Shown: positions 1-41,654 of the stretch, one piece after another
How the letters are laid out: each line of letters starts with the position of its first letter
How positions within the stretch are numbered: position 1 is the first letter of the stretch
IMG/VR virus record: IMGVR_UViG_3300009788_000174
Coordinates: 1-41,654 of that record
Reading direction: 5' to 3' (one strand)
DNA: 41,654 nucleotides
DNA from: a virus
The notes under the pieces: model-generated
Databases searched by the model: none
What the model was told of the DNA's origin: nothing
What the model saw: only the letters and a program-made list of their open reading frames with translations
Made by a program: the position numbers and the translations under genes

Positions 1-146
1 AGGTGGATGGGGCAGAGATCCAACTTCCGAGACGGCTGCATGTTGAAAAGGTCGTTGAGGTTCGCCAAGAGAATGCTATTGTCTAGTTCGGTCTTACCGA
101 GAGGACAGACTTCGGGACCGGAGCTAAGGGCAATTGCATTTGTCAT
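1..146 (-). CDS. Hypothetical protein, 3' part outside the window
   Basis: The first 48 residues of a minus-strand gene are visible; it begins with MTNAIALSSGPEVCPLGKTE and runs off the left edge. A GAGG ribosome binding site sits five bases before the ATG, and the gene starts 49 bases after the upstream gene at 196-867 ends, so the two are probably co-transcribed. No family is recognised in the visible part. Because it follows a ParB-like gene and a conserved phage protein it may belong to an early or replication-associated group, but that is inference from position only. Confidence 0.6.
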   Translation of the reverse strand, partial: MTNAIALSSGPEVCPLGKTELDNSILLANLNDLFNMQPSRKLDLCPIH

Positions 147-195
147 GGGAACCTCAACGACAGAGACCAGGGCATCCTTGGGCAGTTAGCCCTGG

Positions 196-867
196 TTACC
201 GTTCACGACCACTCGCTTCATCATCCTTGTTGACGAGCTTCTGTTCCGACCCAATCGGATTCTTGAATTCCGCGATGGTTTTCGCCATCAACTCTGGGTC
301 AGGCAATGCGTGTGGTGTCGAGCAAGGCGAGCACTTAGCACTGTGCCATGTGAACTCAGTGTTCCGTAGAAGCTCACACGTAAGAGTGGCAGCTTCACCA
401 ATGAACGACTTCATTATGGCGGACTCACGACGAAGGCTCTTGTTGCCCATCAGGAATAGGGCAAACTCCTTCACACTTGGAATCCAGATAAGGTATTCCA
501 ACCCGGCTAGGTTGCCACGTTTGCCTTGCTTGGCTTTGGCCAAGATAGTGGCAAACTCTTTCGACGCAAAGTCATAATACGAAACAGGCGTGTCAGCAAG
601 GATCGTTGCTCGCGGTCGTGCGGCGAAATTCAAAACGTCGCATACCTTGGTAAGATCAACGATCTTCTCACTGCTGTGGTAAAGGCCGAGGTGACCAAGC
701 GGGAACTTGCCTTCTTTGACAATATTCGTATCCGCCCTGTACACCCGGAGTTGGGGTAGGAAATCTGACGTCGTGGTAAGGGTGTCAAGTTCACCCTCCA
801 TTGCGTCGGCAGGAGCCAATCCAAGATCAGCCAAAGGGATCAATGGTGCTTTCGTTTCTTCGGACAT
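196..867 (-). CDS. Conserved phage protein of unknown function
   Basis: A 223-residue soluble protein. After an acidic N-terminus it has a core running from FLPQLRVY (about residue 37) through EKIVDLTKVCDVLNFAARPRA, YLIWIPS and FALFLMGNKS, to a C-terminus with PCSTPHALPDPELM. From memory, this layout (FLPRL at the start, a PxA/DxxV strand, F-x-F-x-G-x-K-S in the middle) is seen in conserved phage proteins next to replication genes, some of which are suspected DNA-binding proteins; no catalytic motif is visible. The start is supported by GAGAG upstream. The gene has its own leader: a hairpin at 910-942 separates it from the ParB-like gene, and a GTTAAGATTAAC site lies at 890-901, 23 bases before the ATG. 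Confidence 0.7.
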   Translation of the reverse strand: MSEETKAPLIPLADLGLAPADAMEGELDTLTTTSDFLPQLRVYRADTNIVKEGKFPLGHLGLYHSSEKIVDLTKVCDVLNFAARPRATILADTPVSYYDFASKEFATILAKAKQGKRGNLAGLEYLIWIPSVKEFALFLMGNKSLRRESAIMKSFIGEAATLTCELLRNTEFTWHSAKCSPCSTPHALPDPELMAKTIAEFKNPIGSEQKLVNKDDEASGRER

Positions 868-889
868 CGTTCTCTCGTTTCATGGTATA

Positions 890-901
890 GTTAAGATTAA
901 C
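890..901. promoter_or_regulatory. GTTAAGATTAAC dyad upstream of 196-867
   Basis: A 12-bp near-palindrome lying between a terminator-like hairpin and the start codon of the minus-strand gene 196-867. It is one of the family of GTTAAG-NTTAAC sites found at several gene starts in this window and is probably an operator or other protein-binding site. The binding protein is unknown. Confidence 0.55.
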
Positions 902-909
902 AAATAAAA

Positions 910-942
910 TCAAGCCGGGAGGGTGGTAAGCTCCCGGCTTGA
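910..942 (-). terminator. Rho-independent terminator after the ParB-like gene
   Basis: A perfect 12-bp stem (TCAAGCCGGGAG with CTCCCGGCTTGA) encloses a 9-base loop. On the minus strand it is followed by a T-rich tract (GATTTTATTTG). It closes the transcript of the ParB-like gene 988-1995 just before the next gene's own regulatory site. Confidence 0.8.
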
Positions 943-987
943 TCCGAAAGGGCTAAGGTTTGGCAACCTCAGCAGCGACAAGGGTTC

Positions 988-1995
988 CTAGTCGAGGTCG
1001 GATTCTTTCGCGTCCGGGTCGCCTTTGACAGCGGCGTCTGCTTCGGTCTGAAGCTCGGCGGCTTTCTCGGCGGCTTCCTTGGCACGCTTCTTTTTCCGCT
1101 CAACTTTGTTGGCTTCCTTTTTCCGTGCCAACTCGGCCTTACGCTCGTCATCTTGGGCTTGCTGGAATTCCACACCCATGGGATCGAGGGTGAGGCCCCA
1201 CTTCAGGGCGAGGGTGAAGATTTCGACAGGATCGGATGCACCGGCGTCGGAAATAATAACCGGGGCTGCCGCTCTGTGGGCAATTTCATCCTCGAAAGTC
1301 TTCCGGCTCTTGAGCATTGGGACGGGTGCAAACTCGGCAGGGCCAGCCGCACGACCCTCACGCTTTGCATCGCGAAGCTCCTTCACCCGGCCTGCTACGA
1401 CCGTGGCAAAGTTCTGGGGTGTCTCACCGAGAGCACGATCGACGTAATCGTCTTGCTCTTCCTCTGGCAACTTTGCCAAAGAGTAGGCGTTGGACAGACC
1501 GATGTCGCCCGAGTCCACGTAAGCCTGAATCTTCTCGTTGAGCTTGAGCAGTCCCATTCGCTCACTGATCCAAGAAGAAGTCTTGGCAAGCTTGGTCGCC
1601 AGTTCGGCCCGCGTCATCATCGGATTCTCTTGGAGAATCTTAACAAGAGCCTTCGAGTATTCGACCGGCTTTGTTTCGATCTTGTGGACGTTGGCAATGA
1701 CCTGAGCTTCGAGAAGCTCGGCATCGGACAGTGTGATAACCTGAGCAGGAATCGTTTCCTTACCCGCGTCCTTGCTCGCAGTGAAACGCTGGAGTCCGTC
1801 GACCAAACCGTAGACGATCTCGCCCGTCTCGGGGTCCTTGACTTCGCGAACACTGATCGAACTGATGACGCCTTTCAACTTGATAGAATCAACAAGACCG
1901 AGGTATTTCTCAGTCGTCCGATCGCACTTGCGAAGCGACTCGTCCGGTTCGCGAATCTCAGCAAGCGGAATGTGAAGAAGAAGTGTTTCTGACAT
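988..1995 (-). CDS. ParB-like N-terminal domain / helix-turn-helix protein
   Basis: A 335-residue ParB/KorB-type protein. Residues about 5-100 form the ParB N-terminal fold: IPLAEIREPDESLR, then KGVISSISVREV, the diagnostic GLVDGLQRF (the G-x-R/Q-R-F box) and AQVI. Residues about 110-190 carry the central helix-turn-helix region (MTRAELATKLAKTSSWISERMGLL, then IGLSNAYSLAKLP). The C-terminus is Lys/Ala/Glu-rich and probably coiled-coil. Family members bind DNA palindromes and act in plasmid or phage partition or in repression; which applies here is unknown. AAGGAG is correctly spaced before the ATG. The leader contains two GTCAAGCTTAAC sites and starts at the divergent promoter at 2131-2159, so autoregulation is plausible. 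No ParA ATPase is visible. A second ParB-like protein lies at 35511-36884. Confidence 0.85.
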   Translation of the reverse strand: MSETLLLHIPLAEIREPDESLRKCDRTTEKYLGLVDSIKLKGVISSISVREVKDPETGEIVYGLVDGLQRFTASKDAGKETIPAQVITLSDAELLEAQVIANVHKIETKPVEYSKALVKILQENPMMTRAELATKLAKTSSWISERMGLLKLNEKIQAYVDSGDIGLSNAYSLAKLPEEEQDDYVDRALGETPQNFATVVAGRVKELRDAKREGRAAGPAEFAPVPMLKSRKTFEDEIAHRAAAPVIISDAGASDPVEIFTLALKWGLTLDPMGVEFQQAQDDERKAELARKKEANKVERKKKRAKEAAEKAAELQTEADAAVKGDPDAKESDLD

Positions 1996-2015
1996 CGCTG
2001 TCTCCTTAGGTTGTT

Positions 2016-2027
2016 GTCAAGCTTAAC
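2016..2027. promoter_or_regulatory. GTCAAGCTTAAC dyad, proximal site of the ParB-like gene
   Basis: One of two identical 12-bp near-palindromes in the leader of the ParB-like gene, 20 bases from its start codon. The second copy is 40 bp further upstream, close to four helical turns, as expected for cooperative binding on one DNA face. Confidence 0.6.
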
Positions 2028-2055
2028 ATGTGATTAACAAGGTTGGTCGATCGTT

Positions 2056-2067
2056 GTCAAGCTTAAC
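2056..2067. promoter_or_regulatory. GTCAAGCTTAAC dyad, distal site of the ParB-like gene
   Basis: Second copy of the site in the same leader. Both copies lie downstream of the -10 box at 2131-2136, about 60-110 bases into the transcript. A protein bound here would block elongation, or the element would act in RNA, rather than cover the promoter itself. Confidence 0.6.
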
Positions 2068-2130
2068 AAATAATGAAAAGTGGTTGCAATCCAAACCTTG
2101 CACATGAAGGGAAGACCCTTTCTATACCCT

Positions 2131-2159
2131 ATTATAGCACAATCGAGCCAAAATAACAA
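2131..2159 (-). promoter_or_regulatory. Sigma70-type promoter toward the ParB-like gene
   Basis: On the minus strand: TTGTTA, 17 bases, TATAAT, inside a 32-base segment that is an almost exact inverted copy of the forward promoter at 2328-2356. The spacer ends in ATTGTGC, shared with the opposite promoter. It drives leftward transcription of 988-1995. Confidence 0.8.
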
Positions 2160-2223
2160 CCAGAAAATGAGAAACCCCAAACCAGGATAGTGCATAGTAT
2201 AAGGAATAGATTCGGCTGGTCGC

Positions 2224-2326
2224 CTGACTGCTTACAACCTGTTTCTATACCTCTATAACCTATTTCTATCCTACCCTAAATTAGACCCTATAGAGGAAGT
2301 ATAGAAAAACGCTTGTGGTCAGTCAG
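2224..2326. repeat. About 105-bp repeat with internal dyad, copy 1
   Basis: The segment between the divergent promoters begins CTGACTGCTTAC and ends in a 41-base block (2286-2326) that matches 38415-38455 with few changes (CCCTATAGAGGAAGTA ... TTGTGGTCAGTCAG). Within it TTTCTATACCTCTATA and TATAGAGGAAGTATAGAAA form an interrupted inverted repeat. The same arrangement exists in copy 2 at 38351-38455. It is probably a protein-binding or origin-like element; no function is proven. Confidence 0.6.
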
Positions 2327-2327
2327 G

Positions 2328-2356
2328 TTGTTATTTTGGCCCGATTGTGCTATAAT
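2328..2356 (+). promoter_or_regulatory. Sigma70-type promoter of the primase operon
   Basis: TTGTTA, 17 bases, TATAAT, followed by AG. The predicted start is near 2363, giving a leader of roughly 105 bases before the primase start. It is the inverted partner of 2131-2159, and the promoter at 33412-33440 shares its TTGTGCTATAATAG end. Confidence 0.82.
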
Positions 2357-2366
2357 AGAGTGGACA

Positions 2367-2450
2367 AGTACACCCTTCGGGGACGTACCAAAGTTTGCAT
2401 TGCAAACGGTTTTCATGTTAAGATTAACAATGGTCATTGTTAAGCTTAAC
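2367..2450 (+). promoter_or_regulatory. Leader with two hairpins and two GTTAAG dyads
   Basis: After the promoter comes a small hairpin (ACCC-TTCG-GGG, flanked by GTAC on both sides). Next is a second hairpin (GTTTGCA at 2393-2399 with TGCAAAC at 2401-2407) followed by TTTTC, then GTTAAGATTAAC at 2417-2428 and the perfect palindrome GTTAAGCTTAAC at 2439-2450, centres 22 bp apart. The leftward leader repeats this order (hairpin with a TCTT loop, then AAGGTTTGGATTGCAACC, TTTTCAT, dyads). The conserved order suggests an attenuator plus operator pair. Confidence 0.55.
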
Positions 2451-2469
2451 AATACTTTCGGAGGTGGTA

Positions 2470-5187
2470 ATGTTAACAAAGCGTGAAGCAATCAAGAATT
2501 TCTTGACGGCCAGCACTCACACAGACCTGGCCAGTCTGTACACACCAGACATGGAAGTCCAGGTTAATGTGGCACAGGGCGACGGTGAGCGTACAGAGGG
2601 TGAGTACAAAGGAAAGATGTGGCACGGGTGGACGGACGGTGTCACTACGTGGAAGTCCTTTCGTGTCCCATTTAGTGCTATGTCGAAACCACATTATAAA
2701 GACTCCCGTATAACGTGGGATTTAGGGGTGCATGCCGAGGGAATCGGTATGACTGGTTGGGACTGGAAAGCCAAAGTTTCTCGGTGGGTAGCTTACGACT
2801 TCGACGCTTTAGTTGGTGACCAACACAGAGGGACTGGTCTCAGTCCTGAAGAACTTAACAAGATTCAGGAGGCTGTTAATGACGTTCCTTGGGTTGAAGT
2901 TAGAAAGAGTACGTCGGGCAACGGACTCCATCTCTATGTCTTCCTTGACCCGGTCATCCCTACCATCAACCATAATGAGCACGCCGCCCTCTCGCGTGCA
3001 GTTCTCGGAGTCCTCGCCGCAATCACAGGATTCAATTTCGAGAATAAGGTCGACATTTGTGGGGGAAACATGTGGGTCTGGCATCGAAAAATGCGAGGCA
3101 CAGATGGTCTCACAGTTATTAAAGAAGCAAAGCCATTTGCAGATGTCCCGCCTACATGGCGAGATCATGTCAAGGTTATCAGCGGACAAAGTCGACGAGT
3201 CGTCCCACAAGAAATCGCGGACAACCCAGAGATGTCCGAGACTGATCGAATGCTGGCTGAACTCACAGGACAGCATATTAAAGAGACACTTGATTCGGAG
3301 CATAAGCGTCTCATTACGTTTCTCCGGGAGCATGATTGCATGTGGTGGTGGGATCAAGACGCCAACATGCTTGTCACGCATACCTTCCACCTTCGAGAAG
3401 CCCATGAAGCTTTAAAGTTGAAAGGTCCTTTCAGAACTGCCGCTACAGGTAGTATGCGTGGGCACGATCATAATTGTTTTCTATACCCGCTACGTAAGGG
3501 TGGGTGGGTCGTGCGTAGGTTTGCACCTGGGTGTAGTGAGCACGAGAGTTGGGACCAGGACGGTTCAGGTTGGACACGTTGTTATCTCAACGTAGACCCA
3601 GACCTTTCCCTGGCCGCACGTAGTCATGAAGGTATTGAGCATAAGACTGGCGGCTATGTTTTTACTCACGCCACGGATGGCCAAAAGGCAGCTAAGTCTT
3701 TGGGTGCAAATATGGAACTACCAGACTTTATGCTTGGTAGGCGTACCAAGCTTAAAACACATAAGGACGGCCGGTTAATTGTTGAAGTCGACAAAGATGC
3801 ATCTGACCCACCTGATAGGATGCATGGTTGGCTACCTGAAACTAAGACATGGACCAAAATCTTTGGTGTCAGTCAAACAAGTCTTCGTGATGATGAACGA
3901 ACTGATTACGATGATTTAGTTCGTCATATTGTGAACGAGCGACATGAAGATGCTGGTTGGGCTATTAAGACTGCTAGTAAGTGGACACAAGAGCCGCTTG
4001 CCCATGTTAAGCTTGTCTTGAAGAGTATGGGCCTCATAGACCGGGATTGTAATAGTGTCCTTGGTGGTAGTATTACCAAGAGATGGACGATTGTCAACAA
4101 ACCGTTTCAGCCTGAGTACCCTGGTGATCGTGAATGGAATCGTGATGCTTGCCAGCTAAAGTTCCACCCGAACAAAGGTGAGAATCTATCCTACCCAACA
4201 TGGTCTATGATACTAAGACATGTCGGTGCTGACCTAGATACATACATTGAAGCCCACCCATGGTGCCGTGAGAACGGCATTGTAACAGGGGCAGACTATC
4301 TGAAATGCTGGGTCGCATCTGTCTTCCAGTTCCCAACAGAACCACTCCCTTACTTGTTCATGTACGGACCTGAGGCTAGTGGTAAGTCCACCTTCCATGA
4401 AGCACTCAAGCTGCTAATCAGTCAGCGTGGATATGCTCTTGCGGCACAGGCACTTGTCTCACAACAGGGTTTCAATAATGAGTTAAAGAACGCTGTTCTT
4501 TGCGTCGTTGAAGAAACAAATGTATCTGGTAAAAGTAAGATGGCGTACAATCGAATTAAGGACTGGGTAACATCACCATTGATGTCGATCCACCCCAAAG
4601 GCGGAACACCATTCCTTTCTGTTAATACTACCCACTGGATTCATTGTACAAATGACCGGAGCTATTGTCCTCTCTTCCCTGGTGATACACGTATCACAGT
4701 AATTTATGTCGAGAAGGTATCAGAGAGTGCATTCCAAAATAAGCAGGAGATGGTTCGTAAGTTAATTAAAGAAGCCCCTGATTTTCTAGGGGCCATCATG
4801 TCTTTGGATATACCACGTAGTCCTGAGCGGCTTAACATACCGATCATTCAGACTAGTGACAAGATCATGGGGCAACAGCAGAACATGAGTTCACTTGAGT
4901 CGTTCATTGATGAACGATGTTATGAAGTTCCAGGCTATACAATTAAGTTCTCTGAATTCCACTCTGAACTTATCAAGTGGCTTGACCCATCTGAAGTCAT
5001 GGATTGGACAAAGATTGCTACAGGAAAATCATTACCTCGAAAGTTCTGTAAAGGCAGGGCTAAAGCAGACGGTCAATTCCATATTGGTAATATCTCTTGG
5101 GAACCGGCCGAACAATGTGAAAAGAGACTAACCTTATTCGTTAATGCACAAAACAAACTCACGGCAAGGGGAGAGAATAATGTCTGA
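2470..5187 (+). CDS. Primase-polymerase / SF3 helicase replication protein
   Basis: A 905-residue replication protein that would open, prime and unwind phage DNA. The N-terminal 250 residues resemble archaeo-eukaryotic primases: an acidic YDFD near residue 108 (metal site) and STSGNGLHLYVF near 147 (the S/G-x-G-x-H motif). A middle region carries a winged-helix-like stretch. The C-terminal third is a D5/SF3-type ATPase: Walker A GPEASGKST near 633, Walker B AVLCVVEET near 679, a sensor-like WIHCTND and an arginine-finger candidate in GDTRITVI. The ATG at 2470 is chosen because GGAGGTGGTA precedes it; the in-frame codon at 2437 lies on the operator. It is the first gene of the operon under the promoter at 2328-2356, and its stop overlaps the next gene by 8 bases. 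No separate DNA polymerase is seen, so the host enzyme may be used. Confidence 0.9.
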   Translation: MLTKREAIKNFLTASTHTDLASLYTPDMEVQVNVAQGDGERTEGEYKGKMWHGWTDGVTTWKSFRVPFSAMSKPHYKDSRITWDLGVHAEGIGMTGWDWKAKVSRWVAYDFDALVGDQHRGTGLSPEELNKIQEAVNDVPWVEVRKSTSGNGLHLYVFLDPVIPTINHNEHAALSRAVLGVLAAITGFNFENKVDICGGNMWVWHRKMRGTDGLTVIKEAKPFADVPPTWRDHVKVISGQSRRVVPQEIADNPEMSETDRMLAELTGQHIKETLDSEHKRLITFLREHDCMWWWDQDANMLVTHTFHLREAHEALKLKGPFRTAATGSMRGHDHNCFLYPLRKGGWVVRRFAPGCSEHESWDQDGSGWTRCYLNVDPDLSLAARSHEGIEHKTGGYVFTHATDGQKAAKSLGANMELPDFMLGRRTKLKTHKDGRLIVEVDKDASDPPDRMHGWLPETKTWTKIFGVSQTSLRDDERTDYDDLVRHIVNERHEDAGWAIKTASKWTQEPLAHVKLVLKSMGLIDRDCNSVLGGSITKRWTIVNKPFQPEYPGDREWNRDACQLKFHPNKGENLSYPTWSMILRHVGADLDTYIEAHPWCRENGIVTGADYLKCWVASVFQFPTEPLPYLFMYGPEASGKSTFHEALKLLISQRGYALAAQALVSQQGFNNELKNAVLCVVEETNVSGKSKMAYNRIKDWVTSPLMSIHPKGGTPFLSVNTTHWIHCTNDRSYCPLFPGDTRITVIYVEKVSESAFQNKQEMVRKLIKEAPDFLGAIMSLDIPRSPERLNIPIIQTSDKIMGQQQNMSSLESFIDERCYEVPGYTIKFSEFHSELIKWLDPSEVMDWTKIATGKSLPRKFCKGRAKADGQFHIGNISWEPAEQCEKRLTLFVNAQNKLTARGENNV

Positions 5188-5758
5188 AATGGGTAACACT
5201 AAGCTTGATGATTGGGGGCGTCTACCTGGCCATGAGCATTATGACGTCGATCCCGCAAAACTAACTAAAGCTGGGGAAATCGCATTTGAACTCCGCAATC
5301 TACCACTAAGGTCGCCGGCAGTACAAGAAGTATTTGATCGTCTTCACAGAGGCGAGAAGCCACCGGAACAGAAGGCCATGCGATCAAACAGCGGCAAGCC
5401 GTTGATGCATTATATTCTACACTATCCACGTACTGTTGAACTGCTGGCACGTATCCTAGAGTGTGGCGAACATAAGTACGAGTACATGAACTGGAAGAAA
5501 GGTAACAATACTGATGCCAGTTATCTTGACGCGTGTCTGCGTCACCTAATGCACTTTGTGGATGGGGAGACCCACGACAAAGAGTACAGAACCCACCACC
5601 TTGGTCATGCGATTTGGAATCTTATGACTATGTTTGAATTCAATGACCACGACATCCTTGTAAGTAAGGAAGAGTTTGACGCGGCCATTGTTAAGCTTGA
5701 CAAACTCAAAGAGGAGAGAGAACGTGCCAAAGAACAGCATGATACACCTGAACGGTAA
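5180..5758 (+). CDS. Phage dATP/dGTP diphosphohydrolase-like protein (DUF5664 type)
   Basis: A 192-residue protein. The core, from about residue 70, reads KPLMHYILHYPRTVELLARILECGEHKYEYMNWKKG, then YLDACLRHLMHFVDGE and LGHAIWNLMTMFEF. It is an all-helical pattern (YP..ve.la.vle.G..KY...NW, then LLRHLM.f..GE, then h..hA..n) of a phage family labelled dATP/dGTP diphosphohydrolase N-terminal or DUF5664. If the activity holds, it would act on purine deoxynucleotides and reshape the pool during infection, alongside ThyX and dUTPase in this window. The assignment is from remembered family pattern and the chemistry is not proven. The start at 5180 follows GGGGAGAGAATA; the gene overlaps its neighbours on both sides, a sign of translational coupling. 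Confidence 0.65.
   Translation: MSEMGNTKLDDWGRLPGHEHYDVDPAKLTKAGEIAFELRNLPLRSPAVQEVFDRLHRGEKPPEQKAMRSNSGKPLMHYILHYPRTVELLARILECGEHKYEYMNWKKGNNTDASYLDACLRHLMHFVDGETHDKEYRTHHLGHAIWNLMTMFEFNDHDILVSKEEFDAAIVKLDKLKEERERAKEQHDTPER
5690..5701. promoter_or_regulatory. GTTAAGCTTGAC dyad upstream of the exonuclease
   Basis: A one-mismatch copy of the 12-bp site, inside the end of 5180-5758 and 22 bases before the GTG start of the exonuclease at 5724. That is the same distance class as at other gene starts, so it may be functional although it lies in coding sequence. Confidence 0.4.
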
Positions 5759-6335
5759 TGCAATGTGCGTTATTGATTGCGAGACATCTGGTCTCAACGA
5801 CGAAGTCCACGAGATTGTGGAGATTGCTATTCTCCCATTGGACTCTCGATTTGAACTACGAAAAGATGTACCGATCTTCAACATCTTTATGCGTGTAGAG
5901 AATGATACAAAGATCGAATGGGAAGCCTTCCGTGTTACAAAGATAGATTTCTTCAAACACCAACAGACAGCCCTTGATAAGGACGTAGCTGCCGATCTAT
6001 TTGAACAGTGGGTTGACAAACTATGCCTACCCCATGGTAAGCGTATCAGTCCACTTGCCCACAACTGGAAGTTTGATAAAGGATTTATCGAACAATGGTT
6101 GGGTAAAGGAACCTTCGAGGATATCTTCGACGGTCGTTCCCGTGATACTCTTGATGTGTCATTGTTTCTGAACGACGTGGCCGATAGGAAAGCCGAGCAA
6201 ATCCCATTTGCAAAAAACAACCTTGGCTGGTTAGCTAAGACATTGAATATACCACATGAGCGAGCCCATACGGCTGTCGATGACTGTGTTGTCACAGCCG
6301 CAATCTACAAGCGATTTATCCAGGGGATGATTTGA
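5724..6335 (+). CDS. DnaQ-like 3'-5' exonuclease (DEDDh)
   Basis: A 203-residue exonuclease of the DnaQ/RNase T fold. The four acidic residues and the histidine of the DEDDh set are visible: D and E in VIDCETSGL, D in LAHNWKFDKGF, and H and D in RAHTAVDDC near the C-terminus. Such enzymes trim DNA or RNA 3' ends with two metal ions. With no polymerase in the window, it may work in recombination, host DNA turnover or proofreading with a host enzyme. The start is taken as GTG at 5724, seven bases after GGAG, giving MPKNSMIHLNGN; the ATG at 5739 is a later alternative. It overlaps the preceding gene by 35 bases, and its TGA overlaps the next ATG. Confidence 0.88.
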   Translation: MPKNSMIHLNGNAMCVIDCETSGLNDEVHEIVEIAILPLDSRFELRKDVPIFNIFMRVENDTKIEWEAFRVTKIDFFKHQQTALDKDVAADLFEQWVDKLCLPHGKRISPLAHNWKFDKGFIEQWLGKGTFEDIFDGRSRDTLDVSLFLNDVADRKAEQIPFAKNNLGWLAKTLNIPHERAHTAVDDCVVTAAIYKRFIQGMI

Positions 6336-6607
6336 TGAAGCATAACATCTACTTGAATGGTAAGCTCCTCAAGACCAAGACGTCACCAATAACAAATGGG
6401 TTCCTGACTCTATTTCAGGAACCCGTCACTGTTAGCAAGGATGATATAATGACCTCGGAAATGGAATTCCACAACACACAACTAGGAGTACCTTATGAAA
6501 AGACGGAGCTTCCTGAAGGCACTGAGCCTCTTCGTAGTCGCCCCATCGAGCCTCGACCTATCCCTCGTCGAATCGACACCCCTCGTAACGTCAGCCACGA
6601 CGTGTGA
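6335..6607 (+). CDS. Small protein with a terminase-like peptide
   Basis: A 90-residue ORF whose ATG overlaps the exonuclease stop. Residues about 43-53 read EFHNTQLGVPY, matching EFHNSKLGVPH in the phage's own large terminase (26863-28515) at eight of eleven positions. This is the stretch between the ATPase and nuclease halves of GpA-type terminases. The rest is not terminase-like and the C-terminus is rich in Pro and Arg. A strong hairpin (6398-6424) lies inside the ORF. The last 113 bases overlap 6495-6761 in another frame. It may be a degraded or captured fragment, or a small functional mimic; I cannot tell which. A shorter product from the ATG at 6449, after AAGG, is possible. Confidence 0.5.
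   Translation: MKHNIYLNGKLLKTKTSPITNGFLTLFQEPVTVSKDDIMTSEMEFHNTQLGVPYEKTELPEGTEPLRSRPIEPRPIPRRIDTPRNVSHDV
6398..6424 (+). other. Perfect 10-bp hairpin inside the small ORF
   Basis: GGGTTCCTGA at 6398-6407 pairs exactly with TCAGGAACCC at 6415-6424 around a 7-base loop. There is no T-tract after it, so it is not a classical terminator. It could pause transcription, protect mRNA ends, or hide the start at 6449. Confidence 0.6.
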
Positions 6608-6761
6608 TTGCTTCGTCCCTGAACTATGGGCACGTGAGTCAGTCCTGATACTAAAAGAAAACATGAAAATAGCGGAGATCATCCATCGTGATAAGAAGAA
6701 CTTTTCTAGCGACCCTCCTGTCCGTTCCCTCGTCCGCCTTGGCGATTTCAACTGGGGGTAA
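6495..6761 (+). CDS. Signal-like N-terminus fused to a capsid-protein fragment
   Basis: An 88-residue ORF in two parts. Residues 1-about 33 look like a twin-arginine-type export signal (KRRSFLKALSLFVVA, then polar). Residues about 38-72 match the N-terminus of the phage's own major capsid protein: FVPELWARESV ... KENMKIAEIIHRD against FIPEIWANEGV ... IENMVISGMVHRD. The capsid protein is 474 residues, so only its first helical segment is represented. AGGAG lies about eight bases upstream of the ATG. It overlaps the previous ORF by 113 bases and the next by 74. It could be decayed coding sequence, or a capsid-derived peptide used against competitors; both readings are inference. Confidence 0.55.
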   Translation: MKRRSFLKALSLFVVAPSSLDLSLVESTPLVTSATTCDCFVPELWARESVLILKENMKIAEIIHRDKKNFSSDPPVRSLVRLGDFNWG

Positions 6762-7146
6762 ATTTGACTACCCACACAAAGAAGAGGAAGGCCCCACACC
6801 AACGCCACTAATTCCATTTGAAGTTGGGTATGTCTTTGGGGACGACCTGGAGCCATGCGTAATTGAAGTGTTTCGTGTTGACACTGCTAAGGGTGAAGCC
6901 AGCTTCCAGTTCTCCCATAGGTTAACACGCACGCGACTTCTCTTAGGGTGTTACCTTAAATCCGCCGATGACAAACTCCTCGGTGTTGAGGGGATCGACG
7001 ACGAGGTCGGTGGCTGTAGGGTAACTGCCGGTAACAAGGTTAGCCTTACCATGATTATGGACTTGAAGACAGGGACGATAATCAAGCAGCCGACTAAGGC
7101 ACAGGCTAGAGCCCATGCTTGTCTTGATTATGGCCAGATGATTTAA
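6688..7146 (+). CDS. Putative exported protein of unknown function
   Basis: A 152-residue protein starting at GTG. The N-terminus has a twin-arginine-like signal: IRRTFLATLLSVPSSALA, with a likely cleavage after ALA, followed by a Pro/Glu-rich linker and a compact beta-rich domain (FEVGYVFGDDLEPCVIEVFRV ... LLLGCYLKSADDKLLGVEGID ... KVSLTMIMDLKTGTII). GGAG lies about ten bases upstream. It is the last gene of the plus-strand operon; its stop overlaps, tail to tail, the stop of the minus-strand gene at 7143. No family is recognised. A role at the host envelope, such as superinfection exclusion or lysis timing, would fit an exported phage protein but is only inferred. Confidence 0.65.
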   Translation: MIRRTFLATLLSVPSSALAISTGGKFDYPHKEEEGPTPTPLIPFEVGYVFGDDLEPCVIEVFRVDTAKGEASFQFSHRLTRTRLLLGCYLKSADDKLLGVEGIDDEVGGCRVTAGNKVSLTMIMDLKTGTIIKQPTKAQARAHACLDYGQMI

Positions 7147-7880
7147 GTCCCAGGGGCACCCGGCCATGGTACAATATAAGCACTAATGCTAACATTGGTA
7201 GACCCGGACTGTATACATGTCCAATCACTCCCATCACACGGTGCCATTGGGTGTGATACATTAACACCACCAAAGGGACTAGCATTATTGTATAGTGTGA
7301 TCGAATCAGAGAATACACCTGCGGGACCTGAGATAGAAATACTGACCCGAACAAGCGGCGTGTTCAAATCATTTGTTCCATTCCATAAAATTTCAAGTGT
7401 ATGCATCCCTAAGAATATAATAGGATCATGATGTGGGTTGTTTTCTACACGAACTAGATTGTCTAGTGGATCATGAGACATTTCCCCATTCCACCCACCA
7501 CTGGTGGCAGTATTATAACCACCTGACTCACTCCAACCAGACATTGCAAGTGGACCCGTTTCACTTCGGTATCCTGATCCTGACCACCCTATAGACAATC
7601 GGTATCCATGGATGTTAATCCCAATTGGATATCCTTTTTCAATAACTACCTCATGGTTATGGGGGCATGGGTTAACTCCCTTTTGACGTAGTAATTGAAA
7701 TATGTCGTCTCTATCGGCCGCCATAAGTGGACGGGCATAATAACCCGCCTCATAGGAACGTCGCTCAACTAGTGTCATATCCTCAGCAGAATATAATGTT
7801 GTCGGCATATGGTCGAGTGGGACACACGAACCTATAAGTGTGGGAAGATTATCACCGACCTTGAGTCCATTATGTGGCAT
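7143..7880 (-). CDS. Last gene of the tail cluster, possible tail-tip or receptor-binding protein
   Basis: A 245-residue protein directly after the tail hub gene, with one base between the hub stop and its ATG; no good ribosome binding site is seen, so translation is probably coupled. The N-terminal third is helical (RRSYEAGYYARPLMAADRDD). The remainder is Gly/Ser/Asn-rich and beta-like (GWSGSGYRSETGPLAMSGW, SISGPAGVFSDSITLYNN). Position downstream of the hub and the Gly/Ser-rich composition suggest an exposed tail protein, but no family is recognised. It ends the minus-strand virion transcript, meeting the plus-strand operon with a 4-base overlap and no obvious terminator between them. Confidence 0.75.
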   Translation of the reverse strand: MPHNGLKVGDNLPTLIGSCVPLDHMPTTLYSAEDMTLVERRSYEAGYYARPLMAADRDDIFQLLRQKGVNPCPHNHEVVIEKGYPIGINIHGYRLSIGWSGSGYRSETGPLAMSGWSESGGYNTATSGGWNGEMSHDPLDNLVRVENNPHHDPIIFLGMHTLEILWNGTNDLNTPLVRVSISISGPAGVFSDSITLYNNASPFGGVNVSHPMAPCDGSDWTCIQSGSTNVSISAYIVPWPGAPGT

Positions 7881-7881
7881 G

Positions 7882-10800
7882 CTAGATCCAGACTGCTACT
7901 TGCATCGTGTATTGTGTTTGGGCCACATCGTCGACCATCCATGTTTGCTTAGAAACCATAACACCAGTACCAACGGGAAGATCAACTCCACCAGCAATTT
8001 GAACTTGGTATGCCGTGACAGTTTCAGTTTCACCACCGATACCATTCTTGTAGATATCAACAGCATATAGACTACCACTACCACTCGCGATTCGACCTGG
8101 GTAAGTAGCACCGCTACCTCCACCCCCTACAGCATCAAGAGCTTCCTGGACCATCGCTATATACTGTGCATGTGTCAGTTCGCCTTCACTATATCCCGGT
8201 AAGCTCGTCTCATCAATTGGCTCCGTAGCTTCTGAATAGTCACCACGTCCAGGGTATATTGAGTTTGGTGGCCGGTCTCCATCTGATGGGTCACCAGCAT
8301 AATACTTGCCTTCTGGTTTGACATCGTCAATGTCGGATGGTTTTAAGTCACCACTATCATGATTAGTCCCACCACCTGCACGAGCAGAACCAGTGCTCCC
8401 ACCACCCCCTCCACTGCCCCCGCCTGCACCACCACCTCCGTACCCACCAGAGATACCACTATTACGTTCGTACCAATCGGACATCTGGTTATCGACAATA
8501 GTTGAGCCACCCTCTACCTCTACACCCGGACCATCACCGCCCGCGAAACCTGACGCTATTTCTTCATCAGTCGGGAAGTAGTTCGCGGGATCAATCTGTG
8601 ATGGCCAAGCATAAATGTATGGTTCCATTTCACCAGACCGTACTGGAACCCATGCCTCAACTTGAAGTTCCATGGACGCAGAGTCATACGTCACATCTGT
8701 TACAAGTGCTGCAACATCAGAGTCTGCAATAAAGTTCTGATTAAAATCGAACTTAACTGTGTCAAAACTTTCAAGATACAACTTATGCAGGTATGTCTTA
8801 AAACGTATCTGCTTCCAGATATTTGCTTTCCGGATAAGCCAGAACGTCGCAGACTTGAGCACAAGCTCACCAAAGTTGTAAATGTAAAAGTCAAAGGTAC
8901 GCTCGTGCAATCCGTACTTCTTTACATTGTGACGTAACACTAAGTCATACGGTTTGTCCTTGGCATAGTCATCTGTCCATTGAGCGACAAACTTTGTGAC
9001 TAGTTCTTCAGCCCGTGTTGTTATGACTTCCATAGTCTCAACAGCAATGTCTGACTCTGTGACTGTGTCAACTTCTGATAGTTGTTCGGCAAGGTACTTG
9101 ATAAAGAATGTATTGTCCGAGATCCAAACGGCACAGCGAGCCTGGAAGGCAATCTCTTCCAGTGCCTGCATGATGTTCATCCTATCAAACAATGCGAAGT
9201 TTGATGGGTAGTTCTCAATCATTGCCTTCACGTAATTGAATGATGTAGTATCCCAACTCAGGTCAGTATACTTATCAATCATCCATGTCATAATGTCTAC
9301 AGTATTTGGCCCGACCGGACTAGTCTGTGTGACATAGATATCATCGGCCCATTCTGAGTCATAGAAGTTAAGTGGCTGGTCAAGTGTGATTGAAGTAACA
9401 GTGTACCCGACAAGATCCACATGTCGTACTGTGTAGTATGACGAAGGGACAGTCATTAGACGTTCAAGACCATTGATGGTTTTGAACGCTTTGACATGGT
9501 GTACTGCCGACGGTAAGATGTTTGCAATATAGGTGACGTGGATGTTAGAGTTAACACGAATCCTACTACCCGCTTGTAGAAATGTGAAGCCATAAGCGTC
9601 AGCTAGTCCAGACGAAAAGTCTGTGACGACACGCTTTGTTATAGTGAACGTGTCACCATCAAATTGCCCACCCACAACGATGTGGTCGATACGTAGTTCG
9701 ATGTATTCATTCTGTGGAAAGAATGCACCATTCACCACCTTGAACTCTGAAGCCTGATACTCTTCTTGCTGTTCTTTGACAGCTTCCAACGCAGCACGTT
9801 CTTCGTCAAGCTCTGAACGTGAATTCATGAAATCACTATCACCACCATCCGGATGGACAGATGCAGCTAGAGCATCCATCACTGCTGCCGCTAGCATCTG
9901 ATAACTAGCATAGCGTTGATCGTATAGGTTAGCCCAATACTGATATGTTTCCGTGTTGTGCTGTAGTGCTTCGGCCGCAAGATTGTAACCATCAATTGCT
10001 AAGTTGATCGATTCCCAAGCATCAATCAACTCAGCTTTAAGTGTAGATATATCTGAACCTTCTTCTGACAACGTAATCGTCTTACGTATGTTATTGATTA
10101 TCGCTCTTCTTGCCTGCACTAATGCCAACCACGCATTAGTATCCGACGTTGATTTTATTACGGCCGCAGCCGCCACCTCAGCATAATCTTTGGCCTCATT
10201 CATTAGGTCCATCATCTCATCGCGTGAAGCGATGTTGATATACGCTGTGCTACCCATCGAGTCGCCGTATCTGTTCAACTCGTTCAGTCGTTCGTCAATG
10301 TATGGATCGATAACACCAAGAGATTCGGCCGTCTCTGCAATAGGCACTTCCTGTAGTGCTACAGCCGGTACGTTCTGACACATACCGAAGACGAGTGGCC
10401 ACGCCTTCCCTATTAAGTCCTCAGGGATGTAGGTAAAGTCACCTTCCTCGGGAGAAAACCCAATTTCTTTGTCGGCGAGCTTAGTAATCACCTCAAAGTG
10501 TAGTGAGCGAGAACCTTCCTTCCATATCGTTGGGCTGGTAATCTCACCCTCGAAGAGAAGGAACTTCTCAGCCAACGGGATACCTTCCATCCACTGGAAG
10601 ATCCTACATGGCCGACCATGCACGTCATTGTAGTTAATGATGTGCTTCAGCGTACCATCACTGTCGGCAAGCTCCATTGATATACCCTGGCTTCTGCCCT
10701 GGCTGTCCATCTTAACAACACTCTCCATAGTGCTGACACTGAGAATCTTACCCTCGATATTACTACCGGGGATATCCTTGTCGGCGTACTGATGCCATTG

Positions 10801-10896
10801 ACCATCTACAGCCCACTGAACCTCGACAATACAAACGGATTCTGAGCCGTGTGAATTTGTGAGCCTCTCTGACATTACAGGACTAAGGGTTTTCAT
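7882..10896 (-). CDS. Large tail hub / tail-tip protein
   Basis: A 1004-residue protein, the largest tail gene after the tape measure. Residues 1-about 200 are beta-rich and resemble the baseplate-hub start (SIEGKILSVSTMESVV, a short PCRIFQW region). Residues about 210-400 form an Ala/Glu-rich helical insertion likely to be coiled-coil (AEVAAAAVIKS, AERAALEAVKEQQEEY). Residues about 410-800 return to a beta-domain with phage hub features (NTVDIMTWMIDKYTDLSWD, FALFDRMNIMQALEEIAFQARCAVW). A Gly-rich hinge follows near 835-860, then a 140-residue tail. It starts at an ATGA overlap with the preceding gene. The place after the tape measure and the size support a J/gp17-like central tip protein. 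Confidence 0.78.
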   Translation of the reverse strand: MKTLSPVMSERLTNSHGSESVCIVEVQWAVDGQWHQYADKDIPGSNIEGKILSVSTMESVVKMDSQGRSQGISMELADSDGTLKHIINYNDVHGRPCRIFQWMEGIPLAEKFLLFEGEITSPTIWKEGSRSLHFEVITKLADKEIGFSPEEGDFTYIPEDLIGKAWPLVFGMCQNVPAVALQEVPIAETAESLGVIDPYIDERLNELNRYGDSMGSTAYINIASRDEMMDLMNEAKDYAEVAAAAVIKSTSDTNAWLALVQARRAIINNIRKTITLSEEGSDISTLKAELIDAWESINLAIDGYNLAAEALQHNTETYQYWANLYDQRYASYQMLAAAVMDALAASVHPDGGDSDFMNSRSELDEERAALEAVKEQQEEYQASEFKVVNGAFFPQNEYIELRIDHIVVGGQFDGDTFTITKRVVTDFSSGLADAYGFTFLQAGSRIRVNSNIHVTYIANILPSAVHHVKAFKTINGLERLMTVPSSYYTVRHVDLVGYTVTSITLDQPLNFYDSEWADDIYVTQTSPVGPNTVDIMTWMIDKYTDLSWDTTSFNYVKAMIENYPSNFALFDRMNIMQALEEIAFQARCAVWISDNTFFIKYLAEQLSEVDTVTESDIAVETMEVITTRAEELVTKFVAQWTDDYAKDKPYDLVLRHNVKKYGLHERTFDFYIYNFGELVLKSATFWLIRKANIWKQIRFKTYLHKLYLESFDTVKFDFNQNFIADSDVAALVTDVTYDSASMELQVEAWVPVRSGEMEPYIYAWPSQIDPANYFPTDEEIASGFAGGDGPGVEVEGGSTIVDNQMSDWYERNSGISGGYGGGGAGGGSGGGGGSTGSARAGGGTNHDSGDLKPSDIDDVKPEGKYYAGDPSDGDRPPNSIYPGRGDYSEATEPIDETSLPGYSEGELTHAQYIAMVQEALDAVGGGGSGATYPGRIASGSGSLYAVDIYKNGIGGETETVTAYQVQIAGGVDLPVGTGVMVSKQTWMVDDVAQTQYTMQVAVWI

Positions 10897-12023
10897 TGTA
10901 GCTCTACCTCAAACTGTAGGGTAACATAATGCTTATCGGGCCCAGCGTCCGCAAGCTCTGATGCAGGGGTCAATATCAAAGCTTTCCATACTCTTGATTC
11001 AAAGTCTATGATTCTTATTTCTTGGCCTAATGTTACATCCAGGAAATTGAGAAGTGCAACTCTTTGAACGTCAGTGAGAGTCCCGATCTTGTAATCTAGT
11101 TTCTGGATGCTGGGCCAACTCTCATCACGATAGATGTCAAGCTTACCACCGCGAGTTTTTCGATTGATACGCTGGTGGGTGAACATCTCTTGGTTGTTGA
11201 ACTCTGGGTTCCTCAGTTCGATGATAAGGGTAGGAGCGTTGAATGGGTATGATAGCTGGGTACTGGATCTGTGGACTAGGACAGGGGCCCTGGGCCATTC
11301 ACTCTTATCCGGTATTAAGGCACTGGCTGCTTGCGTGAATGTCAGTGTGTTCCCCACCGACAAGCTACGGACGACAGAACAACCGATTACTTGGGTGAAG
11401 GACAGTAGACTGCTGGTCGGCTTAGTGACCTCAGCGACGGCAGTGTGAGTGAAGTAAAGCCACTGCTTAACGTGTTCACCCGACGCTGTTGTAATCACAC
11501 TATGTGATAGGTGTAGGTGATTACTTACTGAGAGCGGAATTACACGAGCAGCTTGATGTGAGAACGAAAGGTAACTTGTAACTGCCAAGTTAATGACGTT
11601 CGACGCTAGTGTTGCTGATTGCGTGAAGTCTAATGTACTTGAAACGGACAAGTAGATAGGCCGACGAACTTCAACACTCTGAGAGAAGCTAAGTTGGTTA
11701 CCCGCAGAGAGGGCAGTGATATTGCTTCTTGCATTCTGTGAGAATGCTAGTGTGTTCCCGACACTTAGAGATATTGGGCGAGTGATATGAACATTCTGAC
11801 TAAAAGCCAGAGTGTTACTTGCTGACAGGTAGTAGATGTTGTTAACATCAACAGATTGAGAGAAAGTGAGAGTATCTTCAACAGAGAGATACTTATAATC
11901 AGACTCCGGACTCTGAGCGAACGCTAACGTACTTGACACAGCTATCGCCCACGTTTTATTGTAGGTTACAGACTGTGAAAAGGTTAGCGTATTCTCTGCT
12001 GAGTGACGTAGTTTCTTCGGCAT
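10893..12023 (-). CDS. Solenoid-repeat protein A with C-terminal tail domain
   Basis: A 376-residue protein. Residues about 8-265 contain twelve repeats of roughly 20 residues, consensus [VA]-x-[NS]-[TH]-L-x-[FL]-[ST]-[QH]-x-[VA], for example AENTLTFSQSV, ASNTLAFSQNV and VGNTLTFTQAA. The regular spacing and alternating hydrophobic/polar pattern suggest a beta-solenoid or fibre. The last 110 residues form a separate domain (SWPSIQKLDYKIG, LLNFLDVTLGQEIRIIDF, VWKALIL). The paralogue at 22918-24030 has the same plan. The ATG at 12023 follows GAGGG with five bases between; a hairpin and a GTTAAGATTACC site lie just upstream. It is probably a virion fibre or tail-tip component; I know no named family. 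Confidence 0.75.
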   Translation of the reverse strand: MPKKLRHSAENTLTFSQSVTYNKTWAIAVSSTLAFAQSPESDYKYLSVEDTLTFSQSVDVNNIYYLSASNTLAFSQNVHITRPISLSVGNTLAFSQNARSNITALSAGNQLSFSQSVEVRRPIYLSVSSTLDFTQSATLASNVINLAVTSYLSFSHQAARVIPLSVSNHLHLSHSVITTASGEHVKQWLYFTHTAVAEVTKPTSSLLSFTQVIGCSVVRSLSVGNTLTFTQAASALIPDKSEWPRAPVLVHRSSTQLSYPFNAPTLIIELRNPEFNNQEMFTHQRINRKTRGGKLDIYRDESWPSIQKLDYKIGTLTDVQRVALLNFLDVTLGQEIRIIDFESRVWKALILTPASELADAGPDKHYVTLQFEVELQ

Positions 12024-12037
12024 CACTACCCTCTATT

Positions 12038-12076
12038 GTTAAGATTACCCAGAGCCCACCCAAGTGGATGGGCTCT
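12038..12076 (-). promoter_or_regulatory. Hairpin plus GTTAAGATTACC site upstream of 10893-12023
   Basis: AGAGCCCA at 12051-12058 pairs with TGGGCTCT at 12069-12076, just after the stop of 12089-12616. The dyad copy GTTAAGATTACC at 12038-12049 directly follows, 15 bases before the start of the repeat protein. The hairpin has no T-run, so termination there is doubtful. The hairpin-site-gene order recurs at 20119-20171 and 37243-37292. Confidence 0.5.
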
Positions 12077-12088
12077 AGGCAAGGAAGA

Positions 12089-12616
12089 TTACGTGCTAAC
12101 GGTGTACGTGATCTTGAGTTGATCGCCATTGCTGACAGGCACGTCAGCGGCAAACAAAGCGGTGGCCCAAAGGGTTCCGGTCGTACCACTCTTGGTATTC
12201 TGGGATGTAATGAACACACCCTTGACGGTTCCACTTCCATTGATATTGAAGGTGGCGGGGGACGCATTGGTCACCGACTGGCTGGAAGCAGAACCTGATC
12301 CCCAGGCTACGCGGTTCGCTTCGGAATACGAAGTGAACTCGTTCCAACCAGCATGGCTGTTCATGACATCTGCCGCAGCGAGAGCGGAATAGCCACTAAG
12401 GTCAATCAGGCCAATGCACCAGGAAGCCTGAGCTACGGCCGTACCGTCATTGAACATGACGTCGAGATCTAGGTCCTTACCGACATTCACAATGTCATTG
12501 TTAAAGTCGTAGACGCCAAGAAGTTCGCCGTCCTTGTTGTAATGTTCCGCGTGTATCTGTCCACGGAACGACACTTTGCTTTTCATGGTGAAAAGCTTCT
12601 TAACAAAGTTGAGCAT
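12089..12616 (-). CDS. Small tail-region structural protein
   Basis: A 175-residue protein starting at ATG 12616 after GGAGG with a good gap (an upstream in-frame codon at 12631 has no such site). Its N-terminus, FRGQIHAEHYNKDGELLGVYDFNNDIVNVGKD, and C-terminal strand set (SGTVKGVFITSQNTKSGTTGTLWATALF ... NGDQLKITYTV) match a pattern I recall in small conserved phage virion proteins near tail genes: a G-x-V-K-G-x-F-L turn followed by a TGTL strand. The function of that group is unknown; minor tail, decoration or baseplate wedge are all possible. Confidence 0.65.
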   Translation of the reverse strand: MLNFVKKLFTMKSKVSFRGQIHAEHYNKDGELLGVYDFNNDIVNVGKDLDLDVMFNDGTAVAQASWCIGLIDLSGYSALAAADVMNSHAGWNEFTSYSEANRVAWGSGSASSQSVTNASPATFNINGSGTVKGVFITSQNTKSGTTGTLWATALFAADVPVSNGDQLKITYTVST

Positions 12617-12636
12617 TACACCCTCCTTCAAACGGG

Positions 12637-12852
12637 TTATGAATTGTCCGTGGACAACTCGGGATTCATGATTGCAGCTTTTTGTTCATCCGTGAGATCA
12701 GTTCTGTCCTTCAATGCTATCTTAGTACAGACAGCTTCATGCTCGAATATGAAAGGATCGCACTCAAGCACATTCTCGATTGGTTGATTTGGTGGTGAAG
12801 AAGACTGGATGCTGCCCCCTTCCATCATTACAAGTTCAACATGATTTGTCAT
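12637..12852 (-). CDS. Small protein after the tape measure
   Basis: A 71-residue acidic protein (MTNHVELVMMEGGSIQSS ... DLTDEQKAAIMNPELSTDNS) with a strong AAGGAG seven bases before its ATG. It fills the gap between the tape measure and the next structural gene without other space. No signal, membrane segment or family is recognised. Confidence 0.6.
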   Translation of the reverse strand: MTNHVELVMMEGGSIQSSSPPNQPIENVLECDPFIFEHEAVCTKIALKDRTDLTDEQKAAIMNPELSTDNS

Positions 12853-12861
12853 AGTATCTCC

Positions 12862-15800
12862 TTAGCTAAGTCTACTCGTACCACGCCGTAACTCGCGGCG
12901 TAGCTCTGATGCAATTTCCCTTGCAACTCGCACAGATGTACCACCACCTTGTACAGTGACCTTAACGTCACCTACGTTGTTGTTAACAATACCACCCGTA
13001 CCGAAGCGAGCACCATTATTCATTGCTATAAGATCAGGTAGGAAGTTACCAGTTGCTCGTGGATTAACTACATATTCACCCTTACGTAGTCTCGCATTGA
13101 TAGTATCACTAGCTAGACCACCAGCCGCAAAGCGACCACCAGCCGCAAAGCGACCACCGTATGCACCACCTTGTGCTTGTAGTAATGCTATCTCTGCATT
13201 TATTGCCTTCGTTTCACTTAGTAAGGCACTGGCAGACTCATTCGTTTTTGTAGCAGCTTCCATGACTCCTTTGTATATACCAGAAACAGTAGCCGTAGTG
13301 TTACCGGTTTCAATCAAGGCACCAATAATAGCACTGGTCGATTCACCCCAAGCTGTCCCCATCTCCCCCCACTTAACTTGTAGCTTATCAATTTCTACTT
13401 GGGCTTTTCCAATTGCTGTTTCAAGACGAGCAGAAAATGCCTCGGCTTGTTTCTTATGAAACTCCCCTGCTTTAGCCTGACCAATTCCCCCTAGTATCTG
13501 CCTAAAGAAGGTATCAAACGTCTGCTTAGATTCATCAGTCATATATTTTGAGAAGAGACCATATTCTTCTTGCATCTCCTTAATCATTGAACTGAGTTGC
13601 TCTACTGGGATTTTAGCAAAGTCTTCAGACGTTTCGTCTGTAAGTAGCATTACCTTATCTTTAAATGATAAGAACGTATCTTGGACTTTATTGAATTCCG
13701 CAATCAATGCTTCCCCCTCTAAGTCCGCCGTATCTACGATACTCTTGAGCATCTTCCCAATCATTAGTTCGTCTTGAACTGAGCCTGAAAACCACCCTGT
13801 ACCTAACTCCTTACCCATTCGGTCTACGGCATTTTGTACTTGCCCTGTGCCCTCCTTTTGCAGGTCACTAGCGTCCTTAAATAGCTGTGCTTGCTTTATC
13901 AATTCCTCATTATATTTTTCAACTTCTTCAACCCGTAACTTATCGAGCTTTAGGAGGTTTTCCATTCGGATAAGGACTTGGTCTGCAGCAGGTGTTGTCT
14001 GGTCACCGTAAAGGTCTTTTGATTCATCAATAGCCTCCTGCATTAGATCCATTACATTCTCACGGAGTGCCTGTGCTAACATAGCAGTTCTATACCATAC
14101 TTCTTGATTCCCGGCCGCCTTGATAAGATTTCCTTGCTTATCAACAATAACCTTATTGGCAAGCACCCAACTTTCACCGGCAGACTTAACTTTCTGGTAA
14201 TCCTTCTTACCCTTATTATATATCTGCGTCATGGCCCTTTCTTCTGAGACACCCAGTGCTTCGAGTTCGTCAATTAGTGCATTATACGCAGGCAATGCTT
14301 TCATTGCTGCTTCATTTTCTCCAGCCGCCAGCAGGCCAAGAATACGCCCATGTTCTTTTACAGCCCGAGTAGATAAAAGTTGTTTTTTCTCTAGTTGACC
14401 AGCATTCTTCATTTTCATACCATGAAGAGCTTCCTCCAGACCTTGCTGTTCAGTTTGAGCATCATTGAGTCTATTGTATGCAGCTTGAGTTTGTGAAACA
14501 TAATTATGGAGTTCGCGGATCTGGTCATCAAGACCCGTCTTATATCTACGGAATGAATTAGCTATATTCTCCCGTTCAATTCTTGCTATCTCAATCCACG
14601 CAGCATCATTAGCTGCAATTTTAACTTCGGCCGCTTCAAGTACACCATCTGTCATTCTCTGGTTGACATCTACAAGAGCCGAACTTAATTTATACGCGGC
14701 CAAAGCAACAGCAACAAATATAAATACAACATTTGTTAGAACTGCCACCAATGTAGTAAAGGCGGCTGTTAATCCGTATACAGCAAGCTCGGCAAGAGTT
14801 GCCGCTCCAGCTAATGAAAAGAACGCAGCTCCGGCAGTAGCAAGAGTAATAGCTGCACCAGACCATGCTAATGCCCAGGCTATAACACCAGCTTCATCCA
14901 CGTACTGGGAAACTGTTTTGAGTTTCTCTGCAAGCCCACCGATGGAGGTATTGAGACCGTCAAGACTATTAACAAGTTCTATCCCTACATCATGTGTGAA
15001 GAAGTTCTTGACTTTATTCCATTCTTTTTCAAGTCGATACCCAGCTTTATCCTGGATCTCGCCTAAAGCTTGAGTGGCATCTTTACCTGATCTACCGAAC
15101 TCATCGATAGCATCTGTAATTTCACCGAGACTCGATGCCAATCCCTGACCACCAGTGATAGCTCGGATACGACCCAGTACCGCACCCATCTCAGCGAGTT
15201 GTTCTCCACCTCTTGATGTAACTTCAATCAGCTTACGAATTACACCAACGAAGCCAAAGGCTGCAATTGCCCCTTCACCAGATGCAACACCCCATTCTTT
15301 GTATACCTCTAGCATCTTATCCGTAGGACGGATAAGTTTCATAATGACAGCACGTAACTGTGTAAGTGCAACTCTAGGTTCAACACCTTTTCTTGATAAG
15401 ACTGCCACAGATGCAGCAAGTTCTTCATATGTTATACCAAGCTGATGGGCGAGCATATTAACGCCACCCATTGTATTGGCCATATTCTTTAGTCGGAGTC
15501 GACCAAGTTCAACTGTCTTAAAGAATACGTCAGTTGCATACCCGGCATCATCGGCCGTCATTTCATATGCATTAAGGACACCCGTTAATAGCTGAACTGA
15601 ATCGGCCGTCGAACTAACCGTGATCGTTGATAATCGCATAGCTTCATTCATGAAGCCAATAACATGTGTACCTTCAGCGATTTGATTTGACAGAGCTTGA
15701 TACGTACCTTCGACGACATCTAAGTCTGCTCGGTTCCATTCATCAGAGAGATGCCGCATAGACTGCGACCATTTGTTAAAATGCAGCGGGGCATTATGTG

Positions 15801-16233
15801 AGATAGTCATAAGCTCACTAACAGCACGCGAGAATTTAATCGCGTCCCGCATCGTTTCAGTGAACCCAGTCTGTAGTGCCCCTAACGCACGATAGATAAG
15901 GAAACCGGAAAAGAAACGCCCAACACTACGCCACGATAATAGTGTTTTCTGGGCCGACGCCGCCCCCGCAGCACCGGTGGCAATATACTTAGCAGTAAGA
16001 TGTGATGCCCCCGCCGCAGTTTGTGACAGTGATACTTGTAATGATTTATGGGCACTTATCTGCTGCGTGATCGTTGAAGTAACTTTTTTATTGGCAGCAG
16101 CATACCCACCCTGCTTCCTTGCCATATCAAGTTGCTTTTGGTTAAGCTTAGCAAGAATCTCAGCGGCTTGATTTACCTCCGCGAGGTTCTCGATATCGAA
16201 GATCATCTTGGTACGGGATACTTGATCTGACAT
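12862..16233 (-). CDS. Tail tape measure protein
   Basis: A 1123-residue protein that sets tail length and is expelled during DNA delivery. Size and layout are typical of TP901-type tape measures: helical N-terminus, then SRAVSELMTISHNAP and TYQALSNQIAEGTHVIGFMN, with AVLSRKGVEPRVALTQLRAVI and DAIDEFGRSGKDATQALGEI further on. A long hydrophobic run near residues 450-515 (ITLATAGAAFFSLAGAATLA onward) may insert into the host membrane. A long helical region follows, and a Gly-rich tail with AAGGRFAAGG repeats near 1028-1045, then a basic end (SELRRELRRGTSR). Its ATG overlaps the previous stop (TAATG). It follows the chaperone genes as in lambda-like phages. At about 0.15 nm per residue the tail would be near 170 nm. 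Confidence 0.93.
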   Translation of the reverse strand: MSDQVSRTKMIFDIENLAEVNQAAEILAKLNQKQLDMARKQGGYAAANKKVTSTITQQISAHKSLQVSLSQTAAGASHLTAKYIATGAAGAASAQKTLLSWRSVGRFFSGFLIYRALGALQTGFTETMRDAIKFSRAVSELMTISHNAPLHFNKWSQSMRHLSDEWNRADLDVVEGTYQALSNQIAEGTHVIGFMNEAMRLSTITVSSTADSVQLLTGVLNAYEMTADDAGYATDVFFKTVELGRLRLKNMANTMGGVNMLAHQLGITYEELAASVAVLSRKGVEPRVALTQLRAVIMKLIRPTDKMLEVYKEWGVASGEGAIAAFGFVGVIRKLIEVTSRGGEQLAEMGAVLGRIRAITGGQGLASSLGEITDAIDEFGRSGKDATQALGEIQDKAGYRLEKEWNKVKNFFTHDVGIELVNSLDGLNTSIGGLAEKLKTVSQYVDEAGVIAWALAWSGAAITLATAGAAFFSLAGAATLAELAVYGLTAAFTTLVAVLTNVVFIFVAVALAAYKLSSALVDVNQRMTDGVLEAAEVKIAANDAAWIEIARIERENIANSFRRYKTGLDDQIRELHNYVSQTQAAYNRLNDAQTEQQGLEEALHGMKMKNAGQLEKKQLLSTRAVKEHGRILGLLAAGENEAAMKALPAYNALIDELEALGVSEERAMTQIYNKGKKDYQKVKSAGESWVLANKVIVDKQGNLIKAAGNQEVWYRTAMLAQALRENVMDLMQEAIDESKDLYGDQTTPAADQVLIRMENLLKLDKLRVEEVEKYNEELIKQAQLFKDASDLQKEGTGQVQNAVDRMGKELGTGWFSGSVQDELMIGKMLKSIVDTADLEGEALIAEFNKVQDTFLSFKDKVMLLTDETSEDFAKIPVEQLSSMIKEMQEEYGLFSKYMTDESKQTFDTFFRQILGGIGQAKAGEFHKKQAEAFSARLETAIGKAQVEIDKLQVKWGEMGTAWGESTSAIIGALIETGNTTATVSGIYKGVMEAATKTNESASALLSETKAINAEIALLQAQGGAYGGRFAAGGRFAAGGLASDTINARLRKGEYVVNPRATGNFLPDLIAMNNGARFGTGGIVNNNVGDVKVTVQGGGTSVRVAREIASELRRELRRGTSRLS

Positions 16234-16796
16234 TAAGCGATTCTCACTTTTCTGATCTTAACGACGTTGCCCAACTCACCAATAACTTTTGGCAGTTCTT
16301 TTTGTATGTATGATTCAAATGCTGTAGCCCCGGCTTCAAGTGCTTTCCATGGTGGCTTAGATTTTAAGTGTAACCAACTCGGGGCAGGTTGTACATTGTT
16401 CCAAAGTACATAGGGTAGTGTGTTCTCGAATTCAAAAACATAACTCATTCTAAATTTTGCATAGGTGTGTGTAATTTCATATGTTGAATACTGACCGGCT
16501 GTCTCTGCACCTAACTTATATCGTTTCCCTTGTATCGTTGTACCACGACGTATCTTATCTCTTGCGGCCAAAGATACCGTACCGGGTTGAATTGCCACCT
16601 TACCTAAAACCCTAGCTAGTGGTACAAATGTACCATATGCTGTCCCCGTGTATGTCGGGGTCTTCTCCATCACAGCACGTAACCAAGCTCTGATAGCTTC
16701 TCGTTGCTTGGCTTCGAGCCTAGCTTGAAGGATTTTGGTAAAGTTAACAATATTGATTGTAGGGAGTGAGACTTCTCCCTTAATTGTTGGCATCAT
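16233..16796 (-). CDS. Tail gene between chaperone and tape measure
   Basis: A 187-residue basic protein (MMPTIKGEVSLPTINIVNF, AIRAWLRAVMEKTPTYTGTA, YVFEFENTLPYVLWNN). The TPTYTGTA followed by a fenTLPYvlwn segment resembles HK97 gp10-like neck or tail-completion proteins (which carry a TPVdTG.l and n..pYa..vE.G). Its location between the frameshifted chaperone and the tape measure is unusual for that family, so the match is tentative. It starts with ATGATG, overlapping the TGA of the frameshift product, and ends in TAATG shared with the tape measure. Confidence 0.7.
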   Translation of the reverse strand: MMPTIKGEVSLPTINIVNFTKILQARLEAKQREAIRAWLRAVMEKTPTYTGTAYGTFVPLARVLGKVAIQPGTVSLAARDKIRRGTTIQGKRYKLGAETAGQYSTYEITHTYAKFRMSYVFEFENTLPYVLWNNVQPAPSWLHLKSKPPWKALEAGATAFESYIQKELPKVIGELGNVVKIRKVRIA

Positions 16797-16996
16797 GGCG
16801 TTTCACTTCCAGCTTCTTCAATTTGTCGAATCTGTTCATAACTTGTCCATTCAGATAGTTGCCATTCAGTCCAATCATCCGGGTCAGGACTCATGCCATT
16901 TGGCATTTGACCAAATCGTTCAAACGCCCGCCAGACAATATACTTTAGACTTCGGCCGTCTGGGAGTCTAATTCTGCTTGCCGAGCCTCCCCTGCT
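16793..16996 (-). CDS. Tail assembly chaperone GT extension (T part, via -1 frameshift)
   Basis: The -1 frame stays open for 67 residues after the slippery site and encodes a convincing protein (RIRLPDGRSLKYIVWRAFER ... WTEWQLSEWTSYEQIRQIEE), ending in TGA at 16793 that overlaps the start of the next gene. It has no start codon or ribosome binding site of its own. Fused to the first 154 residues of 16945-17457 it gives a GT-type protein of about 221 residues. By analogy with lambda gpG/gpGT, the long form binds tail-tube subunits and the tape measure during assembly. Confidence 0.82.
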   Translation of the reverse strand, partial: SRGGSASRIRLPDGRSLKYIVWRAFERFGQMPNGMSPDPDDWTEWQLSEWTSYEQIRQIEEAGSETP

Positions 16997-17457
16997 AAAA
17001 AATCTTCCCTGGCAGCGTCAAGCATACCATCGTCCATACAGTTAGCAATGCCAACAGTTTCAATGATCTTGGCAATCTCGCTATCAACGAAGTCACTGTC
17101 TTCTAGTTCCTTACGCCAGCCAGCCCAAGTTTGGGGATCATCCATTTTGACAGTTTCCCATTCCAAGTCATCTGTAGCCTGGAGGGACCGAAGGACTGTG
17201 TACGCTGTCTTTTGTGATGCCCACGTATCCAGTGCAGTCAGAAATCGTTTGTCCTTAACATTGGATATACGAACACCACCTGCCTTAAGAATTTCCGGTG
17301 GCTTCGGCATTGGGCAAAGCCTGTTGAATTCCTTAAAATCAGGTACGGCCTCAGCCTTAAATGCTAAGTTACCATTAGTTCCATCTTCAAGTAGGGGACG
17401 TCGGAACACAACAATCTCCACATTGCGTCCTTTGACTTTTCTTCCTTGCATCTTCAT
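16945..17457 (-). CDS. Tail assembly chaperone, short form (G part)
   Basis: A 170-residue protein between the tail-tube genes and the tape measure, the usual site of the tail chaperone. It is alpha-rich (RFLTALDTWASQKTAYTVLRSL, TWAGWRKELEDSDFVDSEIAKII) with an acidic C-terminus. Strong AGGAG lies about 11 bases before the ATG. The slippery heptamer lies 48 bases before its stop, so most ribosomes should make this short form and a minority the extended one. Sequence identity to named chaperones cannot be judged here; position and the frameshift signal carry the call. Confidence 0.8.
   Translation of the reverse strand: MKMQGRKVKGRNVEIVVFRRPLLEDGTNGNLAFKAEAVPDFKEFNRLCPMPKPPEILKAGGVRISNVKDKRFLTALDTWASQKTAYTVLRSLQATDDLEWETVKMDDPQTWAGWRKELEDSDFVDSEIAKIIETVGIANCMDDGMLDAAREDFLAGEARQAELDSQTAEV
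16996..17002 (-). promoter_or_regulatory. -1 programmed frameshift heptamer T-TTT-TTA
   Basis: In the reading frame of 16945-17457 the codons are GAT TTT TTA GCA, giving the canonical X-XXY-YYZ heptamer T TTT TTA. Slipping back one base leads directly into the open -1 frame that ends at 16793. This is the arrangement expected for a tail chaperone G/GT pair. Confidence 0.85.
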
Positions 17458-17485
17458 TGTAAGAGTCTCCTCGGGTGGTTAGTGA

Positions 17486-18304
17486 TTAGAGAGGCAGAAT
17501 TGCCGAATCAAATCTGACATGGCTTGCCGTCAGTCGATTACAGCGTCCGGAACAAGCAACGCTTGCTTCCTTCGTATCGTGGTCGAGTCCTTCGTAATAG
17601 AATTCCTCGAAAAGGGATTGCTCGTCATCGATCGCCGAGCACGCTGGAGCATTGACGATTTCAAGGTCAACACAGAATGGCTGACAGGTATCATCAGCAG
17701 TAGTTACCCAAGTATCGGCCGGGGCCAGATTCTTTAGGACTTCTTCGATCGTCGGTACAGATGCACCGTTAGCAGACGTGAGGAATTCCCACATGAAGTC
17801 AAACGAGACATCCATCGGTTCCTCGTCAGCATCACGTACCGTATCAAGAGAACCACGGTCCAAACTGAACTCTCTGGTCTTCTTCTCGGAGTGGGTAAGA
17901 TTACCATCACCGACCTTAATTTCAAGTGAGTTATGGCCTGTGAGTCTGGTAATGGCTTGGGCCTCAACGAGAACCGAACCAGCACCAACTTGAGATGCTG
18001 TAAAGAGGGCAACCGCGTCGGCATCACCATCAAGGGCAGCTTCAAGTAGAGTAGCAGTAGTTGTAACTGCACCAGTTGCATATGCAAGTGTGACAGTAAC
18101 ATCAACACCAACTACAACTACGGCAATCGAGCCGTCGCTGCCTGGGTCAACGAGAGTAATCGAGGGAGTTGCACTCCCATGATGCTTACTAAGAGCAGTA
18201 AGCAAAAGCTTTCCATCATCACCACCTGTATTAGTTGTGGTAAGAGTCGGAATCGTACCATCCCAAAGTCTCAGGATAGCGTTCTTCAGGTCAATCTTTG
18301 CCAA
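17486..18304 (-). CDS. Tail tube protein, copy 2 (TTG start)
   Basis: A 272-residue protein nearly identical to copy 1 (18321-19136) in the first 19 residues (MAKIDLKNAILRLWDGTIP) and in the last about 157, where only two residues differ (T for A, V for I). The middle, residues about 20-113, has diverged apart from TALSKHHGSATPSIT. Placed between head-tail genes and the chaperone, it fits a major tail tube role. It starts at TTG where copy 1 has ATG, with the same AAAGGAG upstream, so less product is expected. The pair may form a mixed tube or a decorated minority subunit. Confidence 0.82.
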   Translation of the reverse strand: MAKIDLKNAILRLWDGTIPTLTTTNTGGDDGKLLLTALSKHHGSATPSITLVDPGSDGSIAVVVVGVDVTVTLAYATGAVTTTATLLEAALDGDADAVALFTASQVGAGSVLVEAQAITRLTGHNSLEIKVGDGNLTHSEKKTREFSLDRGSLDTVRDADEEPMDVSFDFMWEFLTSANGASVPTIEEVLKNLAPADTWVTTADDTCQPFCVDLEIVNAPACSAIDDEQSLFEEFYYEGLDHDTKEASVACSGRCNRLTASHVRFDSAILPL

Positions 18305-18320
18305 GGTATGGCTCCTTTAC

Positions 18321-19136
18321 TTAGAGAGGCAGAATTGCCGAATCAAATCTGACATGAGAAGCTGTCAGTCGATTACATCGCCCGGAGCAAGCCACACTGG
18401 CTTCCTTCGTGTCGTGGTCGAGTCCTTCGTAATAGAATTCCTCGAAAAGGGATTGCTCGTCATCAATCGCCGAGCACGCTGGAGCATTGACGATTTCAAG
18501 GTCAATACAAAATGGTTGACAGGTATCGTCAGCAGTAGTTACCCAAGCATCGGCCGGGGCCAGATTCTTTAGGACTTCTTCGATCGTCGGTACAGATGCA
18601 CCGTTAGCAGAAGTAAGAAACTCCCACATGAAGTCAAACGAGACATCCATCGGTTCCTCGTCAGCATCACGTACCGTGTCAAGAGAACCACGGTCCAAAC
18701 TGAACTCTCTGGTCTTCTTCTCGGAGTGGGTAAGATTACCATCACCGACCTTAATCTCAAGCGAGTTATGACCTGTGAGTCGGGTGATAGCCTGGGCATC
18801 AGGAACAAGCGAACCGTCGCCATCTAGCGTCATTGTAGCAAGTGCAACGGCGGCAGGAACACTGTCGTATTCTGTCTTCATTGCCGATGCAATTGTATCA
18901 ACTGAACCAGAATAGTTGAGTGTGATAACAATGTCAACACCCGTAACCACAACGCTAAGCGATGTAGTGCTAGTCGGATGAATAATTGTAATCGACGGAG
19001 TTGCACTGCCATGATGCTTACTGAGAGCAGTCAGTGTTACCTGACCGTTCACACCAGCACCATTAACTGTAGTCAGCTCCGGAATTGTACCATCCCAAAG
19101 TCGCAGGATAGCGTTCTTTAGATCAATCTTTGCCAT
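18321..19136 (-). CDS. Tail tube protein, copy 1 (ATG start)
   Basis: A 271-residue protein, the upstream member of a tandem pair. Residues about 20-113 form a variable beta-rich segment (SITIIHPTSTTSLSVVVTGV). The rest is shared with copy 2, including EKKTREFSLDRGSLDTVRDADEEPMDVSFDF, a charged strand pattern usual in tube proteins. AAAGGAG lies nine bases before the ATG. The near-identity of the conserved part at DNA level also (few substitutions over about 470 bases) points to recent duplication or gene conversion while the central segment diverged. Confidence 0.83.
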   Translation of the reverse strand: MAKIDLKNAILRLWDGTIPELTTVNGAGVNGQVTLTALSKHHGSATPSITIIHPTSTTSLSVVVTGVDIVITLNYSGSVDTIASAMKTEYDSVPAAVALATMTLDGDGSLVPDAQAITRLTGHNSLEIKVGDGNLTHSEKKTREFSLDRGSLDTVRDADEEPMDVSFDFMWEFLTSANGASVPTIEEVLKNLAPADAWVTTADDTCQPFCIDLEIVNAPACSAIDDEQSLFEEFYYEGLDHDTKEASVACSGRCNRLTASHVRFDSAILPL

Positions 19137-19147
19137 AAATGGCTCCT

Positions 19148-19621
19148 TTACTCTTGGAGTTCTAAGCGGTAATGTCCTTCAATTGTGTACTGAGTTAACT
19201 TAGTATCTTGGTGAATAATACCAAAGTTACCAATGTCAACTGTATCTTCATATCGTTTTGTTCGGGTCTTCAGACAACCCAACAAAGAGTCATCGTCGTT
19301 GCCACCATTCCCATACTTGTATACTTTGATTACTTGTGTAAAGCCTTGGGCAAATTGACCAACAGCTCTTACGCCAGCATACAAGTCCTCTGGGTCCATG
19401 GCAGACTGAATCAAGAGGTTAATTTCCATGTCAAGGTATTTTACACCATGGCACGGTTGTGAAATAAAGGGACCATCTGTTCGGAGTTCTGCGAAGTCGG
19501 CAAGGTTATCTGTATCTCGCTCATCGCCTTCAATGTAAAGGAAGTAGCTCCCTTTGTATAAATCGAAATGCTTTGAGATTGATATAGTGATCCACCGATA
19601 CCAGTCAGGATTGATATTCAT
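19148..19621 (-). CDS. Putative tail terminator / minor tail protein
   Basis: A 157-residue protein between the neck gene and the tube genes, the usual place of the tail terminator. It is beta-rich (ITISISKHFDLYKGSYFLYIEGDERDTD, VKYLDMEINLLIQSAMDPED, TKLTQYTIEGHYRLEL). The last strands suit a gpU-like or gp17-like terminator fold, but no diagnostic motif is seen. It starts with an ATGA overlap with the preceding gene and ends 12 bases before copy 1 of the tube. Confidence 0.65.
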   Translation of the reverse strand: MNINPDWYRWITISISKHFDLYKGSYFLYIEGDERDTDNLADFAELRTDGPFISQPCHGVKYLDMEINLLIQSAMDPEDLYAGVRAVGQFAQGFTQVIKVYKYGNGGNDDDSLLGCLKTRTKRYEDTVDIGNFGIIHQDTKLTQYTIEGHYRLELQE

Positions 19622-20106
19622 CGGCTTACCTCCGCAACTTGCTCAAAGCATAGTACAGACTTAGCATCAAGTAGATGTACTTTCCTCGCTGCTTTTGTCT
19701 CTCGCACAACAAGAATGTATCCCATCCCCTCTTCAAACTCATAGAAGCTTTTCACTTCGTAACGTCGCTGATTGTACACAACGAACTGGTTATTATCTAT
19801 CTCCCAATCGGCCGGTATATCGGCAGCGTCGATGATAACACGACGGTCGCTTGAGTCAAAGAAACCACCCGATGTAAAATCTTTATTGGCTGAGATATAC
19901 GCAAGGTCATACACGAATGAGCGTGACACTTTCGCAGGCTGAACAATAGCCCGTGGCACATGGATCTTCATATACGAAATTGATTTCTGTCCCGTCTCCA
20001 AGTCAGTCGTACCAAGGATTTGCTGACAAATGTCAATTGGCAAACCGTATGTACGTTTCATGCGGTAGAGGGTAGCTCGAATGTATTGTAGTCGGGTGCG
20101 AGACAT
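19618..20106 (-). CDS. Putative head-tail joining (neck) protein
   Basis: A 162-residue protein from ATG 20106 (MSRTRLQYIRATLYRMKRTYG). The TTG at 20136 would overlap the operator and is less likely. The C-terminal half (WEIDNNQFVVYNQRRYEVKSFYEFEEGMGYILVVRET) is a small beta-barrel with a Y-x-V-K-S/x-h motif, typical of head-tail stopper or neck proteins. It is the first gene after the capsid terminator, with a perfect GTTAAGCTTAAC 12 bases before the ATG. Confidence 0.68.
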   Translation of the reverse strand: MSRTRLQYIRATLYRMKRTYGLPIDICQQILGTTDLETGQKSISYMKIHVPRAIVQPAKVSRSFVYDLAYISANKDFTSGGFFDSSDRRVIIDAADIPADWEIDNNQFVVYNQRRYEVKSFYEFEEGMGYILVVRETKAARKVHLLDAKSVLCFEQVAEVSR

Positions 20107-20118
20107 ATTTGGAACCTT

Positions 20119-20130
20119 GTTAAGCTTAAC
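20119..20130. promoter_or_regulatory. Perfect GTTAAGCTTAAC palindrome upstream of the neck gene
   Basis: An exact 12-bp palindrome, one of two perfect copies I located (the other is at 2439-2450). It sits between the capsid-gene terminator hairpin and the start of 19618-20106. Confidence 0.6.
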
Positions 20131-20139
20131 CAACAAAAG

Positions 20140-20171
20140 CCAACCACCCCGCCCGAAGACGGGGCAGTTGG
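20140..20171 (-). terminator. Hairpin terminator after the major capsid gene
   Basis: On the minus strand a 14-bp stem (three G-T pairs) is capped by a TTCG tetraloop and followed by CTTTTGTTGG. It lies nine bases past the capsid stop. A partial terminator here would raise capsid over downstream tail transcripts, and the dyad immediately after it may control read-through. Confidence 0.75.
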
Positions 20172-20179
20172 GAAGGGAT

Positions 20180-21604
20180 CTAGCAAAGCATCAGTGCCGC
20201 GAGATAGGGATCAAGTGTAGCAACACCACACAACAGGTCAACCGTCACCAGGAGACCCTGCTTACGACCTTCGTAACTCGCGTTGACACGAATCGCGACA
20301 TCGCCGTAAGACGCAACGCCGGACATGACGCCCATACCACTCGGGATCTGAATCAGAGGACGCAGAACCAAGGAGAGGCAATTCCGCTCGAAAGCAAAGT
20401 TGACTTCACCGGCGGGGCCAAGGTCGACGTGGTCGTCTTCCACAACCGCATTCACAAGCGGACGATCCAGCCAAATCGAAGTAGTATCGCCGGCGGTTTC
20501 GATCGTCTTGACAACAGAGTAGTAGCCAGCGATAGCTACGTCAGGAGTCGCATCAGTCGAGAACGCGATAAGCGTACCAGGCTCGATGACTCCAGTGTAA
20601 CCATCAATGACAATTGCCTTCGAGTAACCCGCAGCGTAGGCACTCGTAGTGGCCGCACGATTGTAAATCGTGACAACAGCATCGTCAAGGACTGCATTAC
20701 GCAGACCTGGAGTAATGGTAACGTCAAGATCCTCAGTCGACGGACTGGCAGTCAGCGTAACACGGTGAATCGTGTCATCACCAGCAATCTTGATGAACTT
20801 GCCTTCCGTCTGGCTAAGGTCCGTCACGGCCGCCGTATCCATGTGGATAAGGGTAGTACCAGCAACATAGCCGCCGCTATTGTCGACCTTCGACGCTATC
20901 GACTGAATTGTAGTAATCGGACTGGGCGTGTTCTGACACTGGTAGATATCGAACCCGTACTTACGTCCGATGCTCGCTTCTCGCAGTGCCGAACCGTCAT
21001 CACCAACCTTGTCGGCCTCGGTGAACGTATCGAGGTTCAACATGATTGCTTCGGTTTCGGGACCGATAATCAAAGTACGACCGGGGAGAGGGGCCTTGTT
21101 GATACTCATACGCTTTCGCGTATCGACCATATAACCCTTGATCGTATCGACAGTACCCAAGCCAAGACCACCCTGCTGGTTGTCCATGAACTGATAAGCT
21201 TGCCCAAGGGTAATCTTATCAAGACCTTGAACCAGCGAGAGAATCGCCGGGACCAAGTAAAGCGCCTTCAGCTCTTGGAAGGACTTAGACAGGTCTTCGT
21301 CCTGGAGCGTAAAGGTGGTTTCGAGGTGCTGATTCAGCACAACCGGAATGTCGGTAGCTTCCGCATTTTGGACGGTGACTTCATCAGTCTTTGTCTTACG
21401 GTTGAATTCAAACTCGGCAGGCTTCCGAGTATGAACGGTTTCACCGAACTTGGCGATCTTCGAGGAGAAGTCACGATGGACCATACCCGAAATAACCATG
21501 TTCTCAATAAGAACGGCAACGCCTTCGTTCGCCCAGATTTCTGGGATGAACGCCGCAAGGTCATTGTCATACACGAGTCGAAACGGAGTTGAGAAAAGTC
21601 TCAT
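20180..21604 (-). CDS. Major capsid protein, P22-coat-like
   Basis: A 474-residue coat protein. The N-terminus has the helical signature of the P22 gp5-type family: FIPEIWANEGVAVLIENMVI then HRDFSSKIAKFGETV, with RKP following; the scaffold gene is just upstream. Residues about 250-370 form an extra beta-rich insertion (GKFIKIAGDDTIHRVTLTAS, PGTLIAFSTDATPDVAIAGY), expected for P22-like coats. The C-terminus, YEGRKQGLLVTVDLLCGVA, also matches the family pattern. Before the coat signature come 14 residues, MRLFSTPFRLVYDN, echoed in the scaffold's start (SSPFRLVYDD). The start overlaps the end of the scaffold region by position (21607); AAAGG upstream is distant, so coupling is likely. A truncated copy of its N-terminal helix is found at 6495-6761. 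Confidence 0.9.
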   Translation of the reverse strand: MRLFSTPFRLVYDNDLAAFIPEIWANEGVAVLIENMVISGMVHRDFSSKIAKFGETVHTRKPAEFEFNRKTKTDEVTVQNAEATDIPVVLNQHLETTFTLQDEDLSKSFQELKALYLVPAILSLVQGLDKITLGQAYQFMDNQQGGLGLGTVDTIKGYMVDTRKRMSINKAPLPGRTLIIGPETEAIMLNLDTFTEADKVGDDGSALREASIGRKYGFDIYQCQNTPSPITTIQSIASKVDNSGGYVAGTTLIHMDTAAVTDLSQTEGKFIKIAGDDTIHRVTLTASPSTEDLDVTITPGLRNAVLDDAVVTIYNRAATTSAYAAGYSKAIVIDGYTGVIEPGTLIAFSTDATPDVAIAGYYSVVKTIETAGDTTSIWLDRPLVNAVVEDDHVDLGPAGEVNFAFERNCLSLVLRPLIQIPSGMGVMSGVASYGDVAIRVNASYEGRKQGLLVTVDLLCGVATLDPYLAALMLC

Positions 21605-21606
21605 AA

Positions 21607-22464
21607 TTAGTTTTTACCTTTCACTAGGGTAGTCGGATCAACACCGGGATTTTCCTTACGCCACTTCATATAGGCGGCAGGGTCCTTCAGTGAATCAACC
21701 GTCACATTGCGACCGCTGCCACTACCCGCACCATTGGTGGAACCAAATCCACCAGTGCCCGGATTCGTGAAGAGATTACCAAATCGCTCTGGTAGTTCCT
21801 TCATACGTTTGAGGGCATCCTCAGGTTTGAGTGTCAGCATGGTCGGATTGCCGTCGTCGTCTACATCGACGAACTTAACCAACGGCTCGTATTCCCCAGT
21901 AGGTTGTCCTGCTTCATTAAGGACCTCCCCCAGGTAGGTTTTTGGGCCGAGAATGTCCATGATCTGCTCATTGACTTCGACCTTGGCCGCTGTGGCCGCA
22001 TCCAGTATCGAACGATTGATACGTTCGGCACTGTAGTTACTTTGCCAAGTGTCTCGCTCTTTGGTAAGCTTATCAAGCTCTTTCGCATGGGCGACTTGAG
22101 CCTTCTTCGAGTTCCTCTTGACAATTTCTTCTTGCGTCATAGATTGCTCTTGGAGCTTCTCCAGACGCTCTTCCAGGTCTCCCCGCTCAGTAGCGGTCAT
22201 CGTTGCCTGCTCTTTGAGTGTGTTAAGCTCACCCAGCAGTGTTTCGTTTTGCTTCGACACAGTCCGGCGGTTCTCAGCCATCATGGAATTCAGCTTCTCT
22301 TGGGTAAGAGTGATCTCACCCTTCTTCGCCGTAGCTTCGGCTTCAGCTTTCGCCGCCGCAGTTGCAGTAGCCTCAGCGGTTGCAGCAGCCTCAGCGGCAG
22401 CCGCATCACTGGCGTCATCATAGACGAGGCGGAACGGCGAACTTCTCAACATGGAAAACAACAT
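21607..22464 (-). CDS. Capsid scaffolding protein
   Basis: A 285-residue protein directly before the capsid gene. It begins MLFSMLRSSPFRLVYDD, then an Ala/Glu-rich segment (AEATATAAAKAEAEATAKK) and a long coiled-coil (KLNSMMAENRRTVSKQNETL, ERLEKLQEQSMTQEEIV, about residues 50-150). A conserved part follows (DILGPKTYLGEVLN, EPLVKFVDVDDDGN), and the C-terminus is Gly/Asn-rich with a final basic stretch. These are the usual features of phage scaffolds, which direct coat assembly and then leave the head. GGAG is seven bases before the ATG. Confidence 0.86.
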   Translation of the reverse strand: MLFSMLRSSPFRLVYDDASDAAAAEAAATAEATATAAAKAEAEATAKKGEITLTQEKLNSMMAENRRTVSKQNETLLGELNTLKEQATMTATERGDLEERLEKLQEQSMTQEEIVKRNSKKAQVAHAKELDKLTKERDTWQSNYSAERINRSILDAATAAKVEVNEQIMDILGPKTYLGEVLNEAGQPTGEYEPLVKFVDVDDDGNPTMLTLKPEDALKRMKELPERFGNLFTNPGTGGFGSTNGAGSGSGRNVTVDSLKDPAAYMKWRKENPGVDPTTLVKGKN

Positions 22465-22475
22465 ACTCAGTCTCC

Positions 22476-22925
22476 TTAGGGAACCCTACGTAAATCGATT
22501 TCGCGTGGATCACGCAAATACGGGCGGATATATCCCCATGCTTCAGCACTAGGAATACCTGCTCGAATGTGTTCCTCGACAAAGTGCAAGTCGTAGGTGG
22601 CTCTTGCACCTGAAAAGGCATCGGACGTCATGCCTATGTTCTTACGTTCAAGTTCCATGTCTACTCCGTCCAAGTAGGCAAGAGCACACTCATAGCAAGC
22701 ACGCTCGATATCGGGCGGTACTACAGTATCCCCGAAACGGGGGAATTGTAGTTCCTGGTCATCGTCAGCTTTTGTACCGGCGATGTTAAGCTTATCAATA
22801 GCCCGAGTGGCCATCTTCAAAGCTTTGATTCTATCATTCAGTACAGTCAGCTCCCAGACACGAACATCCAATCGTTCGTTAAAGTAAGCATTTGCACCGG
22901 TGTTGGTTCCGTAATAACTAGCCAC
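22476..22925 (-). CDS. Head-tail connector (DnaT-like / gp6-like adaptor)
   Basis: A 149-residue protein starting at GTG, with GGAG nine bases before. The pattern YGTNTGANAYFNERLDVRVW, then ALKMATRAIDKLNIAGTKAD, DQELQFPR and PDIERACYECALAYLDG is that of a well-populated phage connector family labelled putative DnaT-like or head-tail adaptor, whose members join the portal. The C-terminal third (AYDLHFVEEH, GIPSAEAWGYIRPYLRD) is also typical. It overlaps the preceding gene by eight bases. Confidence 0.82.
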   Translation of the reverse strand: MASYYGTNTGANAYFNERLDVRVWELTVLNDRIKALKMATRAIDKLNIAGTKADDDQELQFPRFGDTVVPPDIERACYECALAYLDGVDMELERKNIGMTSDAFSGARATYDLHFVEEHIRAGIPSAEAWGYIRPYLRDPREIDLRRVP

Positions 22926-24030
22926 TTAATTTCACTCCTTCAAATTCGAGGTTGATCGCCACATTGGCACCATCTGGACTGTGCCGACGATTCTGAACAA
23001 AGTCAAGTGGGTTAGTTAAAAGTTGGACGTCCCAGATTTCGCCCTTCCAATTTTGCATCCTAATGTGTTCGGCATTGTATGTGGTGAGGAACTCTTCTAG
23101 TTCCAGGCCCTTCTGTCTTGTCATGTCGAAAGTGTACGCTAACCGCCGTGATGTCGATCGTTTGACATACACTCGACGTGTTCCGTCCATTGCCCGCTTA
23201 ACGAGCATATCGGAAACATTGTTCTCTTTGTCATCTAACTCAGGTGCCGGGAGTACGATCGATGCTTCAATTCTTGGCCACGGTGCTTGCATCAATACGT
23301 AAGTCTCGGTAGGCTTAACAACAACGCCCACGACGTGTTGTGTTAAGTGGAGGGTCTGTGTTATATTTGTCGAACCCTCACGAATTATATTACATACTGC
23401 TAACTGTGTGAACCCTAATGTGTTCGCCGCCGACTGGTTGCTTATTAGCTGTGCTACAGCATCTTGTGTAAAAGCTAAAGTAGAGGATGCTGATAGTTGC
23501 TGGCCACCCCAGGCCCAGGACACTGATTGTGTGAATGTAAGGTGATTAGATACAGGGCGGCTGCATTGTACAGCTTGGGTAAATGTGAGGGTGTTACTTG
23601 CGACCTGTATCGGAAGCACACGCTTAACTACAACTGTCTGTTGGAACTCTAAATGGTTACTAGCGTAAAATGTCTGTTCAGTATCGTTATCTGCCGCTTG
23701 GGTAAATTCTAAAGTGTTACCTACGGCAATGTTCAGGACTTTTGTGACCTGGACGCTGTGGCTGAATGCAAGCGTATTACCAATTCGCTGATTGTTATAT
23801 GTGACCGCATCATGGGAGAAAGTAAGTGTGCTCGCTACTGAGCGATTATATACTACCTGTACTAATACTTCTTGGGTAAGGGTAAGATTGCTAGTTACTT
23901 CCTGTGGCGGTAGACCAACTGGCTCCGAGTATAGTATGTCTATATACTGAGTCGTCAGTCGTGCAGTTGGTACGACTGAACTCGTATACAAAACATCAAC
24001 ATATTGTTGTGTTGACCTTGCAACCGTCAT
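22918..24030 (-). CDS. Solenoid-repeat protein B with C-terminal domain
   Basis: A 370-residue paralogue of 10893-12023. Residues about 45-240 hold ten repeats of the same kind (IGNTLAFSHSV, ASNTLTFTQAV, VSNHLTFTQSV, AANTLGFTQLA), about 20 residues apart. The N-terminus has a separate duplicated motif (STQQYVDVLYTS, LTTQYIDILYSE). The last 100 residues form the same domain type as in the paralogue (RLAYTFDMTRQKGLELEEFL, IRMQNWKGEIWDVQLLTNP). It lies between the LamG-like protein and the connector, and may be an outer capsid or neck decoration. Its end overlaps the connector start. Confidence 0.75.
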   Translation of the reverse strand: MTVARSTQQYVDVLYTSSVVPTARLTTQYIDILYSEPVGLPPQEVTSNLTLTQEVLVQVVYNRSVASTLTFSHDAVTYNNQRIGNTLAFSHSVQVTKVLNIAVGNTLEFTQAADNDTEQTFYASNHLEFQQTVVVKRVLPIQVASNTLTFTQAVQCSRPVSNHLTFTQSVSWAWGGQQLSASSTLAFTQDAVAQLISNQSAANTLGFTQLAVCNIIREGSTNITQTLHLTQHVVGVVVKPTETYVLMQAPWPRIEASIVLPAPELDDKENNVSDMLVKRAMDGTRRVYVKRSTSRRLAYTFDMTRQKGLELEEFLTTYNAEHIRMQNWKGEIWDVQLLTNPLDFVQNRRHSPDGANVAINLEFEGVKLSG

Positions 24031-25049
24031 TATGACTCAACCTCAATACCGAATTCAGCCCCATTAACATCAGCTTCTTCCCATGCTGCTGAATCCGCCG
24101 GATTAGTCTCCCAAATATCTGTGTATTTTGCATAACTTGTGGCCAATGTATGTTCGTTGCCACTGTAATCTGTTGAAATTGGTCGTGCTAACTGTTCGAG
24201 AATTCGTGGGTTTGCATCATCTTTCTTCGCAATACTAGTTAAAGCAATACCATGTATTATATCTACCTCCCCAGATAAGTCTTCAAAAGTAAAAGCGTCT
24301 TTATCTGATACTGTTGATGATTCAATATATGTTGAGTCCTCATCTGGAGTTGTTGGATCATCAACATGTAAATAATTATCTATGCTGTCTGCGTCACTAC
24401 CAACAAAATCACTGACATAACCATTCCCATTAGGCATAAGTGTTTCAACGACACAGTCACCAAGAAAATCATTATTCACGGAACCTGACATGTCACAAAA
24501 ATATATATCATCAAGATAAAATGACCCTGACGCTAACCCACCCATTTCAAATTGCACTCCATTGATAGGTCCAGCACCACTAAGAGTATCCGAACTAGTG
24601 GGAATTGTAATTTCTACCGTACCGTTAATGACTAAGATTGTCTCAATTGATGTTGAATTTGCTATTTCCCCTTTGAATTCAATATAGTTCCAAGTATCAA
24701 GTGCCAAAGCTGATGTGGCCGTCCCTAGTGTTGCTGCTCCTGCTTTAACTACTAGATGCCCAGAAGTATCTAAATACAGTGAGAGGGCATCGGCAGTACC
24801 CCTAAAATTGAGAAAAGGAGCAGAGCTTGAATAATAGCCCTCTATTTTTAAGGCAAAACCAATTACAAACTTTGCATCTGTAAATACCTGACTAAATGTT
24901 ATCCCGTCGGTATAACCGTTAAATTCTAGACACCCACTACCATTTCGCTGCTCTGAATTACTTATCAATGGTGTAGCATAGGTTATACCTAGATATGTTA
25001 AATCAGCAGTTGTAACTGCATTGAAACCTTCTATCTTCAGTAATGCCAT
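24030..25049 (-). CDS. LamG/concanavalin-like virion protein
   Basis: A 339-residue protein. Residues about 40-190 show the repeated strands of a concanavalin/LamG-type jelly-roll (SLYLDTSGHLVVKAGAATLG, DTWNYIEFKGEIANSTSIET, INGTVEITIPTSSDTLSG, GSFYLDDIYFCDMSGS), a fold used for sugar binding or subunit contact. The C-terminal part (DDANPRILEQLARPIST ... SYAKYTDIWETNPADSAAW) follows a pattern common in phage surface proteins and ends EFGIEVES. It follows the portal with a TAATG overlap. Capsid decoration or a host-glycan binder are both possible. Confidence 0.72.
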   Translation of the reverse strand: MALLKIEGFNAVTTADLTYLGITYATPLISNSEQRNGSGCLEFNGYTDGITFSQVFTDAKFVIGFALKIEGYYSSSAPFLNFRGTADALSLYLDTSGHLVVKAGAATLGTATSALALDTWNYIEFKGEIANSTSIETILVINGTVEITIPTSSDTLSGAGPINGVQFEMGGLASGSFYLDDIYFCDMSGSVNNDFLGDCVVETLMPNGNGYVSDFVGSDADSIDNYLHVDDPTTPDEDSTYIESSTVSDKDAFTFEDLSGEVDIIHGIALTSIAKKDDANPRILEQLARPISTDYSGNEHTLATSYAKYTDIWETNPADSAAWEEADVNGAEFGIEVES

Positions 25050-26866
25050 TATTTACCTTCCCCTCGTGTTTCGTCCTTAGGGACTGTGTCTAGTGTTTTC
25101 TCTTGCTTCTCATCCTTACTAGCATTATCAACGCCACCAAGTTCATCGACACCACGAGCTTTCGTTTGGGCCTCCAAAATACGCGTTGCCCGCTCAGCGT
25201 GAGCAATCTTAGCTTTCTCAACTACGCCCTTCGGGTAGTTCTTAGCTCCACTGGCCGACTCAGGATCAATCAATCCCATTTCCACATCATCCTTCAATAC
25301 ATCTGGATCAGAGAAAATTACCTTGGCACTATCAATCTCACCCTCAATTTTCTTGAGTGTCTGCAACGAGACCTTATGGGCAATGTCAATGTTAACAATC
25401 TGCTTGAGTGCTTCACGCTGGTATGTAATAGACGGACTATTCTTCATTGACTTACGGAGTTCTTCGGCCTCTTCCCGTCGATCGTTATCTGTACGTAAGG
25501 AATACTTCGTCGGGTATCTGATTGTTGGGATCGTGCCCTTCAAGTTCTCATACATAGTCCAGAACCGAGCGACATTTCGTTCACCCTGCTCAAGTTCAAG
25601 ACCAATAGCACTTAGCCCGGCTTCAAGACTACGTTCATCATAGCCCTTACTCTCTGCTGAAGCCATCGTTGGTCGCATTGACGATACAGCAAGACGAGCA
25701 AGAGCCTTAATATCTCGCTTTAACTCATCTTGTTTCGCCATTGAGGCTTGGACTGGCTCAGAAGAGGGATGAATAAAGGCCGGCATATCCAACCCCTTTG
25801 GGATACGTCGCCCTGACGATGGACCTGCTGCAATCTCTTGGTTCTTCGACGTCTCTGCATCTTCTGCTGTCCCTTGGTATACGATTGTAGACCCATCTTC
25901 ATCGGTTTCACTAGCAATTGCAGCCCGACGTTGATAAAAGTTCTCTGATTTAGGGTCAAATTGCTCAACGTAGAATGGAAAATTCGCTCGTAGTAAGTAT
26001 GAGATATCTGCACTTGCCAGATTCATCAGTGTGATCTGATAATTGGCAATATCTGTCATCAAACTTTCAAAGATCGTGAAGAGCGTGAACGGAATCGATG
26101 GTAATTGTGCAATTTGTACATCAATACCAGGCTGACCGAGTCGATTGATTGGTTTGGAATCCTTATCAAAGAAATGACAGTATATACAACCATCACCACG
26201 CCATAGATAACGAAAACGCTCCTCAATCTTGGTTGGGAGTCCCGTTGCCTCATCACGCCCCATTGCATAGTCGCGGAGAAGTAGGACTTGGAACTCTACA
26301 CTATCACTATCACTCTCAACTACCCAATTAAGGATATCTTCTGTTTTGTAGTGGTAAATGTAAGGGTGACTATCCCCCTTTTGACTCATTGTTGGACCTT
26401 GAAGCTCTGGCATATCAACAAATACACCGACTCGACCCAATGCAAGTAGCTCAGGTAGGATATTTCGCCCCACAAAGCTATTCATAGAGCTTCCTTTACG
26501 GTCGATACCGTAGTTAAGCCCAAGACTTGCGTCCAAAAAGGATTGCTCACCTCCTTCACGAGTCACATCCGAAATTCGTTGGAAAATCGAATCTTTGACT
26601 TCATTAACAGCATCTTTAGCAAATGCTGCATTGTAAGATAAGGCTTTTCGCTCATCGAAATCTGTGGTCGACTCCCGCTTGCTGAACTTCTTGATATATG
26701 CTTCAATAAATTCATCGCCAGCTTCGTATGTCAGCCGCCACTTAGACCAAGACTCACACTTTTTAGCATAATCTGGGTGTCTCGAAGACGCAATCTTTAC
26801 GTCTGATGCCATGATCTCATGGATATGAGATTCACCCAGTGCTTTACTTAACTCAAAATCGATCAT
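25049..26866 (-). CDS. Portal protein (DUF4055-type)
   Basis: A 605-residue portal, the dodecameric ring through which DNA enters the head. The N-terminus has YAKKCESWSKWRLTYEAGDEFIEAYI and YNAAFAKDAVNEVKDSIFQR. The centre has GRVGVFVDMPE and YHYKTEDILNWVVES, the usual signature of the DUF4055 portal group, then SLMTDIANYQITLMNLASADISYLLRA. The C-terminus is charged and extended (GVDELGGVDNASKDEKQEK). It follows the terminase with an ATGA overlap, the standard TerL-portal order. Confidence 0.87.
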   Translation of the reverse strand: MIDFELSKALGESHIHEIMASDVKIASSRHPDYAKKCESWSKWRLTYEAGDEFIEAYIKKFSKRESTTDFDERKALSYNAAFAKDAVNEVKDSIFQRISDVTREGGEQSFLDASLGLNYGIDRKGSSMNSFVGRNILPELLALGRVGVFVDMPELQGPTMSQKGDSHPYIYHYKTEDILNWVVESDSDSVEFQVLLLRDYAMGRDEATGLPTKIEERFRYLWRGDGCIYCHFFDKDSKPINRLGQPGIDVQIAQLPSIPFTLFTIFESLMTDIANYQITLMNLASADISYLLRANFPFYVEQFDPKSENFYQRRAAIASETDEDGSTIVYQGTAEDAETSKNQEIAAGPSSGRRIPKGLDMPAFIHPSSEPVQASMAKQDELKRDIKALARLAVSSMRPTMASAESKGYDERSLEAGLSAIGLELEQGERNVARFWTMYENLKGTIPTIRYPTKYSLRTDNDRREEAEELRKSMKNSPSITYQREALKQIVNIDIAHKVSLQTLKKIEGEIDSAKVIFSDPDVLKDDVEMGLIDPESASGAKNYPKGVVEKAKIAHAERATRILEAQTKARGVDELGGVDNASKDEKQEKTLDTVPKDETRGEGK

Positions 26867-28515
26867 GCTGGAGACTCCATGTTTTGTGAAACACCCGTTG
26901 ACACTGCCAAAGGTAATGCTATCTCCGCGTAGTTACGGGAATGAGCAAAGTGGTCATGATGGTTATCACCTTTGATGTATTTTCCGATTAAATTGCCGTC
27001 GGAATCTTTTTCATAAATCCTCACAAGAGATTTAAGGTGTTCCTTGTACTCGTTTGACAGATCCTTTGGTAAGAGTATCATCTTTGAGCGGAATCGGCTC
27101 AAAGATAAGTCTAACCACGAAGTACGATCAACGGAGACGGTGAGTTCGTCCTCGTTGACATGAATTTGTTTCCCGGCAATACCACGACTATACTGACACA
27201 GGCTGACTTTACCAAACCACCGCTCAGCAAACTCGCGTGCTTTTCTCTTTTCAGGTTGTGAATCGATGACTGCATGTTTTACTTTGAACGCATCCATGAG
27301 AGCATCTAGCTCCTCGAAGTGACGGCACTTCCCTTCCAAAATGACAGATGGTTTTGCGTGCGTGTTAACATTAACAGAGTCAGGTGCCAATTTCCACAGA
27401 TCGACTTCATAGTGAAGCCAGTTTCCGACATCAATACCCATTGTGATAAGACGGTCGCTACGCTCTTCGTAGAATCTCTTAAGAAAACCACCCATGCAAT
27501 CGCGAAGATCGGCATCACAAAGCTTGGCACCATCAACAATGTGTGGTACACCAAGCTTCGAGTTGTGGAATTCTTGTTCATCTGCTGGATTTGTCTGGGC
27601 TAAAAAGTAAGCTTTGATGAAGTTCGATGGTGTTGCACCCTTAGCACTTGAATACATCTGGCTTATGCCAAATCCCCGCATAGTCTTTTCTTTGACCTTA
27701 GGGACCCATATTCCATTCGCTAAGAATTCCCACTTCTGTTCATGTACAAGCTCTTTACCGCAAAGGTGACATTTCAGGAATGATTTCGCTACATCTGGAT
27801 CGTCGGAGTGTTCGCCGCAAATCTCATAGTTTCTAGGGAACTCAAGATTGATATGCTTACCACACCCAGGACAATGAAAGAAGAACTCTTCCTGTGTTGA
27901 AGTCTTGAATGTAGTGTTGATTCCCTTGTCATCGACTGTTGGTGTGGAAATTTCCCATGTTAGGGCCATACTATAACCAGAAAGACGTTCACGGGCGAGA
28001 GGTATATTCTCTTGCCGCATTTCATCTTTCTCGTCTAGTACTAATACTCCTACGGGAACTGATTTAAGTCCCGCCCTTGACTTACTTCCTCGGATGTAGA
28101 GATTAGCTTGGCCCGCTCTTTTATGACCGACGTTCTTAACATCTGTAAATATTTTGCCCAGATGTGCTGAAGATTCAATAGCTGGATCAAAACGAGCAGC
28201 ACTGAAATCACTAGCGTCTGGGGTTTTAGCGGGAAGCACATAAAGACAATCCACCCCGTGAATATCAATGTAGTAAAACACGATATTAAGGACAGTCTCG
28301 GTAAATCCCATTTGGGCTGCTTTTTGTCCAACATTGAATTCCGCCTCACTATCATGCATCCCCCTAAGCCAAGGGTGTCTCTTAAATGACCATCGCCCTG
28401 GGTAGGGTGGTCCCATTTCACGGTAAGCTTCAGCCCATTGTGAAGGTAACACAATTGACTTACGCCTCAGGCCGGATGAAATCCTCTCCGTCATCAAAGT
28501 AGCTAAGGCGTGCAT
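26863..28515 (-). CDS. terL: Large terminase subunit, GpA-like
   Basis: A 550-residue DNA packaging motor. The ATPase half has LPSQWAEAYREM, PGRWSFKRHPWLRGMHD, a Walker A-like GQKAAQMGFTE at residues 63-73 and Walker B VLVLDEKDE near 157-165, the pattern of lambda gpA-type terminases. The zinc-binding FFHCPGCGKHINLEF ... CHLCGK lies near 215-255. The nuclease half starts ITMGIDVG near 360, with VIDSQPEKRKAREFAERW and GDNHHDHFAHSRNYAEIAL. GGAG lies six bases before the ATG at 28515. The first about 20 residues overlap another frame that also reads like protein (28460-28630), so a slightly later start is possible. Confidence 0.9.
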   Translation of the reverse strand: MHALATLMTERISSGLRRKSIVLPSQWAEAYREMGPPYPGRWSFKRHPWLRGMHDSEAEFNVGQKAAQMGFTETVLNIVFYYIDIHGVDCLYVLPAKTPDASDFSAARFDPAIESSAHLGKIFTDVKNVGHKRAGQANLYIRGSKSRAGLKSVPVGVLVLDEKDEMRQENIPLARERLSGYSMALTWEISTPTVDDKGINTTFKTSTQEEFFFHCPGCGKHINLEFPRNYEICGEHSDDPDVAKSFLKCHLCGKELVHEQKWEFLANGIWVPKVKEKTMRGFGISQMYSSAKGATPSNFIKAYFLAQTNPADEQEFHNSKLGVPHIVDGAKLCDADLRDCMGGFLKRFYEERSDRLITMGIDVGNWLHYEVDLWKLAPDSVNVNTHAKPSVILEGKCRHFEELDALMDAFKVKHAVIDSQPEKRKAREFAERWFGKVSLCQYSRGIAGKQIHVNEDELTVSVDRTSWLDLSLSRFRSKMILLPKDLSNEYKEHLKSLVRIYEKDSDGNLIGKYIKGDNHHDHFAHSRNYAEIALPLAVSTGVSQNMESPA

Positions 28516-28630
28516 TCAGAACTCCATCTCTCTCGGGATCACAAATCGAATCTAAGTAAAAGTCCTGTTCGCTATTCGTCAAAGACGGATAGGTCCACTG
28601 GTATTTCGGATTCTGATCTAATCGGGGCAT
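28460..28630 (-). CDS. Small overlapping ORF between terminase subunits
   Basis: A 56-residue ORF in a third frame, starting at ATG 28630 inside the end of 28572-29171 and ending inside the start of the terminase gene. It encodes a protein-like acidic sequence (PKYQWTYPSLTNSEQDFYLD then ICDPERDGVLNARLSYFDDG). It uses the bases between the two neighbouring genes in an open frame, and its length is not explained by either. No good ribosome binding site is visible, so it may be translated by coupling. It could alternatively be chance. Confidence 0.42.
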   Translation of the reverse strand: MPRLDQNPKYQWTYPSLTNSEQDFYLDSICDPERDGVLNARLSYFDDGEDFIRPEA

Positions 28631-29171
28631 CTAAGTTCATTGTTACGGCTATCATTTTTGTGCTAATCTTATCAACGATATCAGTATCGGTAATGTGGTC
28701 AGTGATGATTTCAACATACTGAGCAGCAAGCCTAAGGACTGAATCCTTACCAAGCAACTGTCCCATCTTACCTTCCATCTTATCACAACTTGTAACAAGT
28801 CTTTCGATTTTCATGATAAGATCAGATGCTCGCGTTGAGTACATTAACAACATATCGTTGTCTTGGGCAGTATTAAGCATATTCTCCAATATCATCCGGA
28901 GGATTCCGACTTCTTCGCGTAGGGATTTGATTCCACTGTTATCTGCGAGTTGATTAACACGCCCTTGCCACTTTGTTAAGTGGTAATTACGTACCGCCGC
29001 TTTCTCCTGCTTGACGTCTGATAGTGCCCCACCATGGCGAGCACAATAATCAGTGTCGTTAACCTTAACAAAAGGGCATTGCCCCATACTCTTACTGTGT
29101 CCTTGACATCTCTCTGTATTCGCATGAATGACAGGATTCCACCGCTCAAACTTGTTTTCGACTATAGACAT
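28572..29171 (-). CDS. Probable small terminase subunit with zinc knuckle
   Basis: A 199-residue protein directly before the large terminase. The N-terminus has a metal-binding pattern: RCQGHSKSMGQCPFVKVNDT then DYCARHGG (four Cys/His positions). A helical body follows with SGIKSLREEVGILRMILEN, ASDLIMKIERLVTSCDKMEGK and RLAAQYVEIITDHI. This zinc knuckle plus helical body next to a TerL is a pattern I recall in many environmental phages, where it is annotated hypothetical. The location suggests the small terminase or a packaging-site binder. AAGG precedes the ATG. Confidence 0.66.
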   Translation of the reverse strand: MSIVENKFERWNPVIHANTERCQGHSKSMGQCPFVKVNDTDYCARHGGALSDVKQEKAAVRNYHLTKWQGRVNQLADNSGIKSLREEVGILRMILENMLNTAQDNDMLLMYSTRASDLIMKIERLVTSCDKMEGKMGQLLGKDSVLRLAAQYVEIITDHITDTDIVDKISTKMIAVTMNLDAPIRSESEIPVDLSVFDE

Positions 29172-29195
29172 GATTTACCTTGGGTGAAGGTGAGC

Positions 29196-30887
29196 TTACC
29201 AGATTCCACGGACATCGAAGTCCGGCTCAAAATTGGACGCGACAAAAGGTTGTTTGACGGTCCAGTATGAATTAACTATGTAGACTTGAACCTCTCCTGG
29301 TGTCCCGCCGGTGACATGGCACTTGGCACTTTCTGAATTCTTTAACCAGAACTCAGGGGACCTGTCTTGGAGACTATTATCAAAATTTACGCCATTCTCA
29401 AGATAACATTGATCAAAGATATATCGACCACCACTATCCGATGTTTCTATATTGACAGTACCACCAAAATAACAACCGGTACAAGCAAGTCTTACATTAT
29501 ACCAGGGACTAATAGTCTCAACGTCAATACAACGAGTATGGGCATCTACAACGACATCGGTCAACGTGAGATAGTAAGTTGTCCACTCTTCGCCTTGAAC
29601 GATCTTTACTGCCGGTCCATGTACCCCGCCACTGGTCGTCTTACCAAAAGAAATACCCTGAAATACCGCATACACATTATCATCGTATCTCTGGTCGGTG
29701 TGAATCAGAAAAACTTCACCATCGAAGGTATGATTGAATTGTGTTACCTTACTCCCGCCCACCCCGATCATCACAAAGTTATCTATATCGGGGAGTGTAA
29801 TTAGACTGCTTGTGGTATACACACCTGGCAGTACCATTAGTATATGTTTTGTTTGGGTCATCGCCGCTATAGCAGTCGCAATTGACCCATAAGGATCATT
29901 TTGACTACCATCGCCAGTCCCCTGTGGGCCTACCCAAATTGTGTCATCAATATAGTTGGACGCCCCACCACCTCCCCCACTCCCGAGAATCGTCACCGTA
30001 TGTGCCCCAGTGAAGTCGCTCTCTGCCACCGCTTCGTTTGCATCTGTGAAACAGTTAAGTGCCCTGATTGTCTGGTTTGCATGTCCACCCGAAACACCCG
30101 CTGTCTTGAGTGTACTATCTTTGAACACGTATTCAATAGTGTGGCTATCTGCCGACGTTATGACCCCACCAAGCAAATTACAATGAACAAAGCTATTATT
30201 ACAGAGGTTTGTCGTATACAGGAAGTCGATTGGTCCGGTCGCTTCACAGTGTTCCATCACAAGATGGCATTTTGTCCCATATGTTGTGTTTTGGGAGAAA
30301 GAAGCACCTGATGTATCCATGATAAGCTTAACATCTTTCAATGTAAGCTTTGTGTCGCTTGCACCATTTGTGTCAACGACTTTAATGCCGATCCTACCGG
30401 CATACTGGTTCAGGGTGATTCCTTCTATTGTAATGTTGTGTAGTTCGGCTGTCCCGTGTATTGGAAGTACCTGAATCGCTTCATCTGTGTTTCCGGCATT
30501 GATAATTGTAGCTGCTGATCCACCTACACCGACGACTCGCACATTAGAGTCAGCAAACGGGAGGTCTGGTATAACGGCTATTTCATCTAAGTCGTAAATT
30601 CCCGGCAGTATCGCAATGATGCTCTTGGTCGTCGAAAGTCGTTTTACTGCCTCATTGATTGACGCTACGGGATTGGTAATGCTACCAGTCCCCGTTGCCC
30701 TCGCATGTTGCTCTACCCAAATGATTGCATCCTCTGATGCAGAGTAAAGTGTCCGTTCAATGGATTGAACCTCTGCTAGCATCTCATCCCAGTCTTCAGG
30801 ATCAGGACCCGCGTAGGTCTTTAGATTTCGTCGCCAGTTAGTAATACCATCCCATAGGGACGCAGGGAAAACACACTTATATGTCAT
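29196..30887 (-). CDS. Twin beta-helix virion protein
   Basis: A 563-residue protein starting at ATG 30887 after GAGG. After about 55 residues it contains two related right-handed beta-helix halves. Each begins with the same entry motif (IIWVEQHARATGTGSITNP; TIWVGPQGTGDGSQNDP) followed by a SIN/SIA helix and IIAILPGIY or ILMVLPGVY, then short beta rungs with VVGVGGS/MIGVGGS. A Gly-rich hinge (ILGSGGGGGASNY) joins the halves. Pectin-lyase-like beta-helices occur in phage tailspikes that bind or cut surface polysaccharide; no catalytic acid pair can be assigned here. It lies between the lysis-like genes and the terminase, downstream of a terminator hairpin. Confidence 0.8.
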   Translation of the reverse strand: MTYKCVFPASLWDGITNWRRNLKTYAGPDPEDWDEMLAEVQSIERTLYSASEDAIIWVEQHARATGTGSITNPVASINEAVKRLSTTKSIIAILPGIYDLDEIAVIPDLPFADSNVRVVGVGGSAATIINAGNTDEAIQVLPIHGTAELHNITIEGITLNQYAGRIGIKVVDTNGASDTKLTLKDVKLIMDTSGASFSQNTTYGTKCHLVMEHCEATGPIDFLYTTNLCNNSFVHCNLLGGVITSADSHTIEYVFKDSTLKTAGVSGGHANQTIRALNCFTDANEAVAESDFTGAHTVTILGSGGGGGASNYIDDTIWVGPQGTGDGSQNDPYGSIATAIAAMTQTKHILMVLPGVYTTSSLITLPDIDNFVMIGVGGSKVTQFNHTFDGEVFLIHTDQRYDDNVYAVFQGISFGKTTSGGVHGPAVKIVQGEEWTTYYLTLTDVVVDAHTRCIDVETISPWYNVRLACTGCYFGGTVNIETSDSGGRYIFDQCYLENGVNFDNSLQDRSPEFWLKNSESAKCHVTGGTPGEVQVYIVNSYWTVKQPFVASNFEPDFDVRGIW

Positions 30888-30900
30888 AGGCCCTCTGTAT

Positions 30901-30940
30901 AAAATACCCCAGCGACGGGTTTTGACACCCGCCGCCAGGG
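30901..30940 (-). terminator. Hairpin terminator upstream of the beta-helix gene
   Basis: A 14-bp stem with G-T pairs (30927-30940 with 30907-30920) and a 6-base loop is followed on the minus strand by TATTTTAT. It follows the stop of 30954-31337 by 13 bases and would end or reduce the short transcript from 33440, separating the protease and membrane-protein genes from the terminase block. Confidence 0.75.
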
Positions 30941-30953
30941 ACACCCAAGGAGA

Positions 30954-31337
30954 TTACACGTCACGTACAAACTTAGCGAGAGTTGACAGAATCAACTCAT
31001 GCTCTTCTCGTTGCAGCTTTTGCTGGCCGAGAAGTTCTTTTAGGATAGAGGTCTGCTCTGTACTATTTTCCGACAAAGCTATGATTGCCCGTTCAAGTGA
31101 GGGGCGGGTATACCACTTCCTAATTCCGTCTTCGTCCGTGACGTTATGCCAGTCGTGGAGTTCTTTGACATTTCTGTGACATTTTTCGCACCCTGCAACC
31201 GCGTCTCGAATCTCACTTATATCACTAAGATCGATCCCACGGGTCTTGAGGAAACCGATGGCTTTATCACCAACGATTACCACAAGCAGTGTTGCGATTG
31301 TTATCACCGCCAAAATATCCTGAACACTCCACTCCAT
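30954..31337 (-). CDS. Membrane-anchored small protein, holin-like candidate
   Basis: A 127-residue protein with one N-terminal membrane segment (residues about 6-30: QDILAVITIATLLVVIVGDK) and a cytosolic part with a metal-like CEKCH near residue 51, a WHNVTDEDGIRKWYTRPSLERAI stretch, and a C-terminal helix. The single transmembrane helix and position near the serine protease suggest lysis or superinfection control, but it lacks a clear holin signature. GAGGAG lies seven bases before the ATG. Confidence 0.62.
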   Translation of the reverse strand: MEWSVQDILAVITIATLLVVIVGDKAIGFLKTRGIDLSDISEIRDAVAGCEKCHRNVKELHDWHNVTDEDGIRKWYTRPSLERAIIALSENSTEQTSILKELLGQQKLQREEHELILSTLAKFVRDV

Positions 31338-31340
31338 TAG

Positions 31341-31619
31341 CTACTCCTCTTCAACTTCGGTCACAAGGTCAAACTCTTCCATGTATTTGACAATCTTACC
31401 AAGTTGTCTTACAGTCTGGAGTTGAAGAATAATCAACTGTCCAAATGGAGAGCCAGCAACATCGTTGAAGCTCTTCTTCAGGTCCTCGTCGAGACCGACG
31501 TTCTTAACCTCGGGGGTGTCGAGTTGACTATTCTGTATCCCCTCCGCTAATTCCTGTCCGTGTTTCCGTATGAATTCCATGTTCTGTACGAGAAACGCTT
31601 CTACTTTCGGATTGTCCAT
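31341..31619 (-). CDS. Small acidic helical protein
   Basis: A 92-residue protein (DNPKVEAFLVQNMEFIRKHG, LDTPEVKNVGLDEDLKKSF, LLQTVRQLGKIVKYMEEFD), mostly alpha-helical with an acidic end. Its first 92 bases overlap the end of 31528-31980 in another frame. The GGAG in the overlap lies about ten bases before its ATG. No family is recognised; it may pair with the membrane proteins next to it. Confidence 0.6.
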   Translation of the reverse strand: MDNPKVEAFLVQNMEFIRKHGQELAEGIQNSQLDTPEVKNVGLDEDLKKSFNDVAGSPFGQLIILQLQTVRQLGKIVKYMEEFDLVTEVEEE

Positions 31620-31980
31620 CGGGTGTAATCTCCCATTCGAGGACCGCGTTCACCGGGGGAGGTGCAAGCGGTTCGGGTGTCGTATTCAATTGTGACAGGC
31701 CGAAACCTGCTGCTCCAGCGGCCAACGCGAGCACCGCCCCCTTGGTAAAGTTACCAACGGAAGACGGTGCTTTGACTGTAGCTTCAGCAGCTTGACTGAC
31801 GATGGTCTGATTCCCAAAGGGAATCTCGGCAAGGAAACCCTGCAACTGGGCAGGGTCCATACCATTGTCCTTCGCAATCACGGCCCGCTCAACGTCGCTA
31901 TTTCGCTTCATGACGTTCATGAAGTTCCATAGGTTTGCTGTCCGGAACTGTGCTTCAGCTTGTTCGCGTTGACTCGGCAT
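31528..31980 (-). CDS. Small protein with a central hydrophobic segment
   Basis: A 150-residue protein with a helical N-terminus (EAQFRTANLWNFMNVMKRNSDVERAVIAK) and an Ala/Gly-rich hydrophobic segment near residues 80-97 (GAVLALAAGAAGFGLSQL), possibly a membrane helix, then a Pro-rich linker (EPLAPPPVNAV). The last about 30 residues (SESRSVSRTEHGIHTETRTG) overlap 31341-31619 and look less natural, so the true protein might end earlier through a frameshift. AUG-proximal GG-rich sequence is weak; the ATG is three bases after the stop of 31984-32184, so coupling is likely. Confidence 0.55.
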   Translation of the reverse strand: MPSQREQAEAQFRTANLWNFMNVMKRNSDVERAVIAKDNGMDPAQLQGFLAEIPFGNQTIVSQAAEATVKAPSSVGNFTKGAVLALAAGAAGFGLSQLNTTPEPLAPPPVNAVLEWEITPDGQSESRSVSRTEHGIHTETRTGISGGDTE

Positions 31981-31983
31981 TGG

Positions 31984-32184
31984 TTACCCTGCCTTCACGA
32001 CGGGGGTACGGTCAGCCGTGGCAAGAGCCGCCATCAGGGCGGGGGACTCACCTTGGCCACCTTGGAACAAGTCCTTCTGGTACGCCAAAAGGGTGTTTTG
32101 AGAAAGTTGCTGGTTGTTCGCAACTCCCTGGGCCGCAATGACGGTCAACTGACCGGTCAATTGCTCATGAAGCTCAACAGACAT
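31984..32184 (-). CDS. Small protein downstream of the protease
   Basis: A 66-residue protein (SVELHEQLTGQLTVIAAQGV, NNQQLSQNTLLAYQKDLFQG, then a short Ala-rich end). It is probably helical. AAGGAG is well placed before the ATG. It lies in the same transcript as the secreted protease; no family is recognised. Confidence 0.6.
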   Translation of the reverse strand: MSVELHEQLTGQLTVIAAQGVANNQQLSQNTLLAYQKDLFQGGQGESPALMAALATADRTPVVKAG

Positions 32185-32204
32185 AATATCTCCTTCGAGA
32201 TGGG

Positions 32205-33368
32205 TTATTGATGATCGACACCGGTCACACGACCAGACTGATCGATCTTCAAACGAAACTGCATCTTACCCTTCATCGTTTTAGACAAAGCGGTTGTAGA
32301 TTGTTCAAGTCTTTGTATACGGATCAAAGCATCGCGATTTTTTGCTGTTACCGATCCTAAGTTCTTATTATGGGTAATCACCTCCCTTTGTATAGTTTCA
32401 ACCGCTCCCATAACTTGCTGAAGCTTACTACGAGCTTCGCGTAAGTCCATTTCTAAGGACTCAATCTTTTTAGTGTGAATTGTAATGGCAGTTTTGTTAT
32501 GACTGATACCATCACACTTCGGGAGTTCTCTCATACGCTGTTCAAGTGAAGATATACGGGCAAGAAGAGACGTATCAACTACCGCTTTGGGCATCTTCGG
32601 TGGGTCCACCGGAACTAGCGGTCTTTTTTCAACGGAAGAGGACCCAAGGAGGCTTTTAAGAAGTTCTGTGATAAGTGTGACATTCGGGCCGATCGTACAC
32701 CCACCGAGATCAGTAGGCGAGTATTCGGCAACGATGCCCACAATACCATTTGCAGAATAGATAGGGCCTCCGGAGTCCCCTTCCTGAGCAAAACACCTGA
32801 CCTGGATATTACCACCCTCATAGCCAAGCACTGTACCGGCACGCCCAGCCTGGGTTACTCGTGTTCCGGGTGCAGCAAATGTGGGTGCTAGAGTCAGAGG
32901 AATTGGGTGATTGGCGGGTGCCCGTAAGACCACGATGTCGGCAATTGCCGCACCTTTTAGAATTGTGGTCTTAACCCACTGGTTGTTAAGGTTAACCTCA
33001 GCCGTCCAGCCGGGTTCAAAGATATGGGCACACGTTACGATATATTGCTTACCCTCAAAGAGTACAAAACAGCCAGTGCCGTACTGCATAGCACGCGGAC
33101 AGACGGTTCGGATTTGTATCTCGGAAGGATGTCTTTTGCCCGCCGGCTGACGTGTCGGGGCCGTCGGCCGGGCGGGTTGAACCGGTCGCGGAGGACCGGG
33201 GTTATAACGAGGAGGTTGGCGTGGGGTACATCCTTGTGGACCACATCGGTTACCAATCTTAATGCCGAAGCAACCAGCATTTTCATCGTAAGTGGTCTGG
33301 GACATACAAGTATGACCCCATAGGGCAAATGTTAAGGCTAACAACACTTTGCACGATTTCTGTAACAT
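32205..33368 (-). CDS. Secreted trypsin-like serine protease with C-terminal coiled coil
   Basis: A 387-residue exported protease. Residues 1-about 24 are a Sec signal (MLQKSCKVLLALTFALWGHT). A Pro/Arg-rich linker with several cysteines follows (residues about 40-80), then a chymotrypsin-fold domain with the full triad: H in VTCAHIF (115), D in ADIVVLRA (144) and S in GDSGGP (199). After about residue 260 a coiled-coil-like region runs to the end (SSLEQRMREL, MDLREARSKLQQVM). The ATG at 33368 is preferred because GAGG is six bases upstream and an earlier in-frame codon at 33440 lies on the promoter. It is the first gene of the late transcript. Phages with exported triad proteases are unusual; host-envelope cutting, prohead or receptor processing are all possible. 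Confidence 0.84.
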   Translation of the reverse strand: MLQKSCKVLLALTFALWGHTCMSQTTYDENAGCFGIKIGNRCGPQGCTPRQPPRYNPGPPRPVQPARPTAPTRQPAGKRHPSEIQIRTVCPRAMQYGTGCFVLFEGKQYIVTCAHIFEPGWTAEVNLNNQWVKTTILKGAAIADIVVLRAPANHPIPLTLAPTFAAPGTRVTQAGRAGTVLGYEGGNIQVRCFAQEGDSGGPIYSANGIVGIVAEYSPTDLGGCTIGPNVTLITELLKSLLGSSSVEKRPLVPVDPPKMPKAVVDTSLLARISSLEQRMRELPKCDGISHNKTAITIHTKKIESLEMDLREARSKLQQVMGAVETIQREVITHNKNLGSVTAKNRDALIRIQRLEQSTTALSKTMKGKMQFRLKIDQSGRVTGVDHQ

Positions 33369-33411
33369 CTTTGCCTCAGTCTTGGGTGTCAGAGGTTTCG
33401 TTCTACATCCT

Positions 33412-33440
33412 ATTATAGCACAAATTACGCTTAAAATCAA
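33412..33440 (-). promoter_or_regulatory. Sigma70-type promoter of the virion cluster
   Basis: On the minus strand: TTGATT, 17 bases, TATAAT, followed by AGG. Its 14-base end TTGTGCTATAATAG is shared with both promoters at 2131-2159 and 2328-2356. The transcript starts about 35 bases before the protease ATG and has no GTTAAG sites between promoter and gene, unlike the two early leaders. One GTTAAGGCTAAC copy lies inside the coding start at 33331-33342. Confidence 0.8.
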
Positions 33441-34819
33441 CTAAAAAATAATTGGAACTTTTTTCGTGCAAAATATAGCCCAGCGTACCGCGTTCTAGGA
33501 CTGCTAGCGGGCCCAGGGTCCAGGGTCCATATATCAAGTGTCAGGTTTCTAATGCAAATTCAACTTTCGTACATGAGTCCCCGCAAATGGGCCCTGGGCC
33601 CTGGACTAAAAACCGCGAAAATAAGGTATTCAAAAAGTTAAAATATTCGCATAGTATAGGGGGTGGGGGGATATGTACCGGGGGTACCACCTGTGACGAT
33701 TGATTTGACCCTCCCCCTTCCACTGATCGTAACGATTGTACTGGATACAGGGCCCAGGGCCCAGTAACACCACTCACCGTTACAACCATCACTACCACTG
33801 CATTCAGTACTACCAGTAGTACTGGTACTACCATCCCATTAGATACAGTCAGGATAACTGGGCCCTGGGCCTACCGTTACAACCGTTACGATTAGTGTTA
33901 ACACTACCATTAGATAGTAGTGATTGTGACAGTGATGAGGAATGTGTGTATAAGGGTGGTTGTATCAATAAAGAGGGAATGGCCTAAAATGGGCCCTGGG
34001 CCAATGGTAACATCTGTATCATATAAACGCAGACTGCCTGTTAGCAGTTTTGTAATAGGGCTAACAATTCGAGAAATCGTACCAGATGTACCTATTGTAC
34101 GAATAGGTGCCTATGGCCCTTTACGTCTGCCCACTTCCATTGTGGAGAATGTGGGTCAACAGGGCAGAGGACTAGAGCACAATGGCCCCATCGGCATGCA
34201 CAGAACGAGGTGGGCTACCCTCTGCCCTGCCTGCCCCTTCCCTGCCTGCCCTGCTACCATACACACCACCCCATGCCATAAGTGTATACAGGCTAACGAC
34301 TTACGACATGTGCCCCATATATACAGTGGTACCCAAAATAAATCCTTGCCACCTAACCCCTTGCCCCGTAACGACTTAGGACGTGACTTGTTGCTTACCC
34401 CCCAGTGGACTACGTATAGTTAAGTGCAGGACGGAGAACGACACACGGACGTGAGAACAGAGGACGGAGAACGACACACGGACGTGAGAACAGAGGACGG
34501 AGAACGACACACGGACGTGATTGATTGAGACGATTGAGACACTTGATTGACTGAGTCGGTATGGAACGATAGCACCTATTGTGCAGGTTATCCGAGGGAG
34601 TTGGGATGCGAGGGCGTGGTCGCCCCACCCAACAGGGCTAGTACGATGTGACTAGGTCGGATAATACAGAATATGACGGCGGACGGGGTTGTGGTCCCTG
34701 AATATATTACAGCCCCCTGCGGTTAACACCGGTCGATCATGTTCTGTCTGTTACAACGATTACGCCCCCTACAGTGGGCAGTCAGTCGCCCCACCCCCTC
34801 AGAATAGGTAGGGTGGACT
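33441..34819. repeat. Repeat-rich non-coding gap with GGGCCC motifs
   Basis: No convincing gene is seen over about 1.4 kb. The gap holds seven GGGCCC cores in five places: 33509, 33589 and 33596, 33750 and 33757, 33860, 33991, usually as GGGCCCTGGGCC or its complement. It also holds triplet-like ACC/ACT sequence near 33765-33850 with an almost perfect 20-bp palindrome at 33805-33824, a CCCTGCCTGCCC direct repeat (34225-34236, 34240-34251), a 17-base repeat TAACGACTTACGACATG (34294-34310, 34369-34385, two mismatches), and a 33-bp tandem repeat further right. ORFs here are low complexity. It is divergent (protease leftward, 34820 rightward) and is a good candidate for replication origin or packaging site. 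Confidence 0.6.
34428..34520. repeat. 33-bp tandem repeat, about 2.8 copies
   Basis: The unit begins AGGACGGAGAACGACACACG and ends GAGAACAG; copies 1 (34428-34460) and 2 (34461-34493) are identical, and the third breaks off after GGACGTGA at 34520. TGATTGA-type short repeats follow. The perfect identity suggests recent slippage or active maintenance. Confidence 0.85.
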
Positions 34820-35194
34820 ATGACGACTAGACTAATTGACGTGGATGCCGGGACTGCATGGACTGGATCAGTTGTGCGGGATGAACCGGTTATTCCAACT
34901 CTTGACGAACTGACGAAGAAACCACGTAAGACGAAGAAACCGAATATCGGACGATTCCATGTATGGGATATGCCGGATATGGCGGGTACGCTACGCGGTT
35001 TTGAGCGGTTCGACAACGCATGGGAGCATTGCCAGACATTGGAATTCGGGTATATGCGAGACACCCAACGGGGTGGGTTTGGCCAAGTCTGGCCTACCCC
35101 CGGCGAGTGTGGCAAAGACGCCCATCGGACTACCACTCGAAAGAAAGTCGGTACGGAATTACACACGAAAATACAGCACGGTTTTAAGGGTTAA
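34820..35194 (+). CDS. Hypothetical protein after the repeat gap
   Basis: A 124-residue basic protein (LIDVDAGTAWTGSVVRDEP, IGRFHVWDMPDMAGTLRGFE, WEHCQTLEFGYMRDTQRGGF). A GGTGG-type ribosome binding site is placed just before the ATG. It is the first plus-strand gene after the non-coding gap. No family is recognised. Composition with a Lys/Arg-rich patch (KKPRKTKKP) could allow nucleic acid binding. Confidence 0.55.
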   Translation: MTTRLIDVDAGTAWTGSVVRDEPVIPTLDELTKKPRKTKKPNIGRFHVWDMPDMAGTLRGFERFDNAWEHCQTLEFGYMRDTQRGGFGQVWPTPGECGKDAHRTTTRKKVGTELHTKIQHGFKG

Positions 35195-35283
35195 CACAAC
35201 AGAGAGGATGGGGTTACTGACCCCCCACTGTAGGCATGTACGGGATTGGCCTGGACACCTTACCTTTTACAGGGAGTTATGTC

Positions 35284-35373
35284 ATGGGTTATCACGAATG
35301 GGTTATCGCGGTTATGACGATTCCGGCCATCATTGGCATCTACAGTCTTTACCGCATCCCTAAGTTTCGGTAG
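35284..35373 (+). CDS. Very small single-membrane-segment protein
   Basis: A 29-residue ORF, MGYHEWVIAVMTIPAIIGIY followed by SLYRIPKFR: a single hydrophobic helix with a basic end, the classic shape of a small phage membrane protein. GGGAG is placed seven bases before the ATG. An overlapping 51-residue ORF in another frame (35209-35364) has a poorer start context and a less protein-like sequence. Confidence 0.5.
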   Translation: MGYHEWVIAVMTIPAIIGIYSLYRIPKFR

Positions 35374-35510
35374 TCGCGGGGCCTACGGCTCGGCACAACG
35401 GCCATGGCCGCCCTGGTATTCTTACCAGGGTGTCCAGGCCAGTTTCGTACATGGTAGCGTAGGTTCTGTTGGTGGCCCGTTGGTGTTCTCCATCGAAAGT
35501 GAGCATTACA

Positions 35511-36884
35511 ATGGCTACTAACAAAGTGATTGACAAAGTTGTGGGTGTCCCGCTAGCCGAATTGGCCATGGGTTGGAGTTGGAATTACCGTTTCGACAAC
35601 AATATGGACATTCCGGCAATGGTCGACGAGATTGCTCGTCATGGTGGGATTCCTCACCCTTGTCTCGTTTTCATCCCAACCAAGTTTGATGCCGAAGGAA
35701 ATTCCCTCGGTGTCGACGAGGCGTTCTACACGAAGAACGGTATCGACTTGGGATTGCTGATTCGGTGTCAAGGGCATCGAAGAACCGAGGCTGCGTTGTA
35801 TATTATCAACCACCCCAGCGAGTTTTCGCACGAATTGGTGGAGGCATGCAAGATTATTCCTTGTTATGTCCGCCACATCGACGAAACCGAGGCCGAGGAG
35901 TTGGTGTTCGATCAAGGGGCAGCCATGTCGGTTAGTAAGGCGGAGGTGGTAAATGCCATCTATCGCCTGTACGATCGAGGCTACTCCGAGATCGAAATCA
36001 CTGCCAAGTTGTACCAACAGCTAGGCACGATTCTTTACGACGACGCGGACAAAGTTCGTGAGTATGCGTCCCTGCCTGTCGGGTCGGTTGCAAGGGCTGA
36101 TTGCATTCGTGAGTGGTTACACACCAAGGTGGGTAGCTACCACATCAAGGCGAAGAAGCTGGGGCCGTGGATTGCGGACCAAGTTCTTCTCTTGTTCAAG
36201 GAAGGCGACACGTTGCTTGACGAAGGCGAAGTGCTCGACGTCATGATTACGACTGGCCTGATGAACAAGTTGTCCAAGGCATGGCAGCGTGACCTGAAGA
36301 CAATCGACCCGGAAACGAAAGAGCCGCGAGCCGTGACATGGAATGGCCCGGTTGCGGATGTCAAGATTACGACGAGCGAGGACGGGTCTGTCAAGGTTGA
36401 CATCGAGGGTGGTGGGCAATACTTCAATGAAATATTGGAGCAATATATCATCGCCCACAAAGATCCGTCGGCGGCCAAGGAGGCAAAGGCCAGAGCATCG
36501 GAAGCCGAAGGGCCGAAGATGATGACGAAGAAAGCACTCGAAAGTCGGAAAGATTCCTACGTCTCGGACGCTGTCAAGTCTACCATCGCGGTGGTCTTGG
36601 GTGAGCGGGATGTTAACCTTAACGCCGTCGACTTGGAATCGTACCGAGTCGAGAAGGTGTTCGGGGCATTGGAAGCACTGGAATCGGCTGCCGATGACGT
36701 GTCGCTTGCTAAGTTCCTTCGGGCAATCCGATTGGGCAAGGCCAACGACGTGTTGGAAGCCGCCGCAACCATCGGCATCTATACGAAGCCTGACGGTCCG
36801 GCTGCGTCGGATCTATCGGGTGTTCAGTGTGCGGCCGAAGCGGCATGCGATGTCGTCATCGAGTCGGAAGGCGTCAAAGCGTAA
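35511..36884 (+). CDS. Second ParB-like protein
   Basis: A 457-residue protein. The N-terminal about 130 residues form a ParB N-terminal-like domain: VPLAELAMGWSWNYR, MVDEIARHGGIPHPCLVF, the diagnostic RCQGHRRTEAA (G-x-R-R box), IPCYVRHIDETEAEELVFDQ. A helix-turn-helix-like SVSKAEVVNAIYRLYDRGYSE and a larger alpha-helical body follow. The C-terminal region is charged (KEAKARASEAEGPKMMTKKALE). The start is ATG 35511, a codon 42 bases inside the longest frame, preceded by only a weak GTGAGC. A hairpin (CCCTGGTA-TTCT-TACCAGGG) lies about 80 bases upstream. Role as repressor, partition or antirestriction factor is open; no ParA is visible. Confidence 0.8.
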   Translation: MATNKVIDKVVGVPLAELAMGWSWNYRFDNNMDIPAMVDEIARHGGIPHPCLVFIPTKFDAEGNSLGVDEAFYTKNGIDLGLLIRCQGHRRTEAALYIINHPSEFSHELVEACKIIPCYVRHIDETEAEELVFDQGAAMSVSKAEVVNAIYRLYDRGYSEIEITAKLYQQLGTILYDDADKVREYASLPVGSVARADCIREWLHTKVGSYHIKAKKLGPWIADQVLLLFKEGDTLLDEGEVLDVMITTGLMNKLSKAWQRDLKTIDPETKEPRAVTWNGPVADVKITTSEDGSVKVDIEGGGQYFNEILEQYIIAHKDPSAAKEAKARASEAEGPKMMTKKALESRKDSYVSDAVKSTIAVVLGERDVNLNAVDLESYRVEKVFGALEALESAADDVSLAKFLRAIRLGKANDVLEAAATIGIYTKPDGPAASDLSGVQCAAEAACDVVIESEGVKA

Positions 36885-37054
36885 GTGTATCTGCGTGAGT
36901 GTCTACGTAAGTTTGTAGTTTCCCAATCTTCACCAAGCGGGTCACCTACAGAATCTACCCTACAGGCGTAAGGTTTCCGGTAGTACCAAGTAGCCCGATA
37001 ATCCGTATGTGCGGATTGAAGACTACTTGATAACCTTACCAAGTGAGGGTTGCA
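36885..37054 (+). promoter_or_regulatory. Leader with hairpin and GATAACCTTACC site
   Basis: A non-coding stretch of 170 bases. CAAGTAG and CTACTTG, with inner AATCCG/CGGATT, form a hairpin. A weaker version of the dyad, GATAACCTTACC near 37030-37041, lies directly after it and just before the GAGG of 37055-37231. This repeats the hairpin-site-gene order seen elsewhere. Confidence 0.45.
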
Positions 37055-37231
37055 ATGGGAATGAAGGAAACTGTCAAGGTTGACAAGCAATGTGCATATC
37101 ACCATAAGTTGGACAACTCACGTTGTCAAGCTGACGGTGTGCATAAAATTGCACCGGGCAAGGGAGTGCATACCTTTTACTTTTGTGACGAACACTTCCC
37201 GACAGCAAGGGAAGCTGCAACGATGTCATAG
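37055..37231 (+). CDS. Small zinc-binding-like protein
   Basis: A 58-residue protein from ATG 37055, six bases after GAGG. It contains CAYHHKLDNSRCQ and FYFCDEHF: two Cys/His clusters spaced like a treble-clef or zinc-knuckle. Small size and metal-type motif suggest a DNA-, RNA- or protein-binding accessory factor. It is followed by a strong terminator, so it forms a single-gene unit. Confidence 0.66.
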   Translation: MGMKETVKVDKQCAYHHKLDNSRCQADGVHKIAPGKGVHTFYFCDEHFPTAREAATMS

Positions 37232-37242
37232 TGGCATCATGT

Positions 37243-37280
37243 ATCCCGGTCATCTCAATGTGAGATGGCTGGGATTTTTT
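37243..37280 (+). terminator. Rho-independent terminator after 37055-37231
   Basis: A 15-bp stem (ATCCCGGTCATCTCA with TGAGATGGCTGGGAT, two G-T pairs) with a 3-base loop is followed by TTTTT. It closes the small zinc-protein gene. A GTTACCCTTAAC site begins one base after the T-run. Confidence 0.86.
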
Positions 37281-37292
37281 GTTACCCTTAAC
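37281..37292. promoter_or_regulatory. GTTACCCTTAAC site upstream of 37308-37517
   Basis: A one- to two-mismatch version of the 12-bp dyad, directly after the T-tract of the terminator and 15 bases before the ATG of the next gene. There is no room for a normal promoter between terminator and site. Confidence 0.45.
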
Positions 37293-37307
37293 AAGCGAGG
37301 TTAGCCA

Positions 37308-37517
37308 ATGCCAGAAGCTAAAACAAAAGTTGAATTCCATACCGATTTCGGGATCATCAAGCCGGATGAATACTACGGGACAACATACCCAATGCGGTGT
37401 CTATCCTGTCGTGTGAAGTTCGGACTACCACGGAATGGTTTGCAAACAAGGATCGTTTGTGGTTGTGGTCACAAACAGGATGTAAGGGCACCCCACCCAT
37501 TTGCACCGCGTAGATGA
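37308..37517 (+). CDS. Small zinc-ribbon protein
   Basis: A 69-residue protein with CLSCRVKFGLPRNGL then RIVCGCGHKQDV: a CxxC ... CxC pair typical of a zinc ribbon. GAGG lies seven bases before the ATG; the TGA overlaps the next ATG (ATGA). Function unknown; small zinc ribbons in phages often bind host proteins or RNA polymerase. Confidence 0.65.
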   Translation: MPEAKTKVEFHTDFGIIKPDEYYGTTYPMRCLSCRVKFGLPRNGLQTRIVCGCGHKQDVRAPHPFAPRR

Positions 37518-37810
37518 GGGGTCCACACGCTGAGGATTTCCAATGTCCTTTTTGTGGTGTTAGTATTAACAAGGCCACAACAGGACTGGTTGCCCTACAC
37601 TTTTATAATGTGCATGGGATAATCACTAAGGATCGTGACGGCGTGCGAAGCCTGTTAATCAAGCTTCATGTGGTCGACATTCCAATTGGTAAGATTCTCG
37701 GGGAATGGACAATCGCTGCTTTCGTATTGGGAGTAGCGAGAGTTGTTAGAAGGTCTGACAAATTCATACTGTTTCAGCAAGGTAAGAAATGCAAGGTCAA
37801 CGGAAGCTAA
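37514..37810 (+). CDS. Small protein with a C2H2-like finger
   Basis: A 98-residue protein with FQCPFCGVSINKATTGLVAL followed by HFYNVHG, matching a CxxC ... HxxxH zinc finger near residues 10-35. The remainder has a hydrophobic helix (GEWTIAAFVLGVARVV) and a basic end. It starts in an ATGA overlap with the gene before. Confidence 0.63.
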   Translation: MRGPHAEDFQCPFCGVSINKATTGLVALHFYNVHGIITKDRDGVRSLLIKLHVVDIPIGKILGEWTIAAFVLGVARVVRRSDKFILFQQGKKCKVNGS

Positions 37811-38022
37811 GCCCGACCGAACAAGACGAACTGGTCGAGATGTACGAAGCCCTACTTCTCGATATAGATGGGATGACAAGGTGTGCTCTTGACTCAGTTC
37901 GGTATACCGTATTGGATATGCGGTATCACGCAAGGTCGCATGAGATCGAGCACTATGTGCAAGGCAAGCAAGGCCCCGCCGCATGTAGGATTGCTCGACA
38001 AAGGATCGAAGACCGTCGTTAA
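37789..38022 (+). CDS. Small helical protein ending the right plus-strand operon
   Basis: A 77-residue protein (SPTEQDELVEMYEALLLDID, YTVLDMRYHARSHEIEHYVQ), mostly alpha-helical. AAGG precedes the ATG, which overlaps the previous gene by 22 bases. A strong terminator lies directly after the stop. No family is recognised. Confidence 0.58.
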   Translation: MQGQRKLSPTEQDELVEMYEALLLDIDGMTRCALDSVRYTVLDMRYHARSHEIEHYVQGKQGPAACRIARQRIEDRR

Positions 38023-38025
38023 CAC

Positions 38026-38069
38026 AAGCCCCTTGTGTCCACTTTGGATGCAAGGGGCTTTTTTATTTT
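38026..38069 (+). terminator. Rho-independent terminator of the right plus-strand operon
   Basis: AAGCCCCTTG pairs with CAAGGGGCTT (10 bp, 15-base loop), followed by TTTTATTTT. It ends the unit that started at 37308. Confidence 0.87.
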
Positions 38070-38881
38070 CTAATTATAATTGGTAACTTTAACAACAGGA
38101 CTGCCTGTCTTTAATACGTGTGTTTTTTGCACGATTTGTGTTACATAGATTTTCTATTTGAAATCAGGTTCGTTACAACTTCCGGTGTAAAGGGGTCACT
38201 ACGGGCTTTCAACGTGAAGGTATGTGACGACAAGGGTGACCCCCTCGAAACGCGAGAGACGCGAAGTCGGGCGATCTGACAGGGGTGTCCCGTCCTCGGC
38301 CACGCTCTCGCTGAACGGCCACCCTCAAACACCACCCCAATGGGGCGATTCTGACTGATTACTTCCCATTTCTTTTTCTCTATAACCCTCTCTCTTTTTT
38401 CCCTCTTTTTCTTTCCCTATAGAGGAAGTAGAGAAATATTGTTGTGGTCAGTCAGTCAATAAAGACAGGTAAAACGGCATAATTCTAACTCATTACGTAG
38501 TAAGGACTTACGTCGACGGTTACCCTCGTCTGAATTACTACCAATGGGGGTTAGTCAGTACCAATGGTGTGTCCCCCATAGGTGTACCCTACCGGCTAAC
38601 CCATACAATTAGCACCAACCACAACCCCCCCTGGCTGATTCTTACTACCGATGCAATCAGTACCCCACCAATGGTTTGTGTCACATATACCATGCAAAAA
38701 AGGTAACATTAACAAGGGAAACAAGGCAATACCCCTGTAAATACTACAATTAGGCCCAGGGCCCAGCTTACGCTACCCATGAATCATCATCCATATACGT
38801 ATCCACGCTGCATATTTATAAGCTGAAGCATTACAAATGGGCCCTGGACTAGTGTATTCACACCATAAGCACCTATAAAAC
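38070..38881. repeat. Non-coding gap between converging operons, with repeats
   Basis: No gene is seen in about 810 bases between two terminators. From left to right: GGTAACTTTAAC at 38082-38093; a 21-base near-copy of the protease gene start (38126-38146); a GC-rich block with paired arms (38186-38330); a polypyrimidine run (about 38366-38417); copy 2 of the about 105-bp dyad repeat (38351-38455); repeated ACCAATGG and TACTACC words (38530-38680); GGTAACATTAAC at 38702-38713; GGGCCC cores at 38759 and 38839, 80 bp apart as are the first two at 33509 and 33589. Transcription is directed toward it from both sides and terminated, which fits an origin, packaging or centromere-like region. Confidence 0.55.
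38351..38455. repeat. About 105-bp repeat with internal dyad, copy 2
   Basis: Matches 2224-2326: it starts CTGACTGATTAC and ends in the 41-base block CCCTATAGAGGAAGTA ... TTGTGGTCAGTCAG. The inverted arms TTTCTTTTTCTCTATA and TATAGAGGAAGTAGAGAAA are kept though the pyrimidine-rich part changed. Conservation of the arms rather than the middle suggests selection for the dyad. Confidence 0.6.
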
Positions 38882-38918
38882 AAGCCTCGCTGGAACCACT
38901 GCGGTTCCGGCGAGGCTT
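38882..38918. terminator. Bidirectional terminator at the end of the dut/thyX operon
   Basis: A 16-bp stem (AAGCCTCGCTGGAACC with GGTTCCGGCGAGGCTT, one G-T pair) has a 5-base loop and T-rich tracts on both sides (TATTTTT on the plus strand, GTTTTA on the minus). It lies six bases after the stop of 38924-39127. Confidence 0.85.
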
Positions 38919-38923
38919 TATTT

Positions 38924-39127
38924 TTAACTGTTAAGCTTATTATCGATGAACTGTAATGCTTTCTCTTTGGCCATCCAAATGTCACCGCTTCCAGCACGAT
39001 ACCGATACCGAAGCCACCGACCACTACAGCACGGCGACGAGTACCAAATGCCCCACGCTGTGCGGGTATGTGGTATCGGCTTTGCTTCGAGTACGTGGCC
39101 GAGGCAGAGTTCTTCGTGTTCAATCAT
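38924..39127 (-). CDS. Small basic protein, last gene of the dut/thyX operon
   Basis: A 67-residue protein (MIEHEELCLGHVLEAKPIPH, WYSSPCCSGRWLRYRYRAGS, IWMAKEKALQFIDNKLNS). It overlaps the previous gene by eight bases. No known family; a few Cys/His residues are present without a clear metal motif. Confidence 0.58.
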   Translation of the reverse strand: MIEHEELCLGHVLEAKPIPHTRTAWGIWYSSPCCSGRWLRYRYRAGSGDIWMAKEKALQFIDNKLNS

Positions 39128-39293
39128 GTGACACCTTCACGTCACCAATGCGACCGCCCTTGATAATCTTAACCATAGCCCGCACCTTGGCTGCTGCGTC
39201 CTCCTTGCTTCTAGCTTCAACCTCAATAGCAAAGGGAATACTTTCATAGAAGCCAAGACTATCTTCAATACTGAGGTTAATTTGATATGTCAA
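39120..39293 (-). CDS. Small protein, paralogue of its upstream neighbour
   Basis: A 57-residue protein best started at TTG 39293, where GAGGAG is eight bases upstream (a GTG at 39302 is too close to it). It aligns with 39290-39469: YQINLSIEDSLGFYESIPFA with VHLGITNPHGSYEVIPFY, then VRAMVKIIK with VRLLVKSIG. Tandem duplication gave the pair. Function unknown; the fold may be alpha/beta. Confidence 0.62.
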   Translation of the reverse strand: MTYQINLSIEDSLGFYESIPFAIEVEARSKEDAAAKVRAMVKIIKGGRIGDVKVSHD

Positions 39294-39469
39294 AATGACC
39301 ACTCCTCTGTTGTAATTTCCATGACTTGACTATCGACATCACCAATGCTCTTAACAAGAAGTCTTACCCGTTGAAGAACATCAGCGTAGTCTGCCCCTTC
39401 TATATAGAATGGAATGACTTCATAGCTTCCATGAGGATTCGTGATACCTAGATGTACTCGATGTATCAT
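39290..39469 (-). CDS. Small protein, paralogue of its downstream neighbour
   Basis: A 59-residue protein (MIHRVHLGITNPHGSYEVIP, FYIEGADYADVLQRVRLLVK), starting in an ATGA overlap with dut and ending with a four-base overlap with the paralogue 39120-39293. It shares L-x-I ... G-x-YE-x-IPF-x-IE and the R-x-x-VK helix with it. The duplicated pair probably forms a dimer or paired subunits. Confidence 0.62.
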   Translation of the reverse strand: MIHRVHLGITNPHGSYEVIPFYIEGADYADVLQRVRLLVKSIGDVDSQVMEITTEEWSF

Positions 39470-39906
39470 CGGCCCGACGAACCGAAGCCCGCCTCTCCAC
39501 GAGCAGAAACAGGTAGCTCGTTAACCTTAACAATTGTCGGGTGATAGACCTGGATAAAGATTGCCTGAACAATTCTGTCTCCCTTCTTAATGGTGACGTC
39601 TTGGTTACCGGTGTTGAGAAGCACGATGCCCCACTCACCACGGTATGAACTGTCGATCACGCCAGCAATGACAGTAATACCTTGTCTGAATGCGAGCCCT
39701 GACCTGTCACGTAGTAGGACACCATAGCGTGGACTAAAGCAAGTGAACATGTCAGTGGGGACACGACGGCGTTCACCCGGTGGGATTACAACCAGTCCTG
39801 CACTGTGGATATCGAGGCCGGCATCAGCACAGTAGCAATGCCCCTGAGGATCGGACCACTTTGGTAGTGTACCATCGGGGCCGAGTTTGATCATCAAATC
39901 AAGCAT
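39466..39906 (-). CDS. dut: dUTPase (trimeric type)
   Basis: A 146-residue dUTPase, which cleaves dUTP to dUMP and keeps uracil out of DNA while giving substrate to thymidylate synthase. All five family motifs are visible: AGLDI (29-33), RSGLA (68-72), GVIDSSYRG (82-90) with the catalytic Asp, GDRIVQ (109-114) and RGEAGFGSSG (136-145). GGAG lies before the ATG. Motif 5 has the GFGSSG needed for the phosphate lid. It shares an operon with thyX, so the pyrimidine pathway is grouped. Confidence 0.95.
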   Translation of the reverse strand: MLDLMIKLGPDGTLPKWSDPQGHCYCADAGLDIHSAGLVVIPPGERRRVPTDMFTCFSPRYGVLLRDRSGLAFRQGITVIAGVIDSSYRGEWGIVLLNTGNQDVTIKKGDRIVQAIFIQVYHPTIVKVNELPVSARGEAGFGSSGR

Positions 39907-39917
39907 GTTGTCTCCTA

Positions 39918-40163
39918 TTAAAGGGGAACTTTAGTTAGATCAGACGCATCCCGCCGCTTGGCAAACTCTGCATACATGCCGGCGGGGGCAATATGTAGCA
40001 TGTTACAATGGTCCATGTGAGTGAGTAGTCGGTCCATGTCATGGGCTGGGCCTTGATACACACCCCTACCATAGACAAGATTACCATTGTTGCTGATGAA
40101 CATGACTTCCCAGATGTCGTTGGCCTTACATCTCCAGACCTTGAGCTTATCAGGTAGACTCAT
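39918..40163 (-). CDS. Small hypothetical protein
   Basis: An 81-residue protein (WRCKANDIWEVMFISNNGNL, VYGRGVYQGPAHDMDRLLTH) with an alpha/beta character. It overlaps the previous gene by four bases (ATGA-type junction). No family is recognised. Confidence 0.58.
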   Translation of the reverse strand: MSLPDKLKVWRCKANDIWEVMFISNNGNLVYGRGVYQGPAHDMDRLLTHMDHCNMLHIAPAGMYAEFAKRRDASDLTKVPL

Positions 40164-40453
40164 AGCTTGGTGTATGCCTCCTTCGCCTGGTTGATCTTCT
40201 TGGTAACCAAATCAATCATGGTGTTGAGTAGACACTGAATCTCTTCGGATCGGAACGTGTCACTCATCATTACACCAGCCGTGAGTGTTACCGGCCCACC
40301 AGTATTGGCATATATCTTAAAGGTGACATCCCTGTCATCACGCATCCCTTTGAGCTTCTCTCTGTCGAGGGTGAGGTTGCTAATCTTACCAGTCAACTTG
40401 TCAGCAAACTCAAGACGTTGTTGTAGTGTGTTACGTAAAATCGGATTCATCAT
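40160..40453 (-). CDS. Small hypothetical protein
   Basis: A 97-residue protein from ATG 40453 or 40450 (GGGAGACCG precedes them). It has a helical N-terminus (RNTLQQRLEFADKLTGKI), a middle strand region (DVTFKIYANTGGPVTLTAGV) and a C-terminal helix (MIDLVTKKINQAKEAYTKL). It overlaps the preceding gene by 23 bases. No family is recognised. Confidence 0.58.
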   Translation of the reverse strand: MMNPILRNTLQQRLEFADKLTGKISNLTLDREKLKGMRDDRDVTFKIYANTGGPVTLTAGVMMSDTFRSEEIQCLLNTMIDLVTKKINQAKEAYTKL

Positions 40454-40742
40454 CGGTCTCCCAACCAAGTTGTCTAGCGAATTCAACCTCACTTAAATGG
40501 ATAAATTCCTGTTGCTTTGCTACTTCCTTGCTCGTGCGTAGTTCGTGGTACCTCTTCATCTCTCCCTCGTTCATGTACTGTGGCGTAGTCTCAATGAACC
40601 GTACCTCTGCTGGCCATGGCGTACTCCGTGTCCTTGTTAGTTCACAGACTACACACTCATCGGTGTTAATCTTACCACCACATGTGGGACAACGCCAGGG
40701 CCCAGGGTCCATGATACATTGCAGTCCAATTGACTCCATCAT
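40431..40742 (-). CDS. Zinc-ribbon protein
   Basis: A 103-residue protein with WRCPTCGGKINTDECVVCEL near residues 16-35: a CxxC ... CxxC zinc ribbon. The rest is charged and helical (EGEMKRYHELRTSKEVAKQQ). Its coding sequence contains a GGGCCC core (40698-40703), which may be under two kinds of selection. The ATG overlaps the TGA of the gene before. Confidence 0.64.
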   Translation of the reverse strand: MMESIGLQCIMDPGPWRCPTCGGKINTDECVVCELTRTRSTPWPAEVRFIETTPQYMNEGEMKRYHELRTSKEVAKQQEFIHLSEVEFARQLGWETDDESDFT

Positions 40743-40882
40743 TCCTCTCCCTCTTCATCTCTGCACATAGGAGAGTCCCCGCCCGCATTCTCATGTATGT
40801 AGAGGTACTCACAATCATGAGGCACAGCCTTACCACAACCCAGTCCACATGGGACTTCCACTTTGAATAGACACTCCATCAT
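40739..40882 (-). CDS. Very small cysteine-rich protein
   Basis: A 47-residue ORF (MMECLFKVEVPCGLGCGKAV, PHDCEYLYIHENAGGDSPMC) with five cysteines. It begins in an ATGA overlap with 40879-41106 and ends in one with 40431-40742, filling the gap exactly. Spacing of Cys residues may bind metal. No family is known to me. Confidence 0.52.
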   Translation of the reverse strand: MMECLFKVEVPCGLGCGKAVPHDCEYLYIHENAGGDSPMCRDEEGEE

Positions 40883-41106
40883 ACAAACACCTTTACACTC
40901 AACCCTCTAGTGTTTGGATCAGATGTCAGTGCGACGGTCACTGGGCCCGGGGCTAACACATCATGCAGTGGCGTGACGTACTTCTTAACTATCTCCCGAT
41001 CCATACGGTTGAGATCCTCACTTGTAATTGTGAAAGTAACACCCCTTTTCACACCTGTCCTAATGAGATTGTCAAACACTGCAACCCATGTAGCTGGATC
41101 ATGCAT
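40879..41106 (-). CDS. Small hypothetical protein after thyX
   Basis: A 75-residue protein (ATWVAVFDNLIRTGVKRGVT, TITSEDLNRMDREIVKKYVT, VTVALTSDPNTRGLSVKVFV) with alpha and beta stretches. It shares TAATG with the thyX stop. No family is recognised. Confidence 0.58.
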   Translation of the reverse strand: MHDPATWVAVFDNLIRTGVKRGVTFTITSEDLNRMDREIVKKYVTPLHDVLAPGPVTVALTSDPNTRGLSVKVFV

Positions 41107-41654
41107 TAGACCTTACCCCTTTCCTTGACGTACCCATCCCATCTCTTAACACCACACTTGGGACATGGCCCAGGTTTCTCTGTCCCTTGCACTATGGTAT
41201 GACCACACTGATTGCATGTCCACTTAGCGAATCGCGACTCATAACTGCCATCACCCATAGCTTGCAGATCTGCGAAGATAGCTGGGGCTTGCTTCTTAAC
41301 AGTCCCGGCAATGGATCGAAAGACCTGTTGAATCTCTACCTCTGCATGTGGCGACGTGCGTTGCACAATCATGTGCCTCAGTGCCCTTGCATTAGCGGTG
41401 AAGATGATGTTGGTACTGATACCCATCGGTGCTATCCTACGTATCAGCGACGTCATCTGCTTCTTCAATGCGAACGACTTGTCAGTGTTGTCCTCAATGA
41501 GCAGCTTGTTAAGGGTAACAATAGCCTCCCTTATATCGGCCACCGCACCATCGATGACACCCCGAGGTAACCTGTCTAACTCATCCTTCGTAGGCATAAT
41601 GAGCCGTAGATCCTGCAATCTGACGTATCGGAGCGACTCTTGGGAATAGGCACA
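41106..41654 (-). CDS. thyX: FAD-dependent thymidylate synthase with C-terminal zinc ribbon (5' end missing)
   Basis: The frame is open to the right edge, so the N-terminus lies outside; 182 residues are visible. The first visible residues, CAYSQESLRYV, match the ThyX S-x-R-Y region. The following NARALRHMIVQRTSPHAEVE, continuing IQQV (visible residues 88-111), is the ThyX C-terminal signature (N-A-R ... R ... A-x-x-E-I). ThyX makes dTMP from dUMP with FAD and folate. The last about 45 residues add a zinc ribbon (CNQCGHTIVQGT ... CPKCG), an extension not usual for ThyX. It heads the visible part of the dut operon, supplying dTMP from dUTPase product. Confidence 0.9.
   Translation of the reverse strand, partial: CAYSQESLRYVRLQDLRLIMPTKDELDRLPRGVIDGAVADIREAIVTLNKLLIEDNTDKSFALKKQMTSLIRRIAPMGISTNIIFTANARALRHMIVQRTSPHAEVEIQQVFRSIAGTVKKQAPAIFADLQAMGDGSYESRFAKWTCNQCGHTIVQGTEKPGPCPKCGVKRWDGYVKERGKV

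Follow-up and report, generated by a model that had tools for sequence, protein, structure and literature searches.

What do two opposed promoters, each followed by the same palindrome, control when they lie between a gene for a ParB-like protein and a replication operon? In the window, by which we mean the whole 41,654 nt of viral DNA analysed here, such a region separates parB (988-1995, minus strand) from a primase/helicase gene (2470-5187, plus strand; DUF5906, PF19263 9.6e-14; PHROG DNA primase), with which the rightward replication operon begins. Between the two genes lies a 39-nt inverted repeat whose arms (2126-2164 and 2323-2361) are 92% complementary; its 33-nt core is identical at 32 of 33 positions and scores 30, compared with a best of 12 among 20 dinucleotide shuffles. 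Each arm carries an outward TTGTTA-17-TATAAT promoter with TG preceding the -10, the left arm on the minus strand toward parB at 2159-2131 (TTGTTA 2159-2154, TATAAT 2136-2131) and the right arm on the plus strand toward the primase gene at 2328-2356 (TTGTTA 2328-2333, TATAAT 2351-2356), and this promoter block is present in just two copies in the whole window. Downstream of the -10 the two leaders are homologous: their local score is 23, to which the dyads described below contribute part, and 500 shuffles averaged 9.3 and never exceeded 17. A preliminary description of this locus had proposed the opposed promoters in inverted copies, the similarity extending into both leaders, and a ParB-like protein (PF02195 and PF17762) on one side with the replication operon on the other, and all three proposals held. 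Its statement that this is not a usual phage operator set also stands, as the locus is flanked by ParB and primase, carries no CI/Cro pair and does not have the two antagonistic repressors on overlapping operators of the lambda-type OL/OR arrangement. When the control region was compared at the DNA level with known phages, no relative emerged.

Exploring the leaders, we found two TTGTYAAGMTTAACAA dyads in each, at the positions given in the preliminary description. Sequence matching placed TTGTCAAGCTTAACAT (2014-2029) and TTGTCAAGCTTAACAA (2054-2069) in the parB leader and ATGTTAAGATTAACAA (2415-2430) in the primase leader, where it is accompanied by the perfect dyad TTGTTAAGCTTAACAA (2437-2452), the top-scoring site of the genome. 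Relative to the predicted start point of each leader, these operators are placed about 50-110 nt downstream, and a fifth, weaker dyad, GTGGTAATGTTAACAA (2464-2479), overlaps the primase start codon and keeps its position in the relatives G001 and L007. Given that the same operator lies downstream of both promoters, one protein would repress both, and we favor co-repression over the two-state genetic switch, or toggle, that had been suggested for this region. The small leader hairpin that had been described was regular on the right side (2393-2407, plus strand; GTTTGC-ATT-GCAAAC followed by the T-rich GGTTTTCAT), while its left counterpart was less regular; L005 and L007 carry a similar element, TTTGCATTGCAA-CC-GCTTTTTATTG. 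As a candidate second dispersed operator TTTGCATTGCAA was rejected, its genome-wide matches being near background (8 compared with 4.1 expected) with no clear enrichment. Both leaders fold better than their shuffles (z -2.7 and -2.4), largely due to the dyads pairing with each other; an RNA attenuator is not favored as the main mechanism. The intergenic region also holds the word CTGACTG (2224-2230) and its partner GTCAGTCA (2318-2325), common to the intergenic regions of most relatives. In 9 of the 14 genomes these words lie within the repeat arms or in the interval separating them (26 occurrences in the 14 intergenic regions compared with 1.7 expected); they are independent of the dyad type and represent a possible origin or initiator site.

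The dyads had been treated as a local feature, but they are part of an array that covers the genome and numbers about 80 sites. Allowing up to 3 mismatches, TTGTTAAGCTTAACAA occurs 23 times in 41.6 kb compared with 0.19 expected, and a cross-validated symmetric weight matrix (TGnTAAnnTTAnCA;.TG.TAA..TTA.CA.) detects 78 sites, spanning 647-41521, compared with 5 in the reversed sequence. Training the matrix on half of the genome yielded 43 and 37 sites in the opposite half, compared with 2 and 4, respectively. TGnTA-N4-TAnCA occurs 30 times, with 0-4 occurrences at other spacings, and the real half-site ranks first against 180 permuted half-sites, whose median is 0. Scanned with the window's matrix, seven other sequences gave 0-3 sites each: lambda, N15, two phages that encode ParB, and three distant relatives. 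Because the sites within coding sequence strongly favor one codon phase (53 of 66), we used synonymous codon shuffling, which left 9.6 +/- 3.4 coding sites compared with the 63 present. A blind palindrome search using all 5-mer half-sites returned the leader operator as the top motif in the window and nothing in the lambda control; the same search in N15 recovered the four SopB sites, whose sequences match oligonucleotides in PMC7205306. Operators restricted to the leaders are ruled out by the genome-wide count, codon bias as the origin of the sites by synonymous shuffling, and a general excess of palindromes by the permuted half-sites, the shifted spacings and the lambda control. The sequence thus shows a selected array of ~80 sites across the whole genome, in which the leader operators score highest.

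The array sites are spaced nearly at random, about 1 per 530 nt, are not strand-oriented and are mostly intragenic, with a modest non-coding excess (18% compared with 9%, p = 0.01). Away from the control region they include TAGTTAAGATTAACAA (888-903), just upstream of ORF 196-867 (minus strand), TTGTTAAGCTTGACAA (5688-5703) within the replication operon, TTGTTAAGATTACCCA (12036-12051), just upstream of ORF 10893-12026 (minus strand), TTGTTAAGCTTAACCA (20117-20132), TTGGTAAGCTTATCAA (22061-22076) within the scaffold-protein gene, and TTGTTAAGGGTAACAA (41506-41521) at the far end of the record. A second repeated palindrome, GGCCCWGGGCC, is present in six copies (33590, 33751, 33861, 33992, 11286 and 38753) compared with about 0.03 expected; four of the copies fall within about 400 nt in a gene-poor stretch.

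IMG/VR contains relatives of both the primase and ParB. Nearly all of them keep parB and primase divergent with a long inverted repeat between; in L008 this repeat scores no better than shuffles, and in some others it is weak. The preliminary description had made its reading depend on related phages sharing the paired layout, and they retain it. The two repeat arms of one genome are 86-97% alike, and the similarity falls to about 40-82% when arms of different genomes are compared, indicating that they evolve in concert, or are kept alike, and are not the record of one old duplication; what stands of the inverted duplication that had been proposed is the similarity of the arms within each genome. 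The flanking dyads vary by lineage, and each lineage's dyad is dispersed again in its own genome: TGATAn4TATCA in G009 (206 matrix sites in 94 kb), GATTn4AATC in G003 (90 sites), TGATAAATTTATCA in G011 (63 sites), and the window's own motif in G001 (40 sites) and L007 (23 sites in 6.7 kb). The synonymous-shuffle test revealed an array excess in nine genomes, smaller in G005 and G006, and the blind search placed a form of the leader operator at or near the top in G001, G003, G005, G006, G007, G009 and G013. By matrix and blind palindrome searches the arrays were weak or undetected in G010, G012, G014, L061 and L063; for G010 a first, more relaxed motif iteration drifted and was excluded from the results. 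In the close relatives G001 and L007 five sites within the primase gene hold their position, and lineages with different motifs share no site positions apart from weak pairs. Judged from these genomes, the array is selected, conserved in most relatives and divergent in its motif.

Several observations were made alongside. The same half-sites occur with a spacer one base longer, N5 compared with N4, in G006 relative to G009 (TGATA) and in G012 relative to G003 (GATT), which suggests that dimer spacing evolves too. At 53996-54123 G011 carries eight CTAGATTTCTAG palindromes within 140 nt, with a motif different from that of its dispersed array, and this cluster may be centromere- or origin-like. 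Two ParB-encoding phages with an integrase, L070 (phage Aval) and L071 (VarioGold), have 4 and 6 dispersed GTGCA-N6-TGCAC palindromes, respectively, possibly the sites of their own ParB. Five of the seven MAG relatives are titled Planctomycetota or lineages within it, a lead on the host only; the source is a tailed phage of an uncultivated clade, with a possible host among the Planctomycetota.

The candidate binder adjacent to the dyads, ParB1 (988-1995, minus strand), consists of ParB_N, HTH_ParB and a long C-terminal helix (PF02195 3.7e-11; PF17762 2.8e-10), and its AlphaFold model (pLDDT 84) matches the folds of Noc, Caulobacter ParB on parS, and KorB (8qa9, TMt 0.71). Like the members of the ParB/Noc/KorB family it has a ParB_N CTPase-like fold followed by HTH_ParB, and its sequence carries the NTP-binding P motif GxxR as defined in PMC12704722. 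All aligned ParB1 members have DGLQR or DGLHR, with R70 invariant. ParB1 carries GLQR for GERR and A-N for E-N, an alanine replacing the glutamate before the asparagine; the asparagine, which we take to be the equivalent of KorB N146, is retained. With GLQR and A-N in place of GERR and E-N, CTP binding and clamp closure by ParB1 are uncertain. KorB, which carries GARR and not GERR, still hydrolyses CTP (PMC11790492). The recognition helix of ParB1 follows the dyad type (KT[STP][SA]W with TAA, KS[TP]QW with GATT and QSPAW with GATA), a correlation that is confounded by phylogeny and that G012 (KSPAW with a GATT-like motif) fits poorly. The differences fall in the specificity stretch that contacts parS (GKSR in Caulobacter), where residue 173 helps set ParB/Noc specificity (PMC7383237). 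A second paralogue, ParB2 (about 280 aa), lies 4-8 kb from ParB1 in G002, G003 and G005-G013; it has the canonical GxRR and E-N motifs, its helix likewise varies with the motif group, and it is absent from the present record, which is possibly a fragment. Among 14 records, many of them fragments and including contigs of 94, 73, 70 and 68 kb, neither the cognate ParA ATPase of a ParABS system (PF13614) nor a tyrosine integrase (PF00589) was found, and the ParA-binding motif defined in PMC12704722 was not seen in ParB1.

From these features we infer a binder, a mode of repression, a clamp and a purpose. It is fairly probable that a ParB-family protein autoregulates, co-represses replication through the leaders, loads at the dispersed sites and coats or silences the phage genome, with no ParA-driven partition. 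The twin promoters of the inverted repeat would drive parB leftward and the primase and replication operon rightward. The palindromes would be bound most simply by the adjacent ParB1, and ParB2, present in most relatives, could also be the binder. At the leaders the bound protein would lower both transcripts, coupling ParB autoregulation to replication control, and at the dispersed sites it would load, possibly as a CTP-gated clamp like KorB. KorB/OB of plasmid RK2 (IncP-1) is similar in that a ParB-family repressor, to which the fold of ParB1 matches, acts on one palindromic 16-bp operator and controls replication genes, and the dyads in both leaders reproduce the KorB-type position of the operator near its own and the replication promoters. 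Unlike RK2, the system described here belongs to a phage and has about 80-200 sites per genome, mostly intragenic, no ParA (IncC) was found, no KorA equivalent was identified, and the P motif is GLQR compared with GARR in KorB. Noc/NBS of Bacillus, Noc being among the best sequence and fold matches of ParB1, likewise combines a ParA-less ParB paralogue with 16-bp palindromes at many places, but serves chromosomal nucleoid occlusion via membrane binding and has a far lower site density. We also put forward, tentatively and as something that may well prove otherwise, chromatin-like self-coating, in which an orphan ParB without ParA would load about every 0.5 kb at lineage-specific palindromes carried genome-wide and would coat, silence or mark its own DNA, each lineage having a new palindrome as an identity or immunity group.

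The sites could also be stoperators, the elongation roadblocks of a lysogeny repressor known from cluster A mycobacteriophages, with the motif divergence marking immunity groups. Cluster A genomes, like those studied here, have many sites per genome and subgroup-specific motifs, which in cluster A co-vary with the repressor (PMC6550527; PMC9283540). However, as compared via the papers, the L5 stoperators are 13 bp long, asymmetric, mostly oriented one way with transcription and bound by a monomeric non-ParB repressor, whereas the sites found here are palindromic, denser, mostly intragenic and unoriented, the central TG and CA being balanced along the genes of G009 (58 and 54). Stoperators are for these reasons rather improbable. 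The KorB clamp loads at its operator and acts at a distance (PMC11790492), and this, together with the balanced orientation of the sites, is why we favor an orphan ParB that coats or silences the genome. A dispersed centromere, by which a plasmid-like prophage would be partitioned with a ParA from the host or encoded off the record, appears less probable still. It would agree with the ParB family, with the lack of a tyrosine integrase in the 14 records and with phage N15, whose ParB likewise has several dispersed palindromes; N15, however, has 4 SopB sites and a neighbouring ParA, whereas tens to hundreds of sites are found here, 80-200 sites far exceed partition needs, and neither ParA in the 14 records nor a ParA-binding motif in ParB1 was seen.

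That ParB2 and not ParB1 binds the array, ParB1 being an adaptor or local regulator, is unlikely, although of these alternatives we give it the most weight: ParB2 keeps the canonical motifs, varies in its helix by motif group and occurs in most relatives, yet the strongest sites flank parB1 itself, and G014, with a single ParB match, also has no clear array. Least probable is that the region acts mainly as a replication origin, with the dyads or the GTCAGTCA repeats that lie between the promoters serving as binding sites for the primase/helicase or for a different initiator. The adjoining primase/helicase gene, the AT-rich centre and the CTGACTG/GTCAGTCA words, present in 9 of the 14 intergenic regions, are consistent with an origin. 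The dyads, however, are genome-wide and not clustered, and they differ in sequence from lineage to lineage, whereas the GTCAGTCA word is retained; the operators and an origin could also exist side by side.

ParB-like proteins of the orphan type are already known from phages and plasmids (PMC12704722), and in the searched literature, which was covered in part, no comparable array is described. Such orphan ParB proteins are common in phages, and most have no assigned function. In the present case the sequence reveals the likely targets of one of them, in many relatives and with a different palindrome in each, which makes these phages a naturally occurring collection of paired protein and site variants in which to follow how ParB specificity evolves. 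The system would also offer a direct test of whether a ParB is able, in the absence of ParA, to silence or coat an entire genome.

Follow-up and report, generated by a model that had tools for sequence, protein, structure and literature searches.

Fragments of terminase and coat genes at the early-operon end of a phage genome with a P22-type coat, and a possible decoy of the coat N-arm

Introduction

The C-terminal helices of the P22 scaffolding protein are bound by the N-arm of the coat protein (residues 2–30), which is helical (PMC9965877), and the scaffold of SPP1 likewise holds the N-terminal helix of its coat protein (PMC6813328). A small protein that carries one side of the scaffold–coat contact can redirect assembly, as is seen in the mimicry of the 80alpha scaffold by CpmB of SaPI1 (PMC5644958).

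The DNA considered here (the window) is an IMG/VR virus record of 41,654 bases encoding a P22-type coat protein and a GpA-type terminase. Two small ORFs at the end of its early operon, A and B, had been singled out in an initial annotation as resembling pieces of the phage's own large terminase (TerL) and coat protein, and the two readings offered there, an interference peptide and a relic of recombination, are the ones that are still live. The reading that we prefer, at a probability of roughly 45%, is that the fragments were captured by recombination and that the copy of the coat N-arm was kept as an assembly decoy. As such, B would be like CpmB in being a small protein with one contact side that would compete during capsid assembly; but CpmB represents the scaffold side and is encoded by a satellite, whereas B represents the coat side and lies in the phage's own early operon. 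B might also be compared with Tab, the prophage tail assembly blocker (PMC10884400), as a small phage protein blocking virion assembly, although Tab, going by its description, blocks the assembly of tails and is constitutively expressed from the prophage.

The early/late junction of the window

The early genes for a primase, a nucleotide hydrolase and an exonuclease run rightward and stop near 7146, where the late genes start on the opposite strand (7143–7880, 7882–10896 and onward). The gap between the exonuclease stop codon and the late genes holds ORFs A, B and C, which overlap (Table 1), the TGA of the exonuclease gene overlapping the ATG of A (TGATG). A and B are both open as initially annotated, and encode the peptides given for them. 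The best Foldseek matches of the window's coat model (itself of low confidence) were the coats of P22, Sf6 and CUS-3. When the primase was used as a query against host genomes, two distant loci were found and no more.

Table 1. Features of the window referred to in the text
Feature	Position	Strand	Evidence
DnaQ-like 3'-5' exonuclease gene, defining the slot	5724..6335	+	Pfam RNase_T 4e-15; PHROG polymerase exonuclease subunit
Small early ORF A (90 aa); middle reads as TerL linker motif	6335..6607	+	Open frame; coding-like codon use in frame
Terminator-like hairpin for leftward (late) transcripts, inside ORF A; 10-bp perfect stem, then T-rich tail	6398..6424	-	
Terminase-like piece EFHNTQLGVPY, A residues 44-54	6464..6496	+	Shuffles, PHROG, TerL profile; homologous stretch in L009
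ORF B, 88 aa; coat N-terminal piece fused behind a twin-arginine-type leader	6495..6761	+	Open frame, coat profile
Tat/Sec-like leader of B (MKRRSFLKALSLFVVAPSSL...), first ~25 residues	6495..6581	+	Likeness to leaders of L141 and L009
Coat N-arm piece, B residues ~34-69 = coat profile positions 6-41 (coat residues ~9-41)	6594..6701	+	Profile search
ORF C, 152 aa; GTG start overlapping end of coat piece; leader and predicted beta-sandwich; distant homologue of L009 leader gene	6688..7146	+	
P22-type coat gene, intact; family from which B piece derives	20180..21604	-	Pfam P22_CoatProtein 1.8e-20; PHROG major head protein 5e-52
GpA-type large terminase gene, intact; family from which A piece derives	26863..28515	-	Pfam GpA_ATPase 1e-31

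A terminase-like piece in ORF A

The middle of A has a motif, F(H/Y)NxxLGxPY, like that of the linker preceding the nuclease domain in GpA-type large terminases, but the likeness spans just some 11–16 residues, the linker motif alone being there and the ATPase and nuclease domains absent. Against the window's virion proteins A scored 55, a value equalled by 3 of 1000 shuffles, so the match is marginal taken alone. A 16-column profile of the motif was therefore judged against controls: it was built from 15 phage TerLs unrelated to the window (the window and its relatives being left out), and A scored 27.1 bits, compared with a maximum of 15.8 among 138,524 control 22-mers. Because the motif had been picked for its match, the score must be discounted by a look-elsewhere factor of some thousands, after which A is still significant. 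Among 38,880 PHROG families, the sole match to a 27-aa peptide of A was phrog_675, terminase large subunit (E=0.27), in the right place. The proposed terminase likeness of A is thus real, marginal though the shuffle test is by itself. No homologues of A were found in a search of cultured phages.

The DNA of the TerL piece is also the ribosome site and start region of B: the part encoding LGVPY holds the AGGAG, and terminates at the start codon of B. The TerL likeness as a mere property of ribosome sites was ruled out, the 3756 control frames lying ahead of start codons all having scored 10.4 bits at most.

The TerL piece was found again in the same slot in L009, a relative whose exonuclease is 74% identical to that of the window, and in a weaker version in L012. 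The L009 stretch (DREFYNTQLGVPY, 4424–4477) is homologous to the A piece (E 0.14 to A), scores 24.8 bits with the same TerL motif profile, and lies about 24 nt past the exonuclease stop, continuing into a leader gene (MLNRRSFAK...); the L012 version, TTFYSQQMGIPY, is upstream of MLRRTFATT.... The piece sits in the 34 nt before the Tat-type leader gene and doubles as the ribosome site of that gene. Of the 34 nt before the leader start, 26 are identical in the window and L009, compared with 5 of 26 further upstream. In-frame ATG, GTG and TTG codons were looked for in the L009 stretch and none was found. Lacking a usable start codon in L009, the TerL piece is no conserved peptide, and it overlaps the ribosome site and start codon of the conserved leader gene; the picture of A and B as a matched pair of like peptides has to be given up. 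We take the piece to be an old fragment of terminase, which has come to act as a start site for translation.

The hairpin within A (Table 1) is a reason for extra caution about A being a gene. Late transcripts may cross C, B and part of A before they reach it, which would provide RNA antisense to early genes.

A coat N-arm piece in ORF B

The coat likeness of B is well founded. Against the window's virion proteins B scored 90 (the top of 1000 shuffles was 58); it gave 33–36 bits with coat profiles, including 36 bits (E=5e-9, in a scan of short six-frame peptides) with a profile of 41 coats, and matched the window's own coat at E=7e-7, the aligned core being F40–D66 (6612–6692). B is also a chimera, whose first ~25 residues, unnoticed at the time, form a twin-arginine-type leader. 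The profile that it matches is of the P22 type (Pfam PF11651), but B holds the N-arm alone, preceded by the export-type leader, and the E-loop, spine helix, P, A and I domains are absent; B is not a coat protein. Cultured phages were searched for homologues of B, and none was found.

The low DNA identity remarked on initially is confirmed for the coat piece (about 0.48–0.64 to sampled coats), and we agree that the pieces are old. Over 27 codons the B piece differs from the nearest coats at 8, 4 and 18 first, second and third codon positions, respectively, and coats of separate groups diverge by codon position much as the B piece does from coats. Constraint on the protein probably acted through most of its history, and the piece may either have departed recently from an unsampled coat lineage or be under coat-like constraint. 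In similarity to the B piece, the window's own coat ranks only 19th of 39, and from this it seems that the donor was probably another phage. B carries changes, such as ENMK for ENMV, that are unlike any sampled coat, and these speak against the decoy.

Recurrence of the coat piece

The initial idea had been made to depend on presence in relatives, and here the outcome is divided: the TerL piece is in L009 and, more weakly, in L012, and the coat piece is in a distant cousin, L068, but is missing from L009, which alone among close relatives spans the whole slot. The L068 case was the one further match outside coat genes when the coat profile was run over the short six-frame peptides of all loci. 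It is a 76-aa ORF, the first after the exonuclease, which starts on the exonuclease stop codon, ends with IVHKDFE-stop and has no export-type leader, so that the same coat segment follows the same exonuclease as in the window. Weak alone (17 bits), the peptide recovered L068's own coat gene when compared with the whole L068 record (E=2.7e-5).

A search with an N-arm consensus took in 43 clan records. Forty matched, 39 of them exactly once and in an open frame of coat length (461–536 codons), for which reason we read these single matches as coat genes; the L068 record alone had a second match besides its coat gene (E=2e-5). Among cultured phages the consensus matched 333 records, in one place each, the matches listed being capsid genes or unnamed proteins.

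The coat pieces of the window and L068 cover the same ~31 columns and have the same end point, an agreement that, by our own estimate, would be rare (about 0.4%) if both had been scraps taken at random from these virion genes. The L068 piece and B are alike at 9 of 29 positions, less than either is to coats, and they therefore look like separate captures. Chance resemblance might be entertained for A alone, on its shuffle value of 0.003, but is rejected at the sequence level by profile scores far above those of the 138,524 controls, by conservation in L009 and by recurrence in L068, just as the initial annotation had found the pair hard to see as chance; we consider it the least probable explanation of all.

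A scan of 81 distinct post-exonuclease regions, made with 19 virion profiles, picked up on the early strand short pieces of TerL (window and L009) and coat (window and L068) and of nothing else; the other matches listed were to tail genes and, on the opposite strand, one to a terminase small subunit. Some defence systems sense terminase or capsid. That TerL and coat alone were represented among the 19 virion proteins would fit with decoys for such host sensors, or with other immune functions, but a TerL piece of 11–16 aa, untranslatable from the usual starts in L009, makes this very improbable.

Leader genes and ORF C

The leader of B has 15 of 20 residues in common with the leader of another of these phages, L141, and is also related to that of L009. 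A twin-arginine motif followed by a hydrophobic stretch is present in MKRRSFLKALSLFVV and MIRRTFLATLL; the leaders of B and C resemble Tat-type export signals. The related L141 leader matched Pfam TAT_signal below the cut-off only. Small genes with twin-arginine-type leaders occur in several of these phages (window, 6688–7146; L009, 4461–4838; L141, 3001–3255). The beta-sandwich of C is predicted with middling confidence; Foldseek gave no significant match, and matches of C to cultured phages were at chance level only.

These leader genes might conceivably be mobile cassettes that were once inserted in TerL and coat genes, their start codons overlapping the 5' host sequence, and that carried this tag into the early operon. 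Each piece does run out right at the start codon of a leader, the relative frame being the same in both cases (6496/6495 and 6692/6688), and the window, L009 and L012 all have the TerL tag together with the leader. However, there is no leader gene behind the L068 coat piece, no TerL or coat gene with such an insertion was found, and searches of A–C against PHROG and Pfam gave no endonuclease family, in C or the others, nor Rfam any intron or other RNA family that would point to a group I intron or homing cassette. We regard this origin as improbable.

Two other ideas were discarded. CAAYTAGGAGTACCNTATG proved not to be gene-specific, since of its eight matches in the collection three fell at the start of an unrelated gene and another four in contexts that are not homologous. 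An origin of A, B and C by tandem duplication was dropped because the sequences preceding the two leaders are dissimilar.

Relics of recombination or a coat decoy?

Close behind our preferred reading comes one in which the pieces are purely relics: the early/late junction would be a hot spot of illegitimate recombination, the pieces its undecayed debris, and A and B chance open frames. The absence of a start codon from the TerL piece of L009 points this way, as do the lineage-specificity of the pieces, the overlapping of the ORFs (B overlaps heavily with both A and C) and the joining of a leader to a coat fragment in B. L009 also has, on the late side of the same junction, a fresh 266-bp tandem duplication (5517–6110, at the end of the late operon; copies 266 nt apart and 99% identical) with a chimeric mini-ORF made from pieces of two neighbouring genes. 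Relics are less easily reconciled with the finding that the coat pieces of two distant phages lie in open frames, span one and the same stretch of ~31 residues and break off at one point, or with a codon pattern that lacks excess decay; moreover, compact phage genomes usually lose old scraps.

If the coat piece is instead a decoy, the last part of the early operon, directly past the exonuclease gene, would still be a site at which virion-gene fragments are captured by illegitimate recombination. The TerL fragment, old and common to at least one and probably two relatives, would persist as the 5' region of a small Tat-leader gene, and the coat N-arm fragment would have been captured separately in the lineages of the window and L068. 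This second fragment may have been retained in the form of a small early protein, a mimic of the coat N-arm that would bind the scaffolding protein, thereby delaying or tuning capsid assembly or spoiling the assembly of co-infecting relatives. We infer these functions from the homologies, positions, open frames and recurrence that are observed, the hypothesis being founded on the N-arm–scaffold contact of P22 and SPP1 and on the precedent of CpmB; by analogy with P22, the captured segment should contact the scaffold, which in the window is probably encoded at 21607–22464. In the window's coat the N-arm segment is predicted to be helical, with low confidence, and as the coat model is poor (mean pLDDT 51), the basis of the mapping to P22 is the sequence family together with the papers cited. 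A decoy acting simply in the cytoplasm is hard to square with the export-type leader that B carries; the absence of the coat piece from L009, the lack of a match to it in the other post-exonuclease regions and a recurrence of two cases only also tell against a decoy.

A somewhat less probable generalization is that early, stand-alone N-arm mimics are encoded by some tailed phages, were acquired at one and the same operon position by lineages independently of each other, and bind the scaffolding protein so as to time capsid assembly or to sabotage it. If the N-arm copy works, it would be a phage-encoded handle on the scaffold–coat contact, a step also attacked by satellites such as SaPI1, with the attack coming, unlike that of SaPI1, from the coat side and from early genes. 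If the pieces are only debris, they still mark a recombination hot spot by the exonuclease at which terminase and coat gene fragments recur, and include a piece of a terminase gene turned ribosome site.

Elsewhere in the window, the neighbouring genes at 17486–18304 and 18321–19136 are near-identical at both ends and differ in their middles, which suggests a duplication with a diverged inserted domain, and the product of 32205–33440 is a Trypsin-like protease (Pfam Trypsin_2, 1e-7), which seems to have a signal sequence.
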